DNA of 64,000 nucleotides, taken from positions 102,138 through 166,137 of the forward strand of contig JAQYUZ010000039.1 of the NCBI GenBank assembly GCA_033819885.1, written 5' to 3'. This DNA comes from Microbotryomycetes sp. JL201 (taxonomy: Eukaryota; Basidiomycota; Microbotryomycetes). Below the pieces are notes generated by a model that did no database searches, was not told the origin of the DNA, and was given only the letters and a program-made list of their open reading frames with translations. Positions within the stretch are counted from its first letter, which is position 1. Every line of letters begins with the position of its first letter. This document shows, one piece after another, positions 1 to 64,000 of the stretch. The position numbers were made by a program, and so were the translations under genes.

Positions 1-3000
1 CGCCGCTCGAGCAAAATTTGATCACGCAGGCCAACTTGAAGTTCCCGCCCAACATTGCCGACACGTTCATCGCCGATGCGACGTTCAATCTGCAGAATCC
101 GTTTACGGCGTCGATCAATCTCGTGTCGGTCAACGCCCGCGCAACGTATCAAGGCATTTACCTCGGTGTGATTGATGTAAACAACCTGAATCCGGTCATT
201 TCGGCGGCAGGCAAGACGACTATCACGTCCTACGAGTTGCCGTTCCAGCTCATCGACGATCCAAAGGCTCTGATTCAATTCTTGCAAGCTGCTGCTGCAG
301 CCAACGGCGTCGACCTCGGCCCATTGACGAGCGTGTTCCAGCAAGTATTGAGTTTGACGAGCTTGGAAACTTCAGTCACGTCGCAACCTAACTTGCAACC
401 CGAGACTTGCGCACCGACTGGCACGACAAGAGCTGTTCAAAACATCATCTTGTCTGCTGTCCAGAACTTGCGCACAGACTTGCAGATCGAGTCGGTCGTC
501 AGATTGGACGAGTACCAAACGCCACTCAACTTTGCTCAACGGGGCGTGCCAACTGTCATTGACGACTCGGTCCTGTACCTTACTGGATTCCTCGGTCGCT
601 ACAGTGAGTATCCCGGGAGCCTTATCTCGCTCGTGACGGAACCCGATTGACGCTCGTTCGCGTCCACAGTCGTCCAGGGTCTCGTCGACGGTGCTCAGCT
701 GTCGTTCTCATCCGGATTCATCTCTGGCGTCACGAATGATGGCTTCTCGGTTGACCTCGTCGGCTCGTTGACCAACACGTAAGTGTCTCAATGCGCTGAA
801 GCTCCTGCGAATGCTAACTTTCAGCTCTGCAGCGGTCCTTTCGACGCGTTGATCCAGTTCACGCAGCCAATCGACGTTATTTGGGAGGGCAGCAAAATTG
901 CAGAAATCACCTTGCCAGACATTTGCGCGGCAGGTGGCTCTGGTGTACCCGACTACCGCCCGACCGGTCAACTCCGCATCACCAACAAGGGCCGATTCAC
1001 CGACTTTGCTGCCTACATCTTGCTCAATCCCGGTTTCACGTGGACGATCCGAACCGAAAAGCTCAACGTGTTGGCCTTGCAAACGATCTTTGGCAATGTC
1101 GTCTTGCAAAAAGACATCTCGTTCCAGGCATTCAATGGCTTGCCAGGCGTTACGATTGTCAATCCCGACTTCCCCGGCGATTCCGAGAGCCCGCGTGGTA
1201 TTCAACTCGTCACCGACTCTGCCATTCCTTCGCCGTCCAACTTGGGCATTCAGCTCGGCACGACCATCTTCCAGGCATACTTCGAGGGTCAACTCGTTGG
1301 TCCTGTTCAGGCGAACGACTTGACGTTGCAGGCCTTGACAACGACGAATGCCCGCTTGACTGGTGTCATTGTCGAGCGCACGTCGGACGCTTCAACGAGG
1401 TCGCTCTCCAAGCTGTTCTCGGACTTCTTGGCCGATCGCGACAACGTGCTCCAAGTCCGCGGTCAAGAAGTCATTTCGCCTGCTCAACCGAACGAGCCCG
1501 TTGATTGGCTATCTGCCGCTTTCAAGAAACTGACGTTGAACGTCGTCTTGCCTGGAGAAAAGTTCGATGATATTATCTCGGCCATCACGATTCAGGACTT
1601 GACGATTACCATCACTGACCAAGAAGACGCTTACAACGTACCGACTCGCAACAACGAGACTGATGCGACGTACAAGAATCCGTTCGGTTTCTCGTTGACA
1701 GCCAAGCAAGCCGGTGGCGAGTTCTTCATCAACTTTAACGGCGTTCAGACGGCAGTTCTCACGTTGCCCGTCCAAGATGCTGTCCGCGTCGAGACTTCGC
1801 GTGGCCAGCCTGCAGCACTCGTGCTCAACTGGCCTGATGAAGACCGTTTCTTGCGCTCGCTCAACGACGGCTCGTTCAATGACTTTTTCAATGCCGTCAC
1901 GAACACGGCGGGCGTCACGTTTGGCTTGAACGGCGCTGCAAACGTCACTGCTGGCACCTATGCCGGTGACATCCCGATTTATGGCATTCCGTTCAACGTG
2001 CAGACGAGCTTGCTTGGTATTCAATCGCTCAACGCTCGACCGACGGTTGTTTCGAACGTCGAGGTGTACCAAGGATTCCCGGATTACCTGCAGATCAACG
2101 CCGATGCCGCTCTGTACAACCCGTCCAACTTGACTGTCATCGTGAGTGTTCATGTTGACGTCGAGCTCGATCAACCAAAGCTCAATTTAATGTTTTGCAG
2201 ACCAACGAAGTCACGTTCGGACTCGAGTTCCAAGGCCAGATCATCGGCAGCGTCCTCATTGGTGATCTCGAGCTCATTCCTCTCGAGAACAACATCGAAA
2301 CGGAAGTGCGCTACGCTCCTCAAGGCGACGCCGCGCTTGCCGCCGGTCGCAACTTGCTGCAAAACTTTTTGCAGTGCATCGTTTCGGACGTCATCATTGC
2401 AGGCACGCCAAACACGACTCCTTACGGATCACTCAAGGAGGCTCTGGGTCAGATTCAAATCATGACGAGCATTCCACCGTTCTGCGGCAAGATCATCACC
2501 GAGGCCGCGCTTTCGTTCCCGATCACAATTGGTCAGCCTGGCGTCGAGGCGGAGGCAACGTTCGATTTGTCCAATCCATTCCGTGTCACGATCAACTTGT
2601 TGGGTGTCGTCGCTCGAGCGTTCTACAAGGGCATCTACCTTGGTCAGATCAACCAGCCAACGCTCGACCCAATCATCACCGCTCGCGGTTTCCAGAACAT
2701 TACTTCCCGCAAGCTGCCGTAAGCCGTTTTTTGTTGCCTGCACCTGGTCGATTTTCTAACTTACGAGTTTGTGGCGCAGGTTCGACATCAACTTGGATCC
2801 CAAGTTCCTCATTCGATTCTTGTTTGCTGTTGCGGCCGACAACGGTGTCGACCTTGGCATTCTCGGTGAGCGAGCTTTGCTGTTCAGCGCAATCTACATC
2901 TGCTTACTCTGGATCATTTGCACAGTACAACCGTTCAACTACGTGCTCAGTCTGCCATCGACAGAATCCAACGTGACAACGCAAGTCAACACCAAGGAAG

Positions 3001-6000
3001 AAAAGTGCAAGCCGACTGGCACGACCGAGACGGTTCAGAACACCATCTTGGCAGCCGTCGCCAATTTGCGCACCGACTTGGCTATCGATTCTTCGACTCG
3101 ACTTGACGAGTTCCAAACGCCACTGTCGTTCAACCAAACCGACGTCCCAACAAAGATCGACGACTCGGTGTTGTATTTGACTGGCACGATCGGCAAACCT
3201 ATCGTGTCCAACATTGTCGACCAGGCAGAACTGCAGTTTACGAGCGGCTTTATCCGGAACTTGACCGACAATGGCTTGACTGTCGATCTCAAGGGCTCAC
3301 TGACCAACGCGTAAGTCTCGGTCGGTCATGAATCACAACTGACATCAGCTGACCTGTCTCATGCCCGCAGTGGTCCGTTTGATGCGTTGATCGAGTTCCC
3401 CGAGGGCGTCGACGTCTACTTCGATGGTTCGCTGATCGCCAACATTATCCTCCCACCGATTTGCTCGGCTGGTGGTTCTGGCGTGCCCGACTTGGAGACC
3501 ACGGGTATCTTGCAGATTGTCGATTACAACGCGTTCGTCGGCTTCACCGTGTTCCTCCTGAACAACCCGCGCTTCACTTGGACGATCTTTACCAACAAGC
3601 TGCGCGTGTCGGCCCTGGCCACGATCTTTGACAATGTCGTGCTCAGCAAGCAAGTGTCATTTGACGCGTTCAACAAGCTCGCGCCTGGTGTCACGCTCTC
3701 GAACCCAGACTTCCCTGGCGACTCGAGGGCGCCTCGGGGTATCGAGCTCACAGTCGACTCGTCCATTCCTTCGCCGTCCAACTTGGGCATCGAGCTTGGA
3801 GACGTCAGCTTCATTGCCAGCTACGACGGCTCAGAAGTCGGTCCAGTCCAGGCGACCGATCTCACGCTGCCCGCCAAGTCGGTCACGCAAGAGGCGCTCA
3901 CAGGTACGATCATCTATCGCGACGTTGGCCCTGGCACAGAGGCTCTCGGCGAGGTCTTCACCATGTTCTTGATGGGTCGCGTCGTCAACTTGACCGTCAC
4001 CGGAAACGAGGTCGTGTCGCCGGCTCAACCCAACAAGCCCGTGTCGTGGTTGTCGGAGGCATTCAAGTCACTCGTACTGGACGTCGCATTGCCTGGCAAG
4101 CAGTCCAAGATTATCTACGCCATTACGCTCAAAGATTTGGACGTCACGATTGTCGAGGCCAGCCAAGCATACGCAGCCGTCATCAAGAACAACGAGACGG
4201 ACGTCACGTTTGCGAACCCGTATGGCTTCTCGCTCACACCGATTCAAGCTGGTGGCAACTTTATTATCAACTATAATGGTGCCGATGCCGGTGTTCTCAA
4301 TTTGCCCGTTCAAGACGTCGTTCGTTCTGAAACGTCAACGGGCCAGCAAGCCGACTTGGTCATTCACATTCAAGATCCGCCAGCGGTGTTTGACTCGCTC
4401 AATAATGGCGCGTACAATGCCTTCTTTGCCGCGCTGACAAACACGGCAAATGTCGACTTTGTCTTGACCGGTGGCGCCAACGTGACTGCGCGAACGGAAG
4501 CTGGTGACATTCCGATTGGTGGTATTCCCTTCAATGTCGACTCGTCGTTCGAGGGCATCAACAACTTTGGTGGCAAGGCTACAATTCCTGACGGTGCGTT
4601 GCATGTCATACATGGCAAGCTGAACCAGAAGCTCATTTTGAGATTGCTCCACAGTTCCTCGCGTCGTTGGAGGAGGTGGTGGCGATCCGTTCAGCAACAC
4701 CCCTGGCTCGACCTTCTTGAGGATCTTGCTCACGACGATTCTCGAGAACCCGGCTCCGTTGCTCTTGCACACCAACTTTGTATCGCTGGGCGTCATCTAT
4801 CGAGACTATCCAGTCGGTCGCGCTTACATTAACCCGCTCGACTTGATCGAAGGCACGAACACGATCCCAGCAGAATTCCATTACCAGCCTGCAGATGCCG
4901 GAAGTGAGGTTGCGCAAGACATCTTGACGCAGTACGTGTCGACAAAGGGGCAGATTCCAATCACTATCCAAGGAGACGGCGAATCATCACCTTATGGATC
5001 GCTCGCCGCTGCCCTCAGTGGTGTCACGCTCACATCGTCGTTCCCTGGTCAGGGCATTCCGCTCATCTCAGACATTCGGTTGTACCTCGACCTGGTCAAC
5101 GCATTGTGCAACAGCTCGATCGAGTTTGATTTCAGGATCAACAACAACCTCGAGACGTACATCACGCAGATCACGCTTGTTGGTACCGCTTCACAGAAGG
5201 GTGTCGTCGTTGCCACGTTCGACTACACGTTCCCAGAGCCGTTCAGGACAGACCAAGGCTCGAACCCAGGCCCTTATTCACGTACGTTTCGCGCGCGGGT
5301 TTCAATCCCGACTTTTGGCTGGAAGAAACGAGCTGATTCTCACTCTGATTTTCTGTTGCGCTTATAGCCAAGGTTCCGGCCAAGTTGCCGCTCGGACCGG
5401 TTGGCTCGCTCGCGTCCCTGGCTTCGAGTCCGCCAACTTTCGACGTCGACATTACGTCGCTGACCGTCTCACTCGGTGGCTACGTTGCGCCGTCGTTCAA
5501 GTACCAGCAGAATGGCGTGCCTTACACGATTGCCGGTATTTCGGCCGGTGGCAACCCGCTTTCGCTCGACCTCGGTGGCGGACTGGGCGCTTTGGCCGGT
5601 CTGCTCGGCAACTTGCTCAACATTGCCTCTTGCTTGGTCGGCGGTGGTGGATTCACTCTGTTGCCTGGTCTGCCAACCAACATTCTCAGCAACCTGCCGG
5701 GCGTCATTACGTCGCTCATTGCCGGTCCGATCTCGGTCGCCTCGTCCATCATTGGCGACGTCACGTCGGTCGTTGGTGGCGTTACTTCGATCGTCGGTGG
5801 TGTCGTCTCTGATGCCACGAGCATCGTTGGCGGCGTCGTTTCAGACGCCACGAGCATTGTCGGCGGAGTCATCACGAATCCAACTTCGGCCGTGGGTGGC
5901 GTCGTCTCGGATGCTACTTCGATCGTTGGCGGCGTCGTCTCGGACGCTACTTCTATTGTCGGCGGCGTTGTTTCGGACGTTACTGACATTGTCGGTGGCG

Positions 6001-6616
6001 TTCTCGGCCAAGGCCAAGCTGCCGCACCGACAACGACTACTGCACCTGCTGCGCGTGTTGCACAAACCACGACGACGACTGCTGCCGGTGCAGCTGATGC
6101 CGTCACATCGCTTGTTGGCAATGTTCTAGGTCGTGAGTTTTCCTGACTTGCTGTTTTGAGCGAAAACGCTTTGGCTAACGGTTTGTCCCGACAGGCCGTG
6201 ACGAGATTCCGACGCCAACGCCATTGTTCAGTGGCTCCGTGTCTCTGACTCGTGCTCCAATTGCCGCGCCAATGCCAACGAATGCGCCAATCGTCTTCCA
6301 GGACGGACCTGATGCTCCTGTCGTCGACTTGATCGCGCTCGCCGCTGCTCACCTTGGCCTCGAGCACGGCGAGTTCCAAGACATTTTGATCGACCATGGC
6401 GTGACTCACATCGTCAATGATGCCGCACATGCCGACCGTGTTCTCGAGCGGACAGAGAAGCAACTTGCCGAAATCAGGAGAAAGCTTGATGCCGGCGAAG
6501 AGTTCCCGTCGTACGAAGCCGAGTTCAAGAGAGGTCTCGAACGAGGTGAACAACAACGAAACGCACGAGAAAAGCGAATGAAGATGAAGAGAGGAGGATG
6601 GGGAGAGCGAGCATGA
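1..6616 (+). CDS. Giant DUF3712-type repeat protein, 5' end outside the window
   Basis: The visible part encodes about 2,014 residues in ten exons; the reading frame is open at base 1, so the true start lies upstream. Introns: 604-669, 779-832, 2142-2200, 2719-2779, 2866-2925, 3311-3370, 4594-4654, 5282-5367 and 6133-6194; all phases agree. The sequence repeats a beta-rich module typical of the fungal DUF3712 family (for example GPFDALIQF/GPFDALIEF and NPDFPGDS followed by IPSPSNLGI), with many Asn-X-Ser/Thr sites as in extracellular domains. The region after residue ~1,690 is a Gly/Val/Ser repeat, then Thr-rich, then a charged basic tail with no membrane segment. DUF3712 proteins are commonly membrane-anchored by an N-terminal helix; that part is not visible. 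Function unknown; a surface or wall role is inference. The TGA stop is at 6614-6616. Confidence 0.85.
18..5085 (+). repeat. Two tandem ~2.5-kb units inside the DUF3712 gene
   Basis: Unit 1 (about 18-2490) and unit 2 (about 2491-5085) encode the same block order: a NPF...INL segment, KLPF/ELPF, VDLG, TGTT..VQN.IL, RLDE.QTPL, DDSVLYLTG, GSLTN.GPFDALI, NPDFPGDS, SPAQPN.PV.WLS and PYGSL. The second half of unit 2 is more diverged. Two introns occupy equivalent places in both units (779/3311 and 2142/4594), while three are unit-specific. Confidence 0.85.
5770..6001 (+). repeat. 33-bp coding minisatellite
   Basis: About seven in-frame copies of an 11-residue unit, consensus SIVGGVVSDAT, with variants such as a NPTSA copy. 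Copies differ at several bases and some are diverged, so this is not a very recent expansion. It lies in the penultimate exon of the DUF3712-type gene, just before a Thr-rich stretch. Confidence 0.9.
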
Positions 6617-6918
6617 TTCATTTTTTTTTTTTTATCTTTTCTTCTTTCCTTTCCGTCTGGTTTCAAGGTTTTTTTTTAATCAATCAAATAGTGTTTCTCA
6701 CTGGGTTTCCAGGATCAGGATTGATAATAGTGCGCCATATGCTTGAAATCACAGATGTTTATACCAAGTATTCACCCGTCAAATGTCGAATGGAAGCGAC
6801 TTCGGCAAGCAATGACAGGAGCGATGATCGCCGCGCAACGCCCAATGCCGCGGATCTGGGCGTTCGTCGACTCTTTGGCCACTCGTGATTTCCTTGCGAC
6901 ATTCTGCTCACGTTCGCG
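6617..6918. other. Intergenic, T-rich 3' region then A1 upstream region
   Basis: Contains two T runs (6621-6632 and 6670-6678) just after the stop of the DUF3712-type gene, consistent with a transcript 3' end. No gene or RNA is visible. Confidence 0.6.
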
Positions 6919-8179
6919 ATGCCCATCCGACCAATCTCAAACTCACAAGAGCCAGCTCACTTTCTCGAGCTGGTGCACTCGCACGTGACGGAAAGTCTGG
7001 TGACTTTCATGCGACGGCATTCCACAGCGATTACAGTCGACTTGATCTCGCTTCATGAACGCTTTCGCGAGCAAAAGCGTAACCTGGCCGCGTGGGTCGA
7101 GGACAATCCTTTTTCAACGATTGTTCATCGAATAAGAATTGCATGGGCAGCTGGATTGGTAAGCAGTCCGGCCACTCCTGATCAAATCCACAGCTCTTCA
7201 GAAGTCCAGACCGGGGCAAGATGAGATCTCTGCTGATGTCTGCCCTCTCAGACCGCACTCGCCCGGTTCAATTCGGAAATTCTGCTGCCACTGCTGTGGT
7301 CAGTACGTGATCCGACCCACCGTCGTGAGATCGTGAATTTGTTCTTGTCCATTTAACCTGCGATCATTCAATCTTTTAAGCTGAATCTTCCTTGCAGATC
7401 AACTTGATTCTGGGTGACCCGGCTTTGCAATTGCCGTCGTACAATGTGCGACCATTTTTCGGCCACAGTCCTCCTTCCCGCCCGCAATCACAGATCGAAA
7501 CTTTGTGGGAGGCTTGGGGTCAGCAAAATCTAGCGCACGCACACCAGATGGGTCACGCAACAATTTCAAGTCCGAATGCGCGTATTCAAGAAGAGCTCAG
7601 GACTTCTCTTTGGCGAGAGCTTCATGTCGCACATGCTATATCCGACACCGTCCTCGCTCGGGTAACAGATTTGTCATTTCCACGTGCCTACGCTCTCGAA
7701 TGGCTCGACCTCCTCACGCTCGAGCCTATGATGTTGTTGCTCGAAGCCCTTGTTGCATTTCCCCACAGCCGCGCCGAGACCCACATTTCGGTGAGCTACA
7801 GGACACTTTGCTTTTTTGGGGGGGCCGATTTTGCAACTGACGGAGTTTTTAATAGCGATGGACTTGTGACTTTGTACTGGAAGACGCATTAGGCGAACGC
7901 TTTTACGCGCATCACCGGCGTTTTCGTTACACCATAGCCGAAATCGAGTATGATGCTCGACATCAGTGGTTTGAGAGCCTTTTCTCGTCATCAGAGATAG
8001 AGGCAATCGAGCACACTCTGGAGCGTCGACCCGGACCCACTGGACACTCAGAAGCTGACCAGCTTTTGATCATGGTTGACGACATTCACGAAAGAGTTCA
8101 TGTGCACTCTTTTTGGCATTGTGCGGGGTCCGGCTTTCTGACGAGCAGGCAACATCGTCGTTATTTTGCACAGCACTAA
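6919..8179 (+). CDS. Unknown protein A1 (tandem family A)
   Basis: Four exons with phase-0 introns at 7159-7251, 7303-7397 and 7791-7855 give 335 residues. The last exon (7856-8179) has no early ATG but is open for 107 codons. I do not recognise the protein. No signal peptide, membrane helix or catalytic motif is visible; it looks helical and probably intracellular. It aligns with A2 and A3: the start MPIRPIS resembles A2 MPRDPLS; RELHVA in exon 3 recurs in A3 and as REVQVT in A2; the last exon opens with RWTCDFVLEDA, like A3 SWTCNFDA. Near the C-terminus is SRQHRRYF, shared in form with A2 and the B genes. The ATG was chosen because it aligns with the A2 start. Confidence 0.6.
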
Positions 8180-8474
8180 GCATTATGGTTGTTGCACTAG
8201 CTATGGTCGCCCCTTGTCCTAGTTTTGTATTTATCTTTTGTCATGATGGCAACACGCGTGAGCAACTGCTTGTTGTTGCAACTTGCTCATCTTCTTCAGG
8301 TATGACGCATCCTCAAACAAACAGATAGAATCAGCATCACATGTGCTTTACTGAAGCATTGTCGCTATCTTCACTCGCCCTCCATCACAGGAGTCGTATG
8401 GCGGCCAACTCCGAGGACATTGGGCAGCGCAATTTCGGCCTGCTCAGTGCTACTCCGGGTACCAGTTCTGCGCA

Positions 8475-9589
8475 ATGCCTCGCGATCCTCTCTCAGACCA
8501 CTTACCGGTGACCTTTGTCCGCTTTATCAAAGCCCACTTGGTTGAATGCCTCACCTTGAACCGGGGTTTGACCGCACACCATGTGGCTCGCGACATTTCG
8601 TTTGCCGAGGAAATGTTCAACAGAGAGATAGAAATCCAAGCTGGACGTCATGGTCCAGTGGCATTGAGAGATGGCTGGGCTGGAGGCTTGGCGGCACTTG
8701 AGAACTTTAACCGGTTCCACCTGCTTCCTCAATGCTTCAGTATTGAGCACACTGACGCATCGCAAGCAATTGTGAGTTGAGAATTCTTCAGATAGATCAA
8801 GCGATGCTCATTGAGCCATAGATTGATTGTGTGCTTGGCACCGCATCATCGAATACTCCGCAAAATTTGAACGAGCTCAGCATCCTCATCAGCGCCTGGT
8901 TTCGCCACTTGCTGCTCTCAGCAGCCGGAGACCAGCACAGGATATTGCTCTTGGCGCTGCAACGAGAAGTACAGGTGACTCGCGCCACCGCGAACAAGCT
9001 AGTCGAACTGGTTCGCACGCGCCAGATTCGATCACATGATGCCGCAGCTCAATGGCTCAGCGAGATATTATTCGAGCCGTTTCTTCTGGTGCTAGAGGCA
9101 TGTACCGCTATCTACCGTGAGAGATGAAAAGCCAATGCTGACCCGTGATGCAGTTTGCCCTTGCATTCCATGAGGAAATGCACAGAAGCGCAAGCGTTAT
9201 CGAGTTGGAGGATGCATTTGTGAGCTGTATGACTGCTCGAGCTTGTTGCACAACATCTCACCACTGAACAAACTTAGGGCTGTGAATGCAGCTTCGAGCT
9301 CGGTGCTGACCGCGACGTTTCCTACGAACAATACATGTACATCAAGGCTCAGTTGCATCTGGCAGCACATAAAGCTCGTGCCTCAATCAAGAACCAGATA
9401 CCTGTGACCGAATACAACGCCGTCCACCACCTTTTCAAAAAGCGTCCACAGACCGCAGACCTTTTGTTGAGTGCTGCTCGGGCGCGCCAGTCGAGCAACC
9501 GGGCCACGCTCGCTTCGCTGCAGCATGCTTCTTTCACACTCTATACGCGAGCATTGACCAAGCGACAAGCGCGTCGCTTCGGTTTCTGA
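8475..9589 (+). CDS. Unknown protein A2 (tandem family A)
   Basis: Four exons, 316 residues, with introns 8772-8821, 9098-9153 and 9220-9277, all phase 0. The second intron is best read as GC-AG: donor GCATGT at 9098, acceptor ending 9153. No GT donor nearby keeps the frame, and this junction restores the alignment of LVLE-FALAFHEEMHRS with A1 LLLEALVAFPHSRAETH. A1 has no intron at that site. The last exon starts with GCECSFEL and ends with the RQARRFGF motif at the stop codon. Function unknown; no targeting signal seen. It sits 295 bp after A1 in the same direction, consistent with tandem duplication. Confidence 0.6.
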
Positions 9590-9951
9590 CGGGTGCGTGG
9601 AAGCAATTCCGGCATATTGGGCATGTCGGATGCAGTTGCGCGGCACGCAAGTGTGCATCAATGACCCAGATAGTCCAGAGCGCACCAGAGGTGAACGTTC
9701 CAGGTGAGCCCAGAGAGCTCGCTTGTTGTATCGTATTTGAGAGATTACTCGATATGCCACGCAATCGATCGCACGTGAGATCACCAAGAAGCTTGTTGTT
9801 AAATCTCGCTTGTATGCATTGGAAAATACCGAAAACCACCGCTAAGATTGCACAGCCTTGAGCTCCTGGCATCAGGAGCTGGAGCGTCGATCGCGCGGAG
9901 CTCACGCCTACGCTGTCACTCTTTCTGTCATCAAGCTGAACCGGCACCAGC
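9590..9951. other. Intergenic between A2 and A3
   Basis: No ORF or RNA supported. Presumably the A2 terminator and A3 promoter. Confidence 0.5.
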
Positions 9952-10991
9952 ATGGATGGAGGTTTTCTGGACCACTTTCTGTTCCGTTTCAAGCGACTGG
10001 TCGATCACTGGGAGTCTAGCAACGTCAGCTTTGACCTCAATGGCGAGCCGTGGAACTTTTTGCAGGCGGATTTGACAGAGTTCAAGAAGCGGTCTTTCCT
10101 TTGCCGATCCAAGGACGCGGTGGCATACACGCACGCCGCCGCGTTGGACGCATTGCATGGATACAATCAAGAGCTGTTGCTGTCTGCGATGAATTTCGCT
10201 CCAGCCGCATTAGGAACGCTTGTAAGCAGATAGTCTGTTCACGATCATTTATCTGGTACTGATGGCTCGCTCCAAGCGTAGGAGACCCTTTTTTGGGGAG
10301 CGGACGAGATGACGGACCTCAAGTTTTACCATTTTCCAAGGTCCGAGTCACAATTAGAGCTCTTCTCGCAAGCTTCGCACAGTCTCATGCACAAGACCAC
10401 AGCTCAAGACAACGCATGGAGACAGGTGATGCTCCGCGAGCTCCACGTTGCTCGGTTCGCCTTTCGGTCGGTCTTGCGGCTGCCGGCGTATCGCAATCTG
10501 TCGAACCTCATTTTTGTGGTGATGGAGATCTTTCTGCTTGACTTGCAACATACACTCACATACGTAGAGAAGTGTGACTACGTCAGACAGGCTCATCCAG
10601 TGAGTTTCCGGTTGTGACTAAGTCACCGTTTGCTTGGAGAAACGCCACCGAGCTGAGTGCCTGTTGCGGGTGCGTGCAGGCGATTTCGTGGACATGCAAT
10701 TTTGACGCCCTTCAAGGATCCCTCGCGGAGCACATTCATGCCGAGCGTGACGAGTATGCGCGATTGCACGGTCAGGAGGCGCTGATTGGGCAATGGGTCA
10801 ACTATCGCCGCTTGGACGGCGCATTCAATGGCCTGTCGGCGTCCGAGCTATTGGATCATTTGGAAGCTGAGAGAAGGACTCGAAGGCGGGCTGACCGCAG
10901 ACTCTTTGGCCGTGCTCAGAGCGTTCAAGCTCGGCGTGTCGCATTGCAGGTCAACCCTCGGGGACAAGTCAGGCGCCACGCGAGTGCATAG
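9952..10991 (+). CDS. Unknown protein A3 (tandem family A)
   Basis: Three exons with phase-0 introns 10222-10281 and 10600-10679 give 299 residues. Exon 2 carries MLRELHVARFAFRSVLRLP, the clearest copy of the family A block. Exon 3 begins AISWTCNFDALQ and ends in a basic tail in which the RQ-x-x-R-[YF] motif of the relatives is eroded to VQARRV. Function unknown. The start is less certain than in A1 and A2: it begins MDGGFLDHF and lacks the MP..P start, so an upstream exon is possible. Confidence 0.55.
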
Positions 10992-11214
10992 ACCCTCGGA
11001 TAGATCCTGTTGCATTCGATCGAGCTGGAGGTGATTGGTCCGAGGTGCTCTCTTGCATTAAATTAGGACAGGAGGCGAGGCCCGTGCGCGCGCGCGCCGC
11101 GTCGACGCGCGCCGTGCATTTCCTCTGCATTGCGCCCCGGCCCGGACCCCAAACGCACGCTCCAGTGTTGCATGCGCGTGTGATTCGTCCGAAGTTTCAT
11201 CGCCGCCCGTACCC

Positions 11215-12647
11215 ATGTCGTCGTCGTCTGGATTTTCGTCGGCGACAGTCTTGTCGCTGCCGCCGGCGACACGCGCGCTCACGCTGCTGCTGATCACGTG
11301 CTCGACGCTGTTGTTCCTAACACGCGTGACGCAGGCGCCGCGTGATGTCAAGCAGGCGCTCGGCGCGAGCGACGGCATGGTCGACTGGCTCGTCGTCACG
11401 CCGGGCAACGTCATGTGGTACCCCTGGACACTCCTCACAAGCAGCTTTGTCGAAAACAATTTGATCGAGTTCCTGTTCTCGCTCTTGACCCTCCCACTCG
11501 CCGGCCGGTACCTCGAACGCGTCTGGGGCCAACTCGAATTCCTCAAATTCGTCGCCGTCGTCGTCGTTGCATCAAACATCGTTGCCTGCGTCGTCAGCTA
11601 CATCGAAGCCGTCGTCCTCGGCAACCCAGCCTTGTTCTTGTGAGACGCGAGCTGGAAACACTTTCGGCCATTGGATATGAACGAAAAGCGCTCGAGGCAA
11701 GCTGACATGTATCCATACAGGTACGGCATGAGCTATCACGGCCTCATGGCATTGCAGACCGGCTTCCTTGTTGCTTTTACGCAACTTATTCCAGAGCACC
11801 AAGTCCAAATGCTCGGCGGACTATTCAAAATGAGGGTCAAGGTGCGCACGCCCACTATGAGGTACAACCGTAGATCTACGCTGAGCTCTCCTTGCAGTCC
11901 TTGCCGATGCTCTACGTAACAGTCTCCAATGTCGCATGCCTGCTGGGCTACCAATCACCGTGGATCTTGATCCAGTTCGGGTGGCTCATCAGTTGGTTCT
12001 ATCTGCGCTTCATCAAGATCAACGAAGGTGGAGAATTCAGAGGAGACAGATCAGAGACGTTCAGCTTTGCCGCTTGGTTCCCACCGTTCGCTCAGTGCGC
12101 TTGCCTCTTGATTTTTCTCCCTGATCGACACTAACGAATCGATCTATCAGGAAATACGTCTCGCAATTGACCAACTTTGTCTTCAATTTGGCCGTCAGGT
12201 TCAAAATCTTGACGCCATGGCCCGACCTTGAATCTGGATCGACGGTAGGTTACACGGCCGTACCAGGTGGCGCTCGAGCCGAAGCCGAGCGAAGAAGGTA
12301 CGTCCTACAAGGGCCCCCTCGGAAGCTCCGTCCTTGGCATGTTACTGACTGTCCAAGTGCGCGCTGTCTTCAGGGCCTTGGCGTTGAAAGCTCTCGACCA
12401 AAGAATGGCTTCAAAACCATCACCAAACCCTCAATCCTCCGGATCGGGTTTCGCTGCAGGTCCATCCACCTCAACAACAGCATCTCCAGCCGGTGCACCT
12501 GCGGTCCCTGCCACTGCAGCGACGACTCACGCAAGCCCGTCAACGACACAATCAAGCTCGACAACCTCAAGACAAGGTTCGGTCGTAGCGGTCGATTCTA
12601 GTGCAAATACTCAACCGACGTCGGCAGAGCAATCAACGATGCAGTGA
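11215..12647 (+). CDS. TMEM115/DUF1751-like rhomboid-fold membrane protein
   Basis: Five exons (introns 11640-11720, 11842-11897, 12095-12150, 12298-12373) give 387 residues. The N-terminal two thirds has several hydrophobic helices and matches the DUF1751/TMEM115 family, a rhomboid-like group without protease residues; TMEM115 is a Golgi protein linked to retrograde traffic and glycosylation. Recognisable features are WYPWTLLTSSFVE, the WGQLEFLKF stretch, SYHGLMALQTGFLVAFTQ and, after the last intron, the family's RRRALALKALDQR helix. The final ~75 residues are Ser/Thr/Ala-rich. The last intron matters: splicing 12297 to 12374 joins AERR to ALALKALDQR, whereas unspliced frames lose that block. 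Confidence 0.85.
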
Positions 12648-12984
12648 TACCGGGCGTGCGGACTTGGTACATTGTAGCAAACATCCATCTGTCCTAGGTC
12701 TTGCTTCGGGTAGCCCTTGCGTAAGCGAGTATGACTTGCAATGTAGGCTGCGAGATGACGAGAGAGATTGCAACATGGTTCTAACTAAAACACACAAAGA
12801 AGAACGCGGAAAAAAGGAGGAAAAAAAAAAAAGAAACGTAAAGTATGCGACTGCGAATAAATGTTACGAAAGGCAGATAACGAAAAAGAAAAAAAAAAAA
12901 AAAAGGGCAAAAGTGGCGAATCCAGAATAATGACAAGCTCCCTGGCCGGCGCGTACTATTGTACACCATGTCGAAGGGATTCGA
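12648..12984. other. Convergent 3' region with A-rich runs
   Basis: Lies between the stops of the TMEM115-like gene (+) and the zinc-finger gene (-). Contains two A-rich runs near 12817-12832 and 12883-12904. No gene seen. Confidence 0.6.
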
Positions 12985-15900
12985 TCAAGGTTCTTCTAAT
13001 CCCTCGCTGTGCAAGTTACTGGTTGTCGTGCCAATGCTCCAACGTCTTTGTCTCGATCTGACTTGCCCGCCGCTCCCAGCCGCGTCTGAACGACTTGTCG
13101 TGAGTCCGGCAGAAGATGATTTACCGAGGTCGAGGTTCGGAGTGGACATCATTGACGATGTAAACGTAGCAGGTTTAGGAGTATCCGTCACGCTCTTGTT
13201 CCCTCCTGCACCTCCTCTCCGGCCGTCAGCATCAAACGTCATTTCGCTCCTCAAACCAGACATAGTCGTATGATGTCCACTCGTCGTCGCCGAGGATCCT
13301 CCAGTGACATCATCGTGTACACCTGCATGAGCCGCACCCAGGAACCCAGGTCCAGGTTGACTCGCCAGACCAAGTTGCTTTGAAATGCCAGGGTGGGCAG
13401 GTGATGAAAACATGTAATTGATGCTTGGTGGTGAAGAAGTCGGATTGCTGGCGTAACCGGCGGACATGAAGTTGAACCCAGTGTTGCTGTTGATGTTGTT
13501 GTTGTTGTTTGACGAACTGATGCCTGCACACATATTCGAACGTCAGTAAGGTTTCGCATATGCAAATAGCGGGAGGAGGAAAACGTACCAAACGGAATGG
13601 GATTCGAAGCCGACCTAGACATGCCTTGTGCGAGAGCAAGACCTCGGCCGTTCGAGGTATGAAAGTGGTCGACCGAGTTCAAAGTCATTTGCGCCGGCGC
13701 CGGCGTCGACAAGATGGATGATGAAGGATGTGGTGGCGGCATAAGTTCTGTCGAGCTTGGATGGGCACCAGACGAAGTATTGTCGTCGTCCGACCGCCGA
13801 CGATGAGCCGAGGACGAAGACGATTCAATGTTGAAACCGCCCAAATCAGATGACAAGCCAACGGGGTGGTGATGATGCAGAGCGATCGGTTCAATACGAC
13901 GAGATCCTTGGGACGAGGGAAGATATCGAGATGATGCAGACGAAGACAACAAATCCGAGTTGGCACCGTGTCTCGTCGACGTGCGACCACCTGACGAGCT
14001 TGACGACACGTTTTGCTTGCGTCCGGTGCCGTACTGCCGACTCGGACTGGCGTCTGCTGCGCTTGATCTCCTCTTTGACCGGCGTTTGGTCCGTCGGCTT
14101 TCGTCGTCGTCCAAAAGATCGCCGTCATCAAGCGCCGACTCGCCCCGTGCAGTCAAGTTGCCTTCCTCATCGTTATCATCGTCATAGTCATCGTCATGCA
14201 ATCCACCATCGAGTGCAGGTGAGCTCTCGAACGACATGGCGATCTGGTTGCCCGGTGTCGGAGTCGCCGTCAAATTGGCATGCTGAGCAAACGTCATTGA
14301 AGAGTTGCCAACTCGCATCGCGTCTGACGCTCGAATCTTGCGAGCAGACGCCAACAGTGTATTGACATTCGCTCGAGTTGACGAGTCTGGCGAATCTGAC
14401 GCGGCGCGTTTGCGAGGCGACACAGACCCGACGACGCTCGTCCCGATGACCGGGCTCAGCACATTCGAGACGGACGAGCCTCGCTCAGGAGTCGGACCAC
14501 CACGGTGAGCTGGGAAATCTTGCGGCCATGGCCGACTTGCCGAAGCCGACAAGTCCGAGGATTCAGACCCAGGACTGCGCTTGCCGTCATCGTCTTCGTC
14601 TTCGTCCTGAGTCGAGTTCCGACCTGACAAGCCAAGTTGACCGTTCACTTCATCATCATCATCGTCTTCGTCTTCGCGAGTCGTTCGCGCGTGCGAGATG
14701 GACGAAGCAGGCGAAGCGACTTTCATGGCGATCAGTGCGTTCGCGGCATCCTCTGCTCGCTCGTACGGTTTGCCTCCGCTTCCACCGCCGATGCTCGACA
14801 GCCCGGCCGTCGTCAAGAATTGTGCTCTTACAGGAGACCGGAGCTCGCGCGAACCAGATTGTGAGCGCGAGTGAGAGATGGGCGACGCCTGTCGACGGTC
14901 AAAGAACGTCAGATTGTTCGGCTGCGTTTGCTGTTGCATTGCGTGTGCTGTAAACGGGTTCGAGATCGTCACCGGAGTTGAGGATGGCCGGGCGAGTCCG
15001 TAGCGTGGGTCTGCGGCAGCGTCGTGCATGCTGCGGTAATATTCTGCCTCTGGCGGAGGCGGATACAAAGGCGCCGACAGCGGGGCAGCGTACGAATTGG
15101 CCGCATAGTGAGATACGGCATACGAATCTTGGTAGTAGCCGGTAGGCGCCTGAGGATGTGTTGCGTAAACGACCGGACCCCGCGGCTGAGAATAGGCGTT
15201 GCCAACGCGCTCGGGAAATGGCGGATGACGGGAGTCTGCAATGTCGAGAGACGCAGCATAGACTGGCTGATGTGACGATGCTCGCTCTCGACTTGGTCCT
15301 GCCAGCGGCTGATCGTACTCGCGCAGCCTAGTCGCGTTGCGGCTATAAATCGAATTGGCGAGTGGAGCCGTCTGAGCGACAGCTTCTGGAACGGCTCGTT
15401 GCGCTGATCGGGCTGAAGCATTGCGAGAGTGCGTCGTCGAGTTCGGTTGAGCTGAGGTCGCCACTGATGCACGTGCGCTGCCGCGCGACTTGCGCTTGCC
15501 CTTGCCGCCTTCATCGTAATCTGAATCGTCTCCTTCAACGGCGCCGTCGTCATCGTCTTCGACATCTTGACCGTTCCACTTGCCAGAGACGGTGACTTTC
15601 CTGTCTTGCTCCTCTGGCGCGGGCGTGCCTGCGGCCGATTCAATGTCGACAGACGCGCTCTTGTCTGCGCGCTTGGCGGCGCGCGACTTGCGAGCCCACT
15701 GGCGTTTCGAGTTGAGCACGCTTGAGTGTCTTTCTTCCTCTGTTTTTTGTTTGCTAGCATCTGCGCGAGCGAAGAACAATAGTAAGTATTGCACTTGGAA
15801 CGAGCCTGCATGCCTGATGACGTCTCGGTGGCGTGAGGCGGTGCAGATAAAGGCACGCGCACGCCCTGAACAGCCAGGGTCGACTCACCATTGTCCCATC

Positions 15901-16510
15901 GAGTCCGACGCGGTTGCTGACTTAGAGGGATGCCGTGCTTGTCTTGCAAATGCCTCCTCCAAATGGACCTAGCGTGCTTGCCCTGATACACCTTGTCGCA
16001 ATGCGCACACCTGAATGATGTCGTCTCGCTTGATGCCGGACCAGCCGGATTGTCTGTATAGTCTGGCGCGAGGTACAGAGGTTGGCCATCGTTGCTCTGA
16101 GTAGCAGGACCCCGCTGCGACGCATCCGCAGTACCGTCAGTAGGGCGGGGCTCAGCTGCTGGCTGTTTGGCTTTCTGCGCGCGTCGTCTGGGTGCCGTGG
16201 ATGCCAAGTTTGATATTGCCAAAGACGCAGACGATGCTGACGGCTTGATGCCCTGCCCGGCTGATGCCAGTTTCGTTGGCGACGAACGGGACGCGCCTGG
16301 TTTTGTTGACGCGCCAGCCATTGATGTGTCATCGTACGCGGTGGCGTTTTCGGCATTTGGAAGGTACATCAGGGCAATTTGATGCGAGTAAGACGCGTGA
16401 GCATCCGCGTTGAACGTATGCGCGACGTGCAAGCCAGGGCCAAACGCGTTGTTGACACCGCCGACGGCAGGACCGCGGGGCAACGAGGCCGCGTAGGTCA
16501 GCGGCAGCAT
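12985..16510 (-). CDS. Large zinc-finger protein with low-complexity acidic regions
   Basis: Three exons (introns 15761-15888 and 13524-13588) give about 1,110 residues from the ATG at 16510. Around residues 165-190 is a C2H2-like finger, C-x2-C-x15-H-x4-H (FRCAHCDKVYQ then IWRRHLQDKHG), followed by PRRTRWDN and, across the first intron, ASKQKTEEERHS and a basic RQWARKSRAAKR segment. This arrangement is seen in fungal DNA-binding proteins, so a nuclear regulator is likely. The rest is Ser/Pro/Gln-rich with several Asp/Glu clusters and a poly-Asn run. The start is uncertain: a 5' exon at 16855-17143 could splice to 16296 instead, replacing the first ~70 residues. Confidence 0.7.
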
Positions 16511-16747
16511 GGCGACAGTGGCGAAATCAATGTCAGTCGCAAAGGATTCCGGCAGTTTGATGGTCGGATTGGGCCGATGGGCCGTGAAGAGTGCAAAAGA
16601 TCGAGAGTGATCCCGTCCGTAAATGAAAGCGAACGCGGCCAAATGACGCACCGGCAGATAAAAGGGGAATCCGACCAGCGAGTAAGCCAGACCATGTACA
16701 ACAGTATTTTGAAGATAACAGATGCAGAGAGCAAGGTGCGTGTCAGC
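16299..16747 (-). other. 449-bp tract with no AG on the sense strand
   Basis: Reading the + strand base by base, no CT dinucleotide occurs between 16298 and 16748, so the minus strand, sense for the zinc-finger gene, has no AG. The tract spans the annotated start codon. Such AG-free stretches precede 3' splice sites that use a distant branch point, and the first AG downstream lies in a frame-compatible acceptor at 16297. Confidence 0.8.
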
Positions 16748-17638
16748 CTGATATTTTCACATATGATCGGATGCAGGCAGAGCTGAGCGAGTGCAGGCGC
16801 AGCAGCAGCTCGGTCCGGCGACATGTGCAATAGACAGATAGAGCGTCGACTGACCCTCGTTTGCAGTTGCCCGCTGCCTCGCCGTCCTGTTTGGGGTGTT
16901 GTTTGTTGAACCAACGCCGGCGGCGGCAACAGTGGCCGCGCTCGTCGAAGCGGGGGCGCCGTCGAGCACATACTCGTCGAGCATGGTCGCACGTTTGACT
17001 TGACGCCTCGCCCGGCCGCTTGCGGTCACTGCTGGTGCGTCTGCGTCTTCATGAGCGCCGTCGTCGCCCGCCTCGCCGCGCCGAGCTTTCGCATGGCGCG
17101 GCGTCGCTTGCATGAGCCCATCGGCATCGTCTGACGCAGACATGCAGGGCCAGCCTCGGCAAAGAGGTCTGCCGCGTGCGTTGCCGTTGCCTTTGGTGGG
17201 CGCGCGGGCGCAGAATCGTACGGCGGTGAGAACGAGTTGATCCAACTTCTGCCTTAATCTGCAAATAGACAGTCAACAGGGGCACTGACAGGCCGAATGG
17301 GAGCAGATTGCAGTACAAGTGTGACAAAAAGACGTCCCGAGTCTCTCCACACGCCATCACGGCATCCGCCGCTCATTCGCCAGAGCCTGCGTGCTTGCCG
17401 CCGGAGATCTGCAGGCTCTCATGGGCAAACGACTGTCTATGAGAGCTACAAATCGTCGGCAGTCGTTGATTCAGTCTCAGCTCTTGTTCTCCAGGGGTAT
17501 CCATGATCGTACAGACTGCGCCAATAGTCTTGTGCCACCGATTCAGACCCTCTTCGTCACACGCCCTCCCGAGCTCACAAGCATCGCAATACAACACATC
17601 GCAAGGACTCCTCCAAGTTAAAGCAAAATTTGCAAGTC
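16511..17638. other. Upstream region of the zinc-finger gene, possible 5' exon
   Basis: Holds a minus-strand open stretch from an ATG at 17143 to a GTCAGT donor at 16854 (exon 16855-17143, phase 1, 96 codons plus one base), rich in Ala, Arg and Asp and ending near RQRATANEG. It may be a first coding exon of the zinc-finger gene. From about 17250 to 17638 I see only the downstream side of DBP7 and no other gene. Confidence 0.35.
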
Positions 17639-20595
17639 TCATCTTCTCCTCTTTTTGCGCTTGCCACCGGTATTGGCGCCTCCGTCAGCGCCGACGAACC
17701 CTTTGCCGGCCTCTTTCAACAAACCGTCGTCCGCAATATGAAACTCTGAACTGCCGAGGCCGCTCGGTCCTTTCATCAATCGGCGCATGCGAGCCTCGGC
17801 GTCGAGCGGGTTCTTTCGACGACCCGTCTCGAAAGATCCGCCGTCCTCGTCGTCGGCCTTTGCTTTCGCGGATACTGGTGTCGATCTCGCTTTTTTGGCC
17901 TTGTCTGATGTGCCAGATTGATGTCCATGTCCCATCGCGCCAGGAGCCTCGCGCAAGCCGAACGACTTTGCCAAGTGACCGAGGTGAACTTGACGCAGGT
18001 TGAACATGTGCTTTTCGGCAGAAGGATGTGTCGCATAAGCTCGAACATGTGAAGTGAATGCGTTGCGAGCGAGCGAAGAGTGCTACACCATACGATTTAC
18101 GACACGTCAGTCACATTGTAGCGCGATATTTCCATCAATGACTATCGACTGACCTCGGTGTCTGCGGCGACCCATCGTTCGAAACCCATCTGGACATCGG
18201 TCGCTCGTGTCTCGTACTCTCGTCCTTGTCCTCCAAAGCCCGTCTTTAGCACGTCCTCGACCCCAAGCTCATGCAGCTTGACGCCTTTGCCACTCGCCGT
18301 CGCTGTCGTCGAGCTGCCGCCAGGTGTCGTCTTGCGCATGCCGTCTTGGACCCACGGTATCCAGTCACGTTCCGTAGGTAACACGAAAGCCGTAGCCGTA
18401 CCTTGCTTTCCGGCACGAGCTGTACGACCAACCCTGTGAACATACTCTGTCACGCCACCTTCGGTCGGCAAATCGTATTGAATGACGTGTCCAACGAAAG
18501 GGACGTCCAAACCACGAGCGGCAACGCTGGTACACAGCAAAACAGCATTCTCGGTTTGCTGCCCTTGCATTTTGCCGGATGGCACGACCGATTTTGAAGA
18601 AAATGCAGCGAGCGAGCCCAATCGCGTTTGCAAATCGAGATTTCCATGCAGACGGTACACCGGAACGCCCGGCAAGACGACAGAGTACGAAGCCAAAACT
18701 TTCGACTTGTCAGGCGTCGCGTCGTCCTCGTCATTCTCATTGTCGTCCGTTGTTTTACTTTTTGGTACGTCATCGCCAGTGCTGGATGACACCATGCTCA
18801 TCTCCCCAATTGCCTTCCAGTAAAAGTCGACGGCAGCCGTACACGACATGAAAATCAACACTTTTGTGCCATTCGGATGGCTTTGTCGTGCTTGAGGCGA
18901 AACTAGCAGCTTGCGCAACAGAGCGAGCATTGTGACGAATCGAAGTTTCGGAGGACACGTGACAAAATTGTGAATGAGCTGTGTCGGTGGCGTGAACGTG
19001 ATCGCGGCTCCGTTCGGGGCACGGTCTTGCAGGACGTCCTGCACATCATTGCCATCGCTGTTGCTATCGTCTCCACCTCTGTCCTCGTCACTTCGTGCTC
19101 TTTTCCTGCTGCTCGCCTCGGCCGCCTGCTTTTCGACGTTCTTGACCAACGCACCAACACCCTTTGACGAATCGACCGTCAAAGTGACCGGGTCCTTCAA
19201 GGCCAACCCAGCCAGCCTGTCGACGCCTTCGTTTGCCGTCGCCGAACAAAGCACCGTTCTGCGCCTGACGAGATCATTTGGACTTCGTTTCTCAACCTCT
19301 TCCAAAACTCCCTTCATCTGTTCCTCAAAGCCCAAATCCATAAGTCTGTCACACTCGTCCACAATCAACCAACGGAGTCCAAGTTTCCTATCGGTGCTCG
19401 AAGATGCAGCGGACGATGCATAGACGGAAGGACGGCCTCTGGGAGGGCCTTGAGGTCCGGACCCGTTCGAAATGGGTCTAGGTTGTTCGCCCGCGAAACG
19501 GAACGCTTCGGTCGTACGAAGGTGATCGAGCAAACGTCCGGGCGTGGCCACGATGATTGGACAACCCTTGCGCAACCTTGACTTTTCGTGAGTACGGTTG
19601 GCTCCTCCGACTAGCAGACATGGTGTCAAAGCACGAGGCGAGACAGAGAATGGCGAGGATGATGATGAGCTAGGGATCGTCAGCAGTTGTTCGAGAACGT
19701 TGTAGATTTGCGACGCAAGTTCACGAGTCGGTGCCAGGACGATGGCGAGCGTGCCGATTGCTCGCGAGGGTTCAGCGCCTTGCAAGACGGATTGCGGTAG
19801 GTTCAACAAGTCTTGAACCAATGGCAGCAGGAACGTCAGCGTCTTGCCGGAACCCGTCTGCGCTTGCAAGATGGCGTCGCGTGGCGTGCTTGGCTTTAGA
19901 GCGGGTGGCGACACGCCAGAGAGCAAAGTCGGAACGGCAGACGCTTGACATGCGGTAGGTCCGGTGATATCGAGTTTGTTGACGAGGTGAGATACAATCT
20001 CGTGCTGCAAGCCAAGCGCCGAAAGCGCAGGCGCGGGGGAGGGCCGCGCATCTTTGGCTGGTGATGACTCTTCCTCATCGTCATCCTCCCTCTGATGACG
20101 CAGAGGAGCGTTTGAGGGTTGCGAGGGCACTATTGGCTTATCGTTGTCTTGCTGCTGCACTTCTGGCAGACCTTCGGCCGAGAACAATGACGAAATGTAT
20201 TGCTTCTTGCCGTCCGGGCCGACGACCCGCTTGCTCTGACCTCCTTGTGATGGTCCAACAGTGCCCGGCTGCTTTGACTTTGGAGCGATACGCTGTTGTC
20301 GTGCAGAATCGGATGTAGCCGAAGCTCCGGACTGCTCTGTTCCCGCAGCGGGAGCCCGGGCAGCGGCTCTTGAAGGCCTGGACGCCGATTCATTAACCTG
20401 AGGTTGCCCCTGAGGTTGCGTCGTGGCCCGCTGCTCGTGTTTGAGCTTGATTTGCTGTCGCCGCTTGTCTTTGACGCGATCTGTCCAGCGACCACCGCCG
20501 TGCTTGGCCGAACGAACAGCAGTTCCAGCTTGAGACGTGACCTTAGACGTACTTGGGGCGCTGAAGTTGACCATCAGGTCGTCGTCGCCCGCCAT
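17639..20595 (-). CDS. DBP7: DEAD-box RNA helicase Dbp7 (DDX31 family)
   Basis: Two exons (intron 18083-18153) encode 961 residues. Dbp7 is a nucleolar ATP-dependent RNA helicase for 60S ribosomal subunit assembly. Motifs are in order: AQTGSGKT (~245), [17 protein letters not shown], the Walker B variant DECD (~413) where most family members have DEAD or DEGD, SAT (~452), AARGLDVP and [10 protein letters not shown] (~723). The N-terminal [15 protein letters not shown] block and C-terminal [20 protein letters not shown] with [15 protein letters not shown] are characteristic of Dbp7; the end is a basic KRKKRRR nucleolar-type tail. The acidic/Ser insert between motif III and the second lobe is long. 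The start ATG gives [14 protein letters not shown], as expected for the family. Confidence 0.95.
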
Positions 20596-20975
20596 CGCGG
20601 CGATTGCGTCTTTTTTTTGAGCGGCGACTTGGACAAGCTGCAAGCAAGCAGATTCAGCAAAGGTGGAGTGTATTTTATGGTGTAAAGATCTTGTCAGGAA
20701 GTACTTGCGACGCGAAGATCGTCTCCTGGTGGCGGAAATCGGCGTAAGAAGGGAAGAGGGAAGGAGCGCCGAAGTCACGTGCCGGCGAATAAGACAGATA
20801 TTCGCAACAAGTGAAGAAGCCCGCTTATCAGCGCATCCTCGGTTAGCTCCGCCGTCAATGCACCGCATTTCTCTGCTAGCCTCCTCGAATCGGAAACTCC
20901 GAGGACTGACCCTCGGTGCGTGCCTCTTTGCAAGGCTTTCCCCTAGGCTTCCATTCTTCCGGGCAGCCAGCCGTC
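20596..20975. promoter_or_regulatory. Divergent promoter of DBP7 and B1
   Basis: 380 bp between two divergent start codons. No specific element can be assigned with confidence. Confidence 0.5.
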
Positions 20976-22817
20976 ATGGAATACAATCATGAAACCAGCG
21001 ACTCCGAATTTGATCGCGCTTATGAGAGGGCCCAAGCACACGAAGTGCTGCAAGATTACAGCAACGAGCAGGTCTTGGTATCGGTCGCACAATTTCTCAC
21101 TGAAGTCAAGCCGCACCACGGAATCATGGAGGACAGCGACAAAGGACGTATGATGAAGTTTCTATTCCATATGAAGAGCCTCTTCCACTTTTACGAGTCT
21201 TTTCACTACGAAAGGCATAGTGCGAATCCGCAGTTCTATGTCCGGTGAGAGCAAAATAAGTCTGCGTGACACTTTCAACTGACTTGGCAAGTGCAACTGA
21301 CATTAGTGACCCAGCAATTTTGTCCGAATACCTTCGTGAAGCTGTCCATGAGTTGGCGCTCTGGGACGTCAACGTGAGCCCTGGAACACACTGGGCGCGT
21401 ACTTTCTTGGCGGGTATTGCCGCTCTTAGTGCTAGATGGAAGACACCATTTCCCGCTCTGACAAGCTTTTCACCGTCTCATCATGTACGCAAATTTACAG
21501 GGGATTCGTCGTGAGCGAATCTGATCTATGGCTGATTGCTCCTTTGCAGCCTCTCGAATTTGTCTCAAACATGACGTCTTCCTTCCTGTCTACCAATCAT
21601 GAGTCGCATTTCTCGAATTTGGAAAAGCTGTCAAAGATGCATGCTTCGGGATTTGTGATCGACAACTTTCGACACCAGCCGACTCTTCAAAATTATGGTC
21701 TGCAGACTCCGCTCAATACTCTGTGGCTTGCATCACAAGCCTTCAGGATGTTTGGATTGGATAGCTCAGAAGCTTGCCTATTTCCAAATGCAGTTCTGCC
21801 CTGGAAAGATGATCCCGACTTTGCCGGATACAACATTTTCGGCGTATTCACCACAGCTGTTGAACAGCCGATCACTCGAGCCATAACTGGAGTCAAGGGA
21901 TCCTCTGTTACCGGTAATACTGCCGCCGGCTACTTCGTAACCAATAAGCCTCTGCATAACAAGGATGCGGAGGACTTGAAGGATCGACCGTTGAACTTGG
22001 TGCGAATGCGAGCGTAAGACGACGAGTTTGATGACATCTGACATTGATTCCAGGTCTTTGCCCGAAGGCTGTCCACACCTGTCCGACCGCGCAGTCCGCG
22101 TAAGTCCTGCGGGTTGATAAGCTGCCTGCAGATCATCCGGCTGCTTTCTTCTGAGGCTTCTTCTGACGCCTTTGCCCTTTTGGTATAACTCTGAAGTTTT
22201 CCTCGCCACGCAATTTGTCATGGTAGCGACCTACGTTCTTTTCGCTCACTTGAACCATCAAATCAAAGTGGAGCACGAACTACACGTGAAGCTTGAAGAA
22301 GACGAGCAAAGGAAGCGAGAGCACTTTAACGCTCTCCTACGAGGGGAATTGAATACTGCTTTGATGTATCATCTGGTCCCCCGCCGATCGTCTGAAACTC
22401 GACAACAGGACATGGACTACTATAGCCCAGAATTCGAGCGATTGCCGCCCTTGGAGAAATGCAAACTCCTTCTTCAGCTACTAGAAGCGCTGAGATCGGT
22501 AAGATGCTCCCAGTACAGCCGCAGTTGAGACCACTAACCCTAAGGTGCAGGCCAAGCTGACACACAAAGTGGACGAGCTTCTTGGAAGACAGTTTGCGAA
22601 CTGGAAATTTGATGTGACCGAGAGCTTGACCATGCACGAGCAGAATGTTGAAAACCTCAACATCAAGATCGGATACACTCGAAACTCACACCAACGCCAT
22701 ACACAAGCACATTCGAGCTCAACTGGTCCGATGCATATGGCAAATCTTTCCCCTAGACAGGGGAAGCGGTATGGCGTGAATACTCGGGTTTTGCAGAGTA
22801 AATGGGGTATGCTGTAG
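20976..22817 (+). CDS. Unknown protein B1 (tandem family B)
   Basis: Six exons give 509 residues. Introns: 21245-21306 (phase 2), 21485-21549 (0), 22014-22053 (2, only 40 nt), 22104-22196 (1) and 22499-22550 (0). The fourth intron is inferred from the conserved phase in B2 and B3; it uses GTCCTG although a GTAAGT lies four bases upstream, because only this choice keeps the frame. Blocks shared with B2: GTHWARTFLAGIA, YGLQTPLNTLWLA (B2 LQGVETPLDCVWIA), YYSPEFER before LLLQLLEALRS, then AKLTHKVDELLGRQFANWKFD in the last exon. Near the C-terminus is LSPRQGKRYGV. I do not recognise a fold or enzyme motif, and there is no signal peptide. Confidence 0.6.
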
Positions 22818-23129
22818 ATGAACAGGTGCAAGTGTAGTCATGCGTCTGAGCAGCCAAACGGTGGCGCTCGTGCGGCCCCTGACGCGATAGTCTACAACCA
22901 ATGTAGCCGTGAAAGTACAAATAAAAGGGCGGCGAGGCGCCACGTCGAGGTGCCTTTTGGGCTGTTCAGGCGTTATTAGTGTAAGTGTTCGAACACAAGG
23001 CTCCCGAATGTAGCATACTTTTTGCACCGCTCTTGCGAGCGCCAGGAGCCTTGGCTTTGAAAGTCCGAGGCTGGGTAGGATGGCAGCAAAAGTGCTTTTC
23101 TTGCATCGTGACCACCTGTCACAATCACC
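22818..23129. other. Intergenic between B1 and B2
   Basis: No gene or RNA supported; presumed terminator and promoter. Confidence 0.5.
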
Positions 23130-24887
23130 ATGTCGGCCCTCACGCACGCGCACGAGCCACCCTCGGTGACTGCCAAATCAGAAGCGCTTCATGTACTCAA
23201 TCTTGGCACAGATGCCGAGATCCTCAACGAATTTAAATGTTTTGTCGATCGGGCCAAGACAGACGGCCACATGCGTGGCGTAAACATAGTTCTCTATCGG
23301 CTCTTTCAGAACTACTGGTCCGACGTGTGGATGGCGCGCTTGTATTTTGACGCAACTGGATTTGGCCATGGGGGGAGACGCGTGCACATCACGCAAGTCG
23401 GACAACTGTTTGTGTCTCAAAGCTCGCTGATATCGGAACTTTGACAGGGACATGAAGGAAACCGCAATATTTTGCACTAAGGCACTCCAGTTCTGCAAAT
23501 CTCGCATTCTGCTGGACAAGAAAGGAGGGCAGGTGGATGGCACACATTGGAATTGGTATCGCATCCTCTGGGCGGCAATCGCTTATCAGCAGGAGCTTAT
23601 GGCGCTCAGCAGGCACACACGTATACCACCCCAAGACAACCTCCGGATTCCTCTGCCTCGAATTCGACACGTTATAGATACCGAGCGCGGACTATCGTTC
23701 GAGGAAGCACTTACATGGTTATGTAACGTGAAGACGTCCCGGTTCCAGTCGACTGATCTGGCGGATTACGACTTGCAAGGCGTTGAAACGCCGCTCGACT
23801 GCGTCTGGATTGCTCGCACGACACTAGTCTTGCTCGGGTTCGGTCCAGACGGCTCGACAGCTTTTTTCGAAAACATGAAGTCGCCATGGCGTCAAGAGAG
23901 GGTCTGGACTGATTATGCGCCGTGGACGCATTTCGAGACGATTGCAGAACGTATCTCAAAGATCGTGACCGGGGAGCAGGACGTCAGAGCGAGGGATGAA
24001 AAATGGTACATTCCGTTCGACAATCAACTCAAGACTGTCGGAGAAACCAAAAAACATCAGTCCCAGCCATTTGCGGTGGTAGGCTGTTGGCAATCGATAT
24101 GTACTGCATCAGACTGATGAGGCGGTCGCAGTTGTTTGCTCGTGCAGGGGTCTACAGTGAACCTGATTACGACTGCCCGCGTGCGCACACGAATCGCTTT
24201 CACATGCTGAGTAACTGACCGTGTTGAGACACAGTTGATCGCTGCACAGAATTTGTGCTTGTGGCGGCCCAGGTCCTGCGTCAGCATCTTCAAGACATGT
24301 CCAAAAGCGAGCAAGCCTCACATGATCACGAGAACGCCACTGCCGCGATGAACAGTCCCGCACTGCAAATATTTGTGGACGAGATTGCCACTGAGCACGT
24401 TTGTGCGAAGTTGGAGAAGCGCTCCGGCGGAGGCGGATATCACAGTCCCGAATTTGACAGAAAGAATCCAATGCAGAGGAGTGTGTTGCTGCTTGGCTTG
24501 ATACTTGCGTTAAAGGAGGTAAGTTGCTCCCTCAAAAAACAAAAAGGTTGTGCTAACTCTGCTCGTTAGCTCCGTTTGACCCACCTGGTTGATTTTTATC
24601 TTGGGCACGGAGCTTGCAACTGGCAATTTGACTGTTGCTCGAGTCTCAAGAGGCATATAAGAAAAGTTCGAGAGCTTAATGAAAGCTATCCAGCCGTAGC
24701 GAGGAACAGAGGCCACGCGCCCGCACACCACGTGACGGAGGAGCAGAACGCTGAATCACGCAGCAGTCAGGAAAGGAGGGCATCGACTGAATCGCACCGG
24801 TCTATTGACATGGCGAGGCGAGAGGCTCGCCAGGAGCAAAGGTACCGCACGACCACGAAGGAACTGCGAGCCAAGTGGCGACCCTAA
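23130..24887 (+). CDS. Unknown protein B2 (tandem family B)
   Basis: Five exons, 524 residues: introns 23408-23447 (40 nt, phase 2), 24079-24131 (0), 24211-24249 (39 nt, 1) and 24519-24570 (0). The second intron of B1 is absent here. The weak donor GTTTGT at 23408 is chosen because it restores the same phase-2 junction as in B1 and B3. Aligned blocks: DGTHWNWYRILWAAIA, YDLQGVETPLDCVWIA, EFVLVAAQVLRQHLQDM, GYHSPEFDRKNP, LRLTHLVDFYLG with NWQFD, and C-terminal ARQEQRYR then LRAKW (B1 LQSKW). Function unknown; the ~120-residue tail is rich in Arg, Glu and Ser. No targeting signal visible. Confidence 0.6.
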
Positions 24888-25076
24888 ATTTGATATTGTG
24901 TAGCGATACACGGTAAGCCTGAGTAGCATACCAAAACCATGTTCTGCTTGAATTAAGATAAAGTGCCTATACTGCCCTCTTTTGGCCTTGGAGAGGCTGT
25001 ACCGCCGAAAGAAACCTCCTGACGCGCCGTAAAGTCCGGATGCTGTGCTCACATTTCTTGTTCTCTTGCCAACGCC

Positions 25077-26907
25077 ATGTTTCCACCCCAAGAGCTACGC
25101 GCCAAGGACATTGAAGAGGCTGCATTCACAGCAAGACGCATCTTGTCCGCGCACTCGCTGATTGACACAGATGACCAAATACACGAAATTCTGCGCAAAA
25201 GGCTGAGCCCGCGCCTGGGTATCGAGGGACCAGCAACACACCATCTCATCGAGATCGTTTGCGGTTATCGAAACGAGGATGTGGCGGCGCTCTTTGGGTC
25301 CTATCAAATTATGCCAACTCACCTGCACATTTTGTGAGCATTGTTCCGCCCGAATCACTCGATGTGCTGTTGAACGGTGTGACAATCTCTGTAATGCCCA
25401 GGCACAAGCACAATTTCTATTGGGGTCTGCACCATTTTGTCGTCTGCGGCCTTCACCATGTCCCCGTGTCCTGGAAGCAGGCTCGTCATCAGATGCACGA
25501 GAATGTCGAGCATGCTTTTCGAGACACTTTCAGCCACACTGCGGTCTCGATGTCGAGGTCCTTTATGGAGTTGTCTCGGACCGATCTTGACGTTCTGCTG
25601 TTGCACAATCTCCCTGGGTTTGAGAAGTACCTGGTTCGAGCTGCAGTGGCGGTCTCGGGTTTCCTCCTATCTCTCGATTGGGCTGTGAGTCCTCAGCAGA
25701 ACCGGGAGTCCTGGCTCTGACACCGAGCTCTGATGTAGCCGTGGTGGGTCATCGAGTCGATGATCTACCGCAAAATCAATCTAACCTTCCAAGATCTCGC
25801 GGCATTTCACTCTCAGCAAGCCAAAGAAGAAATTCTGTACAAAGCAAAGCGCCTTCTCTTTATCGGAGAAATGTCGTTACACATATTCTTCCAACATTCG
25901 ACGTGGCCGGCGTTCTTTAAACGCTGCAGCCTGCTGAAGCGGCTCTCCGACTCGGAAGCGTGGCGCACCTTTGAGCCGGTCCAACACTATCACACAAATC
26001 ACATCGCACCGGCAATGCCCTTGATTGAAAGAGCAGAGACTCTGCTGAGAACTGGACATGAAAACATACCCATACCAGTCAACGAGAATCGATTCCTGAA
26101 ATACTTTGCCGACTTTTTCGGACCGATGAGCAATGAACCCAACTTTGTAAAGGGGCACACGCTCGTGAATGCATGTTCAATTCACTTGACCGAGAAACGG
26201 CTGCATTCTGATTGGACTTGATGCAACAGGTCTTCAATACCACGCGGTGTGCCAAAAGCGATCAGACGCCACTCGACCCCTGTCAGTAACGAGTCGCCTG
26301 CTTCCGGTCGTTCCTGTCGATTGGCCATTGCGCTGATATTGAGCTCCGATGTATAGTTTCACTCACACGCCTTTTCCTTTGGGCCGCGCGCGAAGCCATT
26401 CACGAAGCCGCAACCGCCAGTTCAAAAGAGATGACTGGCCACGAGGACGAAATTATCTCGGAAGAGACTGGAGCCTTGCTCGGGATACTGATCGATCATA
26501 TTCCTCAACACTTGGGATTTTCAGCTCATGAGGAGCATCATCGCGCTCCTCCGCTCTCTTCCTACAAAATCGGTCATATTTGCGAGGCTCTGCTCATACT
26601 ATCGTTGGCGATACCTCTGGCAAGATCCATAGCTTGGTTGTTGCGAACAACGTGATCATTGACATTTGTTCCGTCCACGCAGCTTGGACTGTCGTCCAGA
26701 GTTGACAGAAAACTCGAGCCGTTTCACATTGAAATTGATTGGACGTTTGATTGCTCATTCCCGTTCCTGACTCTTGAAAGGTTCATGGAAAGTTTGAATG
26801 AGAGGATTCATCGAGGCGATGAAGAGATGATGATGATGTCGCTGACGCCACGTCAAGCCGAGAGATACAATATTGACAAATCGCGGGCTCTCATCGGATG
26901 GCATTAA
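25077..26907 (+). CDS. Unknown protein B3 (tandem family B)
   Basis: Six exons, 504 residues: introns 25298-25338 (phase 2, 41 nt; an alternative is 25334-25401), 25685-25738 (0), 26147-26229 (0), 26282-26356 (1) and 26620-26682 (0). The last is read as GC-AG with donor GCAAGA, because it reproduces the phase-0 junction of B1 and B2 (LLILSLAIPL joined to LGLSSRVD). It is the most diverged of the trio but keeps the layout, the HKHNFYWGLHHF block in the position of B1 GTHWARTFLAG, the WTFDCSF motif in the last exon and C-terminal SLTPRQAERYNI. Function unknown. B3 follows B2 by 189 bp in the same direction. Confidence 0.55.
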
Positions 26908-27003
26908 AATGCCTCTATACGCACTCGTCGTAATACAACTAATAGTCAGTACCTGTAAAATATTCGGGTCACAGAAACCGAGTAACGTTTTTAGATCTTG
27001 TTC

Positions 27004-29083
27004 TCAGGAATGCAACAGCGTCCTGAGTTCTGTCATCAATTGAACGACCTGCTTGTCATCTTTGTGTGAAGCAACCACGTCTATTTTCGCACCGAAAATT
27101 GCAGTCAAGTCGAGCACTTGGAGCAAACTCTTGAGATTCTCGACGTAGGGCGTCTTGTAATAGAGCAGTGCCAATGAAGCGACGAGTCGATGTACTGGTG
27201 GAAGCGTGAGCGAAGCATGTCAACAACAAATTGCAAACTACTCGGATTCTAGAACGAGTACACTCACATACTTGAACCTCTTGCTCTCTTCCAATCGCCT
27301 CGACGAGCGCGCTTGCCCATTCTACCACAAAGTCCTCGTCCTCCATACCTTGCACACCACGTTCTCTCGCATCGTAAATCCTACCGACGACAGACCAACT
27401 GAAACCCGCAGCGGCCGTCCTCACACTCGTCTCGTGACTCAACAACCCTCTCACTCCCAATTGTACCACTCCCGACCTTACTTGAACATTCTTTGGCATC
27501 AACAAAACGGCCGCCAAATTTTGTTCAACTAACGAGTTTGAGAATAGTCGGATCAACGTCAACAAGACAGCCCTGTCTTGACACTTGATCAGCCTGTCGT
27601 CATTGCTGAACTTTTGGACGAGCGTCTCCAAAAATTGAGCATAAGTGGGTGATTGAGCGAGTCGCTTGGCATCTCGAGCCAAAGCGAGACGGTGGGTGTC
27701 CAGTATGGGAAAGATTCGAGATGGTTCAACAGAATCCAAGGCGGCCAAGGTAGCACGACTCCATTCGGCGAGATGCGAAGGATCAAGAGGGCTGTTTGGA
27801 GGCTTGGAAGGTGACGGCGGCAAGGATGATAGGTACTTGATGGTGCGAGACGATAGGAGTTCACGGTCGTCGGCCTGCAAGATGGATGCCGAAAGCGTCT
27901 CTTGCAGCTTGGCCTCGAGCGTAGGTAGTGCAGGAAAGGTTGCGAATGTCACGGGCGCAAGCGTACGCGACAAAGCCTGCAGCTCTGGCACCGCCGCTCG
28001 CGAGTGTGGGTGGGCTAGATGCATGTCAGAACGTGTATCGACCCAGTGGCTCATTCCGACTCACGAGGCCACACGTCCATCTCTAGCAATTGAACCTGGG
28101 TCTTGAGCTCGCGCCTGTTAGTGCCTTTACACTCTCCTGCCTTACGACCGCCAGCAAACAGTATAAACGTCGGTGTGGCCGAGACAGGTCCTCCGAACTC
28201 GCTCGATCGGGCGATCAAGGGTCCCGCTCCGACCGAAACGTCGACAATGACGAATTCTATCCGTTTCGGCGCGTTGCCGTGAGATCTCGCAAGTTCTTCA
28301 AAGTATGGTTTGATGGCTTGACATGGTGGACACGTTACGCTGGTGTACATGACGGCGACAGCTGGCGATTTTTGCAAAACGTTGCGCAATGACGCTTCGC
28401 TTGAGCAAATTTGCAAGTTTGAGGTGATCGTCTCGGCTTCTGCGGTCGTTGCAGGCAGGAAAGAGGTGACGGCGTCTTGTGCTTCCGGTCTTGATGGTCC
28501 ACGAAACATTTGATCAATCATTGGGCGCATCTGCTGGCCGAAAGGCGTTGCCATGATTCGTTTAGGCAAGTCGAGTATGTCTTGCGGGATGGAGCGATTG
28601 TTCAGAAAGCCGAGGACGTCGTTTGTGAACTGTTGAGCGGGATCAGGGGTCAGGACATGCTGCGCCTGGTTCATGTGCTTCTGATCAACGCACGGTGTTG
28701 CAGTTGAATTCAAGCAAATGATACGCCGAGGCGGTGTATTGCTCTCTGAGACCGTGGATATATTCCATGAACGTGTCTTTGTCAATCAAGGTTGTTCCCA
28801 TGTCGAGTTTCTTGACAGGCTGGCCGTGGTGAGTCGATCCTGGTCTCATGATTGAGATACCCTGGCCATAAAACACTTCCATATCCCACAAGACCAAGCT
28901 GGTGTGCCTGATGATAGGTGATGGAAAGACAGCGGCATACAGTCAGTGTCATGTCCCGGCCGGCTGCGCTGCGTCATCATACCATATGCCGTCGACCGGA
29001 GTTCCGGTCAGCATGTGGCCCCACGCGGAGGCCATACCATGACTGAGGTCGTACACCCACAGCGCGATGGGAGTTTCGGCCAT
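27004..29083 (-). CDS. PPPDE (DeSI-like)-thioredoxin-PUL fusion protein
   Basis: Five exons (introns 28908-28982, 28630-28693, 28015-28064, 27195-27267) encode 605 residues. Residues 1-~125 are a PPPDE thiol peptidase domain like the deSUMOylating DeSI enzymes: WVYDLSHGMA, DGIWHTSLV with catalytic His (~35), and LLEFNCNTFTNDV with catalytic Cys (~103). Residues ~175-290 form a thioredoxin domain with active site TCPPC (~202-206). Residues ~295-605 are a PUL domain (armadillo-like, known to bind Cdc48/p97 in Ufd3/PLAA), ending YYKTPYVENLKSL and a short tail. This three-domain order exists in other fungi; it suggests ubiquitin/SUMO-linked proteolysis with Cdc48. Each splice restores a known motif, so the model is firm. 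Confidence 0.92.
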
Positions 29084-29354
29084 AGATGCGGGAACGAGAG
29101 TGACCCGCAGGCCGCGCAAGCGTTGTCAAGTAATTTGCACATTGTCGTTATGAATCCTCACTCTCACCGGGTTAGTTCCTTAAAGACAATCCGACGCTGA
29201 GGAAACAGGGTCAACATTATCAATTACGGCAGGCACGTGATCTATCGTGGTGCCCGAAGGCCGAGTTGCCGGACAATTGTCGTCAACCTGAAACAGACAC
29301 TCTGGGCTTGGACCCCTTCTCCGACAAACTCCAACTACACCTGGCGTCGCGGGC
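29084..29354. promoter_or_regulatory. 271-bp bidirectional promoter
   Basis: Separates the divergent start codons of the PPPDE-thioredoxin-PUL gene (-) and the TMEM53-like gene (+). Confidence 0.6.
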
Positions 29355-30299
29355 ATGTCGAGGCTGCAGCGTCTGGCCAAGGATGTTTACCTGGCCAAGC
29401 CTTCGGTGATCACTCCGAGTAACAGCAGCGGGCCGCGACTGATCATCCTGCTGGGATGGATGGATGCCCAACTCAAACATATATCCAAGTATGCCGACAA
29501 GTACAGCGCAATGTATCCGGGCGCGTCCGTCATGGTAGTGCAGACGCACCAGACGGCATTCTATCGTAGCTCGAATGCACTCAGACGGAACCTCGAGCCT
29601 GTCGTAGCCCATATCAAAGCAGAGTACCCAGATGCCAGACCGGACCACCGATCGCCGATCCTTGTCCACACATTCTCGAACGGCGGATGTTTCGCTCTGA
29701 GCGCCGTCAACGAACTTTTGTCAAAAGAAAAGGCGAAACAGACAATCGCATCAAGCGAGACCGATGATTTGATCCAGGGACAGGAGAACGGAGTGGACTC
29801 ACCCCAAGGCGTTCCCGCCCGAGCGTTCATCTTTGACTCGTGTCCGGGCACCTCAAATCTTACAATCATGATTAGAGCGTTCACAGCCCCGATCCGAAGC
29901 TTGTGGCTCAAACTTCCTGCCAGTGGCATCGTTGCTGTCGCCTATTTGATAGGAAAGCTTATCTGTCTGCAAGTTGCCTGCGCCTTGTTTCGAAAGCGGG
30001 CAAGAGCTGACCATCAGGCCTCGAGTAGCCTCAAGCGACAACCGGACGTGCTTACTCGAACAGCGACGTACTTGAACTCGGCCCTTCCGCCTCGACCTCG
30101 ACTATATCTGTATTCCCACACAGACTTGTTGATTCCGCCACAAGACGTTGAGCGTCATGCCGCTCAAGCGAGACAACAAGGCGTTCAAGTCGACATGCAC
30201 AACTTTGGCAAAAGCATGCACGTCAGTCATACGAGAACTGATCCAGAGACATACTGGGGGATGGTGTCTAAACTGTGGGAGCATTCGGGTGCGAGATGA
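29355..30299 (+). CDS. TMEM53-like alpha/beta hydrolase (DUF829)
   Basis: Single exon, 314 residues. It matches the DUF829/TMEM53 group of alpha/beta-hydrolase-fold proteins, some associated with the nuclear or ER membrane. Visible features are LIILLGWMDA near the start (oxyanion region), the nucleophile elbow HTFSNGG (~105-111), SHTDLLIPP carrying the likely acidic residue (~250), and HVSHTRTDPETYW with the likely catalytic His (~285). A hydrophobic stretch around residues 185-215 may contact membrane. Substrate unknown. One of the few intronless genes here. Confidence 0.85.
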   Translation: MSRLQRLAKDVYLAKPSVITPSNSSGPRLIILLGWMDAQLKHISKYADKYSAMYPGASVMVVQTHQTAFYRSSNALRRNLEPVVAHIKAEYPDARPDHRSPILVHTFSNGGCFALSAVNELLSKEKAKQTIASSETDDLIQGQENGVDSPQGVPARAFIFDSCPGTSNLTIMIRAFTAPIRSLWLKLPASGIVAVAYLIGKLICLQVACALFRKRARADHQASSSLKRQPDVLTRTATYLNSALPPRPRLYLYSHTDLLIPPQDVERHAAQARQQGVQVDMHNFGKSMHVSHTRTDPETYWGMVSKLWEHSGAR

Positions 30300-30877
30300 C
30301 TTGCCGCGAGCTACAATAGGACCAGCATGCATTAAAGAAGAAAGGCCATGTCACCCACTCACTCGAAAGAATATCCCTCACGCGGCGAGAAACTGAGAGA
30401 CTTAGTGGCATCATTTTGGCTGCATCGCGGTGCGCTCCACGTTTGACTTGAAGGAACGCAGAGCATATAACGTTGTAACAGGTCAAAGTTGCTTTTTGTC
30501 GAGCTACAGATTGCTAGCAACCGGTCCAAGCCTGGCTGTCTCTCGCCCTCAGCCGCATCACAACTGTCACAAATTGCTACACATCAAGCACTCGTTGTGT
30601 CACGGCCTCGTCAAGCCGCGTGACTGCCTCTGTGGTACTGTAGAAGCGTGCACAGAGCGCGTCTGGTTGAAGCACACAGACCTCACGCGCGCTTGAGCGC
30701 GCTGAGAGCCACTCCGTGTGTATGGGCGAATAACACATTTGTCTACAAGCTGATCTGACGTGAACTGACGCTCTTAGGTGGCCTTGTCAGCCCGCATAGA
30801 GGCTCCGCGACTCGCGCGCACACAAACAGACATACAAACCCGCACAAGGCCAATACATACGTGCTGTATTGCGAACC
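30300..30877. other. Upstream region of SEC8
   Basis: 578 bp without a convincing gene; presumably the 3' end of the TMEM53-like gene and the SEC8 promoter and leader. Confidence 0.5.
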
Positions 30878-33800
30878 ATGTCATCCGCTCGTCCAGGCTA
30901 TGGTACCAGTCGACCGAGTATATCAGATCAAGGAGGGCAGCGACCGCCGGCGAGGCCTGAGCGTCGGAGACCCGTCGGCGCCACGACTACACCTTCACCT
31001 AGCACGTCGTCTCTGGACCATGGAAGGTTCGATGGTCAAAGACCAGCTTACCTGTCCCGAAAAGACTCCTACGGTCAATCCGCATCGGCATCGAGTCCGC
31101 TAAAGTCCTCAAGCGGAGCGGGATTCGCTGCTGCTGGGCAGGGGTACCCTAGCACGAGGAACGACTCGGTCGTGTCATTAGGAACGATGGAAGAGTACGA
31201 CGAAGATGATGCAAATAATGGCAGTGCAGGAACGGGCAAAAACAGACGGATGATGGACTTGCTCAACATGGACAATGCAGCGTCTGGCCGATCAAGGGAA
31301 AGGATGGCAAGTCCGCTGGCATCATCATCGAGCAGGGCTTTTGGCGGCAGAGACGACTTGCAAGAAGCAGGATCAAATTTGGGCCATTTGAACGATGACA
31401 ACGACGATGACGATGACGACATGGCGACGCAAGAAGGCGCAGAGCAGGACGACGTCGTCCCCTCCGCTGCCCTCAATCACGCAATATCAGCATTCCAAGA
31501 TGGTGGAGAGCGCCGAGGCGGACGTCGTGGCGGATTGGCGGACCAAGGGTTCGCCGCCGCGGACGACAATGACGCTGCGAACACGAGCAAGGCAGGAACC
31601 CGGCGGCAACGTACACGGTCGACTGCTCTCGATCCGAACGAGTATCCAAACACACCCGCCTTTCGGGAGATTGAAGGCGTGTTGAGACGCGTTGCCCACG
31701 AATGGCCAAGCATGATTGATGGAACCACCGCTGGCGGAGAGTCGACAGAGAGCAAAGACTTTGACCCGATCGCACTCGCCCTCGGTCTTCTGGATGCTCA
31801 AGATGATTCACTCGATTCATTCTTGGCCATGAAGGAGCAACTCGACAGGGCCATCTCGACGACCTTGTCTAGCAACGATTCTAATTATCGGGCCTATGAA
31901 ACCAGTATCACGACTCACAATTCAACCCTTCAAACCCTCAACAGCAGTCAGCGAAGCGTTGTCGAGCTGAGAAAAGGCTTGCTCGAGGCGAGGGAAAAGC
32001 TAGAAGGCAAAGGACGCGAAGGTCTCGTCGGCATGTACAGTCGCATGTCACACCTCGAGGAAATGGCCAAAATTCTTGACGAGATGTCAGCTCCCTGACC
32101 AAACCATGCCGAAGATATACTAACAAACAATGTCTTACAGAGAACACTTTCGCTCGATCCCGGACCGCTTGGAGGCTCTTTTGTCCGAGAAGAGGTTCTT
32201 GTCGGCAGTCGTCCTGCTCGTCCGGTCGCTCAAGACGATCAAAAAGCCCGAGATGATGGAAATTGGCGCTCTCACAGACTTGAGAAGCTGGCTCGTCATG
32301 CAAGAATCTGTCAGTGCTCCCGTCGATCGTTTCGGTTAAAGACTAAAGTCGGACGATCACAGGTGCTGCTCGAGATGCTCATAGAGGAGCTTCACAATCA
32401 CCTTTACCTCAAAAGCTTTTACTGCGACGTACGGTGGAAATCGTACACCCGCGGTCAATCTCAGTTGCCGGTTGTCGACTTTGGAGACGATGTTGAATCT
32501 GCTGGCGCACCTTCTCACCTCGAGCCGTCTTTCCATACGTCTGGGCGATCTACTGCCAGGCTGCCTCGCCTGTCCAAGCTTCAGCGTTACCTCAACTATC
32601 TCTCCCTGAGACCTTCCGTCAATCCTCTCCTCGACGAGCCAATCGACGAATACCGCGATTCAACTATGGAAGAAACCCTGCAAGACACGAGTCTCAGCGG
32701 TGGCAGTATTTCTGCGGCCGTTGGTGGGTCGTTTGACGCAATCGGCGATAGCATGGCAAAGAAACGGCCTGCCGGCAAAAACCCAGAGCTTGATTCATTT
32801 TCGTATATTGAAAGCTTAATGGAGAGTCTGGCAGTGCTCGGCAAGCTTGGGTACGGGTTGGACGCTGTCGCTCAACGAGTTCAAGGAGAGATATTTGCGC
32901 TCGTCGAGTCTACTGTTGAGGAGGTCGGCGAGAGGTGACATCTGCGCAAAAAGTGCCAAATCGTCATGATGCTGATGCATCTCGTATTAACAGGAATGAC
33001 ACTGTCAAGACTGGAATCGCTGCTCGACCGCAATCAATCTTGTTTGCCGCCGGAGCGCAATCGGGCTCGTCTTCCGAGGATGGCCGCAATCCACTTGTGT
33101 CGCTATCGTCGCTTTCGCTATCAAAGGCAGGCACGTCGAAACATCGCGCGAGCACGGTCCGACTGACGGCGGCAGAGTCCAACTTGCTCGAGATGAACGT
33201 TGAAACGCTGAGAGACTTGTTCTGGACATTGTTCTCCAAATTGGACGCAGTGTTGCAAGGGTTCAGAGTTGCGTACGAGGTTGCGATGCGTATCACAGAG
33301 GTAAATCCCATGGATCGATCACGAGATGACTTGTTGACGGACTTTGGGTGCAGAGACGCGACTTTAAGGACACCTCTGTCATCAAGTCCTCGTCTGGCAA
33401 CCTGCTCTTTTCTTTGCTGGACGTGTGGCGTCCAGTTCAGTCGGAAGTGCGTTCGTTGCTGCACGAATACCTGGCCGAAGACCAGTCCGGAACAAACTCG
33501 TCACGCAACCCGATCGTGTCAGTCAACGAGGTATTGCGTTATGGGCGGCCCAGAGAGTCAACAAAGGTCAGTTCGGCTGCCAACACATCTCGGATATACG
33601 CTGATTGCTTGTGGGAATTGTAGCAAATTTTCAAGTTCTCGGACACTGATGCGCGAGCGGCTTCCAAGGTCTTGAAACCTTACGAAGACGACCTGAATCG
33701 AACACTCCGAGCAGCCGTTCCCGGATTGATTCCGGAAGGTTCCACATCGACGTTGATCGTCAACACATCCGGTCGCGCTGGCGACGCTGGCGGGTTCGGA

Positions 33801-35859
33801 CATGGGACAGGTTCCCACAAAGCTCTCGTACCTGCAGACGCGTTCAACGTGTCCGTTTTGTTCGGCCCGACGCTGTCCTTCCTTGACAGAGTCAAAGAAG
33901 TCATGCCGGGCGGGTTGATCAATGACGATGATGCAGGTCTCGGCGGATTTGGTGGCTTCCTGGACGACTTTGTTGTCAAGACATTCTTGCCTCAACTCGA
34001 AGAAAAGGTGTCGAGCGTGTTTCACCAGGCTGTTGGAGGTCAGTAGGGTATTGTTCTTGACTGCAGGTTTGCCATAGCTAACTCTATCGACACTACAGGT
34101 ATCGACGCGTTCCAAGAAGATCCGAATTGGCGCAAGTTGTCCCCTGTTCCAATCGTCAAATCAGTCTCCAACTTGATGCTGCTTATCTCGAGCTTGTGTT
34201 CAATGTTGCGCGCGACACCATTCCATCGAGAAAACTACTCTCACTTGATCGTCAGCGTTATTCACCAGTATCTTGAACGATGCACGCAAAGGTTCAAAGG
34301 TGAGTTGTACCCGCTTGCTTGGCTCGATAATATCTTGACATTTGGTCGCCAAAAAGAACTTGTCAGTCGCGACGCTAGCGAGACCAATGGTCAAATGCCG
34401 CAATCCCGGTCAAAGCCCGCATTCAAGCTATCCGCATCGTGGGCCGAAGCCACAGACCTCAATTTGTGCTTGCAAGAGCTTCGCGAAGTTCCGGTATGCG
34501 AAGGGTCTGATCACGTCACAAGAGTCCCGGCTGACATGCGGCCACGTAGTCGCAAGACAAGGAGCGTGTGCATGAGCTGCTCAAGAACGAAGCCGAAATT
34601 GAGAGAGAAAAGCTCAGGAACCAAAGTGTCCAAGCCGAGGACCTCATCTCGCCCGGCAAAAAGTTTACGGCGCTTGGCACGTTCTATTCGAGCTTGGTAA
34701 GCAATCTTACGCGTCAAAAGCGGATGTTGAGCTGATACAGGTCTGTCATAGGATTGGTTTATCTTGCAAATTGCTTCGCTCAAGTTTGCACCGGCTGATT
34801 CTACAGCATTCAATCGCCAAGCTGGTGTCGGCTCGGACGTTACGACTCCGGTCGCTTCGACGCCCGTTATGCCGTTCCCGACGAGCAGTGACATGGCTCG
34901 AATGGACAGCGACGCGAGTGGCGGGGGACCTGCAGCCATGACGGCGACTCTGCCTTTGACGAGCGAGATGGCCAAACCGTTCGAAGCTTTGCTGTCTTCT
35001 TACCGAACACTCGCGAGTCTCGTTTTGTTCACAATGCGGACAGAGGTCCGAGTTAGGACGTTGCACTATCTGGATAAAGCGACTAGTGAAGGCGTTTATC
35101 AGCTCACAGATGGCGTCGCCGAGCCGGATCCAAGCATCGTCGACCTCAACTCGGACATAGCAGAGGTGGACGACTGCGCGTCAAACACGTTGGCAGAGTC
35201 AGAGAAAAAGTGAGGGCGTGCTTGCTGTCGTCCCATGAGACTTGTCTGACCTTGAGCGTCTTTTCAGGTTCATCTTTTTGGGCTTGTCGTCATTAATGGA
35301 TCACCTCCTTGTCTCTAACGCTCGACACATTCGCTTGATGAATGAATCGGGTTTGTCAAAGATGCAACGCAACATTCTCGCATTGCAGCAGAATTTGAAG
35401 AATATTGGCGACAACCAACCTTTGCTTGAAGTAAACTTTGATCAGAGTCGCAAGTTCTGGGACATGTATACGAAGGGACCCAAAGTGAGTCTGCGTTGAC
35501 TGTTTTGTGGTCAAAGATTGACATGCTCAACGGGCTGTTACATAGGAAATGCTAGAAGCGATCAGAGCTGGACGGTTCAAATACGATTTTGAGGAATACA
35601 AAGCCCTTCTCAACTTGCAATGCGGCGTCGACCAATCTTCAAAGGATGCGACAGTGGGTGGCAGTTCACTAGGTGCCGGGCACGGCTCGAACGGTCTGGA
35701 ACCTCCAATGAGTGCCGGACCATTAAGTGCGGCTGGTGACAAGAGCCGAAGAATGTATAACGAGTAAATTTCGGCTCAAGGCTGGGTTGACGACTCGCTG
35801 ATTTCCAACGCTACAGGTACCTGATTGATTTGTTTGCTCTCGATGCGGGCGGAGATTGA
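30878..35859 (+). CDS. SEC8: Exocyst complex subunit Sec8
   Basis: Thirteen exons (introns 32086-32140, 32310-32362, 32935-32993, 33301-33353, 33567-33623, 34039-34098, 34300-34356, 34494-34549, 34697-34751, 35210-35267, 35485-35545, 35764-35816) add to 1,434 residues. Sec8 is a core exocyst subunit tethering secretory vesicles to the plasma membrane. Residues 1-~240 are low-complexity (Ser, Asp, Arg). The conserved part starts at FREIEGVLRRVAHEW, continues through the coiled coil of the Sec8 N-terminal domain (SHLEEMAKILDEI), EHFRSIPDRLEALLSEKRF, HLYLKSFYCDVRWKSY, LLFSLLDVWRPVQSEV and ends FKYDFEEYKALLNLQ...EYLIDLFAL. Intron 34300-34356 is a multiple of three and would also read through. Long Ser/Gly inserts make it larger than the yeast protein. 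Confidence 0.93.
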
Positions 35860-35942
35860 TCAAGGCGGGCTCAAAGATGATGACCAGGTACCATGCATGT
35901 TCAAACTAGCACATGACTTGACATGAAGTGACATGAAGTGCT

Positions 35943-37239
35943 CTATTTGGGTGGGAGGACGTTTTCGCGAAATTTTCCCAAAAAGTTGCCTGTGCGAACA
36001 AACGTCAGCCCAGCCGCTTTCGAACCGGCGTCTACACAAGTCACCTGCAGGCTCGTATTCGCAAACCAAGAAAGACTGCGCGGAGGTCGAGCTTAGTTTG
36101 ACTTCAAGAGCACGTAACGCCGCTCACATTTAGTCCATCCCAGATGCTGAGGTCGCACGTTCCGATATAACAGCCGATCTTGCGTGTGCCTCTCCAAACG
36201 AGCTGAGTAAAGTGACCGGTCCCCATGCTAAAATCTCCCTTGCCAAAATCGTAATCTTTGATTTCGCTACTGTTTCGAAGGAAGGATCAGGATCAGCTCA
36301 GGGGCTACAAGCATGGTCTAAATAGGCTCACTACCACGAATTGATGCCATCTGTTGGGTTTTGGATACCGGACGCCGATACTGCAAACAAATTCTCCCCG
36401 TACGAGCCAACTTTACCCTTGGAGTGCTCAAACACGCAATTGTCGAACCATTTCTTGGCAGCGTCCGCAGCTTTCACGTCCCATTCGAGAGGTGGTACTC
36501 CGTGCATAGCTCTGAACTTGTTGTGAGCGTCAAGAGCTTGTTGAGCTTGCTTTTCAAGCTTTGGTTTCGCCAGAGATTTTGCATCGCCATCGCCCACCGA
36601 ATTGTCTTTTGACTTGTCTTCCTCTTTGTGAGCTGTGTCGTCCTCTACTTCATCCTTTTCTTTGTTGTCGCCGTTCTGCTTGCCTCCAGTTGGTACCGAA
36701 TCAATTGCTGAGCTTGTGGACATTGTTTTCGAAACTTTGTCGCCTCCGTCTTCCCCACTCTCTCGCAAACCGTCTATACTCGTCTGTACAAGATTTCCGC
36801 TGCTTTCTTTTCCTTCACTCAATTCTGATTCTGGCCTCCGCGAATCGTCCTCGTTTGAGAAAGTCAATGTTTCGCGCTCTGCGCTGCGCTGCACCACCAA
36901 ATACACGCCCATGCCTATCACGACTACCAGTAGAAGCAATACTATTCCACCCATAATCTTCAAGAGCTTCGTGTTCTGCAACATGAAAAAGGATCAAATC
37001 GAAATCATACGGGCACCACAATGGCTCACGTCTCTATGACGTCGTTTCGGCGCGCCTAATTCTTCTTCAGCTTCAGACTGGCTGTCTTGTCCATTGGCGC
37101 TGTCTTGTTGACTGTTGTCACTGCTATCCGAGTAACCGGCGAGTTTTCTGCGCTTGAGCAATCTTTTCTTTCGTCGAGGGTGGAACAGCAAGGTCTCGTC
37201 GGCCGCCTTGGCTTGCAAAGCCTGTGTCATTGATGACAT
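35943..37239 (-). CDS. Type II membrane protein with a CAP (SCP/PR-1) domain
   Basis: Five exons (introns 36976-37029, 36270-36331, 36076-36127, 35990-36044) give 357 residues. Residues 1-~75 are cytoplasmic, with basic runs ([13 protein letters not shown]) and an acidic Ser/Gln stretch; ~76-98 is one hydrophobic helix ([17 protein letters not shown]); ~100-205 is a highly charged Lys/Glu/Asp/Ser linker; ~206-357 is a CAP domain with [50 protein letters not shown] and [21 protein letters not shown] proteins such as yeast Pry bind sterols or lipids and are normally secreted; here the domain would face outside or the lumen while tethered. The final 47-nt exon is supported because splicing exactly restores the PAGN..G.F.ENV ending. 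Confidence 0.9.
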
Positions 37240-37384
37240 GGGTGAGGTCAAGTCTCGAGGCACAAGTGGGGGGTTCGCGTCATGAGCCCCCTGTCATAAA
37301 GTCCGCGGGGTCGGTGAGCAAGACTCCTCCGGATGTTGCCTCGCGTGTCGAGCTGGCCAAAGATTTCAGACGACCAGCAGAGCA

Positions 37385-38484
37385 ATGACTTCAAGATTGA
37401 TCGTCTTTCATACTGTGCGATCTGTTGCACTTTTGTTGCGCGGACTGGCAGTCTTGTTTGATGTCGTGCGTGTTTTGACTCTGGCTCTCGACTCGGGCGT
37501 CAAAGGTATCTACACGGCTTGCAACACCGGCAGTCTCAGGCTCAAGAACACAAAGTTCGCCTCTCACGAGTGGAAATTCCAGGGCAAATCGCCAGCAACT
37601 ACGGATGTGAAAGCGCCATGGCAAGTCAGAATGAACGCCGTTGGGCGAGCTTGTTTGAACGGACTGAATTTATCGGTTGGCTACGTGATCGAGTGCATCG
37701 AGATGATTTTTGGCTATTATCCTCAGCATGTCATGCGTACATCTCGCAGCTTCTGTCGTGTAACACCTAAGCTGGGTCACTGATGACCCTTCGCTCACAG
37801 CCAAAACCAAACCTATCGAGCTGCAACATATCAAACCGACGTCGCCTACGCGCCCGGCATTGTCATCAACACGCTCCTTGCCTCTGCCTGGCCCGGCATC
37901 ACCACAGTCCCCGTCGACATCCTTTGTTCTCAAACAAGCTCGAATCGTCCAACTTCGTCAGAAAATCGCTGCTGAAAAGGCTCGCAAGTCGGCATTGAAT
38001 GGTACTCAGTCATTGAACATCAGCTTCTGGGCGTCTCCTCGACAACCAAGGTTTGCAGGTATGTAATTGCCTTTCGTGTTTGATCGCGTGACTGTCATGT
38101 TGACTTGAAGTCGAGGCGGGAAAGCGGTCTCGGCAGGGTATTCGCCTCTGTCGACCCCTACTTCCGCTCATCAGAGTTTCTTCTATGGTCAGCTGGTCCA
38201 GATTGTTTCGTGATACAAGCGACGAGCTGATTGTTTTCAAATAGGCGTTGACGACACGGGTGACGACTGGGCTTACCGGCGGGGTCTTTGAGGACGTACA
38301 AGTCACGAATTTGCAATCAATTGCTTCTCTTTTACTTCTTCTAGCTTGCTCATCCGCTGCAACCGTAAGAAAGCTACGCGCTGATGTTGGACGATCAAAG
38401 CTGAGGACAGGCAAAATCTTACAACAATCACGTCAAAGTGGAGTCATCCAGACGGAGAAACAAGAAAATGAGAACCGTCTCTAG
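37385..38484 (+). CDS. Unknown protein with N-terminal hydrophobic segments
   Basis: Four exons (introns 37737-37800, 38059-38110, 38188-38244) give 308 residues. Residues 1-~40 are hydrophobic and amphipathic (VALLLRGLAVLFDVVRVL), as in a membrane anchor or mitochondrial signal. The middle is Pro/Ser-rich (TSPTRPALSS), followed by a basic helix IVQLRQKIAAEKARKS. The C-terminal exon has a hydrophobic patch SIASLLLLLACSS and a charged tail. No family recognised. Its TAG stop (38482-38484) abuts the stop of IMP4 on the other strand. It shares a 145-bp divergent promoter with the CAP gene. Confidence 0.65.
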
Positions 38485-39921
38485 CTAGAGCATATTCTTC
38501 TTGCGTCCTGTCCTTGTGTAAGCTCGCAATTGCCACTCGCTGTCGGCTTCCGTCTGCTCAATCGTGCCCTGCCTAATCTCGAACGCTGCACGTCCTCGGG
38601 ATCAATTTGATTCCAGCTGACGAGGATGAGAAGACTTACGTCTCATTTCGAATCGAGGACCGACTTCGGCCAGTTGAACTTCTTTGTGAGAAGTTTTAAC
38701 AAAGACATGATGTCTGGATAGATTAATGTCAGCGAGGAGCAAAGGTGGTGGGAGTTGTGGAGCTGACCTGAACGAGATAAAGTCGCCTTCGTTGACGAAC
38801 GTCATTGTCCGCTTGGCGTCTTCTCTGCAAGTGCCGCCAAACAGACGTTAGCTTGAAAATGCTAGACGGCGAGACGAGCAAGTCGACCGACTTTGGCACA
38901 GGGAAGCAGTACTTCAACACATCCCGTATCCGCTGGCCGAGTTTTGAGCCGAATCCCTCAAAGATGAGGCTAAATTCGGATAAATTGAAACGTCAGGCGA
39001 GCTCGTCTATTACCTGACCATCAAACTCACTGAGGATATTGCTCAGAGACTGTCGCTTGTTGCACGCCTTCGAGACTGTGCCTCAGCACGACGTTGTTTA
39101 ATGTGAACAGCACCGTGGGACCGTGCGGAAAGTGACTGATCATCATGGCGTCGGGCACGCCTCGATGCTCGTGCAGAACGATCAAGTCTGTTATATTGTT
39201 TGTCCGGCACGCATCCGCAAGTTCTTTCATCACGTAGTTACCGCGGTTGATGCGTGTCGCTCCGGGAAAGCACAATCGCATTTCCTGTGGAGGTGCCATG
39301 AAACGCAGATTAGTTGACGCATGACAGCAATGAATGTCGGTCGACCGGTACCTTTGCAAACTGCGCAAGTTTCGACGAAGGGTCGCGCGAAGTCGTGATG
39401 AGCACGCGGGGGTCATCGATGCCAGCTTGAGCGTATTCGTCGTCGATGTGAGTCTGGGGATCTGTTCAATTCCGTAAGCAGCGGCGTGTCAGCATGTTTT
39501 GCAGAGGCGCAGGGGCCTGTGCGCGACATGGCGAGGTCTGTGTTGGACATCCTGTCGAGCAGCGATGCTTGATCACAATATAAATGACGCTTTACTGATT
39601 CACATGACCGGCCATGTCGTCTCTGTTGTCCTGAATCGCGGGCGGCCGGATGCGTCCTTTTTGAAAGCGCGACTGACCAGATTGAGCGGCATCCATGCGC
39701 TGCTCGCGCTCGCCAACTTCTTGTCCACGAGGCACCTGTTTGCCCTTGGCAAGCAGCTCCTTGACGCGCTGCTTGCGATCAAAGATCTGCCGCTCTTTCT
39801 GCTCGAGCGACTTTTGGTACAAAAACTCGCGCCGCAACCGTGTCTGACGTCGCAGCTAGACAGCAGAAAGTGTTTTCAGTACCGTGCAATCATCTTTTGG
39901 GTGGCCAGCGGAGCTCACCAT
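38485..39921 (-). CDS. IMP4: U3 snoRNP protein Imp4 (Brix domain)
   Basis: Eight exons add to 284 residues, close to the yeast protein. Introns: 39856-39918, 39462-39677, 39285-39351, 38970-39030, 38825-38891, 38714-38767, 38586-38639. Imp4 works with U3 snoRNA in 18S rRNA processing. Exon 1 is the ATG alone (39919-39921), followed by the expected [18 protein letters not shown]. The Brix domain shows [84 protein letters not shown] and FISFRHHVF. The C-terminal [16 protein letters not shown] and [16 protein letters not shown] is diagnostic. Every junction restores conserved sequence. The second intron, 216 nt, is long for this genome. Confidence 0.95.
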
Positions 39922-40242
39922 TGTCTTTGTGCAAGGGGCACGGGCAATCTTCGGCGATCCTGCGCCGAACGGCCCAAGGAAACAGGGGGCGTATATGCAC
40001 ACTTGTTCACGACCGGGAAGGTCCCGCGCACCCTTTCCAGTACGCTAAGCTTTCTCGAGAGAAGCCTACAGTCCTCCTGTTGCCCTATTACCCTGTGACA
40101 TATCTGTGCCCGATGGCTCCTGAGACAGCCTGCGCCTCGGCTGAGAGGCTCCTGTTCGATCACAAATGAATACCCGTCCTTTCGGGAAGCACCCAAGCTC
40201 ATCCCTTGCCTTCCATCTTTCACCGGATCAGCTGGTTCGACC
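39922..40242. promoter_or_regulatory. Divergent promoter of IMP4 and the 40.2-kb gene
   Basis: 321 bp between two divergent start codons; no distinct element recognised. Confidence 0.45.
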
Positions 40243-42962
40243 ATGAAGGCTAAACCAAAGTCAGCGCCCGAGCTCGGCCAGGCCGCGTATTCTCGAAGCG
40301 CAGCCACGACACTGCACGTCTTGTTCGTCGGATCGATCCTTTCTGACGCCGCGATCTGTGGACTGGCCGCTTTCTTGTACCTGCACCCTGTGTGGCTGTC
40401 GAAAGATCCAGACTTGCAGCAATGGTACAGCAGATTGCCTGCACTGGCAAGCATTATCGGGTCAGTTTGGCCGCAAACAGAGAAACGGTCTGCAGCTCGA
40501 AGTTCAGCGGGCACTCGATTCATTTCTTTCTTTCGACGCACTCAGATCCGCCGTCACGGGCCTTAACAGCTGGTGTCTCACATTGATCATCACTGCCCGG
40601 GCCAAACGTCTGGTCTTGGGTCCAGGAGTTACGCTCGGCAAGGTGAGTGCCCGAGCGCTAGAGACTATCCGTGCACGGGCTCATTAAGCACACCGACCCT
40701 CGCATGACTCTAGCTCGAAGCGTACACGCAAATTGCCATGGGTGGCTACCCGCGCGGCTTCAACTTCTTGGTCGTGTTTGCGTTGGCTTTGATGGCCATC
40801 AAGCCATTCATCGGAACCGCCATCGTTCAAACGTTTACGCCAACACTTGTCATTGATGACGTCAATGTAGCGGCACCTTATGTATCGTTTGCAGCTTCCT
40901 CTTTTCCGAATGGCCAGCCAGACATTGTAAGTCGGAACGCGGTCTACCCGGATTCCATCAGTATTAAACGAGACCGTTCATGGCGTGAACTTTGCCCTCT
41001 TTTGCTCAGCAATGTGAATATGGTAAGACTCCTGGCTCCTAACCCGGTCTTTGCGTTCCGTGCTCAATTATCCTTGTGCTGTGTCCAGGCCAAACTTATG
41101 GGTGCAAGTCCTCTCTCTCCCGGTTGAGCTTTACGACTCCTACTGATGAGAGCTGTTGTCTGGAACAGATGGATTCAACTGTCCGATCAACAACGAATTT
41201 GGCTCGATCTACGACGCTGGTATCCAAACCTTTACCGATACGATACCTGAGAACTATACGCGGCTCGGGTGAGTCTGGAATGCATGTCAGAGATGCTCTC
41301 ACCTGATTCGAAGCTCATTTGAGCCCGTGCTTTTAGCGTGTCATACCCGAACGATCTCTCGGGCATCTCTGGCGCTATCTCGGTCCTGGCAACCGATTCA
41401 GTTCGAGCTCTTGTAGGATCCGAGACGGCGGTGCCTTCGCCTTTGGACGTCATGAAAGTTTGTGTACCTCGAGCCGTGATTGAAACGACTTGTTCGCCGA
41501 CGTTGAGAGCCGGTTACTCGGTTGAGGCGTTCAGAACCGATTTAGGCCTGACGCAACCGGCGGGCATTACCAATTTCACTTTGTTCAGGAACGGGGAAGC
41601 TATCGCTTCAGACACATTTCCTGACTACACGCACGGGTCTCTTGTCGTGTTTGGTCGACGTGAGCCGACTCTCGGAGGCATGTCTTCGATCTTTATCATC
41701 AACACTGGCAACTATAATCAAGACCTTGGCTCGGCAACGATCGAGTGCAACGTAACTGCGACAGAGCAGCATATTCCGATAAGGATTATTGGTGGTACCA
41801 GTGTCGTTTTGTCAAGTGATTTCGGTTGTTTGCAATCGGATCAACCTTCGGCTGAATGGTTGCCTCATTTAACGTTTTTGTCCCAGGTGAGCATGCCCTG
41901 TGTAGCTGACAGAGTCTTTGCTTGTTGACATGGTCGGATGTAGATGGTGTTGCAAAAGCAGCAAGGTCAAGACGGTCGGTTGGAATCTGTCATGCTTTTT
42001 CAACCAAACGAGACTGTCACCAGGATCGAAAAACTGCAAGAAGCCATCACCCGCATGGTGTCCGTTGGTGTGCGTTTCCCGGCCAGAGGTTCGGATCGGT
42101 TCCGCGTTGCGCTGAACGTGTTTTGATCTTTCACACAGGCGACGGAAATGTATGCCAATTTATATGCTCAGCTCTCGAACTCGTCCTCGACTGCCGCATA
42201 TCCGCGTGACTTGTATTACTATGGCACGCCACGTCTGCGTCTCGGCAACGCCACTTGGGTCAGTCATGCTTTTCCTTTTATTTATTTTTCGCACGCTGAG
42301 GTGGACGTGATCGCGACTGATCTGGTTTGCGCGTGGACAGGAATCGCTGTTGTTTTTGCTGGCACCGGCATTTTTCATGGGTTTGTTGTCAGTCGGCTGG
42401 CTCTGTTGGGGACTGACGGGTGCGGGCTGCCTCAAGTTTGATCCGCTCAATGTGAGTTGATCTGCAAGTCTGTGGTCGTGTTGCTCCAGGGACTGACGGA
42501 TTATGGACTATTCTCATTGCGGGCGGAACTTAGAATGCTGCAACTGCTATTGCTGGTATGAACTCGTTTGACGTACCGCCAGAGATTCGTGAAGAATGCG
42601 TCGCCGACATGGACCGGTTGACGAAACGGACCAGTCATCTGCGGTTCCGCTACGCTGTCAATCCACGCGAGCCTTCAATCGTCGGATTGACGGCCGACCC
42701 GTTGGCACCTCCGCTCGACAGAACGCGGGATCGAAAAAGCTTGTTTGGTTCGTCGGCGAGTGTCAGGTCTGGCGTTCCGTCAATGCAATTTGGGCCCTTG
42801 TCACCTAGTTCCACTTCACCCGGTGGATTCACGTTTGACAAAGATCCGTCCGTCACACCTACTGGTGTGTACTATCAACCTTCGCCACCTGCAACGACCA
42901 CGACCACGACGGGTTACGCGCCAGTAGCGCCTTACAACTATCAATCGCCAGTGCAGTACTAG
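40243..42962 (+). CDS. Unknown integral membrane protein with large ectodomain
   Basis: About 676 residues in nine exons. Clear introns: 40643-40713, 40927-41009, 41023-41168, 41269-41336, 41887-41943, 42070-42138, 42259-42340 and 42452-42533. One more intron lies between 40425 and 40495 but its sites are unresolved: 40465-40495 (31 nt) and 40425-40482 (58 nt) both keep the frame. Exon 41010-41022 is a 13-nt microexon. There are N-terminal helices (HVLFVGSILSDAAICGLAAF; NFLVVFALALMAIKPFIG), a ~400-residue domain with Cys and many N-glycosylation sites (NYTR, NFT, NVTAT, NETVT, NSSST), a C-terminal helix LLFLLAPAFFMGLLSVGWL, and a cytoplasmic Pro/Ser/Thr tail. No family recognised. Confidence 0.75.
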
Positions 42963-43393
42963 TCCGGATGACAGAAGACAGGAAGGGATTTGTGACCGAA
43001 AACAAGTATCGAATTGCCTTAATGAAACACAAACGCACGACAGAACGAGGACGACAGAGACGATCAAGGGCTGATTCAAGGGTTTCCTGTAGGGCTGCAA
43101 TCTGTGTGAGGGCGCTCGTTCGCGTGCGTACATACTCGACCTGTTTTGTGTATTGAAGCAGAGTGAAACGCAATCGAGCTAGTTGATCATGTTTAGTGGC
43201 GCGCGGGCGTGTGAATTTGCCCGTGTGGTTGACGCGGGCTAATGTGTATTAGCGGTCGTTGTAATCTGATTTCTCGATCGCCGCGTTCGGATTTGGTCGT
43301 TTGCCACACGCGATACCGGTGAGTGGCCAAGTGTGCCCACGGGGCCGGTGCCGATGATTCTGTCGCTGACGAGTGCATGAATAAGCAACAGGA
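42963..43393. other. Upstream region of the complex I 51-kDa gene
   Basis: 431 bp; no gene visible. Presumed 3' end of the preceding gene plus promoter. Confidence 0.45.
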
Positions 43394-45753
43394 ATGGCGT
43401 CTATCGTCAGTCGCCGCTCGGCTGCGGCCTTTGCCGCGCAAACAGCCACAGCGCTCAAGCACGCGCCGCGCTCTCTGGCGACACAGCATGTCAGGTCGTT
43501 GGCGACCGTGACTGACCAGGCTGCGAACCCTGTCAAGAGCCACGGCGGGCTGCGTGACGTTGATCGGATCTTCTCCAACGCGTACCAACGACACGACCAC
43601 GGCTTGAAGGGAGCTCAGGTGAGTGTGCATGCCTTCGCTCGGGGTCACTGGAAGTGTACGCTGCACCGCCCCGTGTCATGCGCTTGGCATGGGCTCAGTG
43701 TGGCAATGTGTTTTCTGGCGCGCGGTGGTTGGCTGGCCGCCCTCGCCGACTCGTCACAGGCAATCAGCGCCCGGCACTTGTCGATCGGGCAAGACACTTC
43801 ACTTTTGTTGGGCATAGCCTGCTCGTCAGACATGTCCTTCGACGCGGGACGTGCGCTGTCGGTGACACCAGACAGCGGGCGAGGTTCACTTGCTCGCTCG
43901 TCATAGCGTGCTGGGCAATCGGGTGCTCCTGCTCGTGCATACCCACTCCACCACACCTGTGACGTTCTACATCCTCTCGCCGACGCTCTCCTCCATCGCG
44001 GGCCCACGATCCCCGCAAACGCTCAGACACTGACGTAGGTCTCGTTCACCATCGACAGGCTCGCGGTGACTGGCACCGAACAAAAGATATCGTTCTCAAG
44101 GGCGATTCATGGATCATTCAACAGATCAAAGATTCAGGCCTGCGAGGTCGAGGTGGAGCAGGTTTCCCTTCCGGTGCGTACCTTGCCACACCTTGCTCGT
44201 GTCGTGTCGTAGGCTGACTCGAGTGCATGCGACAGGCCTCAAGTGGTCATTCATGAACAAGCCAGGATGGGAAAAGGATCCTCGACCGCGATACCTGGTC
44301 GTCAACGCCGACGAGGGCGAACCCGGCACTTGGTGAGCGGCGGAGAGCTTTGCAATAATTCAACAAGCCCGGCACTGATTCAACGCACCCCTCACTTTTA
44401 CAGCAAGGATCGCGAGATTATGCGCGGTGACCCACACAAACTCATCGAAGGCTGCCTCGTTGCCGGCCGCGCTATGAACGCAAACGCCGGTACGTTATCC
44501 GAAAGTGCCACGCTCAGCTTTTGACTGATCCGATCCGCTGGCCCGCTCAGCCTACATTTATATTCGCGGCGAGTTCTACATGGAATCGGACCATGTGCAA
44601 CAGGCCATTGACGAGGCGTACAAGGCGGGGCTCATTGGTAAAAACGCCTGCGGCTCTGGCTACGACTTTGACGTGTACTTGCACCGAGGAGCTGGCGCCT
44701 ATATTTGCGGCGAAGAGACGGCTTTGATCGAGTCGCTCGAGGGCAAGCAAGGCAAGCCTCGGTTGAAGCCTCCGTTCCCGGCAGATGTTGGCTTGTTTGG
44801 TTGCCCGACGACCGTGGCAAACGTCGAGACTGTCGCTGTTGCACCGACCATCATCCGACGTGGTCCTCAATGGTTCAACTCGTTTGGCCGTGACCGCAAC
44901 TCTGGAACGAAACTGTTTTGCATTTCCGGACACGTCAACACGCCTTGTGTTGTCGAAGAAGAAATGTCGATTCCTTTGCAAGAGTTGATCGAAAAGCACT
45001 GCGGCGGCGTTCGAGGTGGTTGGGACAACTTGCTCGGCATCGTGCCCGGTGGATCGTCCGTGCCCATCCTGCCTAAGAACTTGTGCGAAGAGGCACTGTA
45101 AGGGTATTCATCTCTTCAGATGGACGGACGTCTCGCTGACCTCGTATGCGCTGCGCTCGACAGCATGGACTTTGATTCTCTGCGCGACCTCCAGTCTGGT
45201 CTTGGCACAGGTGCCGTGATTGTCATGAACAAGGAGACAGACGTCATTCGTGCCATTGCACGATTTGCCAAGGTCAGCAGAACCGATATTTTCATGCATG
45301 CTCGTTCACATTGAGCTGACTGTTTCCACAGTTCTACAAACACGAGTCGTGCGGTCAATGCACACCTTGCCGCGAAGGCACGACCTGGCTCGAGAAGATG
45401 ATGGACCGCATGGTCGTTGGTCGAGCTCACGAGCGTGAGATTGAGATGCTTCAAGAGTTGACGAAACAGATCGAAGGTCACACGATTTGCGCTCTGGGTG
45501 ACGCTGCCGCTTGGCCTGTCCAAGGATTGTTGAGACATTTCCGTGAGTTTTTGCTTTCTGAACTCGGGAATTCGTGGTAACTGAAAATGTGTTTGGTTGA
45601 ACAGGCCCCGAGGTCGAGGCTCGCATCGCTCAATACGCAGAAAAGAATGGTCAAGTCTTGTTTGGTGGACACCACAGGTCGTCGATCGACCCCTCGTTGG
45701 CAGTGCCACCCAATTTGGGCACTTCGTTGCCTTTCCCCTCGACAACGAACTAG
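43394..45753 (+). CDS. NDUFV1: NADH:ubiquinone oxidoreductase 51-kDa subunit (NDUFV1/NuoF)
   Basis: Eight exons (introns 43619-44058, 44174-44235, 44333-44403, 44490-44550, 45098-45163, 45273-45331, 45543-45604) give 512 residues. It is the flavoprotein of mitochondrial complex I that takes electrons from NADH through FMN to iron-sulfur cluster N3. An Arg/Ala/Ser-rich presequence covers ~1-35. The NADH/FMN site shows [13 protein letters not shown] and [12 protein letters not shown], then [13 protein letters not shown]. The 4Fe-4S ligands are CGQCTPC (~400-406) with a later Cys in HTICALGD (~446). The first intron, 440 nt, is about seven times the local norm. The protein fits the family's usual length and is certainly nuclear-encoded here. 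Confidence 0.97.
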
Positions 45754-45900
45754 ACTTGAGACGATTCTTGCTTGTTCCCTCTTTTTTTCATTGTAATTGT
45801 TAGCAACAGAGTGCAGATATCATGATCAATGATGATGTTCATTCTTATTGCTTGACTCTCGTTCTCTGCTCATTGCGTTCGCGTGGTCGCAACCCGATGC

Positions 45901-48900
45901 ATGACCATGCAACCATTCAAGAAGCCTCGCTTGGGCGTCAGCAGCAATACTGTTGATCAGACGAATGATGCTGTCTCTGCAGTAGACCACCGCGTAGCCG
46001 TCGACGCACGGGCCTCGTCAACGCGCGATTCTGCACCTCACGACGCTCATCGACCAACACTCGCGAGTCGTACGCGCGTCCATCGACCAAATAACATAGT
46101 TGACGCGTCCGTAAATTCGACCTCGACGTTTGGCGTGTCGACTCTTGGTCGACCACTGGAGCAACAAGACGGTGATGGGTTTGCAGACAACACTCGAAGC
46201 GATGTCATTTTAAACCAATTGATGAAGTTGCCAAAGGTGACCCAACCAGAAAAGAAACCTTTGAGGTTTCGGAAACAGGCCGCCAAAGATGAAGACATTG
46301 ACTGGGTGTTTAAAAGGGTCAGTCGAGCCATATCTGTCTCATGGACAGTGCGGGTGACATGCATATTGACCGTTCTGAACGCGGCGACAGACATTCATGA
46401 AGCGAGAGTACAAGGGACGACAGAGAGAAATCATGACCGCTTCGTTACAAGGTTCGGACGTGCTCGTGATTGCGCCAACCGGTATGGGCAAGAGTCTGTG
46501 TTTTCAGGTACCGGCAGTGGCAGAAAACCATGGCCTGACTGTCGTCGTCAGTCCGTTGCTTGGTACGCTGCAGACGCATGAGGGAAGTGGCCAACGTAGC
46601 TCACTTTTTGGCGCCTTTTTAAGCTTTGATGCACGATCAGGTAAATGCGCTACAAGCGCTTCATGTGCCATGTGCCATGCTGTCGAGCAAAGGCGACCGC
46701 GAAGAGCAAGCAATAGTCAGTCAAACCTAGCTCGCTGCTCAATCGCGCTGTCGCTCAGCTTCTTGTCCGGTGCCACTCAGATCATGGCAGACATGGCCTC
46801 TGGACATCCAAAGAATCGATTGTTGTATATCACGCCAGAGCGACTGTCGTCGGCCAACTTTCGGAAGCAGTTGAAAGTCTTGCATCGCAACAATGAATTA
46901 AACAGGCTCGTTGTCGACGAAGCGCACTGCATCAGTGAATGGGGTCACGACTTTCGGTGGGTAAAGTGGCAGATCTGCACGCGCGGATTGTGTGACTGAT
47001 GGCTCCGTGAGCAGCCCAGAGTATGCCAAATTGGGGTCTTTTCGAGCAGACTTTCCAAAGGTGCCCATCATGGCCCTGACTGCATCGGCTACTCCGACAG
47101 TTCAGGACGACATGTAAATGCTTCAGAGCTTTGTGATCGGTATCGGCCGCTGATCCGTTTCGAACAGCGTCAGCGAGCTTTGCTTGGACCCAGACCTTCT
47201 CTTTAAAGTAATCCATCCTTTCAATCGCCCAAATTTATTCTACGAGGTAAGCGTCTTTTCCGATCTGCGCGGGTCTCGCGCAGTCGTGCTGACTCGAGAG
47301 CTTTCTGCAGGTTCGTTACTTTTCCGAAACCCAAGATGGTCCGGATCACCGCCAATTCGACATTCTCTCATTCATCACAAAGACGGCCAATCGTTCGACA
47401 AAAGGCGATCGATCAATTCCGCTGAGCGGCATCATCTATTGTCGCACGAAGAAGACTTGCAACGCACTGGCTTCATTCTTGCGAAGCAAGGGTGTCTTGG
47501 CCGCTCCCTTTCATCGAGACCTGAAGGACTCTGAAGCCCAAATGTACCAAGCCAATTGGGTCAATAATCAGATTTTGGCTCAGCAAGGCAAAGCGAGGGT
47601 GGATTGTATCGTTGCGACGATCGCTTTTGGCATGGGCATCGACAAGAACGATTGTCGTTACGTCATCCATTACGACGTGCCTAAATCCTTTGAAGGGTAT
47701 TATCAGGAGACGGGTCGAGCCGGCAGGGACGGTCACACGGCGAGATGCGTTCTGTACTACTCAGCTGAAGACAAGGTTCGAATCAAAGAGCTCGTCAGAA
47801 AAACAATGTCGACGAGACAGAGGAGGGCGGATCACGGGTTTGGGTTGGTGCCGAGTCAGAGGGCGCCGGCGTCGATCGACGCTCTGCTCAAGTTTTGCGA
47901 AGAGGCGACCGTTTGTCGGCATATTGGCATTTGTGGGTCGGATGATCTTGCTCTTTCCTCGAGGGCAAGAGCTAACAAGAGGTGAATGCTAGGTCGATAC
48001 TTTGGTGAAAAAGTGACACCGGGCGACGCTGCAGAGTACTGCGCTCGTTTGTGCGACGTCTGCCGAGACTCGGCTCGCGTTTTAGAACGACGTAACAAGG
48101 GTCTCGTCGAGCTGGACTTTGCTGCGACCCAACGAGTCGAACGAGACGCTGCCAACGATGACGAGATTGATCGTGACGATTTCATGGGAACGCCGAGGGA
48201 CGTTGATGAACCTCCGAGCGATGCTGAGCAAGATGACGAGGTTGGCGGCGTTGTTGGTGCCAAGTTCAAAACAAGGGAAGGCTTCAGGTCGGCTTTGGTT
48301 CAGCGGGATCGAGACAAGGAGAGAGCTCACGCCATGGGCAAGCTCGTTGAAGCTCAAGAAGGGCAAGAGTCCCCGCCGTCGGCAGTGAGAGACGACCTTT
48401 CGGAGAATGTTCGTCAACCAGAACGGAAGAACGACCTTGTCATGCAAGCTCGAGACGAGAACTTGTTCTTGGAGGCGAGCAGCGACGGTGAAGAGCTGCC
48501 GTTGCCTGCTCAGGCCATGCCGACAACGGACGAGGTACTGGGTGATGCGGACAGCATACGTAAACCGACAGAAGGACCTATGGTCAATCGCGAAACCCAG
48601 ACGGGCAAGGCTCGCGATGACGAGTTGCCTTCCTTGTCGCAAGTGTTAATTGGCGCGGGTGATCGCCCCGTTGGACGAGCCGTCATTACCATTCCGGGTA
48701 CGTCAGATGATTATCGCAATGTTCAGTGCGCTCATGAACCTGTATCTACGCTGTAGCGCCTCTACCTGCTCCCGTGCCGACCAAGTTTATTCCACCACTA
48801 AGGTACCCAGCTCAGCAACCTGGTTACAAGCCTGACCAACATTTGAAGAATCGCAATGAGGACTCATGTGCGACCTGCGTCGAGTGCTCTGCAAATCGAG

Positions 48901-49487
48901 CTAACAATGAGTCGCTTCGCAGCCTCTGTCGGCGACGAACCTCCCAAAAAGATCACCATCATGCCAAGCGTATACGAAAAGAAGATTCCAATCGCGCTGC
49001 GTCAAGAACTCGTCATAAATCTTGTCAAATACCTGCAGCGGGCCATGTTGTCCAAGCACGGTTTCCGCTCTTCTTCGTCAGAGGAAGCGATTTGGCAGCA
49101 GCTTGGCGCTCAGTCTTTCGATCACGATGCGAGGTGAGTGGCTGACTCCGGACGTCCGGAAGTTGACTGTTGATCTGAAGCTATTGTAGGCGCACAGCGA
49201 TCCTTCACGCCGTCGTTGAACTTGAATCCGACTTGTTCTGGACGAGCGTGACGACAGCAGGTTACAAGCAATTTTCGGTTCGGCGCCAATCTGCCATCAA
49301 GAGTTTGATCTCGGCAGACGATCCTCTGCCGTTGTCTGTCGCCGAATGTGCCGGCAACGGGATGGTCATGTCGGTCGTGGACGCGCTCAAGCGGGCGGTG
49401 ATCGGTACCGCTCGAACGAACAAATCAAGGGGCAAAAGCAAGCAGAAGATGTCTAGTGATGACGCGGACGATATGACTTGCGCTTAG
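45901..49487 (+). CDS. RecQ-family DNA helicase
   Basis: Eleven exons add to 996 residues: introns 46318-46390, 46563-46623, 46716-46780, 46957-47014, 47114-47167, 47247-47310, 47933-47992, 48698-48756, 48803-48848 and 49134-49189. RecQ enzymes are 3'-5' helicases for recombination and replication repair. The helicase starts at ~140: YKGRQREIM, Walker A APTGMGKS (~170), VDEAHCISEWGHDFR (~273), ALTASATPTVQDD, HPFNRPNLFYEV, AFGMGIDK and QETGRAGRDG (~477). The zinc-binding module CRHIGICRYFGEK...CARLCDVCRD follows. The C-terminal ~430 residues are acidic and low-complexity, ending in a helical segment (KKIPIALRQELVINLV). No HRDC domain is evident, so the Sgs1/BLM type is not proven; a RECQL5-like or fungal-specific RecQ is equally possible. 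An in-frame ATG at 45907 could be the start. Confidence 0.92.
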
Positions 49488-50161
49488 GTTCTTGACGTTT
49501 TCTTTTTTTTCTTTTTCGTTTTCTTTGTTTTGTATTTGTTCGATCGCGCTTTGCGTATGATCTTGGTTGTGCGTCCGGTTTGTCGTTGTAATGCAGTGCA
49601 ACTCTATCTTGTGTGCTGTTTCGTGGGTATCCCAAAAGTCGGTAACAGGCACCGTTTCTTCTCTCGCGACTGCGCACCGTTGCCACGTGAGCCGACGAAC
49701 CTTCCACAAAAGCAGTCGCGCAAAGAGCGACGTCAACAGTAAGGCATGTGAGTGTTGACTTGTGCGTCAGATAGAGACTGGGGCGGGGTCGAGTTGACGG
49801 ACAATGTGTGCAATTGAACGTCTGTTATTTATACGTCACGATCAACCCCTGCGTGGTCCGAAGGAGTCTCGGGCGTGCCCAACTGCAAGGGTTGCGCGCG
49901 AACCGGACCCCTGGACTCCTTAACTTGGCAGACTTACATCAACCCGGCTCGGCGGCGAGCACGCCGAGGGGATACACCTGCGATCATACAGACGTGCAAG
50001 CATACATTGCCGCTAGCGCCCACGTCTCGTACAGATTTCGGCGATCTTTACGCAACTCGTTCGAGGCCGTGCACAAGGCCCTGTAGCGCTTGAGGGCACA
50101 CAGCATTGGCGCAGGCGGTCCATTTGACAGTCAAAGAGACTCGTCGGCCCGCTGCTCGTGC
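49488..50161. other. Intergenic between RecQ and RhoGEF genes
   Basis: T-rich 3' side (49496-49530) then about 600 bp without a supported gene; probably the RhoGEF promoter and 5' leader. Confidence 0.5.
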
Positions 50162-53100
50162 ATGTTTGCGCCTCCGCTGGCGTCGTCGCGCTCGGCGACG
50201 CCCTCGAACGACGTAAAGACCTATACAGGGCCCAGTGACGAGTACGACAGGCTCAAATCTTGCAATGATGGATTGGAAGTCGCATCGGAAGGAGCAGATG
50301 CGATGGCAGGTGAGCTTGCAGGGCGCGACGGACTCGGTGATCACAGCGCCATCACGGCAGAGTCGGACCGTGTAGAGGTGACATGCGGGATCTTACGAGC
50401 TGTTGTGTCATCACATGATAGTCTCACGATGCCGCCCGTCCCAGGTGGATCTCTCCGCTGTGATCTAGGCTAGCTCTGCTCTGTTTGGTGGACATTGACA
50501 TCAACTCTTTGGTCCCGCAGCCACAACGCATAATGTTCAACACAGCCATGCGCCTCCGACAAGACCGGGGTCATCAAGACTACGAGCTGTCTCATTTTCA
50601 AACTTGAGGGCGAAAGCGCGCAGATCAATGTCTCCATCTTCTGACAGAGAAACCAATGGGACACATGCACCAATACCGTCTGCCCGGCCGACCTTGTCAG
50701 AACTGATGACGGCAGACAGTATTTCCTCACGCTTGCCGCCACTGCCCGTCGCGATGGCGCTCGAAGGCAGCTCCAAGGCGCCTGCACCGCACAGCGGAGA
50801 TTCCATTTCTCCAATCGAAACCGAAAGCGCGACTGTTCGAAAAGTCAGCGAAACCGCGCTGGATGCTCCACGACGGCGCTCAAAGCGCTTCGAGGACCGG
50901 TCTCCGGTGCCGTCGTTCGCCGGATCGACTTTTACGGCAGACTCGAGCAGTCGAACACCTTCGTCCGCGTTCAGGACGTCCCTTCACTCGGCAGACTGGA
51001 CGCCGTTGAGCGAGGCCGGACCATTTGCGGGCGGCGACATGGTCAAGGACCAGAGCGAAGAGCAACTCGCTAGTGTAGCCGAACCACAGTCCTTTACCGG
51101 ACTCGGCATACAGGGTCTCAAGCCAAAACCGACCTACAAACCTGGTTCATCCAGACCATCGACTGGCAACTCGTCGACGTTGTCGCCTTCAGCCGACTTG
51201 CCAGGCGCCTTCCCGCAAGACAAAGACCGACTGTCGCTGCCCCGGTCTCCGAATGCTTTCTACGACGCCACGTCTCGATCACCTTCTAATATGGACGAGT
51301 CAGAGTACCTTTCAGTTGACGAGAGCGGTGCTGAGGATCTCGCCTCTAGCGACGACGAAGACTATGCAAGGTCATTCAAGCACCTCAACGTCAGAGACTC
51401 GGTCTTGCCACACCTGTTCCGGAATGATGACTCGACGCAAGATGTTGTAGAACTGTTGAACTCGGAAAGACCGGGGATCGTCGACCTCTCGGGCAAGGCC
51501 GCGTTAGACGAGAGCTTACCGGACGGTAGGTAGTCCGAGATGTACATTCGGGAAGAACGCTCATTTTTTTTCCAATCCAGATACAACACATTTGCTGTTG
51601 GCAAAGTGTGCTGAACCGATGTCGCTACCTGCGTTCCTGGATCGCGTGTTGCCTTCAATCTCGTCCACGCTGGTCGTTCTCGATCTCAGGTGAGATTGGC
51701 AACACCCGGACAAATAATCACGCTCACACTTTGGCAACACAGCCACTGCCAACTTTCAGGCTTGAGTGCGATGCTGAGAACCTGCTCAACATTGCAAGAA
51801 CTCGACATACGCGGCAATCCACTACGACAAATGCCGGACTGGCTAGGTCAGTTGACCGCGCTCAGAATGCTCGTAGCGGACGAGATTGGGCTTTCGACGC
51901 TGCCAGACTCGCTTTTGGCGCTTTCAAAACTTCACACGCTCAGCATTCGACGGAATCAGTTGCAATCTCTCCCAAGCTGGTTGCACAGGATGCGATTAGA
52001 GACGCTCGCTATAGATGGCAACCCATGGCATTCTCGCTGGGCGAAAATTGTCACTCCAGTCTTGCGAACTCGCGTACCTGCGATTGACCGAGAAGGCCGT
52101 CGACTGTCTGGTGCGGAGCAAGCTTTGTTGCCGAGCCCGATGGAGCTAGAGACGTCATTCGGATCGTTGCAACTTGACAGCGTCGCTTCGTCTCCACGTG
52201 TGTCACTCAATGCGTCAGAAACTGTCTTGTATTCGCCGACGGCTCTCGTCGAGTCGCCAACAGAATTGGAGAACCGACTAGAGGCACTTACGTCGACGCC
52301 ACCCATGCCAGACTCGGGCACTGTCGGGCGCAAAAGCTTCAAAGGCCTGTTCAAAAGAATGAGGTCTGGGTCAAGTGCAGCTAGTCGACCTGCGCCACAA
52401 TCGCGCATCGCTTCGAATAAATCATTGCAGAAACTTGTCAGAGAAGAGGCATCGCGAACGAAAAGGGCCTCTTTCCTGTCGCTGGATCCGGTGACCGCAC
52501 CGTTCCCCGTCAATAGAGCAACGAGACAGCCAACGCCGCAAGAAGCTCAGATCGGTCTCAGGTCATTCTTGGCGTACCTGCGCGACCTTGACACGCTGAC
52601 CGAAAGCGACTCGAAGCGCGAACTGAAATCGTCGGCCTCATCAAACGATGTGGGCCAGGACCTAGCACTGCGGCGGACTCAGAGCTCGCGCAAGATGGCA
52701 ACTGGACCTTTGACTCCGTCTCGCGTCGTCGATCCGCCACGGCAAGAGATTCTGAACCCTCTGGCAAGACTTCGAGACGACGCCGTCAAACGTGAACGAG
52801 TTGTTCGAGAGATTGTCGACACTGAACGGACGTACTTACGCGGCCTCGAAGAACTTGTCGAAGTGTACCTCGTCGCAGCCGACCAACCGGTTTTGTCGAG
52901 TTCGGGAAGGTCGAAAGGACCCATCTTGCCCGTTGCCGAACGCAAGAGTGTGTTTGGCAACATTGAAGCGATCAAGAACCTCAGTCGAGATGTCATTTTG
53001 CCCGAGCTACTGGAAGCCACGGCAGACTCGGATCTGTTACCTTCGGCCAATGACTCGACGGCTCTTGCCTGTCGAGTCGCTCAAGTGTTTCAACGCCACG

Positions 53101-54204
53101 CCAAGACGTTCAATTTGTACTCGGCGTATGTCAATAATTTTGATGCGGCTCTTGTGAGGATTCAATCGTGGTTGCAAGAGTCGTCAAGATCGCCTTTGGC
53201 GAGCGGGCCCTCGTCTCCTGCTATCGGTGGGTCTGGACCATCAGCGACGGAAGTGTCGAGCGCGGTGGCGCTATCTGCCAACAAGCGCAAGCGGATCAAA
53301 ATGTTGCTCAAGGTGCGGGCGGAAAGCTGACTTGCTGGAGTGAACGCTCACCTTCATCGTTACTTGACAGCGCTGCAAGAACGATTCGCGCCATTCGCAA
53401 ATCTCGCTCGAGTCATACCTTCTCTTGCCTGTTCAACGTATCCCTCGCTATCGTATGCTTCTCGAAAATTTGGCAGCGTGTACGCCCAGTCCTCGCGCTT
53501 CTTTGAACTTGTTGGCAGCGGATCCGAGTGTCGACCTGTCGACGCTGGAACCTCATCCGGTCGTACAAGACGCCCTTGAATTGATCGCCAGCGTCGCTAC
53601 CTCAATGAACGAACGCAAGCGAGAAACAGAAGGCCGCGCAGCTTTGCTTTACTGGCAGAACCGATTGGCCACTGCGTTCAAGTCGCCTCTCGTTCAACCT
53701 CATCGGACACTCGTGCGCAGTGGCTCTATGTACTTGCGACGGACGGTCAGGAGGACACTTGTGCCGGGTGAAGGTGGCGAGCCGGTTCCGGTTCTGGCAG
53801 ACGAAGGCAGTGACTTGCACGTGGTACGTGAGGTGTTTGTCTGCGCTCCATGCCTCGTGCTGACTTGGCCAATATTCAGATTGCGCTGCTATGCAATGAC
53901 TTACTTGCCCTGCTGACAGAGTCGAATCCGGACGACACCAACGGCGCGGTATCTCTGTTGACCGTGTGTCGTCTTGACCATGGTTTCGGGTCGAGCTCAT
54001 GTCCCGCCAGCTCATTTGGCTCCCCTCCACGTAAGTCACCACGTCTCTGACTCTCAGTCAACCGCAAGCTGATACTGTTGCGCGATGCGAGCAGTCCTGC
54101 GACTCGTACTCGACATGCGGGCCATCTTGTACTTGTCGTGCTCCAACGTTGCTGCATGGGCACAGGCCATCAACACGCAGCATGCGATCAATCATCCTCA
54201 TTAG
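50162..54204 (+). CDS. LRR-containing RhoGEF (LRR-DH-PH)
   Basis: Seven exons (introns 50310-50520, 51526-51580, 51690-51742, 53313-53370, 53824-53879, 54031-54091) give 1,182 residues. Residues 1-~375 are Ser/Pro-rich and probably disordered. From ~385 (THLLLAKCAEPM..STLVVLDLS) to ~530 lie leucine-rich repeats: LQELDIRGNPLRQMPDWLGQ, SLLALSKLHTLSIRRNQLQSLP. After a basic/Ser linker, a DH domain starts at ~771 (VREIVDTERTYLRGLEELVE) and includes SLESYLLLPVQRIPRYRMLLE. A PH-like domain ends the protein (LHVIALLCNDLLALL; ILYLSCSNVAAWAQAIN). DH domains exchange GDP for GTP on Rho/Cdc42/Rac, so a polarity or cytokinesis role is likely; the partner GTPase is unknown. Exon 1 is joined on splice phase and continuity, with a 211-nt intron. 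Confidence 0.88.
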
Positions 54205-54468
54205 TTTTCGGTTTTCTTGTTGCCGCGATCGAGCATCGTTGTTGTTGAAATTGGCTCCTTGCCTTGTCACCTGTCACGTGACTAATATCCCGAGCTGGCT
54301 GCAGTGCCGGTGACGTACATGTGGCCATGATGCGGTACAGATATCTAGCTGGCATGCTTTGCGGGGGTGACATCTTTTCTGGTCACATGTCATTCCGACA
54401 AATCGCACGCACGCGCCTCTCTTTGTTCTGCCGTTTGACGCGACGCGATAAGTTACCGCGTCAATGCC

Positions 54469-55050
54469 ATGACCACGCCAGCTCTCAACAGCAGTACAAC
54501 ATCCCCCTTTGATGCCCTGTTGCGTCCTACGTTCCCTACACTGACGCCTGACGCTCTTGCGACATTGACGCGTTTGTGTGATTCTCTCGTTGACAAGCGT
54601 ACAATACGATACGTCAACGAAGAAGTGTCAACGTTAGAGTCTAGCTTGTTGGACGAGTACAAGTTTCGGTCAGCGGCCGTAAAGGCGGATTATTGTGCTC
54701 GGATCGTACATGACGTCGTCGAGGATGAGCAAGAGGTACAGATGGAACCAACGATTGTGTCCGATGCGGATGGTGTGGAGGAAATGAGCAAGGACGTTGA
54801 TCAAAGAATAAGGAATGACATTGAGGCGAAGCGCAGAGAGGCCAGACGCAGTTTGACAGATGGCGCCAGGAGGAGAGCACAATTGGAAGTAGAGATGCTC
54901 GTCATGACGCCGGTCAGTTCAGACACGTCTTCTTATGCGAGGGGCGTCCTGACATTCAAGTGGCCATAGCTTTTGCACTGGCAAAGCGATGGCGTCGAGG
55001 ACGAGAAGGAATTGTACAACTTGCTGCTGGACTCGCTACGACATTATTAA
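54469..55050 (+). CDS. Small unknown acidic helical protein
   Basis: Two exons (intron 54913-54969) give 174 residues. The first part is SPFDALLRPTFPTLTPDALATL-like, then helical and charged (EEVSTLESSLLDEYKFR, VDQRIRNDIEAKRREARR), ending LLHWQSDGVEDEKELYNLLL. The intron is supported by a GTCAGT donor, a CTGAC branch-like motif and a C-terminal exon that runs to TAA. No family recognised. Confidence 0.6.
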
Positions 55051-55589
55051 TATTGTCCCTGTCCATGGGCGTCACTCGAGAGGGCGCCGCCTCGACGGAA
55101 CGCGACCACCCTGCTCTCGCAGCCAGTACTGAGCATATCGTTCTGCACATTCTGGTATTCGCCTTGCTGCCAAGGCCAGGACCCACGTGCTATTTTCGGG
55201 ACCGAGTAATTTGCCTAGTTGGTCGGCATTGCCATCCTCTAAACTCGCTCAGAAGTGCACCTTTTGGAACAGCATGACCGCAGGTTGGGCTTCCACCCTC
55301 CTGATTTGCAAAAACAAGAACGAAAGTCGCATAGACGGCAAAAAGCAACCCGAACATTTTGAGAAGCATGAGTCGTAGATATTCCGAAAGCTGCTTCAGA
55401 CTCGAAGGTGTTGGCGCCGCAACCCGTTCATCTTTGATTTTCAAATTTGGCAGCTAATTTGTCAGAAAAGGCTGTATTGGATTGCGCACGGTCCAGCTCA
55501 TCTTGCGATCAAATCAGCCGGGGTCACACCTTTCCCACGCATTACAGATGTAGCGTTTGTGCTGGGAAGCTTCATCCTTCTCGCGCCGC
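55051..55589. other. Convergent 3' region, possible tiny membrane ORF
   Basis: A minus-strand open stretch 55190-55444 contains a hydrophobic helix (MLLKMFGLLFAVYATFVLVF) but lacks an in-frame ATG near its start (the first are 25 codons in). It could be an exon of a small single-pass membrane protein or chance. Nothing else seen. Confidence 0.3.
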
Positions 55590-57146
55590 CTACAATCCCA
55601 CGCCCTTGAGATCGCCCGACGCGGCGATGTGAGCTGCGAATACTGCAGTCTCCGAGAGCAGGAATAGCACGCCACTCGGTCCGAACACAAGATTTGCGCA
55701 ACCGCGCTGCTGGCCGTGCGAATCTCGCGGAAGCAGGATCTTACCCAGCAGTTCGCTCGATGGCGCATACACCTGGCATTTGCGGAACATATAAGCCACG
55801 CTGACGTGCAAGCGAGGACAGAGCGCTCACATTCACGCCCTCGAAAGTTCCTGTGTAAATGTTGCCAGCCTCGTCACACTTGATGCCGTCCGGTGCGCCA
55901 CAGTCAACCAGCGCGAATACGCGCTTGTTCTGTAACAGCGGTGCTCGGTCTCCGACAATGTCAAAGGCATAGCTGAGGAGCGATTTGCTCGTGGTCAGCT
56001 TGTTTTTGCCCCTTTGCTTTGCTCTCGGGATTCCAAGGCGTTTGAGTGCTCACATCGTTCCTGGCCTCGTGGGGTCCATTGACCCGTCTCCATGGATAAA
56101 ATCGGTGTCGGTCACGTAACAAGTTTTGCCATCCGGCGAGCAGACAACACCGTTCGGCTTTTGAATGCCATCCGCCACCATGCTCAGCGACCCAGTCGAT
56201 GGCTCAAACCGCCAGACGCCGTTCGGCAACTGAGAAGGATTCTTGAATCCTTGCTTGATGCCATAGTCTGGATCAGTAAAGAAGATGGCACCGGATTGAC
56301 GATGGACGGCGACGTCGTTGAGCGCGTTGAATTCGCGGCCAAAGAAGTTGTTGAGCAGCGGCCGAGAAGGTCGTTTTGGATCCCGGATACTTGTCTAAGC
56401 CAATACGGGTCAGGACAGTCAGTCTGATGAGCACACGTGCTGCTAATTTTTTATCGACTCGCCAGCATCAATGCGCCAGGTTGGCGATCTTGGCTCTCGG
56501 TCGAAAGACGTTCTCGTGCTCGTTTTGGCAGTTTTAAATGCTGACCCTGAGAGCACCACAGAATTTCGGCGCCGTAAGCAGTAGCTCCATTCGCCATGAT
56601 GACTTGTTGTGCTACATCGTCCAAGTCTTCATACTCGACGCCGTCGGCGACGAGAACGCCGCTGTCAGCTGCCTGCAAGCAGAGCTCAGGTCAATGCGAC
56701 ATGGCTTTGCTACCCGGAATCGTCACATACAGATGCTCGTAGCTGGGTGTTCGACCCCGCCTTGAGCTCGCTTTTGACTCGCAGCCTGCACACTTTGATC
56801 TCGCGCGAATCGTCCTCATTCGAGACGATATTGGACGTGATGTAGATATCACCTTTTGACGAACCAGCAGTTTCTGGGGCCCAAACCCCTGCTTCGTGAA
56901 AGAGAGACACTCCAGAGCCTTGAACCGACCAAGTGTCAGAAACGGCTCGCAACGCCCTCGAGCGTCAGACTCACCACCGAGCGGCCCTTCCGTGCTTGCA
57001 ATCACCTCGAGGGTTGGATTGGAGCCGATGACGTGCTTAAAGTCGTCCGATAGCGCGAGAAACGGTCCGTCGTGCGACCCGTGCGCGGACGTCGAAGCGT
57101 GTCTGCCCAAGTGAGCAGCTTGCAGCACGAGTATGTTTGCCGGCAT
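55590..57146 (-). CDS. SMP-30/gluconolactonase-like lactonase
   Basis: Seven exons add to 394 residues: introns 56919-56974, 56673-56730, 56496-56545, 56390-56458, 55973-56053 and 55773-55830. The fourth exon is only 37 nt (56459-56495); its boundaries are inferred from phase and from restoring DIRDPKRPSRPLLNNFFGREFN-type sequence. Family features are FHEAGVWAPET, DIYITSN, MANGATAYGAEILWCSQ, NALNDVAVHR, FTDPDYG, GIQKPNGVVCSPDGKTCYVTDT and DGIKCDEAGNIYTGTFEGV, carrying the Glu, Asn and Asp metal ligands of the six-bladed propeller. Such enzymes hydrolyse sugar lactones or related esters; the substrate is unknown. No clear signal peptide. Confidence 0.88.
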
Positions 57147-58017
57147 TTCGACGGGAAAGCTTCAAGTCTGGTTGTGCAAGTCACGTGAGATGGGGCGTCG
57201 TGCGCGAGATCTTGTATCGAGGCGGCTTCTGGAGCCGTCTCCCGCTCGTTCGCCACGCTTTCAAAACTCGAATGATATTCCCAACGCTTTGCGATCGGCA
57301 GCAATTCGCTGAGCGGGTCGCCGTGGCGACAGGCGACAGTATGGCGGCAGGCGGCTCGCTGTCCGCCGCTGGGCCTCCGCAGGCCGCCGATCACCGACCG
57401 TCGCTTATTGAAACTGCGCACGCCACGGGACTTCAACAAGCACTCGTCTGTGCGCATGGCTCACTGCGCGCCAACAGTGTTCAAGTGCATGACCCACTTT
57501 TGCGTCTGCACAAGAGCGGCGCCTATGTCGCCTGTACGACGTCACTTTGCCCTGAGCATTGTTTTGTCTGCCATAGAGCGCCAATTTTGGGTCTGGCCAC
57601 AGCGGTCCACGCCCTTTTTAGGCCCGCCCACCTAGTGACCCTCGGGAGCAGTCGTCAGGGCTGATTGTTAGTCTGAAATGGCAAAAAGTCGGGGCACGAC
57701 GTGAGAGGCGGCGGCGAGCGCTAAAGGACCCGACAATCGTGCAAGTGGGGGTCCTCGAAAAGTAACCTTCGCACAGCAACACTGACAATCCCGCGCGGGG
57801 GGACTTGCGAGCCACAGTCTGGTGCCCTTACTTAGCAGACAGCGCATCAAGCAGATTTGAAAAGGAAAAGGCGGCGCCACACACGCTCCTCCCCACGCGA
57901 GCGTTCTGGAATCGGGCGATCAGCTTGAAACGGTGCTCCGCACAAAGTCGAGTCGTCCACTACTTGTCTTGTCTCTTCTCCACATCAACACGCTCAACCC
58001 TCCAGACACGGTCCAGC
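57147..58017. other. Divergent intergenic region, lactonase and transporter
   Basis: 871 bp between divergent start codons. A plus-strand open stretch to 57664 overlaps the lactonase start and has no support as a gene. Probably regulatory, but I cannot name a site. Confidence 0.5.
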
Positions 58018-60121
58018 ATGCCGACCTCTCATATGTACACGACAGCGCTGCTGACGTGCTTGTCGTTCATGCTCATTGGATGTAAGTCTTGTTTTGGGCA
58101 ACGCTCAAGTGCGCGAAGGGCCCGCCGCTGGCAATACGCCTCGTCTCGGGCCTCGCCCGAAAAAACACTCTTATCCTATTGTGCGTGTTACTGACTTGCT
58201 GCTTTGCCTCCAGATGACAATGTGAGTGGAGTGCCTTTCTTCGTTTGACGAACGAACGAGGCTTCCGCGCCTTGCCGGGCTTTAAACTCGTTCGCTGCGG
58301 CTGCGACACCTCGAGTGCACTGCATCACATCGCTGACCGCGTCATGTGCTCTTATAGGGCGTCATTGGTGGTCTCACTGGCGAAGCCAGCTTTAACGCAG
58401 TTCTGGGTAATCCCTCTAGCAAGACATTGTCGACGGTCGTCGCCATTTACGAAGTCGGATGCTTCTTTGGCGCTGCTATCGCTCTCACCGTCGGTGAACG
58501 ATTGGTGAGTTCGCATTGCCATCTTCATTCGCCGAAAGTCTTGCTGAGACGGGCCTGTGACAGGGTCGCAAACGGTCAATCGCACTCGGCGCTGTTCTGA
58601 TGACGATTGGAGCCGTCATTCAAGGCATCACCTACGGCGTGGCGCAAATCATCGCTGGCCGCATTGTGTTGGGCCTCGGCATGGGCCTCATCAACAGTAC
58701 AGCACCCGTGCTTCAAGCGGAAACTTCTCCTGCCGCCTCCCGTGGTCGCTATGTGTGCGCACAGCTGTCGACTCTCAACGCCGGCATCTTCTTGGCATAC
58801 TGGCTCGATTATGGCATGGTCAAGCACTATGGAGGACGCGAGATCTCGTGGCGTTTCCCTCTCTTCTTTCAACTCGTCATCATCATTCCAGTCTTTATCC
58901 TCTCGTTCGTCGTCCTCGAGTCGCCGCGGTGGCTCGCTTCTCACGGACGTAACGAAGAGGCCCTCGCGGTGGTCGCCAAACTTCGTGGTCTTGACATCTC
59001 GAGCGCCGAAGCTCGCGCAGCCTATCAAGACATTGCCGACGCTGTGGCTTACGAGAAGTCTGTCATGGTCACTGGCTGGAAGCAAATGTTTGCAGACGAC
59101 GACATCAAGACTCGCAGACGGTTGTTGATTGCTTGCTCCGTCCAATTTTTCCAAGTGAGTTCCAATTTTCGGCTCCGCCATCTTCCCCCTGGGCCCGGAC
59201 GCCTGGCTGACCCCAAAATCACTCTTTCAAGCAATTGGGAGGCATCAATGCCGTGATTTACTATGCCGTCCTTCTTTTTTCGTCCAGTCTAGGATTTTCG
59301 CCAGAAAAGGCCTCCCTCTTGTCGGGTGCGCTTTTCACCGTATTCTTCGGCATGTCGTTCGTCCCTTGGGCCCTCATCGACTCGGTTGGACGTAAACCAC
59401 TTCTACTTGGCTCGGTAGCCTTCATGGCAGCCATCTTCGCCGGCCTTTCGGGCGCGACTCACCAAATTCAATTCAACGCTTCCAACGCCGACGCCATGAA
59501 GATTTTCGCGGTCGTACTCGCATTCCTCTACTTGTCTGCATTTACTGTAGGCTTCCAGGCGACTGTTTGGGTCTATCCTCCGGAGATCTTGCCACTTCGA
59601 ATCCGCGCTCGCGGAACCGCCCTCGCGACAATGGCTAACTGGTCTGTGAACTATGCTGTCGTCCAAAGTGAGTGATAAACGGATTTCAGGCTGCCGCCGA
59701 GGTCCATGGACTTCCCCTTCGCTACAAAACTGAGGTTTTGGCGCTGAGGGGTGGCGAACGCTTCCTCGCATATGAACCAACGCTTACACGACCTCCCGCC
59801 CGCTCAACAGTTTTCCCAATCGCTATTTCAAACATTGGCTGGAAGACGTACATCATCTTCACCATCTTTAACGCCTGCTTCGTCCCGATCATGTATTTCT
59901 TCTACGTCGAGACAAAGGGTGAGCGCACACGGACACTCGTGTCCTCAATGGCCTGCCGCTGACGCAAACGTGACTGATGACATACAGGCAAGACTCTCGA
60001 GGAGATCGACTTGCTATTTGGCGCCACGCACGCTCGTACTATCGCAGAAGCCAAGGCAGAGCACGTCCACAACGAGTTTGCGCATACCGGCTCGCACATC
60101 GACGACAAAAACTCGGTCTAG
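58018..60121 (+). CDS. MFS sugar (hexose-type) transporter
   Basis: Seven exons (introns 58082-58213, 58222-58357, 58505-58563, 59155-59231, 59668-59810, 59919-59987) give 495 residues, usual for the family. It is a 12-helix major-facilitator sugar porter, probably a proton symporter or facilitator at the plasma membrane. Signatures: YDNGVIGGL in helix 1, GERLGRKRSIA (~70), GRIVLGLGMGLINSTAPVLQ, ESPRWLASHGR (~190), QQLGGINAVIYY (~271-282), DSVGRKPLL and YVETKGKTLEEID. Exon 2 is an 8-nt microexon (58214-58221) supplying YDN, needed to keep that motif in frame. The substrate cannot be fixed from sequence. It diverges from the lactonase gene. Confidence 0.95.
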
Positions 60122-62379
60122 GGCGCGACAACTACCATTTATGTTGTGTTACGGGGGAGCGTGGAATGAAGGCGCTTGTCTTTATTGTATAGATATTTGG
60201 AGAATGTTGGGCTCTGGCGATTGGCTCGCCGCATCGCTGTAATGTTGATCATCCTTAACTCATTTCATTTCAAGAATCTGTGTCCACGGTCGTGATAAGA
60301 ATGAGCTGGGCTTGACTTGTCAAAAAAAGAGCTCCTGCAGCTCGACTCGGTTGCAAGCTTGGCGTCAGTGACGAAAAGCGAGAACGGCGACATAAACCGC
60401 TATCAGCTCTCGAGGCCGCATAGAACAAAAAGAACCTCCAGAGCTGACTGCATGCTTTTTTCGCAAATGGAGATATATCGAGCGGTCATTGCATCTGCTC
60501 ACAGGATTGCAAACGTGAGACGTGACGAGCCGCTCAATAAGTGCATATACACAGACGCTGACGAGACGCCTTCCGGATAATCGAGGCGAACGGACTGTGA
60601 ATCGATCGCATCTGTCGCCAGACAATGCCCTGCTGCAGACATCTGATACCCTGTTGCTGTGCGCGCCAGTTATCCAGAGGCGGCGCTGGCTCTTTGACGC
60701 CCAAACGCGTGTCCTGATTGGCCCGTAGCTGACGCGAACGAGTCTCATTAGGGCTTCACTGCAAAATCGTGCTCGTGCTGGACGGACGAGCATCCGCCGC
60801 GTCGCGTCGCGTCGCTTCGCGTGGTTCGAGCTTGCCCTCGTTTTACTGGCATGACAACACTGATGCTCCTCACTCCGGCGTGGTTGCCCACGAGTTGGGC
60901 TCTCTCAACCACGCTTCAAAGCGCCCAGCGCACGACGTCGCCGGCTGGCTCACGGGCACGCCCTAGCTACCGATCTGCTCGTCAGTCGCGAATTTTTTGA
61001 TTGCATGAGCCTCTTGCGGGATGTGAGACGACAGCTTTGCGCGCCTATTTGATCAGGAATCTCAGAGCGACGCACAGCCGGCAAGTTTGTGCACCTGCAT
61101 GCTGTCGCTTCGCTGCACGTCTTCTTCGCTGTCTTGGATGCTGATCTTCTCGGCGTAGGGTGCACAGACCGCTAACGAATGCGTATCGTTTCGCGACATC
61201 CGGTATACGAGACACACAGACCGTCAAGACGCCAAATAATGTACCCTCGAAAGACCAGATTGAGAGGCTCAAGCGGTCCTGATGCATCGCATATGCGATT
61301 GGCTTTGTAGCAATCAAGAGCAATGAAACATGTGCGGAGGCTTGAGTGGGTTCTTTCGCTTACTCCTCGCAGGTCATCTTCTTCAGTTGTGATAACCCAA
61401 TGGCAAGATTTTGGCAATGTCATTGCTAGCTTGTGACTCGGCGCTTTCGTCACAATTCATCTGAAAACAGGTCACTCGGTGGCGGTGACTGAAAACGTGC
61501 AGCAGCCAAGGGCGGCTTGCTCAACGGCGACCATTTTGTTTTGCGGTCCATTGAACAGCCACCCTTTTCAGAACAGCGTTGTGTGTCACAGCCTCACTTC
61601 TTTGCCGTTCCGGTCGTGCGACTCCTGATCGGAGTTCTCCGCGGCGGTGGTGCTGCCTTGGGGCCCGTTCCGGTTTCCTTCTCGATTTCAGCCTTGACCG
61701 ATCCTTGACCGAGCTGCGGTTCTGATTTGGGGGTTCATTCGACACCTGCGGCGAGCAGATCTCTTTCGCGCATCTCGATTTCGGCCTCGCTCGCGTTCCT
61801 GCGCTCTCGCTCCGGTACTGATTGCACTCGCGCACATCGGTCGTCCCAGTTGAAGCTCAAAAAAACACAATTGTGACTCTGCCGCGCCAGATCGGGTCAG
61901 CTGGAGGCGAGTCTCGTCAAAGCTCGCGCACCCGCGCCGCCTGTGCATGCTTGTGTAGAGCACATGTATGTCGGTAAGTACGTCATCAGTCTTGGTAAAT
62001 CTCGAGTGCATTGCGCAAGGACATGTTGTGTGTAATGGAGCGAGTCAGGCGAGCCTGCGAATCACGTGATTCATCACGTGATTTGCCGACTCTTACCGTC
62101 GTACGTGCGCTATTCTGCCATTCCGTCGTCATTGACGCCTGTATGGACAGTTTGCTACTTTTCCCTTTCAGCGCGCTGGCGACACTTGATTGGCTTGCGC
62201 TTGTGGACAATTGACAGGTGATCATGTCGTAACGACACGGGTGCTCGTCTTGGTTCCCGTCTCTTGTTGCAGGATGAGCATCTGATCCTGGTAGGCCCTC
62301 AGTCCGAGTGACTATGGACACTGACATGATCATCACAGTGCCTTGCCTACATCGACGGACGCCGGCGCACGACTGACGC
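60122..62379. other. Gene-poor region
   Basis: No ORF with family features or plausible spliced gene was found on either strand. There is a short GCGTC-type tandem run near 60798-60820. No tRNA or transposon gene recognised. Confidence 0.55.
62060..62082. promoter_or_regulatory. Twin CACGTG palindromes
   Basis: Two copies of the 10-bp palindrome ATCACGTGAT (62061-62070 and 62073-62082) separated by two bases. CACGTG is the E-box bound by bHLH factors and Cbf1-type proteins in fungi. Function here is inference; no gene start lies nearby. Confidence 0.5.
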
Positions 62380-62812
62380 TCACCAAGAAACTACAGTCAC
62401 GCTGGAGACAATCCGTCTTGCGTCGCTTGCATCGGCGACCTGCATCGACCGCGCGGGCCAAAAGGTCAGCCACACGCTTCTCTTGCGCGCGTGTGACGTC
62501 CTCCAGACGGACTCGAGGGCGTGTTGAAGTGTCGAGGTCTAGCTCGAGTCGGTCCGAGCCTACGTCGACGAGACGCAAGTGGCGCACCGACAGCACGCAC
62601 AACCGCCCGTTTTGCAACGAGTTGGCGTGGCAACATGGCGACACGACGGCCGCGTCGACCTGAACGGCCGCCGTCGTCGTCGTCGCGCACGTCTTGCGCC
62701 TGCTGTTCTCAGCGGGCCGCTCGAGCTCGCATGGGCCGAGCAGGCCATGCACGTGAGCTCGATGGCTCAGCTCGAGTGGGAGTGATAGCCGACGAGCGTG
62801 AGCTTTGGAGCA
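62380..62812 (-). repeat. Inverted repeat, left arm
   Basis: The reverse complement of this arm matches 62943-63372; the core (62590-62700) is roughly 90% identical by eye, the ends less. The minus strand is open across the arm (frame 62333-62932, no ATG-linked family match). Confidence 0.8.
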
Positions 62813-62942
62813 CGAGCCAAGACCAACAAGTGTTATCCAGACAAAGACTTCCCCCCAAATTGTCCGAATGGGCAAGGGGAAGGCGTACAGTGGCCCATCG
62901 ATAGCGGGGTGGCCACTGCCTGTCGGGCACATCGACGGTACA

Positions 62943-63372
62943 CAGCTCCCTCCAATAGCACACGCTCGTCGCTTGTGCCTGCCACTCAGCTCGAAGCCAC
63001 CGTGCTCACGTGCGTGGCCTTCTGAGCCCTTGCGAGCTCGAGCGGCCCGCTGAAAATAATAAGCGCAAGTCGTGCGCGATAACTACGACGGCGGCCGTTC
63101 AGGTCGACGCGGCCGTCGTGTCGCCATGTCGCCACGCCGACTCGTTGCAAAACGGGCGGTCGTGCGTGCTGCCGGTCCGCCACCTGCGTCTCGTCAGCGC
63201 AGGCTCGGACGAACTCGAGCCGGACTTGAACACGTCTACACGGCCCCGAGTTTGTCTGGAGAATTTTACACGCTGTCAAGAAAAGCGTGTGGCAGACTTG
63301 CCCGCAGGCGCAGTGGCACAGATCATCCCTTCAAACGGGCGAGTGGGTTGTCTGGAGCGTGACTGACTTTGC
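62943..63372 (+). repeat. Inverted repeat, right arm
   Basis: Partner of the left arm across a spacer of about 130 bp. The plus strand is open over most of the arm (63010-63366) in the frame equivalent to the left arm. For example SLQNGR and VRHLRLV occur in both conceptual products. Confidence 0.8.
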
Positions 63373-64000
63373 TCGGTGCTCTTATCGCCAGACAGAATGA
63401 CCTGCAAGGGTGAACACAGGTGCGCTCAAGCGCGAGCAACTGTGCAAAGCTTGCTTTTCGTTTTCGTTTTGGCGGCGTCGTGACGAGTAAATCAATGTTT
63501 GTCAGAGTCTACATATTGTCAATGTAAGCGCTAGGTTTTGGCGCGTACTTGTGCGTAGAATGAAACGAAAGCTGCCAGAAGACACGGCCGACAGTTCAAG
63601 TCAAATTGCTTGGGCACACCTGCACCCCTGCACTTTCTTGCGAAGCATGCCCTTCAACTGACCAGCTTGGGCACAAGATTCATTTGCATGTATCGTTTGC
63701 AATCGTTTCATGAAAATGCACGACTGCGTGTCGACGTCACGTGATGGCCGCGCAGGCCAAGACGCGGCTCGTGCGCGACTGGTTTGTGCTCCTAAGTTCC
63801 ATCACGTCGCCTTGCAACGGAACGTTTGCTTTCGCGTTTAATCCAGCCTACCCTGGCTGTTTGGCTATTCGCACGTGACCGGCCTACACTTGCACAACTG
63901 CAACAGCTCAGCTCGACGCGTCCTTGTCAGAGACAGCCGGGCGTCGCGAACAAGTTGTCGAGCAAGACGCAGTGGCAAGTCCCTTTGCAAGTGGCGAGTT
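63373..64000. other. Gene-less right end
   Basis: No gene visible. Contains further CACGTGA motifs near 63738 and 63872. Confidence 0.5.

Follow-up and report, generated by a model that had tools for sequence, protein, structure and literature searches.

The six genes in the window, by which we mean the 64,000 nt of contig C33 of Microbotryomycetes sp. JL201 that were analyzed and whose end coincides with the contig end, are on sequence grounds very probably members of one orphan family, whose roughly 17 loci fall into five clusters (C, D, E, A and B). The earlier note had described six paralogues in two tandem trios, which is too few, as three further clusters (C, D and E) lie on the same contig upstream of A and B. 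On balance we favor the explanation that local duplication and strong divergence (birth and death) gave rise to an orphan family, whose members may combine a variable body with a docking tail.

Gene models and paralogy within the trios

Spliced models of all six genes were obtained on the + strand without internal stops, and their ends agreed to within one base with those proposed before. The models and the features used below are as follows.

A1, + strand: exons 6919-7158, 7252-7302, 7398-7790 and 7856-8179; 335 aa; RWTCDF at 7856, tail SRQHRRY at 8144
A2, + strand: exons 8475-8771, 8822-9097 (GC donor), 9154-9219 and 9278-9589; 316 aa; last exon starts with CECSF, tail KRQARRF at 9560
A3, + strand: exons 9952-10221, 10282-10599 and 10680-10991; 299 aa (OIV83_005109); WTCNF at 10689, no RQ tail
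B1, + strand: exons 20976-21244, 21307-21484, 21550-22013, 22132-22498 and 22551-22817; 514 aa
Features of B1, + strand: core block about 21694-21897; WKFDV at 22602; tail PRQGKRY at 22752
B2, + strand: exons 23130-23392 (GC donor), 23448-24100, 24235-24518 and 24570-24887; 505 aa; junction 24100/24235 uncertain
Features of B2, + strand: core block about 23776-23979; WQFDC at 24621; tail ARQEQRY at 24825
B3, + strand: exons 25077-25333, 25402-25684, 25739-26174, 26357-26619 (GC donor) and 26683-26907; 487 aa; junction 26174/26357 uncertain
Features of B3, + strand: WTFDC at 26740; tail PRQAERY at 26848
Family signature exon (last exon), + strand: 22551-22817 in B1, 24570-24887 in B2 and 26683-26907 in B3; phase-0 acceptor, short helix, NWKFD (B1), linker, conserved tail

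Similarity inside each trio was compared with that of 400 shuffles. For the A genes this yielded p values of 4e-12 (A1-A2), 6e-6 (A1-A3) and 0.02 (A2-A3), and for the B genes 5e-26 (B1-B2), 2e-4 (B1-B3) and 4e-4 (B2-B3). Judged by these scores each trio is a true set of paralogues, with p between 5e-26 and 4e-4 in five of the six pairs and 0.02 for A2-A3. A shared exon layout, also proposed before, was found within each trio and is only partial between them. Between the trios, where three conserved genes had been placed, five frames were scanned; a Pfam domain was detected in two of them (DUF1751 and DEAD helicase) and none in the other three.

The last exon and its relatives on contig C33

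What recurs in the family, with the exceptions given below, is a last intron in phase 0 followed by a short helix, the motif [NDC]-[WF]-x-[FY]-D, a linker that varies and a tail of the form L/M-[ST]-x-R-Q-x3-Y-G...W. The tail L/M-[ST]-x-R-Q-x3-[YF] is present in A1 (LTSRQHRRY), A2 (LTKRQARRF), B1 (LSPRQGKRY) and B3 (LTPRQAERY) and is matched in part by B2 (REARQEQRY); A3 lacks it and has the C-terminus PRGQVRRHASA. The ending RQ-x-x-R-[YF] is thus present in five of the six genes, as had been reported. Across all six frames of the window (127,996 codons) the pattern [PKRAS]RQ..R[YF] occurs seven times, five of them in these genes, and W.[CFA][DNES][FC] four times, all in the last exons of A1, A3, B2 and B3. 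The motif was said to start the last exon, which holds for the A genes, with CECSF and no W in A2; in the B genes the W follows 17-19 residues.

In B1-B3 the phase-0 last intron lies just upstream of the short helix. Among the A genes an intron near this position was found in A2 only, and a phase-0 intron at the motif itself in A1, A2 and A3. A phase-0 [CT]AG no more than 9 nt upstream of the helix motif was present at 9 of the 13 loci examined. Mean pairwise identity in the last exon was 31% in the tail (47% in the RQ core) versus 13% in the linker, with 6% expected by chance. The description of the genes as fast-evolving fits these regional values of 13-31%, which compare paralogues.

A further cluster was reached from a B2 query (E 0.004 and 0.037). 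For the last exon, profiles were built with one cluster left out at a time and 4112 reading frames were ranked with each. When B was left out (nine sequences trained), B1-B3 took ranks 10-12 of 4112, directly after the training set. Left-out members of C were likewise placed at ranks 10-12, D3, D2 and D4 at ranks 10, 11 and 14, and E2, E1 and E3 at ranks 10, 11 and 15; the last exon of the B genes is therefore common to C, D and E. When the columns were shuffled, 12 times for each cluster, left-out members came no closer than rank 24 for A, 7 for B, 20 for C, 5 for D and 72 for E. A composite signature was found in nine frames on C33 versus one in ten Markov shuffles of C33 and in none in 90 kb sampled from nine other contigs, its patterns having been composed after family members were already seen. 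A tail-like word is also present at locus D1 (C33:36904-37077), which lacks a phase-0 acceptor close to the tested motif and was left out of the count.

Further upstream in the protein, B1, B2 and C2-C5 share a core block, (D/N)xxWLxxxxLxxxG...PW...W..Y. A profile trained on B1, B2 and C2-C4 recovered C5 as two frames (ranks 6 and 7), followed by an unrelated frame at rank 8 (E 0.026), which stood above B3 (rank 9, E 0.18) and D4 (rank 10, E 0.29). The tested frames of D2, D3, E1 and E2 were missed (ranks 111 to 1426), and the block was not seen in the A genes. Locus C5 looks frame-broken.

Domains, predicted structure and alternative origins

A Pfam scan of the six proteins gave no match above a family cut-off. 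HET, NACHT and NB-ARC were absent from the Pfam matches of the six proteins (E up to 10) and of 14 family pieces (E up to 1), one of which matched LRR_3 at 0.082. Two AlphaFold2 models built from thin alignments reached a pLDDT of 43 and 35 and were mostly helix at low confidence; as structure modeling failed, the term helical rests on these models. N-terminal hydropathy maxima did not exceed 1.27 and on this simple scale no signal-peptide-like stretch stood out, in agreement with the earlier note. Each protein nevertheless contains one hydrophobic stretch with a 19-residue hydropathy of 1.5-2.0, which in five of six exceeds 1.6, the usual mark for membrane helices, so that membrane contact is possible. 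The proteins, roughly 300 residues long in A and 500 in B, are probably helix-rich and intracellular according to these predictions.

Low identity throughout the family, models that are mostly helix at low confidence and the fact that Pfam may not reach such distances would all be in line with a known helix-rich superfamily whose members here have diverged too far for sequence profiles to recognize them. Candidates would be an adaptor family or the helical middle region found in fungal transcription factors. We regard this origin as rather unlikely, given that, at E up to 1, each Pfam family hit at most a single piece among the 14 body pieces and a single exon among the 12 last exons, and that the best PDB sequence match had an E value of only 0.75.

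It is unlikely, too, that A and B represent separate tandem families, unrelated to each other, which share short C-terminal words by chance, with B, C, D and E alone forming one family. None of the nine direct A-B pair scores was significant (lowest p 0.007), and column shuffles reached the A-B profile-profile score in 0, 2, 5 and 11 of 150 cases as growing lengths of sequence were included. With the A-trio profile and an E limit of 5, no frame belonging to another cluster was detected among the C33 frames searched, and when A was left out (12 trained) neither A1 (E 4.4) nor A3 (E 260), which also lacks the tail, was recovered. A2, however, ranked 13 of 4112 (E 0.032), first outside the training set, a place that it also held among the 3918 frames listed in the column-shuffle test. 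Its phase-0 intron 22 residues upstream of the last exon is near the position in the B genes, 17-19 residues before the W, and A1 is tied to A2 by L-T-x-R-Q near the end and to A3 by W-T-C-[DN]-F. The link between A and B thus depends on intermediates outside the window (clusters C, D and E) and not on direct comparison, and we infer membership of the A genes through A2. The claim of one new gene family is accordingly supported for B and, to a lesser degree, for A.

A selfish or mobile origin, in which the family would derive from a virus, retroelement or meiotic driver and spread by its own action, is very unlikely. In its favor are the scattering of the clusters among housekeeping genes, a copia-like pol fragment on C33 and locus C5, which may be a broken copy; against it, each of the six modeled genes has 2-4 introns, no transposase, integrase or retroelement domain was found in the members scanned, and the B-trio query had no relative in viral contigs, where none of 145 pattern stretches was confirmed by tblastn.

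Gene-prediction artefacts, which weak codon scores (several of the six genes at or below the low end of the nine Pfam-supported reference frames), guessed junctions at B2 exon 2/3 and B3 exon 3/4 and GC donors in 3 of 19 modeled introns might suggest, are hardly credible, since the copies are similar at the protein level with conserved intron phase, the modeled frame scored best of six in four of the six genes (narrowly outscored in B2 and B3) and NCBI protein OIV83_005109 is identical to A3 in every residue. NCBI protein OIV83_005114 spans the first half of the B1 model only.

Nine whole-genome protein queries, in searches that were insensitive, gave matches on C33 only, except for one to B1 on contig C34 (E 0.057), where the surrounding frames resemble a membrane transporter by eye; this match was set aside. 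The label lineage-specific was not borne out: protein searches that scored a capped or small number of candidates and did not use the family signature listed one protein in each of two cases, both from this genome, and none in a third, with no outside relative among the matches listed. No paper on strain JL201 or the C33 family was among the matches listed in the open-licence literature. A mating-type link was rejected, as the sole Homeobox_KN match found is on contig C1 and not on C33; a STE3 search gave no match at any locus and hence carries no weight either way.

Possible function and comparison with known systems

Under the favored explanation of one orphan family, the variable body would do the recognizing and the conserved C-terminal tail LSxRQxxxYG...W would dock the members onto one common partner, a division by analogy with intracellular self/non-self or parasite recognition families. 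This step is a tentative proposal, made slightly less likely by the re-checked hydropathy. That the genes form a new microbotryomycete intracellular recognition system, a hypervariable clustered repertoire reporting via one partner on the RQ...YG...W tail and acting in self/non-self or anti-parasite recognition without HET or NLR domains, would be a speculative and improbable extension. A conserved tail with a freely changing body, clustered on one contig, is a pattern to look for in recognition or conflict genes, and few such systems are, to our knowledge, known in this fungal class. The six puzzling genes can now be treated as a family with defined limits and a signature to search with, which opens direct questions on its spread among fungi, its variation between strains and its binding partner.

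Driver families such as wtf are tandem, fast-diverging and lineage-limited in fungi. The C33 family is alike in its tandem, fast-diverging copies, a likeness in description, and differs in that wtf proteins have several membrane spans whereas C33 proteins have at most one or few hydrophobic stretches. In Neurospora, lineage-specific genes are reported to be clustered with HET-domain genes near telomeres, and some of these HET genes to regulate self-recognition (PMC10684091). The Neurospora genes resemble the C33 genes in restricted distribution, few or no domains and clustering, whereas the C33 genes form a single homologous family without HET domains in the members scanned, on a contig with housekeeping genes. 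No telomere repeat was found in the window, which ends at the contig end.

In B1 the stretch KIGYTRNSHQR resembles T5orf172/MUG113 (PF10544, PF13455), with E values of 0.013 for the full protein and 0.003 for the last exon. The match covers about 31 of 101 profile positions and stays below the Pfam cut-offs (16.4 and 18.5 bits versus 20 for T5orf172, 12.2 and 14.4 versus 22.3 for MUG113). Being weak, confined to one of 12 last exons and within the least conserved linker, T5orf172 was rejected. A MerR-type HTH (GlnR, 4r4e) matched at E 1.8 over only 25 profile positions, and at E up to 1 none of the 12 last exons contained a Pfam HTH of this type; the likeness lies in the S-x-R-Q-x-x-x-Y of the MerR type, whose spacing from R-Q to Y is like that of the C33 tail.

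Extent of the family on its contig

The six + strand genes of the window, A1-A3 (6919-10991) and B1-B3 (20976-26907), which the earlier note had proposed as possibly a single family, very probably form one, the A trio being linked to it through A2, but its size had been set too low, as about 17 loci in five clusters were counted on the contig containing the window (C33, 166,137 bp, with the window at bases 102138-166137; the genome comprises 17.15 Mb in 92 contigs). The family is new, and its evolutionary kind is already known. Its signature is the last exon, encoding a short helix, a W motif, a variable linker and a conserved RQ tail. When B2 was compared with the rest of C33, the region around 15-17 kb gave two minus-strand frames, at E 0.004 and 0.037, which have the core block shared by B1 and B2, (D/N)xxWLxxxxLxxxG...PW...W..Y, plus the tail GQSRRYRKTARQLRADW. 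The other loci were found by a core-block profile, a last-exon profile, the tail pattern and reading by eye; full gene models cover clusters A and B.

Clusters of the family on C33 (L-numbers are handles for stretches of C33)
C33 ~11.1-20.8 kb (L026:1100-10000 into L027), minus strand: cluster C, C1-C5
C33 ~37.2-45.2 kb (L028-L029), plus strand: cluster D, D2-D4, with D4 separated by other frames
C33 ~73.8-80.4 kb (L032-L033), minus strand: cluster E, E1-E3
C33 109.1-113.1 kb, plus strand: cluster A, A1-A3
C33 123.1-129.0 kb, plus strand: cluster B, B1-B3

A recognisable last exon was present in 14 loci (A1, A2, B1-B3, C1-C3, D2-D4, E1-E3). A3 was counted through its paralogy to A1, and C4 and C5 through the core block, which in C5 (L026:1114-2391) is spread across different frames.

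All six models of the window were rebuilt with open reading frames, the junctions of B2 exon 2/3 and B3 exon 3/4 being guessed. The NCBI protein OIV83_005109 is A3, identical at every letter. OIV83_005114 (Microbotryomycetes sp. JL201, basidiomycete; window 20976-22017) matched only the first half of B1; its end appears to fall within a modelled B1 intron and exon 2 is spliced differently, and it is likely a truncated annotation of B1. With a codon score trained on nine frames having Pfam matches, each held out in turn for comparison, the modelled frame came first out of six for A1, A2, A3 and B1 and was a close second for B2 and B3. The six models scored -0.05 to 0.09 bits per codon, overlapping the low end of the nine held-out known frames (-0.004 to 0.21). 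GC donors were seen at window 9098, 23393 and 26620, i.e. in 3 of the 19 modelled introns of the six genes, a share exceeding expectation.

Tests of one family

Local alignment against 400 shuffles yielded similarity within the A trio (A1-A2 p 4e-12, A1-A3 6e-6, A2-A3 0.02) and the B trio (B1-B2 p 5e-26, B1-B3 2e-4, B2-B3 4e-4), while none of the nine A-B pairs (p 0.007 to 0.9) survived correction for nine tests. In a profile-profile comparison of A with B the RQ tail was the sole match (P 0.057), and the profile score was reached in 0, 2, 5 and 11 of 150 column shuffles as the compared part, at first starting with the W motif, was widened until it took in the whole protein. The window, read as 127,996 six-frame codons, contains the strict W motif at four places, always within A or B last exons, and the RQ motif plus the residue ahead of it at seven, of which five belong to the six genes.

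Each cluster was then left out in turn, and the aligned last exons of the remaining clusters were searched against 4112 C33 frames. The B members ranked 10, 11 and 12, right behind the nine trained sequences (E 8e-8, 0.002, 0.002), and so did the C members (E 5e-6, 0.012, 0.017). D3, D2 and D4 ranked 10, 11 and 14 (D4 E 1), and E2, E1 and E3 ranked 10, 11 and 15 (E3 E 0.37). With A left out, A2 came first behind twelve trained sequences (rank 13, E 0.032), followed by A1 at rank 24 (E 4.4) and A3 at rank 888. In a repeat with an alignment built from all twelve sequences, and thus with slight leakage, each of B, C and D took ranks 1-3 outside the training set, the E members took 1, 2 and 7, and the A members 1, 11 and 832. 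After column shuffling (12 per cluster) the best rank attained by a left-out member was 24 for A, 7 for B, 20 for C, 5 for D and 72 for E.

A core-block profile trained on B1, B2, C2, C3 and C4 placed C5 next (ranks 6 and 7), followed by an unrelated frame (rank 8, E 0.026) and, below it, B3 (rank 9, E 0.18) and D4 (rank 10, E 0.29). The frames looked up for D2, D3, E1 and E2 ranked 111 to 1426, indicating that the body is recognisable in part of the family only. Of 13 loci checked, 9 (C1, D2, D3, D4, E1, E2, B1-B3) have a phase-0 [CT]AG acceptor no more than 9 bases ahead of the conserved helix, and C2 and C3 have one 15-33 bases ahead of it; none was close to the helix in E3 and in D1, a locus left out of the count.

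Genomic distribution and setting

Nine whole-genome protein queries matched on C33 only, bar one match on C34 (E 0.057); these queries were weak, with 1 to 6 candidates scored each, and that with B1 misses B3. The C34 match was rejected as a family member, its surroundings resembling a transporter region. The composite signature, its patterns composed after family members had been seen, was obtained in nine frames on C33, six of them outside the window, and once in ten Markov shuffles. It was absent from 90 kb sampled from nine other contigs, where about five occurrences were expected at C33 density (Poisson p ~0.008).

Ordinary genes are present on C33 as well (SIR2, thioredoxin, coatomer epsilon, nucleoporin, pterin-binding enzyme, Sec8, DEAD helicase), and 9 of 20 scanned upstream frames had a Pfam match. 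Cluster A is immediately preceded by DUF3712 frames (window 783-2465 and 3315-4832; L034:8351-9901; L035:2332-3768), with window 783-2465 and L035:2332-3768 scoring alike in Pfam (138.3 bits). A copia-like pol fragment is located at L031:7914-9479 (C33:67.9-69.5 kb; Pfam gag_pre-integrs and retroviral SH3). The frame between the trios at window 14969-16756 had no Pfam match at E 0.001 and, judged by eye, contains a C2H2/BED-like finger, CAHCDKVYQGKHARSIWRRHLQDKH.

Relatives and proposed working

No Pfam family reached the cut-off in the six proteins, and scans of 14 body pieces and of 12 last exons at E up to 1 gave no family that recurred within either set. T5orf172 was rejected for B1: KIGYTRNSHQR (window 22665-22697) resembles part of it, below cut-off, and is not conserved in the family. 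The top match of a PDB sequence search had an E of 0.75. Among 5.8 billion proteins searched with signature-free queries, the first two of which scored about 8000 candidates sharing most words, two queries returned one protein each, both from this genome, and the third returned none. Given these limited protein searches, run before the signature was in hand, the family is possibly confined to this fungus.

Mean pairwise identity in the last exon was 31% for the tail (47% in its RQ core), 20% for the helix and W motif and 13% for the linker, with a chance level of 6%. A short conserved end on a freely changing protein suggests a common partner bound via the C-terminal end. Family members would bind this one partner through the conserved end, and the variable body would meet something that itself changes. 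Recognition or conflict biology is a usual setting for families with a conserved end and a variable body; that the present family works in this way, its end docking on one partner and its body facing a changing target, is a speculative reading which we hold to be rather unlikely. The nearest described case found is in Neurospora, where lineage-specific genes form clusters with HET genes (PMC10684091).

No prominent N-terminal signal-like stretch was detected in the six proteins. Each has one hydrophobic stretch of 1.5-2.0 on the 19-residue hydropathy scale, five of them above the usual mark of 1.6. In five of the six it lies shortly ahead of or spans the start of the last exon, e.g. at window 7704-7760 (A1) and 26578-26619 (B3), and both a buried core helix and a membrane helix would fit.
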